From NCBI RefSeq assembly GCF_964355755.1, contig NC_092677.1, positions 25,018,101 to 25,082,100 on the forward strand: 64,000 nt of DNA, given 5' to 3'. Made by a program: the position numbers and the translations under genes. Below the pieces are notes generated by a model, which was not told where the DNA came from, did not search any database, and saw only the letters and a program-made list of their open reading frames with translations. The stretch's first letter is position 1, and the number at the start of each line of letters is the position of its first letter. Positions 1-64,000 of this stretch are shown piece by piece. Origin of the DNA: Antedon mediterranea. Taxonomy: Eukaryota; Echinodermata; Crinoidea; Comatulida; Antedonidae.

Positions 1-1260
1 AAGTAATAATATATATGAAAGTAGTTTTGTCAAAATGGTGCAATAACACTAAAGACGTTAAAATTAGCTAGTAAGTTTGAAACAAGCCGTGGCTCACTGA
101 CAATTCCAAATGTGCAAGTTTCATCACAGATCATTTTTGAGAGCTGTGATGTGCACGTTTTAAAGAAGTCTCTACTACTTTTAATTTTTATCAGGAACAT
201 AAGATAGTTTGCGATTTTTGATGTTGGTTTTTCTGACGTCTCTCCCTCGCTTCTTAATTTAGCTTGGCAAAGTCGGCTGCCAGGGATACTATATAAGCCT
301 ACAGGATTAGCACCAACGGCACAACATGAGTTTGCACGCATATTTGAATTTGGATTTAAGAAAGTAACTTGTTGAATTTAATTTTAGGATCATGGCTGTC
401 AATTATTTATGAAGAAAACCATTTTTTTTTTGCTGTGGTGTTTTTTGAAAGAATAAATGAAATTTTTACTATCGATTAATGGAAATATTAATTACTTGTT
501 AAGTATGTCTTCTGGTTTTTGTGAGGGGGGGGGGGGGATTAAAGTTATGAACGTTTCTTACCAAATCAATGGCCTCCAAATATGTTTTGATTTTAAGTTT
601 AGCATTATAGTAATATATAATATAATATACAATGCTCAAATAGTTTTGGTATAACGAATATAAAATACCATAAATAAAATTATTACCAATTCTTATGCAT
701 ATTAATTATTCTGATTTTTTATTTAACTTGGCCTTGTAAAAATCTTCTCTGTACAAAATAAACAATACTGTATATATTCTCTTTATATTCATTTTGTAAA
801 AGAAGTACAATTCAATGGGACTTTTTCTTGTGTTTTAATCATTCTCATTTTGTTTCTTGTTGTAGTTTTTGTTTGTCATATTTTCTATGAATGTAGTAAT
901 AATTTTGGCATCTGTAGTTGATGCAATAGTTATTTAAAACTTCACAAATGCACGCTGTTTAAAAACACAAGAAACTCTGGAAAATAGCACATGGGCTACT
1001 TATCGGAACTGTCTGATGAAGTGAGCAAAACAGCATCTGGTTATGTAGAATTATTTGATTAAAAAGTAATAAGGTAAATTAGTGAATGTTGCTGTTGTTG
1101 AATTATGTTACAGTTATGAAATGATTTTGTTTGTCTTTGATGTCTTTTGAATGGCTTTAGGACCAAACAATGTTTTCTCTGGTTGGTGTTTATTATTGGT
1201 GGTTATTTACACTCAATTTTCCTTGTTAAAGAACCATTAACTAACTGTTTCTTTGTTTTT
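1..1260. other. Gene-free AT-rich stretch
   Basis: No convincing coding exon, RNA gene or repeat family was found. The short open frames here have no recognisable domain or splice context. A run of G at about 526-537 is simple sequence. Confidence 0.5.
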
Positions 1261-1264
1261 GTCA

Positions 1265-1530
1265 AGGCTTACTCGGTCGGAGATTTAGGTAGACCGAGTT
1301 GTTAGGACACTTGACTGCCATACAGAGAGACCCAAATTCAATTCTCAACAACTCCCAGTCTACTCTGCTGTAAATGAATACTGGTTGAAAATACCAGGGA
1401 GGATAAGGCGGCGTACAAAGGAACTGGCCACCCCACCCCACCACATAACAGCCCATTACCCTTATGTTCAGAATCGAATATGGGACTGAATGATGTAGAC
1501 CTAATGTGCTTTGACCCCCACCTTTTCCTA
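1265..1530 (+). repeat. tRNA-derived SINE-like element
   Basis: The left part has tRNA-like wording: a GTTAGGACACTTGACTGCC stretch followed by a degraded B box (CAAATTCAATTCTC). A body with an ACTGGTTGAAAATACCAGG palindrome and a GGCGGCGTACAAAGGA block follows, as in invertebrate SINEs. The Pol III boxes are degenerate, so this is an old copy. The family is unnamed and the borders are approximate. Confidence 0.5.
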
Positions 1531-2478
1531 TTTGTAGAATGAATCGTACGAAATTAATCCGTTCAAACGAATTACTAATTCGTTAGAACGGATTACGTTC
1601 GAAAAACATATACTTAAAATGGCATTAATGGGCTTTCATAGAATCGTGTGTTTTTTTTTAAATTTTAATCTGGTGACCATGACTTTGTTTCCAAACTTAT
1701 TTTAGCCTCCTTCTGCACACTTTATTTTTTAAACTAGTGTAACTTTGTTTTTTCATGTGTGTGCAGAGAAACAATAAGAAAAAACAAACAATCCCACCAC
1801 TCTTATCTTTACCAAATTGTAGTATTGGTAAAGTTAGGAAAAAACAACACTGGTAAATTGTACCTAAAAAGTGTATATTTAATTACTGATACAGTACTCT
1901 ATATTGTTTACATTCTATAAACTACAGTACATTTTAAATCCTTTACAAAAATCAATTTCCTCTCTTAATTGTTGTCATGGTTTACTAATAAATTCTGGAA
2001 AATTATATAAATAAATTTGTGGATTTGTTGTCATATCTGATAAATAAGATTAGAATTCTAGAGTAAATATTCCTTCAAGAATATGGTACAAAATGAGTTG
2101 TATCTTATTTTAATTCTCAATCACTTATTTATATTATTTATGTACATTTTAAATAGATATTTACCAGAAGGTCTCTAGATTTCATTTAAAAAATAGTAAA
2201 TATAAAAATTGAACTTTTGGATTTGATAAATAATGGATAACATGTACTAATATTCTAAATTATAACATACAAAACTTTGGTTGAGTTGATAATATTTAAT
2301 GATTTTAAAATTTATATTTGTTTTAATTTCAATTAGTACTGGATGAAGTTTTCAGAAAAAAATAATATGGAATGGAATATAAATTTGTATCAAGACAATT
2401 GGTATAAAAAAGTAGTAAGTACTTTTTTAGTATCTGTCAAACTCATACCGAGTTGAATCAACAGAAAAGAAAATTTAC

Positions 2479-2606
2479 TCTAATATTATACAGATATTGC
2501 CTGCTTAGAGGTAAAATATAAGATTTGACATACCGAGGGAATATATTTCCCGAAGTGCATATTTCACCTTTAAGCAGGAAATATCTGTATAATACAGTAT
2601 TAGGAT
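2479..2606. repeat. Imperfect inverted repeat (hairpin MITE-like)
   Basis: The left arm (TATTATACAGATATTGCCTG, then CTTAGAGGT) pairs with the right arm (ACCTTTAAGCAGGAAATATC, then TGTATAATACAGTA) around a short spacer. This is probably a small foldback repeat. No target duplication was established. Confidence 0.5.
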
Positions 2607-2830
2607 CCAAATGAAATTTTTTCAAGACAATTATTTCTTTGGAACTCAAATAAAATCAACTGCACTTTTATTAGGCGAATCATGTACACATTAGTATTAT
2701 GATTTTGAATTGTGGAAAGGGTCATTTCATGAATTGAATTTTTGTAATGACTATTACACGATTTTCTATACATTTAGTACTTAACTTAAATTTCTAGTAC
2801 TGAACTGCAGATGGTTCAGAAATCTTTAAA

Positions 2831-2943
2831 GCTCTGTCTACACTATCAAACTTTGTGACAAAAAAATGTGATGTGCCCATATATGGAAATGATGTCACAT
2901 CACAACTATATTTGGGCATATCACTACCATATTCGGGCACGCT
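2831..2943. mobile_element. MITE-1 copy, truncated, abutting SLC52A stop codon
   Basis: It starts with GCTCTGTCTACACTATCAAA, the terminal inverted repeat shared by at least six other copies in this window, and contains the family's internal ATATTTGGGCATATCACTACC block. The far end is missing: the sequence runs directly into the stop codon of the riboflavin transporter gene at 2944. The 3' UTR of that gene therefore appears to be made of MITE sequence. Confidence 0.75.
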
Positions 2944-4457
2944 TTAGGCTGGAATACAGTCCACTTTGTCATGGCACGGGTCAGCATAGTAGCCCTCGAA
3001 TAAATTGTACGTGTTTACGAGAGGAAACATGATCAATGCACCAATAAGAGATCCAATCTGGGTAACGACACCGAACCATATCAGCAAAGACCTACTACCA
3101 TTGGCGTTCCGAAGGATCCAACCTATCGTAGCTTTTGTGTATGTAAAGAATGCTGTTACGCAAACCCAGCATGCAACCTGAAAGAAAATTAAGATACAAA
3201 ATATAATTTTGAATGTTATAGTAGTATTTGAATAATATCGATGTGATGACTCAACAAAATGAAACTTACTATAATAATATCACCGGCCAATTTAAATTGC
3301 AGGGGTGGTGACGGACTTAGAACCGCTGTAGTCATGCAGAATGATCCAAACAAAGTACCAAGTATTGCTGTCGTTGTTACCAGCGTCTTGCTCTTCTGTG
3401 GCCAAAGAAACACTAGAAAACATGCGATAGGGTTTGCGATATTTCCAAAAGTAGCAGCTAAAAGGTACGTATCGAGTCCGTAAGCACCGCACGAATAACT
3501 CTGGATAGATGGAAGCACGCCATTACTTAAGCCGCTCACCCAGCCTAAAATAACAAACAGGTATATGGCGTTTTTCTGTGTTAACGATTCAACTGGTGTA
3601 TCTTTATCAGCATCATCAGGTTCAGCAGTCGCGCCATAACCATTGCGTATCATTGTGTAACTTTCCTGGCTACTTGAAACCGATGGAATTTGTTCCACGC
3701 CTTCTAAAGGACCATCGCATTCTTGCGGTATGCGTTCTCGCTTTGACAACGGTAAATAATTCAATAAGATAAAGGCAAGACCACAACTGCTCATCATAGC
3801 TGTCAAAAAAATAAAGAAATCCTCGGGTGGGAATCTTTCTGACTTGGCATCGGTAATCCAGTCTGTACAGTTGTTTTTTGTTCCGTTTATATATCTTTCG
3901 TACGTGAAATTTGCTCTACAGCCTTCTTCCCCACCAACTCCTTGCCCAAGCGCAACAAGGCTTGGCAACAGCGCGCTGAAACCTTCTCCGACAAAATACC
4001 ATGTCACGTAAAGGTTCATAAAACGCGACATGAATGGCGTGAACGCTACTGATGATGTACAATCGACAATGGCAAGAAAAAATGCTAAAATTAACAGCGC
4101 AGTGCTGCGGTAATCATTTACAACGTCCCAATAAGTGGTGCCATCCCAAAAGAATATCAATAAAGTACATGCAGTTATTCCTATTGTTACAACTAAGTAT
4201 ATAGCTGGGACTTCAAGGCGAATGTGTTTTGGAGTTGCGTATGATAAAATAACAAATAAAACTGGGCCGATGTTTGCGAGTTGGATGATAATGGTAAGAT
4301 ACGATGCCAGTTGGTACCCTTCTGGTATTCCGAGTTTCACAAGTAAAGGAAGCTCCACCCAGAGTCCATTGATCGCTACCCAGGATCCTGTGCCAAAAAA
4401 GACGACAAGAACAGCCACAAGAGGTGAGACAGAAACCTTTCTGCAATTCACAGCCAT
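2944..4457 (-). CDS. SLC52A: Riboflavin transporter, SLC52A family (RFVT-like)
   Basis: Plasma-membrane riboflavin uptake carrier. Two coding exons: 4457-3270 and 3177-2944, joined in phase 0 across a 92-bp GT-AG intron (3178-3269), giving about 473 aa, close to the 469 aa of human SLC52A3. About eleven hydrophobic segments are visible, beginning with FFGTGSWVAINGLWVELP near the N terminus. The last exon reads NANGSRSLLIWFGVVTQIGS and ends in a short cysteine-containing tail, as in the family. The ATG at 4457 was chosen. An upstream in-frame TTG at 4478 belongs to the 5' UTR side of an intron whose acceptor lies near 4498. A large loop after segment six is charged and variable, as in vertebrate members. 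The human paralogs (A1-A3) cannot be told apart here. A poly(A) signal (AATAAA on the minus strand) lies near 2666-2671. Confidence 0.93.
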
Positions 4458-4478
4458 TTTTCTTTGTGTAGAACGCAA

Positions 4479-5160
4479 GCTACAAAGGCACCTACCTGCA
4501 AAAAAAAAAATTGTTTTATTTTTAGTTAATCTAGTAGTAGTAGTAGGTAGCTGGTAGTACTAGGCCTATACTACAGTAGTAATAGTAGGAATCCCTAGTA
4601 CTAGGCTAGAGTATTTTTAGTAGTATATAGTAGGCCAACACACCATCAGTCAGCAGAACAGACAGCAGAGTAGTGAGTGGTGTCTGCCTATTTATATCTC
4701 TAGCCCTAGCTAGTTAAGTTAGGCCAGGCCTAGACTAGAGGCCTGCCTAGTTAGAATTAATATGCTTCTATCTAGGCTAGAAGCTATTAATAAAATATCA
4801 ATCAACTGCAGCACTAATATCACTTACGGCGTATATATAATTATAAAAGATGATTAATTTATTATAAGCCAAATTACAACATTAACAGGGCGTGCTAATC
4901 ATGCAAGTTTAAACAACAAACCCAACCATCCATATAGACGACACACACACAGCAGGGAACCAGAGAGACCGCTAAAAATTAACCAACAGAGGGCAGGATT
5001 TTGTCACGCTTGAGTGATTTGACCACACGACGTCGTACGCATCGACGATTTCATACACAAAATTTAAAAATCCAATTCATTTTCAGTCGATCAGCGACGC
5101 ACAGCGTGTGTGTTTTTGTTGTTGTGCGAGAGAAAAGCGGCAATTCAATTGTGTGTCAAA
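4479..5160. promoter_or_regulatory. Shared head-to-head promoter region of SLC52A and SAMHD1-like A
   Basis: The transporter is transcribed leftward and SAMHD1-like A rightward, with 703 bp between their start codons. On the minus strand a poly-pyrimidine tract and CAG acceptor lie near 4498. A possible donor (GCC|GTAAGTG) near 4827 would give a 5' UTR exon ending there, which would leave roughly 330 bp or less between the transcription units. No TATA box is clear. AGGCCTA-type repeats fill 4540-4770. Confidence 0.5.
4540..4770. repeat. AGGCCTAG/CTAGGC-rich tract
   Basis: A dense cluster of TAGGCCTA, CTAGTACTAGG and GCCTAG variants. The same style of tract recurs at 5330-5480, 5620-5700, 53480-53600 and around 60560-60860, each time close to the 5' end of a gene. 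Confidence 0.6.
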
Positions 5161-8100
5161 ATGGCACCTCCAAGAAAACGAGCAAGATCCTCTAGTATTC
5201 CATCTAAAGATAATTACCAAAATTGGACTGTCGATGAAGTCCATTCTTACTTGTTATCAAAAGGATTAGTTGACGTTGCAAATTGTTTAAAACGTAATTT
5301 GCAGAATTGTTAGCCCTCTAGTCTTTTAGTTAATAGCTAGATCCGCCTAGGCCTAGCCTAGGCCTAGTTAGTAATAGTAGGCTAGCCCAATTATTATATT
5401 TACTCACAGTGTACACTCTACGCGTCGTAGACCTACCTTACTAAGTACTAATAGTAATACTAGGCTAGCCTAGGCCTATATATTATTTAAATTAGAGTTA
5501 GGTCTAGGCATAATTCATCTTTGAATAGTTTGTCTACTACCAGTAAAAAGTGCAAAATAACCATGGAGTAAAGAATATTACTGTATTATTATTCTTTACT
5601 CCATGAAATAACTCATCCAACTCCTAAAATTGGCCTAGCTAGGTAGGGTAGGAGGATGATCCGGGTAGGCCTAGGGCCTAGGCCTAGAACCAACAACAAA
5701 CCTTACAAAAACATTTTTTTTGTCAATTTTAATAAATAAAATCAAGCATATTTTATTATTTAGGTGAAGCCATATCGGGAGATATTTTTCACGATTTAAA
5801 TGATGACCGTCTTAAAGTAATTGGCATAACGTAAGTAAACTTGGGATTTTTCAACTGTATTAAATGTTAATTATTATATTATTCGTGAGTATAAATTTTG
5901 TTATCTACACCCATCACATTTCCCCTCTTCTGAAGTGGTGTCATGTGAAATCTGTATGATCTATTGTCAGCAGTCATTGTATTCACTCTTGTGTACTGTT
6001 TCAGGAAATTGGGCAAACGTCTTCAACTTCAGAAGATTTTAAATGAGTTAAAACACTCTGTTCTTATGACAAATCACAACTATAAGGTAAGAATGGTCAA
6101 ACCATGATGAAACCAAACCAAAATGACCAGAATTGTACTTAATTTAGATTATTTCTAAACCCATTTTATTAAGCAATCATCATAATTTAATTAAATAGTA
6201 AATATCTTAGACTTGAGGTACTTTAAATTTTAAAACTCGATTGAAATTTTCACAAGATCTTTTTTTTTTTCTTCAGATTTTTAATGATCCTATACATGGC
6301 CATATTGAGGTGCACCCTCTATGTATTAACATAATGGACACGGTACAATTTCAGAGACTGAGGCAGATCAAACAGCTAGGCTGTTGTTATTATGTCTTTC
6401 CTGGTGCCTCGCATAACCGTTTTGAGCACTCTATAGGGTAGGGACTTTTAAAGTGTAATATTCACATTGTATCTATAGGGTGTGGACTTCTAAGTTGTAA
6501 TACTATGTTCACATGGTGCATTCTACAGAGGGTAGGAACTAATAAGTTGCAACCTGTTCACATTGTACATTCTATAGTATAACAACCCATACTATGGGTT
6601 GTTATACTATGTTCACATGGTGTATTCTATGGGTTGTAATACTTTGTTCACACTGTACAAGGTTGTACTATTATAGGGTTGTAATACTATGTTCACACTG
6701 TACATTCTATGGGTTGTAATACTATGTTCACACTGTACATTCTATGGGTTGTAATACTTTGTTCACACTGTACATTCTATGGGTTGTAATACTATGTTCA
6801 CACTATACATTCTATGGGTTGTAATACTATGTTCACACTGTACAAGGTTGTACTATTATAGGGTTGTAATACTATGTTCACACTGTACATTCTATGGGTT
6901 GTAATACTATGTTCACACTATACATTCTATGGGTTGTAATACTATGTTCACACTGTACAAGGTTGTACTATTATAGGGTTGTAATACTATGTTCACACTG
7001 TACAAGGTTGTACTATTATAGGGTTGTAATACTATGTTCACACTGTACATTCTATGGGTTGATATACTATGTTCACACTGTACATTCTATGGGTTGATAT
7101 ACTATGTTCACACTGTACATTCTATGGGTTGTAATACTATGTTCACACTGTACATTCTATGGGTTGTCATACTATGTTCACACTGTACATTCTATGGGTT
7201 GTAATACTATGTTCACACTGTACATTCTATGGGTTGTAATACTATGTTCACACTGTACATTCTATAGGCTTGTAATACCATGTTCACACAGCTTATTTTA
7301 AATAAAAATAACAGAAGAAAAATCTCCACACTTATGGAACAGGGGAAACTATAGATTGATATTATTAGAAGTGTATGGCCAATATACATTTTTTGCCTGC
7401 ACCTGGCCTTTGAAAGTTTTAGTATCGTAGTCAAGCATAGATTCTTTTTGTTACAGTGTGTCGCATCTTGCTGGTAAGTTGGCAAGAACGTTGCAACAGA
7501 GACAACCGGATCTGGATATTACACATAAAGATATCCTGTGTGTAGAGATTGCTGGGCTTTGTCATGATTTAGGTATGTGTTTATTCAATACAGAGTTGTT
7601 GAAGAGAAGAAGAATATTTATTTGTATTCGTTTTGCAAACAATGACATTAGTGACCTCGGTCCCCGTAAGGATCTTGTTTGCAATAATGCTAGGTAATGT
7701 CTCTTAAAATTTTACATTATTTAACAGCTTAACATTATTTTTTTTTTGTAGGTCACGGTCCGTTCTCGCACATGTTTGATGGAATATTTATACCTCTTGT
7801 TGATCCAGAATCTACTTGGAAAGTAAGAAAAATTAATACTAGAATACCTAAAGTTGTATAACTCCAGAAAGAAAGAATCTGGTCTCACTACAACCCAATT
7901 CTAAAAATAATGAGCCACACTTAACCTATGAAAGAGGCGACTCAATAATATGGATATGATGATGTCATATCACTACCATATTTGGGCATATCACTACCAT
8001 ATTAGGACACTGTTTTTGTCAAACTAGTTTGATAGTGTAGACAGATCTTTAAACGTTATTGTTTATTCCTTCCAAAAGCAACCAGTGTTTTCTATGATTT

Positions 8101-11100
8101 TTTGGATAATTTTTCAGCACGAGAAGGCGTCTGTAGATATGTTTGATTATCTTCTCCGTGAAAACAATTTAAAGGAGAAGTTTCGTGAGTATGAATTGGA
8201 TGACACGGATATCACGTTCATCAAGGAGCAAATATATGGGCCGTTAGAAAAGGAGGTAAGTTTTGATTTGAAGTTAGAATTTCGAAAATATGAGAAATGA
8301 GTTTCTTCTGTAGACAATATTTTTTTAAATCCTAAAACTTTTATTGTCTGTTTGGTTCCCAGGACAAGAATAAGAAGTATAAAGGGCGACCTGAAAAAAA
8401 GAAATTCTTGTACGAGATAGTTGCTAATAAACGCAATGGCATAGACGTAGATAAGTGGGACTACTTCGCACGCGATTGCCACATGCTAGGGATAGCAAAC
8501 AGCTTTGATTACAATCGATTCATGAAGTTCGCTAAAGTCATGGAAGTTGATGGAGAGTATCAAATATGCACACGAGACAAAGTAAGATTTTCAACAATTT
8601 ATTTTATTGTACAAGTTTTACAATTGTATGGTATCAGATGTACAGGACATAATAATTTTTGCAACCGAAAAAACTCGTTCACCAAAAAGGTGTTCTTCCA
8701 CAAGGCCGTATAACATTGTAACACAAAGTATTGTTATAAAAAAATAGATCCAGGTTAAAATAAAAAATAAATTTAAAAAAAATATAAACAAAACAGCCAT
8801 TCAATACATAATTCAGTTTTTCATCATAGCAATAGTTTTATTCAAACCATTTTAATATGATTATTTTAAATTTTGTAGGTTGGTCAACAACCCTGTTCTG
8901 AGTTGACCAACTAGCAAAGGTCTTTCCTTGCCTTTTACATTTGTTTTGTCTTCTTTGTATTGTACAGTATATGGCAGAAAATTGAATAAAAAATAAGCAA
9001 TAAACCGTGCATAAATTACATTTCTATTGTTCTTCAGGAAGTAGGTAATTTGTACGATATGTTCCACACCAGGAATAGCCTTCACAGACGTGCCTATCAG
9101 CACAAAGTAAACAAGATCATTGAAACCATGTAAGCATACATACAACACAATCATTTTTGTTTATACAAGGTTAATAATCTTGTACATTTCCATATGCAGT
9201 TAGAGGAAAAATGGCAAAATCAGCACTGTGGTCGTGTTACAAGAGTAGTCAAAACATTATAGATTTCCTGATAAAAATGCTAGAAAGTGGGAACAATTTT
9301 GCCATTTTTCCCCTGACTGTATGGATATTGCAAACACATTGTGTTCTTTCAAGTCGTAAGTATATATGCTATTTTTAGAATAAAAATATTGGTTATACTA
9401 CTGTATATTCTAATGGAAAAAAAAACCTTCTTTGATTTTGGTTAAAATGTAGTGGAAATTTAAGTTGATGAACATACAGTAATAACATTTTTAAAATTCA
9501 ACAATTTTTTTTTTCAATTTAGGATTGTCGAGGCGTTAGTTCTTGCCAATGACCATCTACTTATAACGGGAACAAATAAAAGGTAAAAGAACCTTTTTAT
9601 GATAATGTGTTGGTGAGATTGTCGTGTGGACAGAGTATTGTTGTGTGGACAGATAAGAGTATTGTCGTGTGGACAGAGTATTGTTGTGTAGACAGAGTAT
9701 TGGTGTATAGACAGAGTATTGGTGTGTAGACAGATAAGAGTGTTGTCGTGTGGACAGAGTGTTGTTGTTTGGACAGAGTATAGTGGTGTGGACAGAGGAT
9801 TGTTGTGTGGACAGAGTGTTGTGGTGACTGGGTGTGAAAGCTAGTGTATTGTGTGGACAGTGTGTTCTTGAGTGTTCTTTAATAGTAATACTAATCCTCA
9901 AACTATTTCGACAAAAAAAGTGTGATGTGCCCAAATATGGTAGTGATATGCTTAAATATGGTAGTGAGATGCTTAATTAAATATGGTAGTGATATGACAT
10001 CATCATGTCCATATATGGGCACCTTTTTGTCACGTAAAGTTTGATTGAGCTTAATAGTTACTTAAACATTTCAGGAAGCTTAAAATGTCGGAAGCAATCC
10101 ATGACATGGCAGCCTACGTGAAGATGACCGATAATATATTATACGAAATCTTAAATACGTCTGATGAGAAGCTGTTTCCTGCTCGCAATATCATAGCCAA
10201 TGTAATGTCCAGGAAGCTGTATAGATGTATTGGTCAAACTAGCCCTAAGGACAATGACCCAATACCACGGGTAAGTTGTAATTTGTTTTCAAGCCACATG
10301 CTGACCACGTTGAAACACCGGTTCTCGTCAGGTCACCGAAGTTAAGCAACGTTGGGCCTTCGTTAGAGCTTGGATGGAAGACCATCGGGTAATATGACGT
10401 ATAATATATGGAGCTGGGGTCCCGTTAGGCATTTGAAATCAGCACTGCTGACTCTTATGGCAGCCCCAACATCTAGTATCTGCCTCAGACATTGCCTTTC
10501 CTCTGGTGAAGACAGTCACTAGACTAGAGAAGCCCTTGATCAATATTAGGACCAATCAAGGTGCTCTAAACAGTCCTGGCTTAGTCATCATTCAGATGAA
10601 TGCAAGACTAAAATGACACTGTCGTTCGCGACAGACGTCATATGCATAGTCTATTAAGACTGACGCAGGCCAACAAAAAAAAAATTTAATTTAATTTGAA
10701 GCCCAAACCAGCAGCAATTTTCAGTAACAGGAGGGTTAACATACAAATAGAGAATGGATATAAATACAATGAACAAAGGCTGTATAATAAAAATGATAAT
10801 AAAAAATGAGAATACATACATTTAAAATGAAGACAATTATTTTGGTTTTCTTTAAGGCACATATTCCGAAGATGATGAATGAGATATTAGGGTTTCAGCA
10901 AGACGGAACGAAACAGCTGAATAATTCTGACCTAATCATACATGTAAGTTATTTAATCCAGGAAAAAAATTACTAGGAGTGTGTCCACATATGTGCGTTT
11001 TTCAGACTTGAGTTTTCTGACATTGGAATACTTATGGTCAGTGAATGTGGAGAATAACCTGTGACAGGGTTCTGAGCTGAATTGCATGGATCACATCGCA

Positions 11101-12252
11101 TACAACAATTTCTAACTTTAAAAGGTCACTTTGTGTTGTACAGCTGCCACCAAAACGTCTGTCCAAAACGATTGGGGCTGAGAATGCCTAGTACAGCGGG
11201 GTAACCCCAGCAGGTTACTAAAGAAACTTTTTTATAATACGCAATATTTATTATTATTTTTATAGGTGGTTGACTTGAATTATGGAATGGGAAGTGACAA
11301 TCCGATTGACTTTGTCAGATTTTATTCCAAACATGATCCTGAGCAGGCGACCATGGTCCGCAAAAGTGAGGTACTGTAAAATATATTTTTAAAACTTTAA
11401 TGTGGAAATTTACTCTATCAGCGCCAACTGAAAAAACACTCCAGAAATCGTGTTATATTGGACGTATTTTAATTCCTTTTCAGGTGTCCCACATGCTACC
11501 GGAGAAATTTTCTGAGCAACAAATCCGAGTATATTGTAAATTACGAGACGACGACGAAAGCCTACAAAATGCAGTAAGCTGCTTTGTACAGTGGTGTGAT
11601 AGTAAGCAGTACAAACCAAAGGTAGTGTGTTATTAGTAATTACTTTTTATCATAACATACAATATTCACCAACTATCCTAAGTCCTGTTCAAATTGTTCT
11701 TCAGTATTCCGGCCGATTATCGGTACTGACATTTCACAGGAATATTAGGTAATACAACATCACATGTGTTTCACATGTATCTAGTAGTAACCTAACCCTT
11801 AACCTAACCTTACATGATACAGGCACCACATGTGATACAAATGAGATACTGTATAAAGCTGCTCCTGTCTACACTATCAAACTAGTTTGATATAAAAAGT
11901 GTGATGTGCCCAAATATGGTAGTGATATGCCCAAATATGGTAGTGATATGACATCATCATGTCATATATGGGCACATCACATTTTTTTGTCGCATAAAGT
12001 TTGATAGTGTAGACAGAGTTTTACCAAATATTGCTATGATACTTTGGAAATAGATAGTATGTTTAGATACAGCACTGGGAATTGGATGAGTATTCACAAA
12101 TATATTCAGATAAATTTAGTTTTATGATTATTTATGAATGTTTTTTGTTTATTTTTCAGGTTGGAAAAGGAGATCCGGAGATTACGCCATTCAAAAAACC
12201 AAACCAACCAGAAGAAAAACAAGGCCGGAGCAGAACCAGACTTTTTCTGTAG
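5161..12252 (+). CDS. SAMHD1-like: SAMHD1-like dNTP triphosphohydrolase, paralog A
   Basis: dNTPase with SAM and HD domains; family members hydrolyse dNTPs to nucleoside and triphosphate. Fifteen exons: 5161-5293, 5764-5830, 6005-6086, 6277-6437, 7457-7572, 7752-7822, 8118-8255, 8363-8581, 9038-9129, 9523-9582, 10075-10270, 10857-10943, 11266-11370, 11484-11621, 12160-12252. They join in frame to 585 aa (human 626). The basic N terminus PPRKRARS is NLS-like. SAM spans about residues 17-94. The HD domain has H145 (NRFEH), H184-D185 (CHDLGHGPFSH) and D286 in [11 protein letters not shown]. The family allosteric-site residues are kept in [13 protein letters not shown] at T564 is a CDK-type TPxK site like human T592. 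The start has a good context (AAAATGG). A poly(A) signal lies near 12647. All expected active-site residues are present, so it is probably active. Confidence 0.93.
5562..5607. repeat. Short perfect hairpin in intron 1 of gene A
   Basis: CATGGAGTAAAGAATA is followed by a short AT loop and the reverse complement ATTCTTTACTCCATG. The function is unknown. It could be a tiny MITE or a cruciform. Confidence 0.6.
6478..7285. repeat. Minisatellite in intron 4 of gene A (about 35-bp unit)
   Basis: Around twenty copies of a unit reading GTTGTAATACTATGTTCACA then CTGTACATTCTATGG, some replaced by a CTGTACAAGGTTGTACTATT variant. The repeated open frames across it are artefacts. The start overlaps the region just after the exon-4 donor. 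Confidence 0.9.
7955..8052. mobile_element. MITE-1 copy, 5' truncated, in intron 6 of gene A
   Basis: It carries the internal ATATCACTACCATATTTGGG block and the right terminus TTTGATAGTGTAGACAGA, followed by TCTTTAA. The left terminus is missing. Confidence 0.7.
9598..9850. repeat. Short tandem repeat in intron 10 of gene A
   Basis: Degenerate units of GTGTGGACAGAGTATTGTTG repeat about ten times. Confidence 0.8.
9899..10052. mobile_element. MITE-1 copy in intron 10 of gene A
   Basis: It has the GACAAAAAAAGTGTGATGTG and GGTAGTGATATG blocks and a right end reading AAGTTTGATTGAGCTTAA. The termini have diverged from the family. Confidence 0.65.
10297..10690 (+). mobile_element. 5S rRNA-derived SINE (SINE3-type) in intron 11 of gene A
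   Basis: Positions 10301-10400 closely follow 5S rRNA: CACCGGTTCTCGTC, GGTCACCGAAGTTAAGCAAC, then GTTGGGCC and GCTTGGATGG. These blocks include the regions that form the internal Pol III promoter (box A, intermediate element, box C). A non-5S body of about 280 bp follows and ends in CAACAAAAAAAAAATTTAAT. A 5S head plus unrelated body and A-rich tail is the layout of SINE3 retroposons rather than of a true 5S gene. Substitutions and a degraded 5' end argue against a functional 5S RNA. Confidence 0.85.
11857..12022. mobile_element. MITE-1 copy in intron 14 of gene A
   Basis: Both ends are visible: CTGTCTACACTATCAAAC on the left and GTTTGATAGTGTAGACAGAG (read without the A-rich spacer) on the right. 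Several TATGGTAGTGATATG units lie in the middle. Confidence 0.85.
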
Positions 12253-12278
12253 GAAAAAATTCAGGCCTGGTCTGTGTG

Positions 12279-12454
12279 TCTCTGTCTACACTATCAAACT
12301 AGTTTGACAAAAAAGTGTAATGTGCCCAAATATGGTAGTGATATGCCCAAATATGGTAGTGATATGCCCAAATATGGTAGTGATGTACCCATATTATATG
12401 GGTGCATCACATTTTTGTTGTCACATAAAGTTTGATAGTGTAGACAGCTTTACA
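12279..12454. mobile_element. MITE-1 copy in the 3' UTR of gene A
   Basis: It begins 27 bp after the stop codon, with CTCTGTCTACACTATCAAAC, and ends at TTTGATAGTGTAGACAGC. It contains three tandem CCCAAATATGGTAGTGATATG-type units. If the poly(A) signal near 12647 is used, this MITE is transcribed as part of the mRNA. Confidence 0.85.
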
Positions 12455-12659
12455 TTTTCCCTTTGTTTTCTGCTGTATCACTGTGCATGTAGCAATGTTG
12501 TGGTGCATGTTATTTGCAATAATCTCCAAACTTTTATTTGTACTTTGTTTTTATCAAGTCTCGTTTTTAACATTTTTTTTCTAAAAAACTTAAAGTTGTA
12601 ATCATGGGTGATTAACTATTTTTTAAAAAGTGTTGTCAAATAATTTTAATAAAACAAAT

Positions 12660-14060
12660 GTACCAATTGTTGGTATCTGGTTGGAAAAAATATTTAAGGT
12701 GAATTAATATTTTAAAGGTTTTCCAAATTGGTAATATGTGTGCTTTTCTTTTTCGAATTTCCATAATCATGTATTTTCATGATTAAAGTAGAAATTTACA
12801 AATGTTTTTGTATGGGGAACACAATAAGCATTCCATTTTTATATATGATAAATAATACTGAATTTTGATTGGTCTCGTTTATGTTATAGCATCACCTGTT
12901 TATGTTAAGTCGCAGCTGCTGTATAAATATATATACACACATACATGAATTTGTTTGGGTGTAGGGTGCATGTGTCATGTTTTGTTATATCAAGCATGGT
13001 GGAAATGAGTTGTCTCCATGTATAAGTGACAATACCACCTACACATATATTATACCACCTATGTTCAATGTGAGCAGTTTGGGTGTAAGGTGCATGTATG
13101 GTGCTATATGCAAATCGCTGCACAGATATGTTATTCACTGCATGCTCTCATGAAATTTTATATATAGGAAGTATAGTGCGATGATCACAAGTAGTTAGTA
13201 TTAATAATTAGTATTATCATTACCATATTGGCAATGTATGTGGGTGATAAGATTTTATTTTATACTATATATTTTAATACAAGTTTTCTTGGTAAATTAT
13301 CGTTTTTATTTGTTATTTCATTCCTTTTATGGATTGTTATAAAGTAGAATTTTGATAAGCTAATATATTTTATTGTGAAAGATGTATTGTTATTTAATAG
13401 TAAATGTCTATTCTTATGCATGAAAACGTGTATGGACTATTTTGTTATATACAGCATAAGATTTCAAACACATTAAACAAAAGAGTTCAGTTATCAAACA
13501 CCTAATTGTGCGATAAGGCTGTTAAAAAACGCGATATCAGGGTTCTGATGTGTTTTATATAGGCCTATTTTGTTTCATATTTCAATAAATCATGTAAAGT
13601 GCTATTTCTGTGGTCATAGCAGCTCTATTTTACAAAGTGTTCTTAGGTCAGCCACAGGGGGGGGGGGGGGGGCGTTGGTCATGGGGTTAGTTCCACATTT
13701 ACAATTTTACCACCACGCTGCCTAAACACAAAATCAATATAGGTATTATTTCCCACTATACAATAACACTGTAGGCATATTCATAATAGTCTTAAAGATA
13801 AAATGTATCTTTATTACGTCAAAGTTCAAAACGACGGGAAGTAAAAAATGTAATTTCAGTTTCAGTTTCAGTTTCAGTTTATTTTCCATTTCAATTTATG
13901 AACATAAAATAAACAACTTATATGGATGGATAACCGTATCGTTTCCTTATTGTTTCCTGTTAATGTTTTGATGCGAGAATTGTAGCCCCAAATGGTATTA
14001 CAGTATTTTGTTTTTTACCTTTTCAGTTTTTTTTCACCTTTTCAGTTTTTTTCATACTAT
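12660..14060. other. Intergenic, simple and low-complexity sequence
   Basis: No coding exon was recognised. The stretch contains an AT-rich region, a G run at about 13660-13672, and a short TTTCAG microsatellite near 13855-13880. Confidence 0.5.
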
Positions 14061-14099
14061 TCCCAGATACTACCTACTTATACCATAGTTTATTCGATT

Positions 14100-14210
14100 G
14101 TCGAGTCGAGAGAAAACTGACCAATGTCATCGAGAGAAGACTGACCAATGCCATCGAGAGAAGACTGACCAATGCCATCGATAGAAGACTGACAAATGCC
14201 ATCGAAGGTA
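14100..14210. repeat. Short tandem repeat, about 24-bp unit
   Basis: Roughly four copies of CGAGAGAAGACTGACCAATG with a CCAT linker. Confidence 0.75.
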
Positions 14211-14340
14211 CATCTTTGCTATCAAAACAATTAAAGCACCTCTTATGATATGCCGTCCGTCGATGTATAAAAAGAGAGGACATGTAGCCATTGAACAGAT
14301 TGGCATGAAGCAGGATGGGTGCTCGAAAAGTAAGTATTAG

Positions 14341-14380
14341 CAGGGAAGAGTTAAATTACAATAATTTAACTCTTCCCTGG
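14341..14380. repeat. Perfect 17-bp hairpin
   Basis: CAGGGAAGAGTTAAATTA is followed by a 3-4 nt loop and TAATTTAACTCTTCCCTG. Confidence 0.75.
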
Positions 14381-14399
14381 TACAGTATTAGTATACATT

Positions 14400-14875
14400 T
14401 ATTTAGACTGTACAAGGGATTTCTTCTTCTTAACGTTTTCCGTCTTCCGACATTACGCTTTCCACAATTTGTTTCCAATGTTGTATGTTTATGGCAGGAT
14501 GGTTTGTTATTGTGTTAGTTTCTACATGTCCTTTTAAGTCTTTCTTTATTTAGTTCATCCAGTTATTGCTTGGTCTTCCAACTTTCCTGTTAGTTTCCTT
14601 CATTGTTTGATTGGGGTATCATCCGGTAATATAATTATGTGTCCATACAATTTTAGTCTCCTTCATTTAATGCTTTTACTCCATTCTTCTTGGTTTTTTT
14701 TCTTGTATATTTTCATGTTACACACTCTTTCTGTTAATTTAATATTTATCATCTTTCGCAACATTTTCCTGTGATATATATCTATACTCTCTTGTAATTC
14801 TTTGTTTAGTACCCAGAGTCCACTGTTATATAGGAAAATACTTGCTATGTATGCGTCAAACAAGCGGCATTTCAC
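14400..14875 (-). pseudogene. LINE reverse-transcriptase C-terminal fragment
   Basis: On the minus strand an open stretch reads FDAYIASIFLYNSGLWVLNK, followed by a YHRKMLRKMI motif. This is the typical post-thumb region of non-LTR retrotransposon reverse transcriptases. Downstream on the same strand, other frames contain a GRPSNNWM motif like the conserved GRP..W segment. The 5' end is truncated and the frame is interrupted, so it is a dead copy. Confidence 0.7.
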
Positions 14876-14899
14876 GTAGTATAGATTGATTGAAATATA

Positions 14900-15200
14900 T
14901 ATTTATACTGGGTAACCTCTTCAGTCAAAGACTGGTCTCTCAGAGGGCCCAGTTGGTGATCAGTGGCTATGATGTACTAATACACCGGGGTAACCCCCTA
15001 CTCGTCTCGAAAGATGTACTAGGTTCTTTAAAGTGCACACGAGCTAGATGTGTACACTGGACCTACGGTTTATAGTCCTTATCCGAGAAGACTCGTTCTA
15101 CCACCAGAACCATGGAGTGAGTGACCCTCGAACCCCTGCCGATGTTATGGCTACGTAATTACGGTTCCACTGTCTTAACCGCTTGGCCACTCACTCACAG
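14900..15200 (-). mobile_element. tRNA-derived SINE, full-length copy
   Basis: On the minus strand the head at about 15198-15120 looks like a tRNA: GTGGCCAAGCGGTTAAGACA fits a type-II (Leu/Ser-like) A box, and CAGGGGTTCGAGGGTCACTC carries a B box. The body shares TACACCGGGGTAACCCCCTA and other blocks with a second copy near 62470-62720. The tail ends in TACTGGGTAACC. Confidence 0.8.
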
Positions 15201-15499
15201 TATAGACATAGTTTTGTGTTCTAGCGACGACTTGAGCTTGTAATATGCCATAGCTGCTAGTGATTTTTGTTTTGTTTTTTTTTACAAGGGATTGACTGGA
15301 CGAATTGTAAAGTTAGTTTATTGAATTTGCAGAGAGGTGGTCCCTTGTTTTTAACTGTTGTTTTTGCCAGAGGCAATGAATGAGTTTTTATAAAGTTTGT
15401 TTTGGTTAGTTCGGGCAAACTGTTATACGCAACAAATATCCACATATTATTCTCGCAAATAATAGTGCTGCCTTTAGATTGTATTGTGATTGACAAGAA

Positions 15500-15610
15500 A
15501 GAAACGTAACCAATCTGGGAAATGAAAAAACCCACACTACTAATTTGTTCTTCTTGGTATGCCACGTATTGAATTGAAGTGTGATTGGTAAATATTATTT
15601 ATATAATTCT
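15500..15610. repeat. Single unit of the ACCCACACTA repeat
   Basis: AAACCCACACTACTAA and TTGGTATGCCACGTATTG match the ~120-bp unit tandemly arrayed at 18440-18960. Confidence 0.7.
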
Positions 15611-15910
15611 TTTATAAAATATCACCGATCTGGAATTTGGATCAGCAAGCTGAGATTAGCTTAAAGAAATCGCAACAATGTGATTGGCGGAAACAAAATT
15701 AAACTCACATTTTATTGGTGAACAAGTGACCGATGGTTGTTACAAATATAATATTTCTTGTTATTATCATGACAAACCTACACAATCTAGGCCTAGAAAC
15801 GCACGATATTGTTATAAAATGAGTAGGCCTAGTCGCAGTAAAACTATTGGCTTAATTGCTCGTGATGCTCATGTGCTTTTAAAGGGGGGCCGGGAGAGAG
15901 CGATGGTGTA

Positions 15911-16674
15911 ATGGAACGGCACATAGAACAAATATCTGTAGGATACACTAATTATGATCGTGTAAACACAATTGATTTTAAGGATACCAAAAATCAAGCG
16001 GCATATATGTATAAATATTTTTCAGCTATATGTTTTTCGGTCCAATTTGGACTTGAAAATTGCAAATTTTCTTCAGAAACTGCTGATTGGCATCAACCAA
16101 ACGAACAACCGTTAGAGCTAAATGTTTGTTCCATTGGAGGAGGTCCGGGAACTAATATACTCGGATTTTGTAAGTACATGCAAGACAACTCACGGCGAAA
16201 ATTCGTTCTTAAAGCAACGGCTATTGTTAAACACCGTGAATGGGAGACATCATGGAAAGCCATTGAGAACCAACTGACCGAAGAAGAAGCTGGTTCGATC
16301 GAAACATTGGAGTACATTCAATATGATATCAACGAAACCGCGACAGCTGACGTGGCAAGACATGTCTCAGAAGCGAATGTTATACTGCTGTTCAAGTTTG
16401 TAAGTGAATTTATTCGTGAGAACAATTTCGATCAAAACCTGACAACTCTGCTCAGAATGCGTACTTGATCTATGGAGACAACAACATAACTTTGGTTTCT
16501 GATCCTTTTGAAAAGATTGCCAGAGCTGCCGGATTTAAACGCTTGTCGCGGGCCGAAACGAGTGGCGCCTTTGAAATTCGAGGTTACCCAACACTGAAGA
16601 ATACATTGAAGTATGATGGCCAACATCCACAAAAGAGGTCACAAATGTCTTTTATGCTTTGGATAAAAAAATAA
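15911..16674 (+). CDS. SAM-dependent methyltransferase-like protein, frame-broken or with mini-intron
   Basis: From the ATG at 15911 an open frame carries a Rossmann motif I (CSIGGGPGTNILGF, about residues 73-86) and then an EWETSWKAIENQ segment, resembling the Methyltransf_34/BMT6-type putative rRNA methyltransferases. The frame closes at 16468. The protein clearly continues in another frame (YLIYGDNNITLV) to a stop at 16672-16674. There are two explanations. One is a 1-nt deletion near 16456, in an otherwise coding stretch that includes a family-like FVSEF motif. The other is a 56-bp phase-0 intron, 16400-16455 (GTAAGT...CTCAG), which restores the frame to 235 aa but removes that motif. Apart from this there are no introns, so it could be a retrocopy. 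Substrate unknown. Confidence 0.65.
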
Positions 16675-16699
16675 TGAATTAATGAAATGTTTATATTGA

Positions 16700-17925
16700 T
16701 ACCGTACTATATTCTTTAAAAAAAATTAAGAATTTGTATGGCGAATATAAAATGTTTACATTTTTCAATTTATAAGTAAATTCAATAATAAAACATAACT
16801 GTTCAAACTAACCACAATTCTATAAATAATTATGTTATAGTCATTAGCCATTAATATATATCTTTTGCCTAGTTGAAGCCTCCTGAACACAATTCGGGTT
16901 TGTCACTTTTTCTAGTTATTTTTAGATGTGCACATTTAAAGTTTTTTGTTACTATGACATAGTACATGTATTATTCTTTATGTACTGTAGTTTTGGGTCA
17001 TTCCAAAAAATGTAATAATACAATTAATATACGGTGAAACTTGGGTTGTAAATTTGAATTAGAAAGTCTAAAGGCTAAGTGTTATTAAATACTATAAACA
17101 CAGACAGTATCCATGTTTTTCTTTTATTGATTTTTCTATTGCTCGTAGATCTACAATACAACATCATGATATGGGATGTAAGGGCGAAAGTAACATTTTT
17201 ATTATGATTTAACAAACACAAATAACTCTTATAACTCATTTGATGTTACATGACCCATTTGTCTATATTCAATTAAACAATATACAGTACACACAGGTCA
17301 TATGCATAGAAGCATACACTCAATTTTTGCACGCGTAATTTTAACGGTGACGTTTCTTCGAGTTTTCGGTCCGACAGAGGTCGTTATTTTTCTCTAAAGC
17401 GAATATTCTACCCTGGTATTTGAGTTTATAAGCGCAGCGCTGTTAAAGACTTGTCAAACTTAAACCTGATAGATCTCCTCCGTAATGCTTCTCAAAATTC
17501 GTCGGGCACTGAAGTGCAACTGGGTTAACTGATATCTTCAGAAAATTGCCGAAACAGCCAATTTTGAATTCCAAAAAGAACTGTTAAAGGACAACAACAA
17601 CAAATGATGACAACAAATCCAGTATAGGCCTATTCAAATGTATTTAACCGAAACTAAATCAATAATTTTGAAATACATTCTACGATTTGCATAAAATTGA
17701 TCAATTATTAGTATCCGGAAGAAAGACATTTAATATGAATCATCTACATCTTTATACAGATTCCATAATGGGAACTATTCAAACTAACCGATCTGAGATT
17801 TCGTCATTTCCGTGAGGGTATATATTCCGATTGGTTTCGGATAACATGCTGAACTTTCGAGAGGAAATAAAACGACGAATACAATCATTCTCAAAAGTAA
17901 AGAGACCAACAGAAGCTGTGTTTAA
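16700..17925. other. Intergenic region and likely promoter of SAMHD1-like B
   Basis: It contains a poly(A) signal for the upstream gene near 16787 (AATAAAAC). No coding exon was recognised. The segment from 17340 on leads into the SAMHD1-like B start; no TATA box is clear. Confidence 0.4.
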
Positions 17926-17927
17926 AA

Positions 17928-20900
17928 ATGTCTCCACCAGCAAAACGGTCAAAGACCGCTTCTGAATCTGATTTGCCGTATAACTACAAGGAATGGACTG
18001 TCGACAACGTCTATACCTATTTGTCAAAGAAAGGATTGGAAGATGAAGCAGAGTGCTTGAAAAGTAAGTATTAAGAAACCTATGTTTTTGACAGTCCTTT
18101 TTCACATTTTTTTTGACATAAAAGAAAGTTGAACAATAATGGACAATAATAATTATTTAATTTATAATTTATAGGTTTGTTTGTTTTATAATATATTTCT
18201 TAATAAATAATTAGTTAAGTATAAAAATCATGTTTGGAACAAACTATAACTACAGTAGGCCTACGGAGAGGCGGGTGGCATTTGATCTTTCCACGCACCG
18301 GCAATTATTGCATTCTCTCCCAAAACTGTTTCTATTATGTGTTGGATATCCTTATGATTTTGGGCAGAAAAATCTCCTTCCTATCACAAACAAAGGAAGA
18401 TTTGCTTAGATTTTTGATACAAAAATAAACGTCACGCACTAACCGAGAAAATGGAAAAACCCACACTAGTAAGTTTTTCTTTGGTATGCGACGTATTGAA
18501 CTGTGACTTTTGGAAATTATAAATCGTTTTTAATGCTAACAAGGCAAGCCAAATTCAATTGAAATTGAAAAAAAAACCACACTAGTAAGTTTTTCTTTGG
18601 TATGCGACGTCTTGAATTGTGATTGGCTAAAAATAGGCCTAGTTACATCTTTGTAATGCAAACAAGAATCCAGGTAAGCAAAAATCACTGGAATCGGAAA
18701 ATCCCACACTAGTAAGTTTTTCTTTGGTATGCGACGTCTTGAATTGTGATTGGCTGAAAATAGTTACATCTTTGTAATACAAACAAGAATCCAGGGAAGC
18801 AAAAATCACTAGAAATCGGAAAAACCCACACTAGTAGGTTTTTCGTCGGCATGCAACGTATCGAATTGTGATTGGCTGAAAATCTATAGTACCGTACGTC
18901 TTTCTAATGCTGGTAAGTTTTTAATATAATAGTATGGTATGCGATGTCTTGAATTATTAGGCCTACTGGCTGCTTGAAAACTATTAAATCCGTTATAAAA
19001 TGCAAACAAGAATCCCGGTATGCCAAAATCATTGGAAATCCGGAAATAAATTTGTTTTCTATACCCAGGGAGTTCCCGGAGTTGTTATTAGACAACTCCC
19101 TGCTATACCTAAGTAGACATGAGCCTATAATAACCGGAAATAACAAGTAAAACAAAGTTCCTTATAGATAAATGATATAACTTGAAATAACTCCAAATTA
19201 ATATATCTGTTGGTAATCTCGTGTCCATATAATATGATAAGAAATGCTATGAGCAAGAGTAAATTATTAATTATCTCATTTATTTAATTATTTAATAGCA
19301 AACAAAATTGATGGAAAAAAGTTACTTGGTTTAACTGAAGAACAATTGAAAGAAATCGGACTCGTGTAAGTTATTTAAAATTGTGGTTTTGTGTTTTATT
19401 TTGAATTATGCCTACTGGTATTTAGTTTACAATGTTCAACCCATTGAAAAAAATCATGAAAATGGAGATCTAAAATCATCGGACTATTATATTTATATTA
19501 TAGGACAACCGGTCAGCGACTCAAATTGCAAGAAATTTGTCATGAGTTAAAAAGTAGAGATATCAGTTACAAAGTAAGAAAAACTAGGCCTACTTTAAAA
19601 AAATCTCAGGCCGATACGATTATAGCCATAAGACCTGTTTTCCGCGCGAATCCCTTGAGTTCTGATTGGATCAGCCATTTTTACGTCACAGAAAGACGGT
19701 GGTGGTTGTTATAGAGTTTGTTGTTTTTTTTTGTTTTAAGCATTCGGCTCCAGTAATGTCTATAATAAGTGTTCAGTGTATTCCGGTGCCAGAAACTATA
19801 GGCCTAATATAACAACTTAATTGGTGTACCATCACAATTTGAACAATAGGGCATTCCTATTTTGTTATCACTTGACTTGACAGTTGGCATATTTATTTTC
19901 ATGTTTTCAGATATTCAATGATCCTATCCATGGCCACATTGAGATGCACCCATTATGTATTAGCATCATAGACACTGTGCAGTTCCAGCGCCTCCGACAA
20001 ATCAAACAGATGGGCGGCTGTTATTACGTCTATCCCGGAGCTTCCCATAACCGATTTGAACACTCTCTTGGGTATGGTATTCAATGTTATATCCGTTGAT
20101 AAATTCCACCAATTCATGCTCTTGAGAAAAATTAGGCGCGTTCGGGTTTAGGGTTCTAGGACACCTACCCCCTAGACAGTTACCCCCCGGATGTTTACCA
20201 CCCGGACAACTACCCCCTTAGGACATCTACCCCCGGACAACTACCCCCCGGACAACTACCCCCTTAGGACAACTACCCCCTTAGGATAACAACCCCCCAA
20301 ACAACTACCCCCCGGACAACCACCCCTTTAGGACAACTACCCCCTTAGGATAACTAACCCCCGGTCAACTACCCCCGGTCAACTACCCCCCGGTCAACTA
20401 ACCCCCGGTCAACTTCCCCCCCCCGCCCCCCAATCCAAAAGTAGACAAATATATAGGACCGGTTTCTGTAAAAATGAAATCATCTGTTTTTAACGGGTGT
20501 TTCGAAACTAGAGACCCGAGACCAGAGACCTGACACGAGACCCAATATGAAAAGGGAGACCTATATTTGGGTCTCCCTTTTCGTATATTAGGGTCTCCCT
20601 TTTCGTATAGTGTGGTCTCTCTTTTCGTATAGTGGGGTCTCCCTTTTCTTATAGTGGGGTCTCCCTTTTCTTATAGTGGGTCTCCTTTTTCGTATATTTG
20701 GGTCTCCCATTTTGTATATTTGGGTCTCCCTTTTCGTATAATTGGGTCTCCCTTTTTGTATATTTAGGTCTCCCTTTTCGTATATTAGGGTCTCCCTTTT
20801 CGTCGTATAGTGGGGTCTCCCTTTTCGTATAGTGGGGTCTCCCTTTTCGTACGTGGGTCTCCCTTTTCGTATTGGGTCTCGGGTCTCTGGTCTCTGGTCT

Positions 20901-23900
20901 CGGGTCTCTAGTTTGAAACACCCGTTTTTAACCGATTATTCTGTTTAACAGCACGCTAGACCCTAGATGTGCTAGATTTAAAGTACCGTATTTATTGAAA
21001 AAACGGCCTTGGCTGTTTATTGTTTAGATGGTTTTTAGGTGGACATTTATTGGAAGAAAGTTGTTTATTCGATGGGAGGGGGTATAATCTAATGGAAATA
21101 GACCCCCGATTATTCCATATGATGTTTCATGGGAGTGACATGGTCACCGTTTAGTTGAGGGGAATTTATTTAAAAAAGATCGCCGTTTATTCGGTGAGTG
21201 AACTTTGAGGTCAAATATCAAAAGTGATATTATTCTTCAAGTGTACAAAAATACATATATGACAAATTTGAGACAAAAATTAATTCTTTTAAGACCAGTG
21301 GTTATCGAAGCATTGTCCTGACGCAAAAATTATTATTATTATTAGCGAACCCAGTCTTTACAGTAAATACAGGGAGTACTATATAATACGTTCGACTATC
21401 CTATGATCATGTGTGACAATCTTCAGTTTATACCAGGCTATATTTATGTTCAATCTTTTACTTTTGTTTACAATAATGAATAGTAATTCGTCAAAGTAAC
21501 GAATTAAAATATAGTTATTAATTCCTATTATACACTGTTGCAGAGTCAGGTTGTTGAATGGTCTGGGTGGTAGTTGTCCGTCCGGGGGGTAGTTGTTCTA
21601 AAGGGATAGTTTTCTGGGTGGTAGTTGTCCAGGGGTTAGTTGTCCTACGGAGGTAGTTGTCCTAAAAGATTATTTGCCCTCGGAGTATTGTCCAGGTAGG
21701 AGGTAGTTGTCCTACGGGGGAGTATTGTGTCAGAGGTAGTTATCCGCGGGGTAATTACCCGGGGGGGGGGTAATTCTCCGGGGGTAATTGTCAGGGGTAA
21801 TTGTTCCTAGGGGGTAATTGTCCCTAGGGGGTAATTGTCCGGGGGGTAGTTGTCCAGGGGTTAGTTGTCCTACGGAGGTAGTTGTCCTAAAAGATTATTT
21901 GCCCTCGGAGTATTGTCCAGGAAGTAGTTGTCCTACGGGGAGTATTGTGTCAGAGGTAGTTGTCCGCGGGGTAATTACCCGGGGGGGGGGTAATTGTCCG
22001 GGGGTAATTGTTACTAGGGGTAATTGTCCGGGGGTAGTTGTCCAGGGGGTAGTTGTCCTAAGGGGGTTGTTGTCCTAAGGGGGTAGTTGTCCGGGGGGTA
22101 TTTGTCCGGGGGGTAGTTGTCCTAAAGGGGTAGTTGTCCTAAGGAGGTAGTGGTCCAGGTGGTGGTTGTCCGGAGGGTAGTTTTCCGGGGGTAAATGTCC
22201 AGGGGGTGAATATCCGGATACGCGGGTTTAGTGATTTACCCGGGTAAGTTAGATACTTATCCACCAAAGTTGCGATAATTAGTCCAGCTATGCCGAATGC
22301 CATATCTCAAATCTTCAACAAAATAATAATGATTAATAAAAAGTTGTATTTGTTATTAAGCATATTTAGGGCATGTATAGCCTATAGTATACCATGTATA
22401 GTAAGACAATTTATTAACAGATAACATAATCCTGGTTTTTGGTTTACAGAGTGTCATATCTTGCGGGAAAACAAGCGAGAATTCTGAAAGATAGGCAACC
22501 AGAATTGAACATTACCGCTGAAGATATTCTGTGTGTAGAGATAGCAGGGCTCTGTCATGATTTAGGTATTATGTTTGACGATGCATCCTATAGTATAGCC
22601 TCAGAAACGGCTGATAATAATAAAATGGCAACAATATTTTTCTCTCCCTACCCCACCCCTTCTCTCTCCCCCACTTTCTCCTCCTCTCCCCCCGTTTGCT
22701 ATGATTACGAAGCCCGAATATTACCCATAGGCCTACAATATTTTTTATAGGCCATGGTCCATTTTCACACATGTTTGATGCGATGTTTATACCTCGTGTT
22801 CTTCCAAATTCCGAGTGGAAAGTAAGTTAAAGCATTTTACAATTGTTGTTATTCAATTCAATTCAATTTATTTCCACAATAATATAACATACAAACAGTG
22901 TACTAAATGCAATGAAGTAATCATGTGGGGGGAGAGTCATATAAGTCAGAAAGACTTTAAGTTTGACCCAACCCATGATATAACATTATTAAATAAGAAT
23001 ACGAAAAAGAAAAAAAATATATATAATAAAAAACAAAGCTACAATTTCTATTTAAATCATATTATCCGATCTTAACGGGTCTTATAAAATATATACATTA
23101 TTGCACTACTTCTATAATGAAATCGAAATTAGTTAATTATTTTGGAATAACAATCTGTATAAAAAATTATAATTGATCTTCCATCCATCTTATATATTCT
23201 GTCAGTTATGTTGATTACGGTATGAAATGGCGTATGACGACTACACAGCGCAATCTCGGCAATACGTTTTTTATGCCCATTCTCCCAATATATCATTTTT
23301 ATTCAACAGCATGAACAAGCGTCCATAAAGATGTTTGATCATCTCGTGAAAGAAAACAATTTGGTAGAAAAGTTTGAATTACATAACCTGAATGAGAAAG
23401 ATAGGATTTTCATCAAAGAGCAGATCTATATGGACAAGGAGAAGGTGAGTAGACTTTGAAAACAGCAACATAACAGAGACAAATTTGTGACTGCAATTAA
23501 TTTTTCAAATATTCATACGGTAGATCAAGAAGAAAGAATATGAAGGGCGACCGAAGAAAACATTTCTATACGAGATTGTTGCGAACAAAGTGAATGGAAT
23601 CGACGTGGATAAAAGCGACTATTTCGAACGTGATTGTCTCATGCTTGGTATCAAAAACAGTTTTGATTACAGTCGTTTCATGAAGTTTACTAAAGTCATA
23701 AAAGTGAATGACCAGTATCAGATATGTACACGAGACAAGGTAGATTATTACACCCTTCCAAACAATCTCTACACGACCAGTATAATAACCGTTTGCAACC
23801 GTAGGCCCTACTTGCAACTAACATTCCTTGATTCGTTTCTCAGCATCATACATTGTCTATCCATACTTTATTCTTTCCCGCAAATAATGTCACTTAATAA

Positions 23901-26900
23901 TAAGATGGACACAGTCGAACGAAGAAAGTCGTTTGACGTTATGCCTATTTATAGGCCTACTTTTTCCTATTATTAGAAACTTACATTGAAATTTCATGTA
24001 AAGAATTGGTCATTCATCCTTCTTGTAAAGTGATAAGACAACGTGGTGCAACGTAAAATTAACATTTTGTTTTTATTATTTGTAGGAAGTTGGAAATTTA
24101 TATGATATGTTTCATACAAGAAATAACCTTCATAGACGTGCCTGTCAACATAAAGTTACAAAAGTCATTGAAGTGATGTAAGGCCGGCTATATGCTTTTA
24201 TAGTCCTATTGTATACATTTCTTTTCATTGTAGTTTGAATTGTTCCATTACAGGCATTAAAAAGGTCTACTGTAACCAAGGAAATATTTCCTCCATGCTG
24301 TAACAGTGCTTGAAGTCGGAAAACAATGATCATTACTGAAAACAATATTTTCATTCCGAGTTTAGAATTTCATACTCAAATTCTATGATTTTATTTTTCC
24401 AGTAAGTTTTCCCAATATTGTAAATAATGTTTGAATAAAAATTAATGAATAGACATGGTTAACATACCAGGCATGAAAGGGCGTATAAGGTGAGTGTCCC
24501 CCGGCCTCTGAAAGCTTTTTATAATGCCACGTACGTCCAGTTGTCACTAGTATAATATTTAACTGAATACCGTAGGCTATTGCAAGTAAAGCTTGGTTCC
24601 CACTAGAACTTAACGCAAGGACGTAAACGCAACGCAAGCGTTTTAACCAATGACAAGCGAAGTTATAGACAGTTACCAATCACAAGGGAATAAGCCATCG
24701 CTTGTGATTGGTCAATTTACTTGCGTTGCGTTACGTCCTTGTGTTGCGTCGCTAGTGGGAACCACGCTTAAGTTAAATACAAGCCAAGGTATGTTAGATA
24801 CACATCGGATGACTGAGAAATGCCATGTTTTGTTTGTGGTATACGTAGGATTGTTGATGCGTTGGTGAAGGCAAACAAATACCTATTGTTTAAAGGAACA
24901 GATGAAAAGGACTTTACAATGTCGGAAGCTATTGAGGATATGACAGCCTATACAAAAATGACAGATAATGTCATGTACGACATATTGAATACATCAGACG
25001 AGAACCTGTTTCCTGCTCGCAAAATCATCCGGGACATCCTAACGAGGAACCTGTATAAATGTGTTGGTCAAACTAACCCAAAAGAAAACAAATTGCTTCA
25101 GGTAAGAACACACAAGAAACATCTTCAAGAAACGTTTCAGTGTCCACGTAGCTATAAAGCTTTGTTCCCACTGGGACGTAACGCTAGGATGTAAACGCAA
25201 CGCAAGCGTGTTGCCCAATGACAAGCGTCAGTTTGAATAATCCATCGCCTGTCATTGGTCAACTAACTTACGTTACGTTACGTCCTTGTGTTGCGTCTCT
25301 GTAGTGAGAACCAAGGTTAAAGGGCTAATCCAGTTTTCTGGATTGTAGCAACCACCACGGATCGTTTTTTTGAGAAAAAGTTTTGAATGATTATTAAATA
25401 ATGCATTTGATTTTACTTTTATAAAGGAATCTATTCCGGAATATAAAAAAGAGCTTTTAGAATGTAACACGAATAATCTGAAGCCAGAAAACTTGGAGTT
25501 TCATGTAAGTTCACATTTGGTTCAATCTTATTGTCGACAATTGGTTTAGCAGCTATACTATAATAGCTTTGATGATATTAAGAATAATTTGATTGGTCAA
25601 TATTCTAAGATTAGGTATGTTTTATTTCATTAGCTGATTGATTATAATTATGGGATGGACAGTGAGGATCCTATCGAATCCGTTGGATTTTATACGAAAC
25701 ACAATCCTGATAAAGCATTTAAGATTCGCAAACATGAGGTGTGTAAAACTATACTTTATTTTTTTCTTAAAGAACAAAAATGAACCTCTGAGACCTTACC
25801 TAGCGTTGGTGACGTAGGCATACACTAAAAAAATACGGGGGAAAAAATAATAAATTGAGGTTGGAATGAATGTATGTGTCTTATATAATAGTTTATGGTG
25901 AAAACGAGGCTAGATATTAACACACCGTTTGAGATTTGAATTCTCATAAATAATCATCTTCCCTCAAGAATATATAAATTTTAAACCTTGACTTAAGCTC
26001 TGTCTACACTGTCAAACTAGTTTGACAAAAAAAAGTGTTATGTTCACACATGGTAGTGATATGCCTAAATATGGTGGTGATATGACATCATCATGTCCAT
26101 GGGCACATCACATTTTTTTGTCACATAAAGTTTGATAGTGTGGACAGAGCTTTAGACGGCCTTTGTATGTTTTTTAAACAAACTACCAGTTAATAAACAA
26201 AACAAGTTTGAATCTCATCTTTGTTGAACGACGGTTGTAAACCTACATAATATACATGTTTCGGGAAGCATTTCCCTAGTGTGAAACTATATTCACATAC
26301 GTTCATCTTTTGTACGCTCTTCATAACAGGTATCAGGTATGTTACCAGAGAAAGTTTCAGAACAGCAAATACGGTTGTACTGTAAACTATATGACGAAAA
26401 AAGCATTCAGGATGCAGCTACTTGCTTTAAACGATGGTGTGAAGGAAGAGGATGGAAATACATGGTAGGGCCTAAGGGCTACAGTTTAATTTCACGGTTT
26501 TTGTGTATATGCGTTTAGGCAAATGGTTTCTGTTGAAGAGGTGATGTGTTTTCTTTAGGCTATTCATAACAATACTGGGAGTTGTAACGAGGCTAGTAGG
26601 CATACTTGTGTGTGAAGAAGAGTTCCTTATAACCAGAGATCCGCCCCTGTGTGCGTTTGGTATGTGTGTATTGTAGACCTTTATAGGCATGTTCATTTTG
26701 TCTTATTATCAACATTGTGTTAGGCGTGCATGTGATATATCATCATTAGGCCTATATCTTACAACATTGATCATATTTCTTCCTCATGGAATTATCCTTT
26801 TGTATATTTACTGTAGGAAGGAAATGTGGAACCGGACCTTACTCCGTACAAGACAAATCAAATTGCAGATCGTCCAGAGCAGGTATCTACGGTCAAAAAG

Positions 26901-26918
26901 AGACTTATGAATGAATAA
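17928..26918 (+). CDS. SAMHD1-like: SAMHD1-like dNTP triphosphohydrolase, paralog B, with a frameshift
   Basis: Fourteen exons: 17928-18063, 19300-19365, 19504-19573, 19911-20071, 22450-22565, 22751-22821, 23310-23444, 23524-23739, 24086-24177, 24849-25101, 25427-25504, 25634-25738, 26330-26464, 26817-26918. Exon phases match paralog A, except that exon 2 is one base short (66 against 67 nt), in an A run around 19316-19320. This breaks the SAM domain reading frame. Downstream exons are all open, which argues for a sequence error, a polymorphism or very recent decay. The HD residues are present ([26 protein letters not shown]), but the usual W after DK is S and CH is CL. The intron separating exons 10 and 11 in A and C is absent. 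The TPYK site is kept near the C terminus. About 578 aa if one base is missing from the assembly. Confidence 0.85.
18440..18960. repeat. Tandem repeat, about 120-bp unit, in intron 1 of gene B
   Basis: At least four units begin with CCCACACTAGTAAGTTTTTC and continue TTTGGTATGCGACGTCTTGA, TTGTGATTGGCTGAAAATAG and AAACAAGAATCCAGG. A degraded fifth lies at 18900-19040 and a single unit at 15500-15610. Confidence 0.85.
20150..20430. repeat. C-rich simple repeat (GGACAACTACCCCC)n in intron 4 of gene B
   Basis: Short units of ACAACTACCCCC with GGACA or GGTCA spacers. The reverse-complement repeat fills 21560-22215 in the same intron, so the two tracts form a large potential inverted pair around the 20495-20923 element. 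Confidence 0.85.
20486..20932. mobile_element. TIR element with internal GGGTCTCCC tandem repeats
   Basis: The left terminus at 20495 (GGGTGTTTCGAAACTAGAGA) is inverted at the right terminus ending at 20923 (TCTAGTTTGAAACACCC), about 38 bp including GACCCGAGACC blocks. A 9-bp direct repeat, GTTTTTAAC, lies at 20486-20494 and 20924-20932, as expected for a target-site duplication. The interior is about 14 copies of GGGTCTCCCTTTTCGTATA. Non-autonomous; the superfamily is uncertain, and a 9-bp duplication would fit MULE or Merlin-like elements. Confidence 0.8.
21560..22215. repeat. G-rich simple repeat (GGGGGTAGTTGTCC)n in intron 4 of gene B
   Basis: About forty short units of GGTAGTTGTCC or GGTAATTGTCC with variable G runs. 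A block of roughly 135 bp (from TGTCCAGGGGTTAGTTGTCC) is itself duplicated at about 21625 and 21850. It is the reverse complement of the 20150-20430 tract. Confidence 0.85.
24589..24772. mobile_element. MITE-2 copy in intron 9 of gene B
   Basis: The termini AAGCTTGGTTCCCACTAG and CTAGTGGGAACCACGCTT are inverted. The inner palindrome carries ACGCAACGCAAGCG on one side and TTGCGTTGCGTTACGTCC on the other. The family recurs at 25156, 42932, 45201 and 52787. Confidence 0.8.
25156..25318. mobile_element. MITE-2 copy in intron 10 of gene B
   Basis: It starts AAGCTTTGTTCCCACTGG and ends GTAGTGAGAACCAAGGTT, with the ACGCAACGCAAGCGTG and TTACGTCCTTGTGTTGCGTC inner arms. Confidence 0.8.
25993..26155. 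mobile_element. MITE-1 copy in intron 12 of gene B
   Basis: This is the best-preserved ends of the family: TTAAGCTCTGTCTACACT on the left and AGTGTGGACAGAGCTTTA on the right, suggesting a TTA or TA-type target. Confidence 0.85.
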
Positions 26919-26929
26919 AAATGTCTTTA

Positions 26930-27500
26930 GACATTTCGGATGTACAGGGGTTGTCAAGTTCCTGGTGGTGTCCACCATATGATTCTGACGTCATCCTCTA
27001 ATTGTGATGAGTTGCACATTAAAGGATTCAGTTTTTTAAACATTTTTTTGGAATATTTCGTAATGTATTAAACAATCCTTACAAGAATGAGAGGGGGAAT
27101 ATAGAATTGGAACGTATCATTTCCCGTGTATCCGCCTCTATTTATGCCTCTATATTTTTAGTAGTATCGTATGTTAATTTTATTTTTATTTATTTTTTTT
27201 TTATTTATTAGGTATAACACTCAAAATGCAACAAAAGTTGAAAATCTTATGAGTTTACAAAAGGAACAACAAAAAAACCGAGATAAAGATATAAAACAAT
27301 AGGCCTATACTAAAATTGACATAAAAACAAAACCAATTAAAACATCATACAAAAATATAATATGCACAAATTTAAAATTAATGATTATTATTAGATCTAA
27401 TTAATAGAAATTCAGAAATATATACAAGTTTAAAATTATTCATTATTCATTATTTAAAAAGTCCACTTAAAATTTAAATTAAAAAATGTCATTACTTCCA
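26930..27500. other. Intergenic, no gene seen
   Basis: AT-rich sequence between the end of SAMHD1-like B and the LINE fragment. ATTAAA near 27018 may serve as poly(A) signal for gene B; an AATAAA also overlaps the stop codon. Confidence 0.4.
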
Positions 27501-27524
27501 AGGATCAATACAATTACTGTATTA

Positions 27525-28376
27525 TTATTTATTTAAAATTCTTATTGCACTAGGAAGAGTTGAATTCCCATAACGGTTAGTTCTACATCTAGGTACACAG
27601 TACTTGTTGAAGGAACGTAAAGTCCTCTCGGGCTTGATGTTCTCGGGTATCCACGAAGTGAAACGCCCAGATGTCACCAGACTGCTTCCAAATTTGGCAA
27701 GTACACCTAACCGTCTGTCTTGTAAAGATGTTATATTCAAGATTTCTAAAGTGTCTTGGTACCCCGTGTAGTTGTTATATCCGATGATGATCTTAAAGGC
27801 TCTTTTTTTAACAAATTCCAACTGGGTGCATTGCTGTTTAGTGATTGCTGAATGCCATAGAGGACTAGCATACTCCAGTAAGGGCCTGATGTACGTTATA
27901 TAGGTAAAGACAAGATCATCCCGAGGTGCACCATATCGTTTTAAAATATATAACATAAACAAACGACGAGAGGACTTGGATATCATTTCATTAACTTGAT
28001 AATCCCATTTCATGTTCTTTTGTAATAAGACACCCAGTAACTTAACAACAGACTTCTCTTCTAGAACATTGTCTCCAATTGTTAACGGTACATAATTAGG
28101 TTCATTCCTCATAAAATGAACATGCATTACATTGCATTTAGCAGGGTTAGGTTGCATGTCATTCTCATCACACCAGGTCTGCAAAGTGCATCTAGATAAC
28201 TCTGAAGAGAATGACTAACCAAAGTAGTATCACCACCTCGAGGTACACGATTAATTTCACCAATCGTCAAATCGTCCACGAACTTCCATCTCTCAGGAAC
28301 GTGCTCTAATAGGCCATTTACCATCACCGTGAAAAGTATAGGCCCTAATTTGGTTCCCTGGGGCACTCCACATTAT
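27525..28376 (-). pseudogene. 5'-truncated LINE, reverse transcriptase domain
   Basis: Minus strand. The upstream frame (28366-28127) has PQGTKLGPILFTVMVNGL and the catalytic-box equivalent KFVDDLTIG. After a frameshift near 28185 a second frame (28184-27525) continues with the thumb region, including QPNPAKCNVMHV, KLLGVLLQKNMKWDYQV and YIRPLLEYASPLWHS, and ends at a stop at 27525. This is a typical CR1/L2/Jockey-type non-LTR retrotransposon ORF2 C terminus. It is 5' truncated and frame-broken, so inactive. Confidence 0.88.
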
Positions 28377-28499
28377 ACTATACTATTATTACTACTATTA
28401 CACAGTATAAATAAATTATTTATTATGACGTTTGCGGCTATTATTTTTATCTAATAGATGTTTATTGTTTTGTATATTTTCATATTAAATAACAATCGT

Positions 28500-28930
28500 A
28501 TTAATGAATGATGATGATGATGATGATTACTGCCTCTCCGCTGAAAAGTCTGCCGACATTTCTGCTTGGGCTGCTCAGTATATCTCTTTTACCAGTTTCT
28601 TCCAATCGGATCTTTCATTGGCTAGTTGTTTGATGTCTTTCTTGGTTTTTAATTGTTCGGGATACTCGATATTTGTGTTCTGCTTATAAAGTCGTTGCTG
28701 AAAGTTATTAGTAGTGTGGTTCTCAGTCTTCCTCGAAATGTTATATTGGTAGTGTTGCTGAATAATAGCTTATTGCTGTGTTAGCTGGTGTACATGGTGG
28801 ACCCAATAGTCTCCATCTTGCATCGACTATTTCTAACGAAATTGGTTTTGTTCCTGTCCTTCTGTATAAATTTATGTTCGATATCCTGTCTGGGAAACTG
28901 ATACCTATACTTTTGCGAAGTGGCTGTGTG
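28500..28930 (-). pseudogene. Second LINE ORF2 C-terminal fragment
   Basis: On the minus strand, a degraded frame gives TGTKPISLEIVDARWRLLG and then KKDIKQLANERSDWKKLVK. This is the typical RT C-terminal tail (SxxIxxRRWRxxGH ... ARDRxxWKxLV). Multiple stops. It differs from the fragment at 27525-28376. Confidence 0.65.
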
Positions 28931-29672
28931 TAAAATATGTCAAGTTTTATTAGGCCTAATGAATAAAATATAATAAATTATTTTTCTATTCGTGTGTTAT
29001 TTATTGGCTTTTAAACATTCTGTATCGAGTCAATTATTAGCATGCTAATGCAAAACTTTATTTATCGATAGTTTTCTCGATTTTCTTTTTACGTAAACTG
29101 TAAAAAAAATTGGATAGCGTTCGTAAAACAATTACTGTACGAGAGACGAGAATCATTATATTGTAGAGGGCGCTATGCATGGAGTAGGAAACCTATAAAA
29201 GACGCGTGGAATCGCCATGCCGTTCTTTTGCTTCCTGGCTGCTTTGGTGAGAGGTGTGTTGTTTGGTTGCTTTTGTTAAATTGCGGAATAGAAAAGTTAA
29301 AAATAATGTTTTAAATTGTTGCATAACTATTGGTTTATGATAATGTTACTACAATATTGTATAATGCAACCCCTCCCTAGGCTAAGGCATAGGCCTATAT
29401 CGAGTTTTCTGTATGATTTTTCTTCAACCACGTGTGACGTAACGTATTATAGCAGACCACGTGGCTGCATTGGACGAGCTGCGTTTTTTTTTCGTACACA
29501 AGTTGGAGACTCCTTATGTGAAAGAGCCGAACTACTTCCTAACTAAACCTAACCCTCTAAATAAACTCTCACTATTATTTATTAAGTAAAACGAAGTTGC
29601 TCATGGACATGGGATTTGAACCCCATACATAACCTAGGCCTACATCGACATGCAAAAGGTCATACAACATAT

Positions 29673-32600
29673 CTAATCCATTTGACTATAGTAGAGCAGT
29701 TAGTGACATGAGCTGTGCATTTTATTACCAAAGCATGAAACTTGGCACAAAGTTTCTTTAATATATATAGATTCAAAATATCAGGGGGTGCCAAGTGTCC
29801 AACGTCCGGTATGGCGGCCATCTTGATTTCAAAATGGCCACCATAAAAACAAAAAATGTTCATATCTTGGCAACTATACACATTAGAGACTTAATTCTGG
29901 TCTCAAATTGTTCACAAACTATATATTGCTATTTGCTCTAATGAAAATTTTCGTCAAAAAATGACCGGAAATGACGTTTCTTTCAGTTTGACCTTTGACC
30001 TCGTATTTGTATATCTCTGTAACTACTGGTCATTTTCAATCGATTTTGGTGTCATTTTGTTCAGAATAAATACATTTATATTTGTAGTAATGAAACCTTT
30101 TCACATAAAATGACCGGAAATACAATTTATGACCTTTGACATTTATTTATTGATTTTTAATTATGTGAATATACTGTATGTGGGTTTGTGTTGGTCTTAA
30201 ATGCATCTAATTTTGAACTTTGACCTGATAGGCGTAATTATATTAAATGATTAATGGACTTAAATTGTATATGTTACATAAAATTGGTAAACAATGTGCT
30301 GGGTGGTACCATTAGTTCAAGGATGTTGGCACCTTCTGATTCGCTAAAAGTTTTAATAGTTTGACAGAGGAAATAAGATACATGTTATGGAATACCGTAA
30401 AACCTCGAAAAGGTGATAGTATTCATGAGCTTCTTTTCGAGATAGACTGTATTTGAATGTCAAATGAATAGTATGATGATCGTGTTTATATCAATATATT
30501 ATTAATGACCTTACAAAGAACCCTTTATATTTCAACAATCAAGCCTCAGTTATTCTACAATTTATTGTTTTCCAAGTGGTAGGCCTATTTTGATTGCATC
30601 TTCTTTTTGTATGCTTCCTCGGTTAATATGGTCCTACCCCTCCTTCTTTGTCTGTAGATAGTCTTATACCCCCTTCTTTGTCTGTGGATGGTCTTATACC
30701 CCCCTTATTTGTCTGTGGATGGTCCTACACCCCCTTTTTTGACTGTGGATGGTCTTATACCCACTTCTTTGTCTGTGGATGGTCTTATACCCACTTCTTT
30801 GTCTGTGGATGGTCTTACATCCCCTTCTTTGTCTGTGAACGGTCTTACACCCCTTTATTTGTGTGTGGATGGTCTTATACACCCCTTTTTTTGTCTGTAG
30901 ATGGTCTTACACCCCTTCTTTGTCTGTGGATGGTCTTATACCCCCTTCTTTGTCTGTGGATGGTCTTATACCCCCTTTCTTTGTCTGTTGATGGTATTAC
31001 ACCCTTTTTTTTGTGTGTGGATGGTCTTACACCCCTTTCTTTGTGTGTGGATGGTCTTACACCCTTTCTTTGTCTATGGATGGTCTTACACCCCTTCTTT
31101 CTCTGTGGATGGTCTTATACCCCCTTCTTTGTCTGTGGATGGTCTTATACCCCTTATTTGTCTGTGGATGGTCTTATACCCCCTTCTTTGTCTGTGGATG
31201 GTCTTATACCAACTTCTTTGTCTGTGGATGGTCTTACATCCCCTTCTTTGTCTGTGGACGGTCTTACACCCCTTCTTTGTCTGTGGATGGTCCTACACCC
31301 CCTTCTTTGTCTGTGGATGGTCTTATATCCCCTTCTTTGTCTGTAAGTGGTCCTATACCACTTTCTTTGTCAGTGGATGGTCTTACACCCTCTTCTTTGT
31401 CTGTGGATAGTCCTACACCCCCTTCTTTGTCTGTGGATGGTCCTACACCCTTCTTTGTCTGTGGATGGTCTTACACCCCCTTCTTTGTCTGTGGATGGTC
31501 TTACACCCCCTTCTTTGTCTGTGGATGGTCCTACACCCCCTTCTTTGTCTGTAGATGGCCTTACACCCCTTTCTTTGTCTGTGGATGGTCTTATACCCCC
31601 CTCTTTGTGTGTGGATGGTCGTACACCCCCTTCTTTGTCTGTGGATGGTCTTACACCCCCTTCTTTGTCTGTGGATGGTCTTATACCCCCTTCTTTGTCT
31701 GTGGATGGTCTTATACCCCCTTTTTTGTCTGTGGATGGTCTTATACCCCCTTCTTTGTCTGTGGATGGTCTTACACCCCCTTCTTTGTCTGGACCCACTA
31801 CTATGATTGATTAAATCAGACATTGTTTCTTGTATGATTAGGAGACCAAGACCTTCAAAGTGAAAGTCCACAGGTGGATGCCTAAAAAGGTCTTGTACAG
31901 AACAGTATATTGTAGGTCCATGTCACTAATTTGAGGATTACTTGAATAATTATATTGAGATGTCTTTTACGAATTGATTTGGTTCGGATTTTGCTAAAAA
32001 ATCAATGACTAGAGAAAATCGAGGAAAAGGATTCAGATGGTTTACAGCAAAGGCCCATTACCATAAAAATGGAGTACATTTTTTTAGATGCAACGAAAAT
32101 GAACAAGAATTATCTGAGTTTCGGACTAATGAAAGTAGGTCTACTGCACAAATGCAGGATTAGTTTGTAGTAAGTACTTTGAAAGACGGTGTTCTCTTAA
32201 CTCGTGAAAATGAGAACTTTCCGAACTTGTCTCATATGCAACATCAAAGAGGCCAACGAAAAAATATTTCCAAATGGCATCTAACAATTCAATTCAACTT
32301 TTATTTCAGACAATTGTCCATATGGTATAATACATTACAAAAAAAAAAGAAAGGATGAAGGAGGAGAGAGGACCAAAACTTTTATCTAACGATTGACACA
32401 TCACAGTTTAGCAAACAAGTCGGCATAGATGAGCTCAGTGATTGATGTTTCTCAGTGATCTGTCATACTTTACGCCTATCCTATCACATCAAAAGTAAAA
32501 AATTCAGAATAATTCCTGGTCATTTTTTCATTAAGTGTCATTTATTTCGGTAAAAAAAATTAAGTGCATTATATCAATGTAAACCACATACAATATGTTC

Positions 32601-33098
32601 ACATAATTATATATGTCAAAGGTTATAAATTGTATTTCCAGTCATTTTATGTGAAAATGTTTCATTACTACAAATATAAATGTCTCTATTCTGAACAAAA
32701 TGACACCAAAATCGATTGAAAATGATCAGTAGTTACCGAGATATACAGATAAGAGGTCAAAGGTCAAACTGGAAGAAACGTCATTTCCGGTCATTTTTTT
32801 ACGAAACTTTTCATTAGAACAAATAGAAATATGTGGTTTGTGAACAATTTAACACCAGAATCAAGTCTCTACTGTTTATAGTTGCCAAGATATGAACACT
32901 TTTTGTTTTTATGGTGGCCATTTTGAAATCAAGATGGCCGCCATACCGGACGTTGGACACTTGGCACCCCCCGATATTTTGAATCTATACACATCAAAGA
33001 AACTTTGTGGCATGTTTCATGCTTTGGTAATAAAGTGCACAACTTGGCTATTTTTATGGCGTTAACTGCTCTACTACTAGGCCTAATCCATTTGACTA
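29673..33098. mobile_element. Long foldback element with 16-bp flanking direct repeat
   Basis: The element proper is 29689-33082. The left arm, 29689 to about 30220, is the inverted copy of the right arm, about 32545-33080. Shared blocks include GTAGAGCAGTTA at the tip, GAAACTTGGCAC, TGGCGGCCATCTTGAT, TGACCGGAAATGACGTTTC and GGAAATACAATTTATGACC. A 16-bp repeat, CTAATCCATTTGACTA, lies immediately outside both arms (29673-29688 and 33083-33098). The interior holds a 30-bp minisatellite and about 700 bp of unique sequence without a transposase-like frame. Probably a non-autonomous foldback transposon. Confidence 0.8.
30632..31796. repeat. 30-bp minisatellite inside the foldback element
   Basis: About 39 copies of a unit TTCTTTGTCTGTGGATGGTC followed by TTATACCCCC. 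Because 30 is divisible by three, several frames stay open on both strands; these are not genes. Confidence 0.95.
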
Positions 33099-33649
33099 GG
33101 CCTATACAGTACCTGTACTGACGCAGACAGCTTGACTGAAAGCGTTTGCATTGGCGAATTGTAGTTTGGTCAATTCCTATCTATATCACACTATGAATAC
33201 AAAGCTAACGAATATATTCATGTTTATTTTGTGACGTTTCATGAGGGGTCCCCAACTAATGTACGAAAAGAAACATTGTGACTAGGCGCGAGACAGTACT
33301 GTTAGTAGGCCTACTGACTGGAATTGTGTTTCGTCTGAATGACTATCTTAGATTTCAGGTAGTAATAGGGATTTCAGGTGAAAAATTGATTGACACCCTA
33401 TGAACTTGGAAATGATACCATATGAAGCAGAATTGAAAACAATGACAATGCTTTTTAAATTTTTTTAATCGGACAAGGCGTTCAAAAGTTACATTAAAAA
33501 ACAATACGAAAAAATAGATAGGAAGTCGAAGACATTGGTTTCTATGTTTTCTATTATTTTATTAAAAGCTAAAAGTGGTCCAAAACAGTCAACAAAATCA
33601 TTGATATTTTGTACATAATTGGGTATATCTTTTTAACCATAAAGTGTAC

Positions 33650-34140
33650 CGGCCTAATTTTTTCAACAGTTATTAATATAATGTAAATACATAATGTTCA
33701 ATAAAAATGTTGCCAAAAAAATCATAAATTATTGTTTTATTAATACATAATGAAACTATGTAATATTTGAATGTAATAAAATACATAAAATCTAACATAG
33801 CTCTTTAATTATTACTCACATTATGCCTATTTTTTTACCAGTTAATTGTATAATATAATTACACAATTTTTAATAAAAATTCTATTAAAAATATGTTTTT
33901 GTTGCCATGGAAACGTGTAATAAAATAAAAATATGACATTTAATCGCAAAAATACATAAAATCTAACATAGCTCTTTAATTATAACTCACATTATGCCTA
34001 TTTTTTTACCAGTTAATTGTATAATATAAATACACAATTTGTAATAAAAATTCTATTAAAAATGTTTTTGTTACCATGGAAACGTGTAATAAAATGAAAA
34101 TATGACGTTTAATCGCAAAAATACATAAAATCAAAGATAG
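33650..34140. repeat. Tandem duplication, about 170-bp unit
   Basis: The block AAATCTAACATAGCTCTTTA, with CACATTATGCCTATTTTTTT and GCCATGGAAACGTGTAATAA, occurs at about 33785 and 33955, with a degraded third start near 34125. Confidence 0.8.
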
Positions 34141-35400
34141 CCATTCGTAATTGTAATGTTGATAAGTTTATCAGGAAGCAGTAAGTTTATGTAGATCTAA
34201 AGCTGAAATACCAACAGCTTTAAGAAAATCACCAGGAATATCTTCTTCCATGTTGATAAATATTAATTACAAAAAGTTCACTTTTATTTTTATATGAAAA
34301 TAATCGGTATTATTTAAAAAAAATAAATATTAACTGGAAAAAACACATAGATTTTTATAGCAGTTTTTAAATTAATCAATTAAAACTAAAAACCTACAAA
34401 ATATGATGTATTCCTTTCATTTTTTATAAAAAAACATAATCCTCAATTAATATAACCAAATAATACCCCTTAAAAATAAGTGGACCTGTCCATAATGTAT
34501 TTAACTTTCATTGTACGGACGATTCCATTTACATTAATAGGGATGTTAAGCATTTCAAACTAATATGTTTTAAAACACTTAAAGTACCTATTATTATTTC
34601 TTCGGAACGTTAGGAATAGGAAATATATTAATCATAATTATAATCAATGTTGGTTAAACTATAATTTATATAAGACTTAACCTCCGTTAAGTAAAAATTC
34701 TACTGGCAGTCCTGTGCAGGCAGGCACAGGCTAGCCTCAGCCTGAGACAATGGAACAAGTGGACTGTGGCTTGAGAAAGGAAAAACATGTGCCTACTCTT
34801 TTCTTTTTCCGTTCATCAATTCTCAACCAATTAAAGATTTTAACAATAGCTACTTTAAACATTATATTTTCATATTATATGTGTCTTTGATTTAAAATAT
34901 TCCATCAACCTACCGAAAAAACGAAGATTATTTTTGAAAGTCCACCAATTCTGTTCTAGACATCGTATAAACCTGGGACATGCTTTGTTTACAAGCTAAA
35001 GCCCATGCCTTTCACTTAGGAAACCAATTTAATTGTCAATCACCTCAGGTTGTCACGGAAACTCCAATCAAAAAGCATCATATTTTTAGATCTCCAAAAA
35101 TGGGCGGTCATAAACTGCAAGCAGGAATTTCCCTCATGTTCATGAGGTGACCAGCTGGATAGGGTGTTAGTAATCTTGTTGTATTTCATTGAATAATTGA
35201 TATTTCCGCGAATTGTCTACAGCACTTGAAAGTAGACATGTGTACCTTTCCAAAAATGTATTATTTGCCCAAAACATATTAATCTAATAATTAAAAAATG
35301 GCACTTCAAAATGGTCAATTTTTTACTTTAATGTGCTGCCTGTGTGTGTGTGACCTCAAGCTGTAGCCATGCAACTGAATACCCTAGTAGTAAGGTATAC
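34140..35400. other. Upstream region of the snoRNA host, no coding gene seen
   Basis: CTTTTCTTTTTCC at 34798-34810 resembles a 5' TOP transcription start, as snoRNA host genes often have, but I could not link it to a first exon with confidence. Confidence 0.35.
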
Positions 35401-35408
35401 CACTGCAT

Positions 35409-35496
35409 AGCAACGATGATGATGAACCCGAATGCCCCCGTCTGACTTGATGGTGATGCGAAAATTCGGTTTTTATACCTCATACTGAAGTTGTTG
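35409..35496 (+). ncRNA. C/D box snoRNA with predicted 18S guide, unnamed
   Basis: C box ATGATGA at 35419-35425, D' box CTGA at 35442-35445, C' box GTGATGC near 35453, D box CTGA at 35485-35488, and a CAAC/GTTG terminal stem. The 13 nt before D' (CGAATGCCCCCGT) are complementary to the conserved 18S rRNA segment ACGGGGGCATTCG. I do not know a vertebrate UHG snoRNA with this guide. Confidence 0.75.
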
Positions 35497-35692
35497 TGCA
35501 GATATTTTTAATTTTAAGAAATCAAATTTTTTTTTTTAAGTTTAAATTATTTTTATTTCAATTTTGTAATTTTAATTGAAAGCAGTTTGTTTTATACGCA
35601 GGACAAAGAATACAACGCCATGAACAGTAAAAAAGAAACCAGCTGGATTTTTTGGTGGTAGGTTTATTTTATTGAATTCATTTCTCTTTGCT

Positions 35693-35791
35693 GTTGACAA
35701 TGATGTTATCCATAATCCCAGCTCGCTTTGAGTCCATATTTGGACGTTGAAGAAAAACGGGTTTCCAACACAATAAACATACTGAGTCAAC
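35693..35791 (+). ncRNA. C/D box snoRNA, about 99 nt, copy 1, target unknown
   Basis: The terminal stem GTTGAC/GTCAAC encloses C box ATGATGT (35700-35706) and D box CTGA (35782-35785). The inner sequence CATAATCCCAGCTCGCTTTG ends at a TTGA that could be D'. A diverged copy lies at 36033-36132. It is longer than a usual C/D snoRNA. Confidence 0.75.
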
Positions 35792-36032
35792 TAGGAACCA
35801 AAAACCCTCTTTTTCATTGCCAAAAATTGTCTTAACAACTGATACTAATAATAGCATAAACATTTGTTCCTCAGGTTTTGAAAATATGGGTACGTGATGA
35901 TGGTCCTTTAGCGTCCATGGTAAGTGATTCTTTATAAATATTGTATTTTTTCTTAAAGTTGTCGAGGTTGGCTTTTTGTTTTGATAATAATTCCCTATCA
36001 TGGTGTTGACCTTAATTTGACCATAATTTCTG

Positions 36033-36132
36033 TAGCTGGCAATGATGTTTTCCATAATCCCAGCTCGCTTTGAGTCCCATGGGACATTGAAGAGAATGTG
36101 TTTCCAACACAGTCATACTGAGAGCCAAGCTA
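36033..36132 (+). ncRNA. C/D box snoRNA, about 100 nt, copy 2, target unknown
   Basis: The stem TAGCTGGC/GCCAAGCTA encloses C box ATGATGT (36042-36048) and D box CTGA (36118-36121). It shares CATAATCCCAGCTCGCTTTG and GTTTCCAACACA with copy 1. The terminal stem differs from copy 1 but still pairs, a sign of selection on structure. Confidence 0.75.
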
Positions 36133-36360
36133 CATTCTATAAAACGCAATAATGCCTTACTCTACCAAATATTTATGCATATTGTACAATTTAATATTTA
36201 ACACCAATCTTTAATACAGATTTTACCAATCAACCTAAAAACCGTTGCTCTTCTAGCTCAAGCGGACAATAAAGGAATGGGTTAAATTACTGTAGATGCA
36301 TGAATGGTGAAGATGCACGCAAGGTAAGCATTGTGGAAATTTATTATTTCCAGTAGGTTT

Positions 36361-36440
36361 AGGTAATAATGATGAATAAGTAATTTGACAAGCATATGTC
36401 TGAAAACTTTGATGCTAAAAATTACAGTACTGAAATACCT
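36361..36440 (+). ncRNA. SNORD27: snoRNA U27-like (SNORD27), copy 1
   Basis: Stem AGGTA/TACCT, C box ATGATGA (36369-36375), D' CTGA (36400-36403), C' TTGATGC (36409-36415), D CTGA (36430-36433). The guide TGACAAGCATATG before D' is the U27 antisense element and pairs with the 18S rRNA 5' region (CATATGCTTGTC), which in vertebrates directs methylation of A27. Confidence 0.92.
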
Positions 36441-36700
36441 TGGTGCTATTCATGAATGGCTAAATAAAACAAGTTAAAAATGTTTTTAACTACAATACTT
36501 TTTCTTCTTAGGTCGCCAATGTATGCAACACAGCCAATTGGAGCTTACAAGCCAGTTGGAGCTAACTATGATGAACATAGTTAAATAACTTAACCTGGTC
36601 AGTGTTCTGCATTAAACCTGCTATTTAGACAACACTTGCTTAGGGTTCTTTTGGGATCGTTGTCTAAGTAGGCCTACAACCGGCATGATGTGTAATAATT

Positions 36701-36772
36701 GCCGTTTACAATGATTAGGTAATATCGCCCCAGTCTGATTTCTATGACTGAATGATTTTTATGAGAAACGGC
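36701..36772 (+). ncRNA. SNORD31: snoRNA U31-like (SNORD31), copy 1
   Basis: The guide ATCGCCCCAGT directly before D' box CTGA matches the core of vertebrate U31 (CGCCCCAGTCTGAT) and pairs with 28S rRNA ACTGGGGCG. The GCCGTTT/AAACGGC terminal stem is perfect. The C box ATGATTA is one base off consensus and the final D box is weak (ATGAG), so function is likely but not certain. Confidence 0.85.
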
Positions 36773-36967
36773 AATTTTACAAGTAAAATTTTAGGAATAA
36801 TTTGTATGAAATCCAATAATAGTTCTATTGTCGGCTGAACATATTTAAACGTAATCTCTCTTCTTTTTACAGATTCTGTGATATTATTACAATACGAGTA
36901 AAAAGGTAATAGATTTGAAAGAATATGAAACAAATATAAAAAGTGAACATTTTAAAATACAATATAT

Positions 36968-37042
36968 TTATGTAATGATGATCTTTATTGACAAGCATAT
37001 ATCTGATAAATGATGTTGACAATACAGAATCTGATCATGTGT
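36968..37042 (+). ncRNA. SNORD27: snoRNA U27-like (SNORD27), copy 2
   Basis: C box ATGATGA (36975-36981), the guide TTGACAAGCATATAT before D' CTGA (37003-37006), C' TGATGTT (37011-37017), D CTGA (37031-37034). The guide differs from copy 1 by one base next to D'. The terminal stem is weak. Confidence 0.85.
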
Positions 37043-37327
37043 AGCAGTACAGCAACGATTGGTACAAATACAAGGCATATATTTATAGATTTTGTTTCGT
37101 TTTTTAGTTTGAAATATGTCTCAATGTATGAAGTTGATGAACTGCTAAAAGTTGAAAGGGCATTTAGATATAGTAAGTGATATATTAAATGTATACTTGA
37201 ATTTAAAGTAAACATGCACATTCTGCCTTAATCTTTCAGTCTAGGCCATCTGCTCATGCACTGCAGCTAATACTAGGCCAAGGTAAAAAGATAAAATGCA
37301 AAGTCTTTACATGTATGTTGTAACTAT

Positions 37328-37399
37328 CTATGGTAGTGATTATAAAAATGTCTCGTTCGTATGATAACGTGATTACTCCCTATAGCTTCTGAACTGTAG
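37328..37399 (+). ncRNA. SNORD30: snoRNA U30-like (SNORD30)
   Basis: C box GTGATTA (near 37336-37342), guide ATGTCTCGTTCG, a D'-like ATGA, and D box CTGA (37389-37392) within a CTATGGT/ACTGTAG stem. TCTCGTTCG matches the vertebrate U30 guide, which pairs with 28S GAACGAGA. The C and D' boxes depart from consensus. Confidence 0.7.
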
Positions 37400-37616
37400 A
37401 TATTCATGCTCTTTGTATATATAGGCTTGTAGTTGTTGAAAAATGAGTTTTTAAAATATTTTTCCGCAGGATAGCGTGTTGGTAGTGATGCATATTGTCA
37501 ATTGTCGCCAAAACGAACAATTTCAGATTCAGTAAGAAAGCAAATTTTTTAAATAATATTTTGTGTTTGATAAGCCAACCTATTAGTATGACATCCTGGT
37601 TTTAAGTATGAAGCGG

Positions 37617-37696
37617 TTAGCAAATGAAATGATGAACATAATTACAGACCTGTTCTGAAAAAGATGAGGAATTGTTTGTTCTGATTTGTTTGCTAA
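37617..37696 (+). ncRNA. SNORD25: snoRNA U25-like (SNORD25)
   Basis: Terminal stem TTAGCAAA/TTTGCTAA, C box ATGATGA (37629-37635), D' CTGA (37655-37658), D CTGA (37681-37684). The guide ACAGACCTGTT before D' matches the vertebrate U25 element (CACAGACCTGT) and pairs with 18S AACAGGTCTGT. Confidence 0.93.
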
Positions 37697-37995
37697 TACA
37701 AAAATATCCACCAAAGTGAAATTTTAGTTTCTTAAATCTCTAAAATTATGATTTTTCGCAGAAGTAGAATCTGATCGGTTTTTGATCTGTATTTTAATGG
37801 CAATTCATAAGGCAAGTTTGTTTAATTTATTTATTCAACTTATTTATTTTACTAGATAATTTGATGCTTTTGTGAGTTTTAGAATGAGAAAAAAAAGACA
37901 AACATTAGCATCTAACTGATATTTCTGAGTAAGATTGCAATAGTCTTTTATCAGAGTCCCAGTACAATCTGCATGTGTTATGCAATATGTTTGTG

Positions 37996-38067
37996 TCGTT
38001 TACAATGATTAGGTAATATCGCCCCAGTCTGATTTCTATGACTGAATGATTTTTATGAGGAACGGCA
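37996..38067 (+). ncRNA. SNORD31: snoRNA U31-like (SNORD31), copy 2
   Basis: Nearly identical to copy 1 through the guide (TCGCCCCAGTCTGAT) and downstream boxes. The outer stem is shortened to CGTT/AACG. The duplication also covers sequence just 3' of the snoRNA, up to about 38080. Confidence 0.85.
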
Positions 38068-38639
38068 ATTTTACAATTAAAATCTATTGAATTAGTTCCA
38101 ATCTAATGCACTTGATTAACCAGGCTATTCATTCTTTTTGCAGCTTACCTGGTTATTTTATACAGAAGGGCAAAGCAAGCATCAAGCAAGGCAATAAAAC
38201 CACTTTCGCAAGTAATTGAAATAATTTGCGAAAATTTCATGCCACGAATAATTGTAGGCCTACTGTACACAATAGCTTATGTATTAGCGTCTTTATAACA
38301 CAAAGATTGTGCATTTACTTGTATTATTCAAATTTATGTTGCGGAGGTTTTTGGTTTTACAGTAATTAAGGATCCACAACTGCATTGTGATGGAACTGCC
38401 ATGTAGTAATCTGCAACCCTCAGTTGTTGAATAATTGATAGTTATGTTACGAACGTCATGCTTAAATAAAGACACAACTGCAAATTTGATGAGCTTGTGT
38501 TGCATTTGATTTTCCTTAGTACAATAGACGTTTTAGTGTATTGCTATCAATTTCAACATCAATGTATTGATGATAATTTACATACAACCTGGACAATATA
38601 TGGTAGAAAATAATAAAGTGCTTGCAACATTGTATTATT

Positions 38640-41380
38640 GATCGTCATTGTGATAATTCTTTGTAGTGATTAATTCATGTAAAGCTTGGACCAATCAGAG
38701 ACCAAAATCTAATCATGTATACTGTACATATGACTTGCCATTTATTATAAAGACCCATTCTATATTGAGAAACCATTAGTTCATGTCCTATTCCTGGGCT
38801 GTTCATTGGATTTGAAGACTTTTTGACAGGTAAGCAATACCTTTCTCCCAGGTTACTGATATTGCATTACGTTGATGTGACCCTACCTTACCTCGGCCAA
38901 AGACTGATCTGAACATAAACTTTTTAACACAACTGCGTGGTTAGTAATTTATGACCCGGTGCGTGTAATTGTAATACCCTTTTATCGCTTATTTACAAGA
39001 AATATTTCTTACAAAAACGCCGCGCGACTATATTCTATTTAATAAGTTTAAGAAATAATGATTATCAATTATTTTTGTTTAACAATCCGTAGTAAACATT
39101 TTGTGTAACGTAAATATATATTCCGGGCGTTACTTCCCAAGGTCTTGTGACCAACGGCGCAGATCCGTTTTTAATAGTGGGACGTATAAAAATTAAATAT
39201 TTTGCGAGCAACCTCAGGCTGAGGAAAGGCATGGGCCTGGTCGGGGTCCAGGGGACGAAGCCCCTTGGAAGCTCGGCTCTTTGAGTAATTTATAGATCGT
39301 TTCAATCGATTTCTGAGCACATACAAATTCCGCCCAGAAGAATATTTTGGGTTATGCACTTTTTAGGCACTGATCCTGATGCCCCACTTGGTATATATTC
39401 ACATAAAATATATATACTGTATTTGTATGTAGATACTGTATTTACATACGATATGTCGATAGAAGTCTTACTTTCCATTTCATTTCAACAATTTAATGAT
39501 TTTGCTGTGTTGCAAAGTGGGACACGACAACCCTCCCACCTCTCCCAGGATCTGCGCTGGTGCTTGCGATGACCCCAACATTCCATTTTAATTTCCCAGC
39601 CGCAGACAAATGTACTCGCTTATCCAGTGGCGGATCCAGGATTTTGTGAAAGGGGAGAGGGTGTGGGGATGTGCAACTGTAGAGAGTCCACTCTTTTTTG
39701 ACGCTTTTTTCCCTAATTTTTGTCCTTATGATAAGGTGGGTGGGTGCGTTTTTTTTCGCGCTGTAGGCAGTTAGTGTACTATATTCAATTCAATATTGAT
39801 ATAAATACAGTATATAGTGGGTAGAAAAATAGGCCTGATTTTAGATGCAGTCGGCGCAGCCAGCCAGTAATAATTGCTGTTCGTTGGACTATGGCTACGC
39901 CTACACTCCGCTAATCACTTCCAAAAATTCTACTTAAATTCAAACGGCAAGGATGTAAAAAGTGATGGTCACCAGTACTAGTTTCAAAGGGACACAAGGA
40001 ATAAGTAGGCAATTGGTTGACTAATGAAACCAGGAATTGAATTAACATAACAATACAAAAAATAGCTAGATTGTGTCAAGGAGTGGCAAAAGAGACCAAT
40101 AGCTTCTGTCGCCATATTAGGCGTGCCACTCCCAACAAAAAAGCTAAAACGTACAGTATAAACAAAAATATAATAAAATAATTCAAAATTATCCATCGAA
40201 ATTGAGCGTGACATATAAAAAAGCTGGACAGTTTAATTGAAAATGGTGCAGTTGGAACTCGAGTTGGAATATGATTACCGTTGTCATCATCATTTATTGA
40301 CACAATCCACCAAATTTTTACTTGTTCAAAAGTGACCAGATTGCGCCAGAGAGTCGGAATGTTGAGACGATCATCGATTTCTCAGATTGCGAAGGTGTAA
40401 GACCAAGGCCTTAAAAATTAGCTTCGACAATTGTAATTTTTCCCGGAGAATTTACAAAAAGGACTCTTGGTGTAGGCCTACGGAACAGAAACAATTTGGC
40501 TTTGTGTAGGCCTAATTACAGATATTGCATTAGGCCTATCCCCTAATTTTCATCTTAATTCTAGAATCAATACTTCTAATATATACACAGTACTTTGGCA
40601 ATAGAATATGAATAAACCATTATGAATTACTGTAATATAAACTAAAATATAACAAGTTCCTGCATATTTCAAACATTCCAGAAATCTATTTATAACAATT
40701 GGTAACCGGCAAATTTTGCTCCATATATTTCACTTAATATTCAAAAACCTTTTGAATATTGATGATTTGACACCTCTCCAATTATTGTATATATGTGAAT
40801 TGTCACCCAATTTCAGGAACATGACACTTTGTGAGTAACCAATCATTAGTCGCAGGCAAATAATTGCACAATAGGTCTGAAGCCCTGATTATAGACAATC
40901 AATGTGCATTGTATATGAATATGTTTTCTGTATGGACACAAGTACAATGTGCATGCTATTTGTAGGTCTATTTTAATATACTTAACAATCTGCCTGGTTC
41001 CAAAAACAACAATACAGTATTCAACAGCTGTTACTACAAAAATTGCGTCCAACTGTTTAGATATACACATATTTGTATGGCACAACACACCTTGTTTTGG
41101 TGTTGAATTGAATTTACTGAACTGAAAATAATGTCTAGGTAACGGTACCATTCAAACATTTTGCACTTTTGCATTATTCAGCGGACTAGGTAAAGGTTAC
41201 ACTCTTGACGGATCTTCAATTAGAAGTCTAAAATTAAACATTTTAGCATTGGTTTCATTTGAGTACTCGATTATGCTAATTAATCATATTTGGGGTAAAT
41301 TTTGAGCGTCCCTCCTTAGAGTAGGTACAGCTAGGTCGGAACTTGAGGCTCCCTAATTGACATTCTGTACCTCGGACCCC
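38640..41380. other. Intergenic, repeats only
   Basis: No supported gene. A GC-rich patch, GGTCGGGGTCCAGGGGACG with neighbours, lies near 39230-39270, and CAGTGGCGGATCCAGGATTT near 39625 resembles the end of a widespread invertebrate repeat. Neither has a partner end that I could find. A TATA-like TTATAAAG at 38751 followed by a donor-like CAGGTAAGC near 38828 could mark an unassigned first exon. Confidence 0.4.
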
Positions 41381-41583
41381 TTGTACTTGGAATGCTAAAC
41401 ACATCTCCATTTTTAATAGTTTTACATTTTTAACAGTATTTTTAACTTTTTATCTTGTATTTTTAATCTGTTATAATACTGCACGTTTTTAAATTGTTGC
41501 AATACTGTTGTTTTATTCTACCAAGCAAAGTGAATTTCCATTTTTATGGACAAATAAAATTTCTTGAATCTTGAATCTTGAAT
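41380..41583 (+). repeat. Putative LINE/SINE 3' end with (CTTGAAT)n tail
   Basis: The block ends in ACAAATAAAATTTCTTGAAT, then CTTGAATCTTGAAT repeats. Short tandem repeats after AATAAA-rich sequence are typical of CR1/L2-like 3' ends. No coding part remains. Confidence 0.45.
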
Positions 41584-42283
41584 TGGCTCCTGACTACCTG
41601 AGTGAAGAGATTGGCGAGTAGCCACGAGGAGCGTCGCGAAAACGAAACATTGAGACCTGCAGACTTATTGCACTGAGTTGTGCAATTAAAACGGTGAAGA
41701 AATTAAAGTCTAGAAATACTGGCTTTCATCAAACTTTCTGTTATCTGCTAAAATATTCCTGAATAACCTATACACGATCCTTTACCATTTTTATTTATCA
41801 AATATTTTTTTTTTTTTTAGTATACGAAATACATTTTAATAGCGTTTTTAATAGTACATCCCCCCCCCCCCCATTTTTTTTTTATTCATTAAAAAAAATA
41901 CAACCATAACACAAAGTCACTTAAATATCAAGTAATAGGTATCAAAGTGATATGAACGTTTGATATTGATATTTCTTTCATTTCGATTCAAGCACGACAC
42001 AATATAGCAAATTTGTAAAACTAAGAAATTAAACAGAGACAACTACAAAACAAGATAAAAAGCTTTTTACAACTATAGTGGAGCCCATAAAAAAATTATA
42101 TATAAAGTAATAAGATGAAATATAAAGTTTGTAATACAAAAGCAAATACTGTATTATGTTATTCAATAACTGAAGCATGTAACTATACATTAACATTTAT
42201 TTATATTACTTAGCCTATGTAAATACGTGAACGTGATTGGTTGAAACTGCATCACATGACTACCGCTGCAAGGATCGTAAATC

Positions 42284-42473
42284 GTATATATAATTTTCGC
42301 GTAATTATCGTGTCCCTGTCATTAATCATATAAATTCTCGAGTACGATGATATTGACTGTATACTATTGCAATAAACTTATAATAACGCAATACGTTTTC
42401 ATTTCATTTAGCAAATACTAGCTTGCCTAAGAGAATAATTGGTCAAGAGTAAACCTTAAGTCATAGCTTTTCA
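42284..42473 (+). promoter_or_regulatory. TATA-like promoter and 5' UTR of SAMHD1-like C
   Basis: TATATATAA at about 42285-42293 lies 180 bp upstream of the ATG at 42474. A start near 42315 is expected. Alternatively TTTCATTTAG near 42411 could be an acceptor for an upstream untranslated exon. Confidence 0.4.
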
Positions 42474-45400
42474 ATGCCGAACCGTAAGCGAAAAACCAGA
42501 GGCTCTGGTGGTGGCCGTAAGTATGCATACATTCTGTACGCATAAGACTGACGTTTTTTTGTATTTTAAATTCAAATTGTGTCACCGAAAACAATGGTCG
42601 CATGATTTTAGATTTTAAAATATTACTGAATTGTATTGGAATTTGGTCCTGCCAAAAAGAAATTTGTCCTCTCCACTAACTTTACTAAAGAGCTATTATC
42701 ATTTGTTAATTGTTTACCTCTTTATATAGAACATAGTATGTGAGCGTGCACTGTGATCAATCACAATTACTTCTTACAAATAACTGGTGGTATAATGTAT
42801 AATATAAATATTTTATGAATATGTTGTGATAATCGTACAGGGGTTGTTTATGTCTTCATTTTTATCATATTATTTTAGGAGGAAGAAAAAAACCGAAGGT
42901 TTTGAATGTAGGTATATTGGTTGATGTAATACTTTGCTTCCACTAGACGCAACGAAAGGACGTAACTTAGCGATTTGACCAACCACAAACGATGAATTAT
43001 TCAAACTGTGGCTTGTCATTGGTTAACTCCTTTGCGTTGCGTCTACGTCATTGCATTGCGTTTATGGGAACTAAGTTTAAACTAGGGCCTATTACTTTTC
43101 CAATCCTACATGCACATTTGTGTCTTTTTGTGTTACGAAGTTTGTGAAGGTAACGTTGTTGGAAGACGGACACAAAAGTTATGTAATCGACTCAAACTGC
43201 ATCGATCACAAACCTTATACTAGTACAAAACATATGCCTATAGTAAGACCAAGAACCCCCAATAGTTACACACAATTGTGACGTCCCGTCTAAATAGGCC
43301 TATAATCTAAAAACTATCAACAATACTTACGAATAGCCTGTGTATCAGCCGGAATTTTTCACCAAAACCTCTCTACATGTGCTCAGCAAATATAAGTTAC
43401 CGTAATTGATAATTTGTACCGTACTGTATTAAAACACAGTCTTGTATATGCAGACTAGGCATTTTACCAAGAAATTAAATTTGAAAGCTGTTACCAACTA
43501 AGCTTTTTTTCCTGTAAAGTGAAATTGTCCAGCAGTTGCTGTTATTTCTTTCAGAAAATATTCAATGATCCTATTCATGGAACTATTGAGCTACATCCAC
43601 TGTGTGTTAAAATCATTGACACTGTGCAGTTCCAGCGCCTACGCAACATCAAACAGCTGGGTGGTTGTTATTTCGTCTTTCCCGGAGCTTCTCACAACCG
43701 ATTTGAACATTCTATTGGGTATGGGTTGAGTCGTTGAAGAATTAGATTGTAATTTCAAGATTAAATTTGAAATTACAGAAATAACATAAATCATTATGGT
43801 TTTTAATAAAATGATATTCAAGTTAGGTTGTTGAGCTTCCTCTATATTTATTATTGCTTACAATAACACAATGAAGGTTTTCTTAGGCATATATCAATAA
43901 AAAAATACAACAAAAGACAAAAAAAAAGAAAAAAAAAAAGAACAGAACTGATTTAAATGTTTTCAAAGAGTGAATGATTTTAATTTGAAATTAAAAAAAA
44001 AAAAAAAACGTTTATTTTTGTTTTCATTTATTTGTAAAAAAACAGGATAACAATTAAAGTGGGGAAATGTACGATAGATAGGATACTTATTTGATATGTC
44101 AATTCTACCAGTTTTGGTTGTGCGTGATTTGCCATTTTAAATACATAGAAACTAAAATGGCTTTAGCTTAATAACGTTACCCATTAAAACCTTTCTTCTA
44201 CAACATATCAATTTAAGCACTCAATTTCCTCATTTGAACCATCTGCCGACGAGTACACTTTTTCTGCAATACAGTATACACTAAGTAATTTAAGTTTCTC
44301 TTGATTCAGAGTATCGCATTTAGCTGGAAATCTGGTAAGATCTTTAAATGAAAAACAACCAGATCTGGGTATTACAAAGAAAGACATTTTATGTGTAGAG
44401 ATCGCCGGACTTTGTCATGATTTAGGTATGTATTCCTAACACATGGCTTTACAAGGAATATTATTGTTTATATGTGTTAATTATAATAGAATAACTTACT
44501 TTTATTTTGTTTATTTATAGGCCATGGTCCATTTTCACACCTGTTTGATAGAAAGTTCATACCTGCTATAGAAGGACAGAAAGTGTGGGAAGTATGAGAA
44601 ATTGAAAATATTTAATTATCATATTCATAATTATAAAAAATCATACTGTATTTAATAATATGTTCATTATTATAAAACACATAGATAGTGCATTATTATT
44701 AAAGTATTATTTCAAAGATAAATTTCAATCAATTTCTTGTTTCTGTTTTAAATCTATACTAATATTATTACTTTGTAACTTTGTAGCATGAAGATGCGTC
44801 TTTGCAGATGTTTGATCACCTCATTAAACAGAACCCTGAAGTAGAAAATGAATTTAAGAGGCATTTGAATGATCAAGACAAAACTTTCATTAAAGAGTTG
44901 TTTTATGGCAAACTGAAAGTGAGTACTGTCTGAATTCTTAATCATTTTTTAATTGCTAATTGTCTATGGAAATAAAAGTAGTACAATTAAAATAACAAAA
45001 ATCAAACTAAATAGGCCTACATTTGGTCATTATGCTATTATTTTATTATTTAAGAAATTCAAATTGGAAGAGAAGGAAATTCGAAAATATATTCTTGACC
45101 CATTGAAGAAAGTGAGTAAATTTATTAGTCACACAATTGTTATTATTCTTATACAGTGGACACCCGGGTCCCGAAAATAGAAACTTAGACACTGTCAGAA
45201 AAGCTTGGTTTCCAATAGAATAATTCTGCCGCAACAACGTTAGGAAATACTCTTCTATCAATGTAGCACAAGTTTAATAATCACGTTTGCGTCGTTTGCA
45301 AAGTAGAAAACGGTGACACTAAATTCGTTATGTTCTCACAGCACTTAGCGTCGATACGTCGCGTCTGCGTTCTTGCGTCGCATTCTAGTATAAACCAAGC

Positions 45401-48400
45401 TCAATTAGTTGTCCAGAAGTACCCCTTATGAAAATATTATGATGCACTGATTTAAACAGGAATAAAACAAACTGGTTTTTACGAGAGATGTCCGTTGAAC
45501 TGTTTTGTTTACTTTTCCTCTAATGTTTAAATATGTATGTAATTATGTACTTTTAGTATTGTAGTTGAATTTCATATTTGTTGTATTTTTTTATGATCAT
45601 TCGTTTAAAATTCAAACAAACAAACAAGTGGTGTTACTACAAAAAGAGAAATAAGTTTGATCACATTTTATATTTTCTAATTGTTAAGAAATACGACTTG
45701 GGGGTGAATTCTGACACACTAATGAAAGTAAGTAATGTCAAACTGTAAAATTAAATAATATAATAAAATACATTTGTTTTTAATATTTTATGGTTATTAT
45801 ATCTAATATTTACAATTGATTGAATTGATACTACATATCAAAATATTGGGCTATATTAAAAATGTCTTTTAGTTGCAAAAAATAAAACTATATTATAATT
45901 ATCTTTTTTAAGAATGTGAGAGAGGAAACAAATAAAGTGGTAAGTATTGACCCACTAAAGTGAGTACTGTAAAATCTTGTGAAATTAGATACGGTAGAAT
46001 TTACTGGTTAGGCTAAGTAGTATATTGATACTGTCAATTAATTACATCTTGAATATATTTGAATGTGTATTGTGGTACTGATAGCAATAAATCATATAAG
46101 TTGTTTAAAACAGGTTCAGTATTGTAAATTTTATTCTATTATTCAATTTTTAAAGAAATATGAAATGGAAGAGAGGTACATTATAAATGTGATTCTTGAC
46201 GAAATGAAAGTGAGTACTGTTAAATTAAATAATGCATAGGCTTATAAATTAATTTGTAAATTATTGATTTGAATATTTTAATGTCTATTGTGGTGGATAG
46301 CACTAAATATCGAATAACATTTATATAATCATGGTGCTTTACATAAATTATAACATTGCTTGAAATTAAGTGTCTTCACTTGTTAATGTTATAGGCAGAT
46401 TATTCCATATTTTGAGTCCGTTTTAAGATTACTTTTAAAATTTATAATTCACGTGGTTTGTTGCTATTTCAAATTGTTGATATTCTTTTAAAGAAATCTG
46501 AATTGAAAATAACACCGGAGAAAATTAAGGAATTGATTATTGAGCCACTGAAGGAAGTGAGTACAGTAACGTGTGTTATTGTTTTTTTTATATAATGAAT
46601 GTAATACTGTATTACACAAATAACCAAACTAAACCATTCCTAAACTACCGGTACATGTTTTCTTTACAGTACAGTAGGCCTACAGTTTTATAAAATTAAC
46701 TATTATTGTTAGTGACACTAAAATAAATAATTATGAATTAAAAGACGTTTGTTATATAATTTCAATACAAAATCAACGACGTTGACGTAGAAAACAAATT
46801 ATTAGGCTAATTAAATAATTATCCCAGGATTAGACCCGGACAACAATAACGTTTTTTACCCTTTCACACCCTCTACCACCAAATCATGTATCCAACTAGT
46901 TCTACGTCGTCTTTCTAAATTGTACATCTTACCAATCAGGTGTATTTTGGATATAATATTTTTAAAATGATTAATTTAAAAAAAAATCAATCAAAATATT
47001 ATCAGTATCTTGATTCAGTGGATATTATTTTTCAGAAATTTCCATACACATATAAAGGCAGAAGTAAAGAGAAACACTTTCTGTACGAGATTGTTGCAAA
47101 TAAACGCAACGGAATTGATGTTGATAAATGGGACTACTTTGCACGAGATGGTCATATGCTTGGATTCTCAAACTGTTTTGATCACAAGCGCTTAATGAAA
47201 CTTGCAAGCGTTTTGACAGTGAAAGACGGTGAAAGTAAGCAGATATGCTTCCGAGACAAGGTAAAGTATATAAAGAATGGAGTGGATGTAAGTGATGAAT
47301 GTTGAAATTAGTGTAAGGATATCTTGAGTAAGGGAATATGGATTTGTATGAAGAATTTCAGCTACGGTACATCGAGGAAATTAGGGGTTATATGCATGGT
47401 GATTTGTAAGTAAGAATACCCTTTTTGGGTTATGCGATGTACTATTTCCTTTTAATTGTTTTGTTTATTCAGTCTAAAATCAGTAGTAGAAATCTTTAAA
47501 AAAAAAAGTAAAATTCTCATTTTTAGGAAGTGGGAAATTTATATGATATGTTTTACACGCGACATCTTCTTCATAGAAGAGCCTGTCAGCACAAAGTAAA
47601 CTTGGTCATTGAAAGAATGTAAGTTTGGTATAGGCTAAATAGTCTATTCCTTATACTCTAAATAATTATACTCATCATCAACTGACAACTGATCAAACAA
47701 TTACTATATGGTAATTTTTTTAATCTCAAACATAGAAAAATAAGAAATTAACCTGTGAAATTTTAACTTTAAAGTATATGAACAAAAAACATGAAAGTGT
47801 TCCAAACTAAAACAAAACAAGAGTGTAAAACTGGAAAATGAGAAAATCATTTAAATGAGAATCCTCCCATTTTTATTGAGTGGAAAAAAAAAATAATAAT
47901 CCTTTACTTCACTGCAATCTCAGTAATCTTAGTGAGTGGACATATTTTACTATTGAGAGTGGTTTAAGCCTGTTTTTCACTAGGCAAATGTATCCCTCAA
48001 TATTTACTATCTCACCCAGTTTCAGAACACATTTTAATAGTTTTATGTTATATTTAGGATTGTTGAAGCATTAGTTCTAGCCAATGAACATCTAAAATTG
48101 GAATATAAAGATGGGTAAGTAAAGCCAGTTTCTACTATGCAAATATATTTTCATGTTGAAAATGAAACAAAAGATGGAAATATAAATTTACATGTGCAAA
48201 AATCAACGATCAATTTTGAGTGATTAGAATTGCCTGAATAAAAGCAAAACAGGCCTAAAGTGCCGGTCATAGGAATATTGTTGTGAGAAGGTATTACATT
48301 TAGTATAGATTTTAATACTAAATCATTATTAGGAAAAACATTATACACTCTAATAATTTCAGAGAGACAACAGTAAAAAAGAAAATGTCGGAAGCTATTG

Positions 48401-51100
48401 ATGACATGAAAGCTTATGAGCAGTTAACAGACAATGTACTGTATGATATATTGAAATCATTAGATACAAACATGGAAGAGGCTCGCGATATGGTAAAAAA
48501 GGTGTTTGAGCGGAAGCTGTATAAATGTATTGGAACTTATGCTGTTCCAAAAAGCAATGAAGAAGTAGTAAAGGTAAAATCTACATATTATATGCAAACT
48601 AGGCCATGTTTTACAAATTACTGTAGACTCTTGTTCTGCTTCATAATAATATGTATATGTAACCAGGGAGATGTAAAATATTATTTTACATCTCCCTAAT
48701 GTAACTCTCCATACTCGCTAAACGATTATGAGTTGACACGATCTTCACTGGTATCTACCATGGATTGTTTGTAAATATTTTGTTAGTAGGCCTACATGAA
48801 TGTGTGTTTAGTAGTATGAGTAACCTATAGGCTATGTAAGGTGATTGTGTTTTGTTTTTTAATTATCTTGACACATTTCTCAAATGTTGTTTCTCTACCT
48901 TGAGAAAAGTCTTCAATCCTTGTTTGCTAATTCCTTTAAAAGTCTAGCTAGAGTTCAATTTCGTTTGTGCTTTCAGTCATGGTGGTCTATTTAATGATAG
49001 AGAAAATACACAATTTAAATGGTCACGTAATTATAAATTGTTACACAAAAAACAAATTGCTGTACAGCAACAACAAATTAAAGCAAGTTGAAAATGAAAT
49101 AAAGATCTTTACATTAAAATGCTTGTAATAAAAAAACATTGTTATGGCATTTTTTTTTCTTTTCTCAAATATAATAAGATAGAATTGACTGATAAACATT
49201 ATTTAAAAAAAAATCCTTTAGTTTTTTTTTATCTACAGTACGATTGATCAATAATAATTCAAAAATGTATTTTTGTTTCTGTAAAGAAATCTGATGACGA
49301 GATTAAGGAAGAGATCGTTGCACGTGCACAGCCCGGCGGCCAACTCGAGAAATTGAATTTAATTGTTGAAGTAAGTATAGTACAGTGTGGTGGTCCTATT
49401 ACCGGTGGTGGTGGTGGTGAAATAAACAATTATGAAACACAAAACCATTACTGACTGATCTGAAAACAATAGCTTTAGAGATACACAATTGTTTTATGCA
49501 ACTTTGTATTTTATACAATATCATCTATAAAATATGTAGTTAAATGTTTTAGATGTACTTCTAATTTTCCTAATAGTACAGGAAAAAGGGTATTACTAAA
49601 AGTAATGATTGAAACCACCATCTCAACAGCCAACATCGTCGTTTAAGCAAAATAATACAATCCATTTACACCCACATGCATTTAACCTTTATAGGCTTAA
49701 GGCAGGCATACACAGTCATACATTTGTCTGTCATACACATCAAACAATGTATGATCAGACAAAGTCTGATCATGTATGCCTAAACCAGACTTAGTCTGAT
49801 TGCCATTTTATGTGTCTGTCAGTGTCTGATGAGAGTAGAATAAAGACAGATATATAATTACAATAATTAATTATTGGATTGTATTCACTAACAAATCAAA
49901 ATCGAATTAATGTAGGACTGAAGACTAATATTTATGCATAGGCCTATATAATAATAAATGATCTACGGTAGTACATTATATTAGTTTTTTGTTTCTGTTG
50001 CACCTACAGTTTTTATTTTTAGATTTATGTAGGCGACATGGTGCTCAAGTTTATTGTGTCTTGCCACAACTTGAAGTTGTAATGTTTATAAATTAGGCCT
50101 ATCTAGTCGGTTCTTTTATTTTTAAGATTTTAAACACTGGTTTTATAGTGTAAAGTCTACTGATGTCAGTGATGGTGTTGAATATTCTGTCGGAGCTCTA
50201 ATTCATAAACTCAGAGATAATACATTTACATTTAAAAAAAAAAATGTTATTTTTTAGCGTGTTAAATATGATTATGGGCAGAAAAGAGAAAATCCTATTG
50301 AATCTGTTTACTTTTACTCAAAAGAAGACAATACAAAAGCATTTACAATCCCTAAACATAAGGTACTGTACTGTAAAATTATTTTGTTAAATAATACCGT
50401 AATCTTTGAAGATTAGCATTTTCTAATCAGTACATTACATTTTAATTAAATGTAACATTTCTATGTCGCCTAACAGTAGTTCATTCCTATCATGTCTAGG
50501 ATTTTAACAAGAAATTAGATTTGTTCAGAACACAAAATTGGGTTATTTGATTTTTTAACAGGTGTCCAGCATGCTACTGGATCACTTTCATGAAATGGAA
50601 ATACGTGTTTACTGCAAAGACGAAAAGAAAAAAGACATTGCAAAGAAAGGTTTTGAAAAATGCCTTAAAAAATGGGTCAGTATGTGTTTTTTAACTGTTT
50701 TTTTCTCCTCACTTTTACTACTTTGGTTATCAGATAAAAAATTACCAAAAGTATGTATTTAGTTGACTTAATCATGAGTGAACAGGATAAAAATACAAGG
50801 AGATCATAACAATATATATTTTAATATTCCCAATTATGAATTTATATAATGATAATTATTTCTTTCCGTACAATTTAAAAACAAAAACAGTATAATGAGA
50901 ATTTAAATATACCCACCTTTAGAATTATATTAGTAATTCTGCTTGACCACATTATCAGCTACCTTATTTTTTTTATATGCTTAACTTACAGTAAGCTTGT
51001 TAAACTATTGACTTAAATATCATCATGTTTCTGAGTAAATAAATTGTGGTTTTTTTTCTAGCCTCCACATAAGCCATGTCAAACGTGCAAATCTACTTAG
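42474..51100 (+). CDS. SAMHD1-like: SAMHD1-like HD-domain paralog C, SAM-less, with mini-exon insert
   Basis: Nineteen exons: 42474-42516, 42879-42907, 43555-43718, 44310-44425, 44521-44591, 44787-44918, five mini-exons (45055-45111, 45689-45727, 45913-45939, 46156-46209, 46494-46556), 47036-47260, 47527-47618, 48058-48114, 48363-48573, 49287-49370, 50258-50362, 50562-50675, 51062-51100. They join in frame to 573 aa. Two short exons encode a basic, glycine-rich leader ([20 protein letters not shown]), probably a nuclear signal, in place of the SAM domain. HD residues are intact: H76, H115-D116 (CHDLGHGPFSH), D295 in [11 protein letters not shown]. The mini-exons add 80 lysine/glutamate-rich residues (186-265). 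The C terminus ends [12 protein letters not shown] with no TPxK site. The exon at 50562 could extend to 50750 and add a hydrophobic stretch. Confidence 0.88.
42932..43082. mobile_element. MITE-2 copy in intron 2 of gene C
   Basis: CTTTGCTTCCACTAGACGCA on the left pairs with TGCGTTTATGGGAACTAAGT on the right; the inner arms have GACGTAAC and TTTGCGTTGCGTCTACGTC. Confidence 0.7.
45055..46556 (+). other. Tandem array of five phase-0 mini-exons in gene C
   Basis: Exons of 57, 39, 27, 54 and 63 nt encode [59 protein letters not shown] and, for the last, [20 protein letters not shown] plus E. They resemble one another and the end of the preceding exon ([17 protein letters not shown]), which corresponds to [18 protein letters not shown] in paralog A. 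Acceptors share an unusual AAG ending (TTTAAG or TTAAAG), and donors read GTGAGTA or GTAAGTA followed by similar intronic words (TACTGT, AAATTAAAT). All lengths are multiples of three, so any subset could be skipped without breaking the frame. Confidence 0.8.
45201..45404. mobile_element. MITE-2 copy between mini-exons 1 and 2 of gene C
   Basis: The ends AAGCTTGGTTTCCAATAG and TTCTAGTATAAACCAAGCT are inverted; the interior (TCGCGTCTGCGTTCTTGCG) is diverged. Confidence 0.65.
48665..48697. repeat. Perfect short hairpin in gene C intron
   Basis: GGGAGATGTAAAATA, a 2-3 nt loop, then TTTTACATCTCCC. Confidence 0.7.
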
Positions 51101-52780
51101 TAGCAAAGCAAGTAAAGTCAAGAACAGCCAACATTTTACATATACAGTTACTGTACAAAGCAGACTTTATTGAGAGAATATTATCCACTAATAACTTTTA
51201 TATGTTATAACATAAAACAAATTCCGTTAAAAGTTAAGTAATTAAGCCATTATGATTCAATATTACAAACTGTATTTGTTCATCTTAGTTGGTACGGTAT
51301 TGTAATGGATATTATTACATAAAATGGTGTGTTGATGGTTGTTGTTTAAATTAATCATTGTGTAATAATAATGTAATTGCAATCAGTAATTTTTAAAAAT
51401 ATATATACTTAGGCCTATATTCTAAAATTCATAGTATTCTGATTATAAGATTTTAATATAGTATGTTGATGTTTATGGTAATTAGTGCAATGTACATAAC
51501 ACGTTGCAATACTTCTTAAAATGTTTTTGTGCAAATGGTATTAGAAGGTATATTGATAGTTATTATTTAAGTTGCAATAGTTTTTACAAATATATGAAAC
51601 AATTTATTTTAATGAATTGCATAAATTCTGAATATAGAATAATATTTTGGTGTATTACAGGCATTAGGTATTTAATAGTAATTTGTAATAGCGCAATTGT
51701 ACTCAGCTTCAACAAAGTTAAAAATATATTATAATTCTGAATATTAGATTAATACTAATTTATATAATTATGTATAATTATAATCACAAAAAAATAGTTT
51801 TGATCCATGAAGGAAGTTAACGCAAGTAATTTGACTAAACAGTAATTTTGATTATAATTTTAAACTTAAATGGTAAAGGGTTTTTTTTATTCATTAATTG
51901 GACTGTAGGACTGTAGGCCTGCATATTTATATGTTTAAATTTCTCGCCAAATCCTAGACAATTCCTATTAATATAATAGACCCCACTTTTTTTAATCACC
52001 CCTTTTTTAACTCTCCTCCGGCATAAACTGTTTTCGCTCTAATATAAGCTCTAACTTCTTCATTACATAAAATTAACTGTTAAAGTGAGTCTTTTCTTAA
52101 TTTCTCATTTTTATCATCATCGACACTTTTACGTTTTGGTAATACATTATGCATGTTGGTAAAAAATAAATGAAATCAGATGTGTTTTAGCAATCAAGAC
52201 CTTATACTAATATAGCCTTAAATGGACCTGACAAAAATTAATCTGTATTAAATGTCTGTAGGGTTGCGCCACATAATCAAAACTTCGTTTAAATTTAAGT
52301 GAATTTCTGTTATATAGTATACAAATAATGAATGTTTATGAGTGCAATGGTACAAATAATGGCACGAGGTGAATGATGAAAGGTTATATCAACGAGGCAA
52401 AGCCGAGTTGATATAACCTTTCATCATTCACCAAGTGCCATTATTTGTACCATTACACGAATACAAAACATTCATTATTTGTTTTATATAACATCTAATA
52501 ACAAACAAAAATGTTTCAAAAAGTACTATTTAACGATCGTTGAATAGTGCGTACTATTGCACGCCATGTGACCCACATTCGTCCAATCAAATGACAGGAA
52601 TTTATATAGGTGTTATATAATATAGTATATAGTATATAGTATAGTATTATTTCTTGTTTTGTTAGGCCTACTCAACTAGTGTAGGATTTAGCCTAAATTC
52701 GAAATAAATGAAATAAAAATGGGCCTTGTAGTAAATCACGTCTCAGTGTTTTTTGCCGTTTTCACCCCGTTTTAGTTCTT
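51101..52780. other. Intergenic between gene C and zinc-finger gene 1
   Basis: AT-rich. No coding exon recognised apart from the foldback hairpin at 52323-52481, listed separately. Confidence 0.4.
52323..52481. mobile_element. Long near-perfect hairpin element
   Basis: The arms, each of about 70 nt, run from AAATAATGAATGTTTATGAG through GGTACAAATAATGGCAC and AATGATGAAAGGTTATATC to a GAGGCAAAGCCGA loop and back. Near-perfect pairing implies recent insertion or gene-conversion upkeep. It is probably a foldback MITE. Confidence 0.75.
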
Positions 52781-52786
52781 GATGAA

Positions 52787-52916
52787 GCGTGTTTCCCACT
52801 AGGGCGTAAACGCAACGCAAGCGAGTTGACCAATGACAAGCGACAGTTCGAATAATCCATCGCGTGTCAACTCACTTACGTTGCGTTCCGTCCTTGTGTT
52901 GCGTCTCTATAACCGA
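52787..52916. mobile_element. MITE-2 copy upstream of zinc-finger gene 1
   Basis: GTTTCCCACTAGGGCGTAAA, ACGCAACGCAAGCGAG and TTACGTTGCGTTCCGTCC arms, ending near CTCTATAACCGAGA. Confidence 0.75.
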
Positions 52917-52999
52917 GAGTACAGCTGTTTTCAGTAGTAAAGACGTAATAGCGAGAAAAAAAAAATATGGAGCCCCCTCAACGGTGAAACTTGATTCGT

Positions 53000-53110
53000 A
53001 GTCTGTTTCGTTTTAAGTGTTCGCTTTTGTGGGAAAAAGATTTTAGAAATTTTAGATTTTGCGTAGTTCTGTAGTTTTCTTTTATTTTTCTATTCATAAA
53101 CACTAATAAG
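53000..53110 (+). other. Candidate 5' UTR exon of zinc-finger gene 1
   Basis: A donor AATAAG|GTAAGATTC at 53110 precedes the coding exon, whose acceptor (TTTTTAATAG|AGA) is at 54842. The transcription start is unknown. Confidence 0.4.
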
Positions 53111-53479
53111 GTAAGATTCTAAGATCCTAATATACTCTTTGCGGTAATAAGGGAAGTACCTGACCTTATTCATTTTATGTTTTATTACTGTATAAATAAG
53201 GAGGTGGTTTGATTTGAATGCAACATGGCGTCGTTTTCAGCGACTTCCCAGAGTCTGGTACGCGATACTGTATTGTAGTCTCGATGTACAGGCGGTAGCT
53301 TTCGGGTAGAACATCCACCCTTCAAATTTGTGAAACGGCTTAGCCAACTAGGCTAGGCTAATTTTTTTTGGCGAGACCCAGACTGTAATCGAATTATGCA
53401 TGCAATGTGTTTTAGGCTATGATAGTAGCTGTATTATATTATTTTTAAGAATAATGTTACGGGACGGGCGTGATAAGAA

Positions 53480-53600
53480 GCTAGGCCTAATAGCCAAGCA
53501 AGGCTAGCTAGGCCTACTAGGCCTAGGCCTAGTTAGTAGGGTCCGTTATTAGTAGTACTGCTATTTAGTACTAGGTAGTAGGTAGGCCTGTCTGTGTGTG
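53480..53600. repeat. AGGCCTA-rich tract in intron 1 of zinc-finger gene 1
   Basis: Runs of TAGGCCTACTAGGCCTAGGC and variants, as near other gene starts in this window. Confidence 0.6.
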
Positions 53601-53830
53601 TATAAACGTATAATGGACAATATGGACGGTTCCATATTTAAATGGAAAATGAAAAGGGCTTGTTGGTTGGTTCAGACTTTCCTGTTTTGTTTTAATGCCT
53701 CCTGAGTGGGCCCCATCCATGCCCTGATGAATATATGTACGTACGGTATACTATATATGCCTTCTTTATAGCCAGCCTAGGCAATTAAATACCATAATGA
53801 AGGTAAGAAAACGTATACTGTCCTACTGTA

Positions 53831-54758
53831 CGGGAATCGGCGCTAGTTCCGTTTCGCACCTGTTTTTATTTCGACTTCCTTTTGACTCCAAATTGTTAAG
53901 CAACTTATTGTGAATACCACACCTTAAAATTGGGCCTCATAAGTACTTTTATGAAGAAGAATCACATAAAAAGTAACTAATAAATCCTTAAATTGATGAT
54001 TTTACAGACATGTTTCTCGCATACCGTTCGCGAATTTAGCGTACTCGAAGTTCAATATTTTCGTTTCTATGGAGCGCCAAAAGAGCAACAACAATATAGA
54101 TGGTTAAAAACTCTTCTTTTAATGCATTTATTATTGAAATACACGTTTAATTTTAATATATTTTGTCAATAAAAATGCTGTAACATTTTACTGCTAATAA
54201 TTTGCTGTTTTCAAATAGCAACCAACCCTAGACCTAACTAAGAGTAAGTAACCTCTTAGTCTTACTAAGACTAAGAAGAATATTATTTAGATCAGGTAAT
54301 AGGTATACCCCTACACAGTACATGTAATAAGATGATGAATTTGTCGATTTTCATTCTTAAAAGTTCCTGCAAAAACCATGTACAGTATCAACAGTAATAT
54401 TTTTGTTGCATTGACATTGACAAAATATGATAAAATTGAACGTAATTTTCACCAATAAATGCATTTAAATATACGCAATTTATTGAATTTTTAGCCCTCT
54501 ATTATGATTGCTCTTTTGGCGCTCCATAGAAACAACAACATTGAACATGGAGTATGCGAAATTCACGAACCGATGTGCGAGAAACACGTCTGTAAATTCA
54601 TCAATTTAAAGGATTTATTTTTTACTTTTTGTGTGATCTCCTTCGTAAAAATATTTTTGAGGCCTAATTCTAAGGTGTGGTATTCACGATAAAGTTACTT
54701 AACCAATTTTGAGTCGAAATAAACGACAGGTGCGAAACGGAACTAGCGCCCGGGAATC
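53831..54758. mobile_element. TIR transposon with 8-bp target duplication (hAT-like, non-autonomous)
   Basis: The element is 53839-54750. It begins GGCGCTAGTTCCGTTTCGCA and ends with the inverse, TGCGAAACGGAACTAGCGCC. Arms of about 250 bp include AGCGCCAAAAGAGCAA and its inverse TTGCTCTTTTGGCGCT. CGGGAATC is repeated at 53831-53838 and 54751-54758. An 8-bp duplication fits the hAT superfamily. No transposase frame. It lies in the intron before the coding exon of zinc-finger gene 1. Confidence 0.85.
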
Positions 54759-54845
54759 CTACTGTACATACAACCTTTTTTTGATGCCTCAAATTTTATT
54801 TTTATACCCAGCCTGCTTAAATAAAATGTGATTTTTTAATAGAGA

Positions 54846-57800
54846 ATGGAAGAACCAGCAAAGCAAGTGGTGTTGACCGAATGTGAAGTAACCTCTGACA
54901 GCATTGAAACAGCTGATGGTGCCGAAGTCCTTACATTAGACAGCGCTATTGCACAGTTGGTAGCATCTACTAGTGAAGAAGTTCAACAAGCTACTGTAGT
55001 GGTTGATGCAGCCCAAAGCAACCCCGATGATGCAGAATTTGATCTCGAAGAAGATGGAAATGAGTCAGAAAGAGAAATACTCTCGACCGAGATTTTGTTT
55101 AGATGCAAACTCTGCAACTTCCATGGTACCTCTAAGATGGAAATTGCTGACCACTTCATATCAGATCATACGGCCATGGAAATGGTTGAATCTTCATCCA
55201 AACGTGACACTACAGTAAAGAATGTAGATTGTAATGAAGAGGATGGCGATGGTGGTAAACAAACGCGTAAAAGTGGTCGTAGCAATGCCGGAATCAACAG
55301 AGCTTCTGACAGATCGCCCGAGTCGCTGCCGAAAAAATGTAATCGTAAAAGAAAGAAAACAAGCGATGAAGAATCCGCAGATGTTTCAGAAACAATGTAT
55401 ATACAGGGATTCAAAACATTGGATGAATGGGAAGCCAACTGGAGAAAGAAAAATATCATTACAGAGGTCCACTGCCCTGTTGATTGGTGCACTGGGATGA
55501 TGCCGGAAGAAGAAGTGGAAATGCATGCCAAATGCCACATTAAAAAACATAAAGGGTTTCAATGTTCTGAATGTTCTTTTAATCATAAATATTGGAGAGA
55601 TATGAGGCGCCATCTGTACAGTAAACACTTCAAAGAGCAGCGTTTGTGGCGGTGTGACCAAGCGAATTGCGATTTAGCTTTCTCTACTCTTGGTGATCTT
55701 CGTAAGCACATGAAACACAAACATGTGTTTTCAAACCCAGATGAAATTGTTGTTGTTGGAGAATTGGATCAAGACGATAACATAGAAGTAGAGGCCATGC
55801 CAGTTGTTAAGAAGTCACGTCGTAACTATTATCCACGGTTCCAAGCCTGCTTGTTGTGTGGAATTAAGTGTAAAGCCAAGGAGGAGACTACATTCCATGA
55901 GGGGAAACATTACGACGACACCAATAAAGACATTTTGGTATGTACCGAATGTGACGTTGTGTTCCACTGTGAACAAATAGACGAACTGAAAGAACATGTC
56001 AAAATTGAACACAAAAGGATGACGCATTCACATCGTTGCACTGTATGTTTCTTCTCAACAGATCGTCTGTTTGATCTAAAAAAACACATGTGGACGCACT
56101 CTGGCCAAAAGAACTTTGTCTGCGATAAATGCGGAGCAAGAGCATCAACTGCTTACAACCTGCGTGTACATCATAGTCGCATACATGCTAATGAGGACGA
56201 CAAGAAAATATCTTGCAGTCTTTGTGATTTTCGTTGCGCCCATCCGGCCGTATTGAAGGACCATCTACGCCAAGTTCATCAACTTCTAGCTAGTGGTAAA
56301 CTGTATCAACGAATCACGCCAATGAAAACATATAAATGCTCTGTGTGCGATTACGTCGGCAAGAAAGAGAGCAGTTTGCGGTACCATATGAGGATTCATT
56401 CTGAGAATCGGCAGTTCAAATGCATGCTGTGTGCTTATGCTAGTAAAACAAAGAACAACCTTATCCTACACATGAGAACACACAATGGTATGAGTCCACT
56501 TAAGTGCCCTCAATGCGACTTTAGAGGTACAGTATAATATTAATATTGGTTTTTATCTTTAAAATATTTTTTGAAATTTTTAAGAGTTTTTATCATTTTT
56601 ATAATTTTTTTATATATACAAATACACATTTACCGTATTGTTCATTTTTTACAAACAAAAATTAGAAAAACATGTTACATTACAGTATTTACTCGTATTA
56701 TTCTGCAGTTACTGTAACTACATATTGGTTAATCTTTATTTCTTGCAGTAAAATATTTGACATGATCCCTTTTATGTAAGCATTTTTTTATTATTTTGTT
56801 TTGTTTCTAATTAACAGGTGCCACAAACAAGATTATTCAAGAACACATGATGAGCAAACACACGCGTGAAAGACCTTACAAGTGTACGATATGCGGATGG
56901 GACACTTGCTACAGCGGTAATATGTGGAAACACATGGACATGCACCGTAAGAAAATGGGTCTGAAGTTACAAGGTGAACAACTGGTTCTAGTCAGTGGAG
57001 GGAAAGATAACGCAGGCCTTCTCACCAAAGATGGCTGCAGCAAGATAATTGTCGCAAGGTATGAATCTCCGAAACTGAAGTTTAGGAAACGAACAAACGC
57101 TGCAGCTACGACGTTTTTGATCCAGCAACTTGATGGAACGTTTATCCAGACGTCTGCTGGTGATACTCTAACTAGTGGCGAAGCAGTGCAGGTGACAACT
57201 GTAGACGCTGCGGAAACATCACAAGATGAAATGACTGGTCCTTATAACAAAGTTGCCAATTTGTCCAAGTCTGGTGAAGACGATGGTGATAATACATCCA
57301 GTTTTCCCACAGAATCTGAGGAGCAAACGATGGTTTTAGTCTCTGGTGTCGACTCATCTGGTACACCAACTGAGATGACCTATGTTCAGGGTAGCTCACA
57401 AGCCGTCACTGCTGCTGACAGTGGTTCTGAAGGTAATGACGCAGGAAGCATTCGGTATGTCTCACAAATTCTTTCGCAAATGGCTGCACAGATTACACAA
57501 TCAACTAACAATCCACAAGAAATTGGTTCATCACCATATCTACCAGATGGCCAGGTTCCGACATCGATAACTATCCAGTCGGCAGACCAGCTTGAATCTC
57601 AACAGCTTGGAGAAGAAGGTACTACAATTCTTGTCCAAAGTGATAACCCGGAGGTCAATGAGGCTGGCATGGTGACAATGCAAATACAAGGCGATGGTCA
57701 ACAATCTTATGTGATACCGGTCAAATTCCAAGAAGGAACTGGCAATTCAGACCAGCAAGAAGTGACCTATGCTACTGTACGTATTAACCAAGACGGGAGA

Positions 57801-58961
57801 CCTGAAGAAGGTACTGTTGTCCATGAAGGGATTGTCACCGGTGACAACCAGACCACCTACATGACCGTTTTGGATCAAAGCTCAGAACATCAGCAGCAAG
57901 GAACCGGTGATGTGAGTCTCCATGACGCCGATGGTCAAGAGATTCAAACAACGTATATAGTTGAGATGGATGAAGCTGAAGCTGCCAAGCTTCATGCAGG
58001 AGGAATGGCAACAGTTGCCAGTGGAGAGGAGAGCCAAACCGCATACATATCTGTTGAGATTGATGGAGCTACAATTTCTGCCGAACACATGAGTGAAAAA
58101 GAAAAGGAAATTACTGAGCATCTGAAAGGAGAACTTGCTGAACAATTGACGGAGGAAATGTCTAAGCAGTTGAACAAGCCAATAACAGAGCAGCAATTGA
58201 ATGAGCCAATAACAGAGCAGCAATTGAATGAGCCAATAACACAGCAGCAATTGAATGAGCCAATAACAGAGCAGCAATTGAATGAGCCAATAACAGAGCA
58301 GCAATTGAATGAGCCAATAACAGAGCAGCAATTGAATGAGCCAATAACAGAGCAGCAATTGAATGAGCCAATAACAGAGCAGCAATTGAATGAGCCAATA
58401 ACAGAGCAGCAAATGAATGAGCCAATAACAGAGCAGCAATTGAATGAGCCAATAACAGAGCAGCAAATGAATGAGCCAATAACAGAGCAGCAATTGAATG
58501 AGCCAATAACAGAGCAGCAAATGAATGAGCCAATAACAGAGCAGCAATTGAATGAGCCAATAACAGAGCAGCAAATGAATGAGCCAATAACAGAGCAGCA
58601 ATTGAATGAGCCAATAACAGAGCAGCAATTGAATGAGCCAATAACAGAGCAGCAAATGAATGAGCCAATAACAGAGCAGCAATTGAATGAGCCAATAACA
58701 GAGCAGCAATTGAATGAGCCAATAACAGAGCAGCAATTGAATGAGCCAATAACAGAGCAGCAAATGAATGAGCCAATAACAGAGCAGCAATTGAATGAGC
58801 CAATTACTGAGCAAATGAATGAGCCGGTAAGTGAGCAGTTAAATGAGCCAGTAAGTGAGCAGTTGAATGAGCCAGTAAGTGAGCAATTGAATGAGCCAGT
58901 AAGTGAGCAATTAAATGAACCATTGACAGACGATGCAGGAACAACTGAAGTGGAACTATAA
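54846..58961 (+). CDS. Multi-C2H2 zinc-finger protein with nonapeptide-repeat tail (ZnF 1)
   Basis: Probable nuclear DNA-binding regulator; its target is unknown. Two coding exons, 54846-56526 and 56818-58961, join in phase 1 (CDFRG|ATNK) to 1274 aa. The acidic N terminus (about 1-80) precedes a first finger (RCKLCNFHG, about residue 86). After a basic linker (KKCNRKRKKTS) about twelve further C2H2 fingers span residues 205-605, some atypical (CPVDWC, CDQANC). The second exon encodes one finger (CTICGWD) and a long acidic, Q/T/S-rich region, then about 23 copies of NEPITEQQ(L/M) and several shorter NEPVSEQL units (about 1010-1265). Fingers linked by TRERPYKC and SGQKNFVC resemble canonical linkers. 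Gene 61079 onward is a diverged paralog. The layout recalls large vertebrate multi-finger proteins such as ZNF335, but I cannot assign orthology. Confidence 0.88.
58171..58925 (+). repeat. 27-bp coding minisatellite in ZnF 1
   Basis: Unit CAATTGAATGAGCCAATAAC then AGAGCAG, nearly identical over about 23 copies, then 24-bp variants encoding NEPVSEQL. Only L/M alternation (TTG/ATG) and a few substitutions vary, so the array is young or homogenised. Antisense open frames across it are artefacts of a unit length divisible by three. Confidence 0.95.
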
Positions 58962-61078
58962 ATTTGCTTTTTAGTAATCTACTCTATATTGCTATGCTAA
59001 ATTGAATCAGGTATAGGACAGGAATAGATACTTGTACCATTACCTCTCCCTACATCTGAATTACTGTATTGATGCAACAGAATCATTTTAATTAACTTAA
59101 AAACAAATATATAGTTTCAATAATTTTTGGTGGCTTAAAGAAATACTGTCCTAAAAAAAAAACATTTTTTTAGTTAAATATGCCATTTTATTGTCACATA
59201 ATGGTTATTCACTTTGACCAAAAATTATATCAAGAATATTTACAGCCAAAAATTTGTCAGAAAATGGGTTTTTGCGTAAAAGAAGTTTTATTTTGTCTTT
59301 ATAATTGAAATTATTCTTTTCCCATTAAAGGTGAATAACTGTACAAAAATCCTACTGAAATGTTGTCAATATACTGAATAATTTTGGATATAATAATGAT
59401 ATTCTCTACATTTTTATTTTTTGTGCAGATAAAGAGCACAAAAAATTAATAAAAATGTTTAGTTTTAATTTAAATGTTGTGTTCCGCCATCATTATTGCA
59501 GTATTTAACATTCAAAATGATGTATCTATTCTGCTTATGAAATAAAACAATGGTTTAAATGTAAATTTGCAATTTGGTGATTATTTAAAAATTGTTATAT
59601 TAGCCTCTATTCCTTTGTAACCTTCTACTTGGTGCGCGATCATTGCTCGCGCGAAGAGGATCGGAAAGATATGACACGCCAGGACGGACATAACTATGTT
59701 AACTTCAAATGAGTTTCACTCTTTGTGATGTATGTATTTGCTGACGCATTGTTAACAGATAGAGACAGAGCGATAATGTAAAAACTCTACATCATGATGA
59801 GTGATGTGTAAAAATTTGAAATGAGCGATGTGTAAAAATTTGAAATGAGCGATGTGTAAACTTGACATGCGATTTCAACTTGACATAGTTATGTTTGTCT
59901 TGGGGGCCATAATTTTTCATTCGTAATGCTTCTGTCTACACTATCAAACTATTTTGACAACAAAAGTGTAATGTACCCAAATATGGTAGTGGTATGACAT
60001 CAGCACATCGCATTTTTTTTCACATAAATGTGACAAAAACATTTGATGTCACTACCATATATGGGCATATCGCTACCATATTTGGGTTGGTTTGATAATG
60101 TAGACAAAGCTTTACAACGCGTTTCACAACGCGTTCAACCCAAAAAACGCCACACAAAATCACACAAAATCATTTATCACAGAGGGCGGTCTTCAGTTTT
60201 GGAAATTTTTTATTTTTTTTAAAAGTTTTTTATATTAAAAAATATATAAAACGTACAATTAAATACCACAATAACATTAAATAATATGTTCGCATGTACG
60301 CGATAACATTGTATATCATAAAGCGATACCGGGGCTTACCGGGGTCGAGGATTATTATGACCCGTTCTCTCACGTCCACGGGGCTCTGCTGCCGGGCGTA
60401 GATTAATGTAAAGAGTCTGTCGTCGATAAATAAATAAATAAATGTTAACGCATAAAAAAGGTAAATAATATAAGCCTACTACTTAACTAGCAAGTAGAGC
60501 GTTAGATAAATATGCCTTATATAGAGCAGAGTAGTACTCATCTCTTATTGCAGTTTTTAGGGCATTAGTTAGGCCTAGAAAGAGAGAGGAGTTCTATGCT
60601 AGGCCCTATTTTCTGTTTTTGGTGGTGGTGTGGGCGCGGTAACGGGACGATTCGGCCCTGAGACGATTCGGCCCGGGACGAGAGACGATTCGGCCCTGGA
60701 ACCGTGTGGACCTCCATTCGTTGTTGACTGGCCATGGAAACTGACTGATGTAGTAGGCAAAGCCTAAGCCTAGCCATAACTGCATGGTTGGTATCAATAC
60801 AATTGTGCATTTGCGTTTAATTAAACATTATTAAGCCTAACTTCACTAGCTAGGCCTAGCCTAGATTAAATTAATTGATAAATTAATAAGAAAGGCAAAC
60901 TCATCATAGTTTAACTTTCTTTATGTTTATATATCTTATTTAATTACAGTCAGTACTTTACCATTTCTATACCATGATCAATCTGTAGAAGAACAAAGTT
61001 AGCATGAATTATCAATCAAATGTTTTTCATCTACTACTTACAGATATATATGTGTGGAACATTTTTTATTGAACAAAG
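58962..61078. other. 3' UTR of ZnF 1, intergenic, and 5' region of ZnF 2
   Basis: Poly(A) signals AATAAA near 59447 and 59543. No other coding exon. A (GATAAATAAATAAATAAATG) tail near 60425-60445 looks like the 3' end of a retroposon, and a CGATTCGGCCC triplicate lies near 60648-60700. Confidence 0.45.
59928..60113. mobile_element. MITE-1 copy downstream of ZnF 1
   Basis: Left end GCTTCTGTCTACACTATCAA, right end TTTGATAATGTAGACAAAGC, with internal ATATGGGCATATCGCTACC. Confidence 0.8.
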
Positions 61079-64000
61079 ATGGACGAGCAAGTAGTACTTA
61101 AACTTTCAAGACCACTAAAAGTTACGAAAGACACCTGTATAGCATGTGGTGCAACACAGTGGAAATGCTTCAACTCTATTCATTCCGTTCGCAGTAAAAG
61201 TAAAAGAATACACCAGTTATTACAACTTTATTGTCATGTAAATATTGCAAGGGGCGGGATGTGCAATCCCTGTGAGCGAGTGCTTATAAAAATGCATCGT
61301 AAAATAGAAAAGTTTCGCAATAGTTGTCACGAAACACTTGCGAAAAACAGACTAGTTACAAAAGAAAACTTATTAGGAATAGGTATTACTAATAAAAAGA
61401 ATGAAAAATATGCAAGAGATAACATTGTTTGGCCCGGAAAAGAAAACCTGTTTGTTGCCCTATCGGTTTGTTGTAACTTACCTTCTGCTCTGCATCATAC
61501 AATCACAACTGAAAAGTTAAATCATTCATCAGAGTACATCAAAGAGATGGAATTGAACGATGGTTCCATCTGTCGGAGGGATCATAGCTATGTCAGACAT
61601 TCCCCACGGATATGTGTGAAAGCAGTGTGTTATGCAAAACCTGTGTTGAATCCATTGACTATTGAAAACCGTAAGGTGGTACATCCGTTGGCAAGGCTTG
61701 CTGCTATGAAAATAAGAGAGATGATGGGGGTAGGTTTACTGGGGTCTGCTAGACTATGCAGGCAAGCAAGTGCAGATGCCATTAAACCTCAAGATAGAAA
61801 TTTAAATAAAGCAGATATGAAGATGCAAGCAAACGAGGAAGGATGCAGTGAAAATGGGAAATCTAATTTCAGGTAGAAAATAACAAATTTGTATTATATT
61901 ATATAGTTATTAATTAAATGTCTATTACCAAACTGGTATTATTTTATACATTGTGGTTTGGAGGTTGAGATTACTTACCAATCCCAGGGTTCCTGGTTCA
62001 AATCCTGTATTGCCAGCCAATCGAGTGCCCTATATGTCATAGCCTCATGTGTTGTGACTTGGTTTAGAAAGCTTAAGGGTTTCCCATTATAGGTATATAC
62101 CGTTTATGCTCTGGTATATTCCCAGCCACCAATAACATGAAATTGTGCCGACTTTTGGGGGTGGGGGATTATACCTGAGGAAACCCTGGAAAAAAATTAT
62201 TGGTAACCATTTCTTGTAAAAACGCATCAATACTGGGACTGTATACCTGGGGATATTCCTGATTGTGAAACCAGACATAAAGTAAGGGCTTATATTAGCC
62301 CGAAGTGGGATTATACCCAAGGATATACGGTACATATACAGTATAACACAATCGGCAAAGAACATTAATTCTAAACCGCCCGGTGATATTCTGAAACTTA
62401 ATTATTTAATTTGAAACAATAAGATGAAGAAATCTGTGAGAATGAAAAAAAGTCGCCCCAACCGAGATAGTCACATAACATCGGCAGGGGTTCGAGGCTC
62501 ACTCACTCCATGGTTCTGGTGTTAGAACGAGTCTTCTCGGATAAGGACTATAAACCGTAGGTCCAGTGTACACAACTTGCTCGTGTGCACTTTAAAGAAC
62601 CTAGTACATCTTTCGAGACGAGTAGGGGGTTACCCCGGTGTATTAGTACATCACAGCCACTGATCACCAACTGGGCCCTCTGGGAGATCAGTCTTTGACT
62701 GAAGAGGTCACCCAGTATAAAGATCAAACAAACAAAAGAATAAATAAAAATCACGAAAAACAATGACTAATAAAAGAGAATTTTTTTTTTACAGTTGTAC
62801 ATCCGTAAATGAGATTCTAAAAAATGCAGATTGGCTATACAGATGTGATTTGGAAAATAGCAATATAGAAAAACGAAAACTTGATATTTGTCAACGCAAA
62901 GCAATAAGCAATATTAGAAGGCCTACACGTAGCGATGACCCAAAGCCGAAGAAGTCAAAGAATATAGCAACAACTAGTCCTGTCGTAATTAATTCCAAAG
63001 ATATCATTCTATGGGAATCCGAGTGGAGAAAAAATAATGCTAGTGTTTACTACACATGCCCGGTAGCTAACTGTTCGGAAATGGTTCTTGGCTCCGAGCG
63101 CATAATGCACATTGATGCGCACTCTGTGGAAGGTTTTTGCTGTCCATCGTGTCAATTCAAACACGATAAGTGGACTACAATGCGTGATCATCTACGCTGC
63201 AATCATTCAATGCCGAGTCAACTGTATAATTGCGATCAAGATGGTTGCAACGAGGTGTGCATTTCGTTCAAACATTTACGTCAACACATTTTATACGTTC
63301 ACCAATTTGAAAGCGCTCTGCAATCCGATAAGAACGCTATGAAATGTTTTGATCGGAAAGAGATAGAAGAAGAGATGATGTTGAATGAATTGGTTTCCCA
63401 CGATCTATGTTCTGTTTGCGGTATGGCATGCAAAGTAGAAGATCTACCAAGCCACCAGACAAATCATGCGGTTTCTGGATGCGCATTGTTAAAATGTTTA
63501 GCATGTGATTCTATGGTTTCTGCTGATGAGATTAAAAACCATGTATTGTCAATGCATCGAAAATTAACGTATCTTTATCAATGCGAAAAGTGTGAATTTT
63601 CGTCGCAAACATCTGCGGGTCTTCAACGCCACACAGGTATAAAACATGCGAATACAATTCTTTTAGTATGCGATAAATGCGGAAAGGGATTTAAAACGAC
63701 TTCTGCTTTAAGTGTGCATCATAAACGCGTTCACGCGACGGAAGATGAGAAGACGGTGTTGTGCTCCACCTGCGGATACCTTTGTGCTCACGAAACCCTC
63801 TTGAAAGAACACATCCGCAAAGTGCATAAAAACCCGTCATGGCGCCGTTTTAAATGTCATCTTTGCGAACATTTCAGTCTGAGAGAGAGTAGTCTACAAC
63901 GCCATATGCAGATGTATCACAGTCGGGCTAATGACCGGCAGTATAAGTGTTCTTACTGCTCATTTGCTGGAAAAACCAAAGACACGTTGGCTCGCCACGA
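61079..64000 (+). CDS. Zinc-finger protein ZnF 2, paralog of ZnF 1 (3' end outside window)
   Basis: Exon 61079-61872 starts MDEQVVLKLSRPLKV and has a cysteine module, CIACG...C...CNPCERVLIKMHRK (about residues 19-80), reminiscent of zinc-finger-associated (ZAD-like) N-terminal domains. It joins in phase 2 (AG|T) across a SINE-filled intron to exon 62795, which stays open to the window end. That exon has WESEWRKN...TCPVANCSEM, matching WEANWRKK...CPVDWCTGM of ZnF 1, and then at least nine C2H2 fingers in the same order (CPSCQF, CDQDGC, CSVCGM, CLACDS, CEKCEF, CDKCGK, CSTCGY, CHLCEH, CSYCSF). The acceptor TTTTTTTTTACAG at 62794 is strong. A further 5' UTR exon is likely (CTTACAG near 61042). 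Probable nuclear regulator; partial. Confidence 0.85.
61950..62390 (+). mobile_element. tRNA-derived SINE-like repeat in ZnF 2 intron
   Basis: The head reads like a tRNA (GTGGTTTGGAGGTTGAGATT, then B box CTGGTTCAAATCCTGTATTG). A body with an unusual TATACC-rich segment follows. Different family from the 62470-62720 copy. Confidence 0.6.
62470..62725 (+). mobile_element. tRNA-derived SINE, head-truncated, second copy
   Basis: Shares the B box region (GGCAGGGGTTCGAGGCTCAC) and the body (GAACGAGTCTTCTCGGATAA, TAGGGGGTTACCCCGGTGTA) with the minus-strand copy at 14900-15200. The A-box half of the tRNA head is missing. Confidence 0.8.

Follow-up and report, generated by a model that had tools for sequence, protein, structure and literature searches.

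Tandemly amplified candidate mini-exons in an HD-domain intron of a SAMHD1 homologue from Antedon mediterranea

Three SAMHD1 homologues and an intron with five small units

The window analysed here is a 64-kb stretch of the Antedon mediterranea genome in which three SAMHD1 homologues lie head-to-tail within one 45-kb stretch. All three are encoded on the forward (+) strand, as are the exons, introns and units of the array described below: gene A is represented by coding matches at 6274-11594, gene B occupies 19271-26437, and gene C extends over 42474-51100. When the whole assembly (354 Mb in 18 contigs) was searched with the exon carrying the equivalent of human residue D311, exactly three genomic matches were found, all inside the window. 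The exons of gene C were placed exon by exon with tblastn, while exons 1, 2 and the last were read from the sequence, resulting in an intact HD-domain dNTPase homologue that runs from an inferred ATG at 42474 to a TAG stop at 51098-51100. Its predicted product matches the Pfam HD family with an E-value of 1.5e-11 and a solved SAMHD1 chain from the PDB with 5e-136 (phmmer), with homology spanning the HD and C-terminal regions. NRFEHS, GLCHDLGHGPFSH, HEDAS, and GIDVDKWDY are all present and supply the HD metal-binding residues (human H167, H206, D207, and D311) as well as the catalytic H233. Judged from its sequence, gene C is a SAMHD1 dNTPase homologue with putative dNTPase activity and a putative nucleotide-driven tetramer. 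Compared with gene A and leaving aside the small units described below, it shows a pS of 0.77 and a pN of 0.32 with an excess of third-position changes, which argues that gene C itself is constrained. Gene B is substituted beside the D311 motif and reads DKSDYFERD, not DKWDYFARD. A pattern scan for SAM domains found one plausible SAM-like exon, at 19271 upstream of gene B, and none near gene C, whose 5' end was read directly from the letters.

Several other features share the window. Downstream of gene C, a C2H2 zinc-finger open reading frame of more than 560 codons covers 54846-56537. Introns of gene B contain a short, ACGCAAC-rich dispersed element in two related copies (24587-24771 and 25155-25320), and a similar-looking stretch lies at 42940-43080. 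Large minisatellite arrays are located in or beside genes A and B at 6664-7289, 18449-18883, 20159-20872, and 21620-22207. At 30628-31791, a 30-nt repeat, ATGGTCTTACACCCCCTTCTTTGTCTGTGG, is present in ca. 39 copies, and a second array at 58165-58930 consists of ca. 29 units of 27 nt that match at 94% and whose minus strand reads as an AHLLAHSI-like, possibly coding peptide.

The feature of interest is an intron of gene C at 44919-47035 (2,117 nt). It is preceded by exon H (44787-44918, 132 nt), which encodes HEDAS and thereby the region of human H233, ends in the donor GTGAGTACTGT, and is the last exon before the array. It is followed by exon D (47036-47260), which begins with KFPYTYKGR behind a CAG acceptor and contains GIDVDKWDY with the D311 equivalent. 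Between them lie five units: m1 (45055-45111, 57 nt, donor GTGAGTAAATT), m2 (45689-45727, 39 nt, donor GTAAGTAATGT), m3 (45913-45939, 27 nt, encoding NVREETNKV, with a new donor GTAAGTATTG at 45940), m4 (46156-46209, 54 nt, donor GTGAGTACTGT), and m5 (46494-46556, 63 nt, donor GTGAGTACAGT). Each is preceded by an AAG acceptor, followed by a GTRAGT donor, and open in phase 0, so that all ten unit splice sites are canonical. A preliminary description of this DNA had placed five in-frame units of 27-63 nt with AAG acceptors between the exon of the HD motif and that of D311, and this was confirmed. Some of its other statements about the units needed qualification. The donor said to be shared, GTGAGTACTGT, matches exactly at just three places, namely exon H, m4, and a site at 45960-45970 behind m3 that is unused, while m1, m2, and m5 carry variants. 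The proposed peptide motif K-x-x-L-E...I-L-D-P-L-K is found in full in just two units, m1 and m5; m4 has part of it (ILDEMK), and m2 and m3 lack it.

Relative to m1, the lengths of the units differ by -3 (m4), +6 (m5), and -18 nt (m2), all multiples of three. The unused site behind m3 is homologous to the donors of exon H and m4, and its use would yield 47 nt and a frameshift; m3 is in frame because the different upstream donor GTAAGTATTG would be used instead. Phase 0 and divisibility by three, which had been ascribed to every unit, hence apply to all of them as modelled but to m3 solely by way of this other donor. As each modelled unit preserves the frame, any pattern of skipping would be tolerated. 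When we searched the long introns of the array for decayed hidden units, nothing turned up apart from the m1 edge already known, and these introns contained short pieces of dispersed repeats instead. The pieces, at 45336-45405 and 46724-46773 in the array's two longest introns, have copies on many contigs.

At the protein level, inclusion of all units would insert up to 80 residues into the HD domain (residues 186-266), a stretch that appears in phmmer alignments as a segment without counterpart between two strong SAMHD1 matches. Human SAMHD1 exon 8 starts at residue 285 (PMC3503569), making the array intron the counterpart of human intron 7 beside the loop of residues 278-283, and these residues are disordered in open and closed structures of the human protein (PMC7045340). 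Together with the phmmer gap, this would place the insertion in a tolerant loop. We found no evidence for the earlier suggestion that the corresponding human stretch lies near the allosteric site or the tetramer surface; its counterpart is this disordered loop next to the exon 7/8 junction. By the gene model, splicing of exon H directly to exon D gives a SAMHD1 loop of normal length.

Common descent of the units and their flanks

The units might in principle be nothing but chance AG...GT pseudo-exons in AT-rich DNA that resemble each other through composition alone. Words like GTACTGTA are indeed frequent in the window, and profiles built from exon sequence without flanks are weak, with m2 lost and m4 recovered at an E-value of 2.7. 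However, when four units and their short flanks were used to build a leave-one-out profile, the fifth was consistently the next-best place in the 64 kb, at E-values from 1.8e-9 to 4e-3. Most pairwise alignments of units with their flanks outscored 500 dinucleotide shuffles. Since the exon signal is weaker without flanks, much of the evidence for kinship sits in the copied splice edges. There, the donor-covering 14-mer AAAGTGAGTACTGT occurs at exon H, m4, and the fossil site of m3, so that three of its 14 exact copies in 354 Mb fall within 1.3 kb of gene C. With up to two mismatches, five matches were observed against 0.84 expected, a number reached by none of 100 shuffles. This donor word is in part a functional consensus, and the independent evidence is therefore a deep-intron repeat spanning 46055-46308, in which positions 46055-46092 of the m3-m4 intron match positions 46273-46308 of the m4-m5 intron better than in any of 300 shuffles. 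Comparable open pyrimidine-rich pseudo-exons numbered two in 123 kb of background versus five in the 2.1 kb of the array intron. Shuffles, flank-inclusive recovery, 14-mer counts, and the deep-intron repeat all reject compositional likeness, to which we assign a negligible probability. On sequence comparison, the units and their flanks are related by common descent through tandem intragenic amplification, which also took in the splice sites and the edges of the introns. Two points of the preliminary description, similarity beyond composition and the copying of intron edges with the exon, are borne out by these results.

Paralogs A and B lack the units at the matching place. The exon H counterparts at 8118-8255 (A) and 23310-23444 (B) are followed by short introns of 107 nt (8256-8362) and 79 nt (23445-23523; 85 nt with an AAG acceptor), which indicates that the array is specific to gene C. 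The DNA of m4 matched itself alone in a search of the genome. An exon of gene C at 49287 that has AAATCTGA in common with m5 was considered as a stray unit and rejected, since it is the ordinary exon G and both other paralogs have a counterpart of it.

The likely source of the units is the preceding exon. In the leave-one-out searches with short flanks, the end of exon H ranked next after the left-out unit each time, and with longer flanks m2 even fell just behind it. The donor side of exon H is identical to that of m4 at 14 of 14 nucleotides. Inside the exon the kinship that had been proposed is weak: exon-only profiles found the interior of exon H at an E-value of 19 or worse, and protein comparisons gave p-values of 0.007-0.9, the lowest when m5 was compared with the human sequence, and were otherwise mostly insignificant. 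The units are thus probably descended from the 3' end of exon H, a conclusion drawn mainly from the donor side. Two more specific origins were tried and are not claimed, namely an acceptor copied from the in-exon TTTAAG of exon H and a unit start derived from an A-like EYELDD: the alignment was suggestive, but residues 137-141 of A scored just 73 versus 71 for unrelated windows. Values of dS among the units (0.28-0.58, from small samples) are lower than between genes C and A, where dS is saturated, which suggests that the amplification occurred later than the gene duplication.

Optional exons or drifting duplicates

The units score as coding sequence: their codon score is +30.7 bits in frame 0, compared to -34.5 and -1.8 when read in the two alternative frames. 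Of 20,000 matched intron samples, not one scored as high, and just 0.4% of matched intron samples were free of stops. Two of the ca. 32 exons used to train this codon score were out of frame (ca. 4% of codons), which adds noise and is not expected to inflate the result. A coding ancestor would by itself account for the high score, and the units give no sign of purifying selection because dN about equals dS: comparison of m1, m4, and m5 with each other gave dN/dS values near 0.9, 0.7, and 2.2 over 18-19 codons, and an excess of third-position changes was not found among the units. An amphipathic-helix repeat was considered and dropped, as hydrophobic moments were not significant (fractions 0.08-0.75).

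These observations fit genuine tandem duplicates that are functionally neutral and drifting, being skipped or noisily spliced so that the junction of exons H and D gives the sole meaningful product. The loss of frame at the ancestral donor of m3 agrees with such drift, as do the pairing of very short exons with AAG acceptors against the CAG of exon D and the frequency of tandem duplication in other introns and elsewhere in the window (a 35-nt unit repeated 17 times within a gene A intron, several arrays in gene B, 39 copies of 30 nt, and 29 copies of 27 nt). However, m3 shows not just decay of a splice site but also its replacement by an in-frame donor, all ten splice sites are canonical, and length changes come in threes. 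All five units are open, and the probability of this under neutral drift from a coding ancestor is 0.02-0.10, suggestive at most. On balance, we regard purely neutral duplicates as a rather unlikely explanation, though the main rival to the one that we favor.

The reading that we favor with moderate confidence is that the units are optional cassette exons which lengthen a disordered loop of SAMHD1 copy C. They arose by repeated local tandem duplication in the intron of this copy, probably after the gene copies had separated. What was duplicated included the end of an exon (probably the 3' part of exon H) together with its donor and the edges of the intron. In five descendants, a frame open in phase 0 still lies between an AAG acceptor and a GTRAGT donor. 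These could act as short, weakly defined cassettes whose AAG acceptors and good donors compete with the CAG of exon D, so that variable inclusion would be expected. Skipping of all units would give a protein of normal length, and each included unit would extend the loop by 9-21 residues while leaving the catalytic core unbroken.

Tandem homologous exons in other genes are often mutually exclusive (PMC9013439, PMC9741552), and a Dscam-type arrangement with exactly one unit per transcript could be envisaged here as well. However, the shared motif is mostly lost in m2 and m3, and nothing forces exclusivity because the unit lengths are all divisible by three; we consider this very unlikely. Somewhat less improbable, but still unlikely, is that gene C is specialised for diversity, with the five mini-exons combined into 32 possible forms that differ in the length and sequence of the 278-283 loop and thereby alter dNTPase regulation or interactions with viral antagonists.

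If optional inclusion is correct and the units are spliced in, the length of an HD-domain loop in a SAMHD1 would be set by exon choice. The locus would then offer a natural test of how much change the 278-283 loop tolerates and of whether this loop tunes activity. The array also appears to have caught exon birth midway, with intact, 18-nt-trimmed, and frameshifted-then-donor-rescued units in one intron and two paralogs without them.

Comparison with known systems

Tandem exon duplication is already known, affecting ca. 10% of animal genes as cited in PMC9013439, and the array of gene C is a new instance of it. As in other tandem exon duplications and mutually exclusive exons, adjacent homologous exons with their splice sites have been copied within one intron. 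However, the units of gene C resemble the end of the preceding exon alone, vary in length, are very short, and do not require exclusivity. For SAMHD1, our searches of the open-access literature brought up no report of duplicated exons.

Vertebrate SAMHD1, a dNTP triphosphohydrolase and HIV-1 restriction factor, shares with gene C the HD residues and the place of the intron between the FIKEQ...PLE and YKGR...DVDKWDY exons, but in gene C the 278-283 loop would be longer by up to 80 residues. Human splice variants from the same junction delete exons 8-9 and are catalytically dead, rather than adding exons (PMC3503569).

Enlargement of a loop through duplication has a parallel in another antiviral protein, TRIM5alpha, where a natural 20-residue duplication changes viral specificity (PMC11100679). 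That duplication in the v1 loop affects the coding part of a single exon and has been functionally tested, whereas gene C carries exon copies known from genomic DNA. In the PEVK region of titin, an array of short phase-symmetric exons tunes the length of a protein segment. The array of gene C is likewise a row of short, frame-neutral exons of one kind, but it comprises just five units, lies inside an enzyme domain, and is so far described at the level of DNA.
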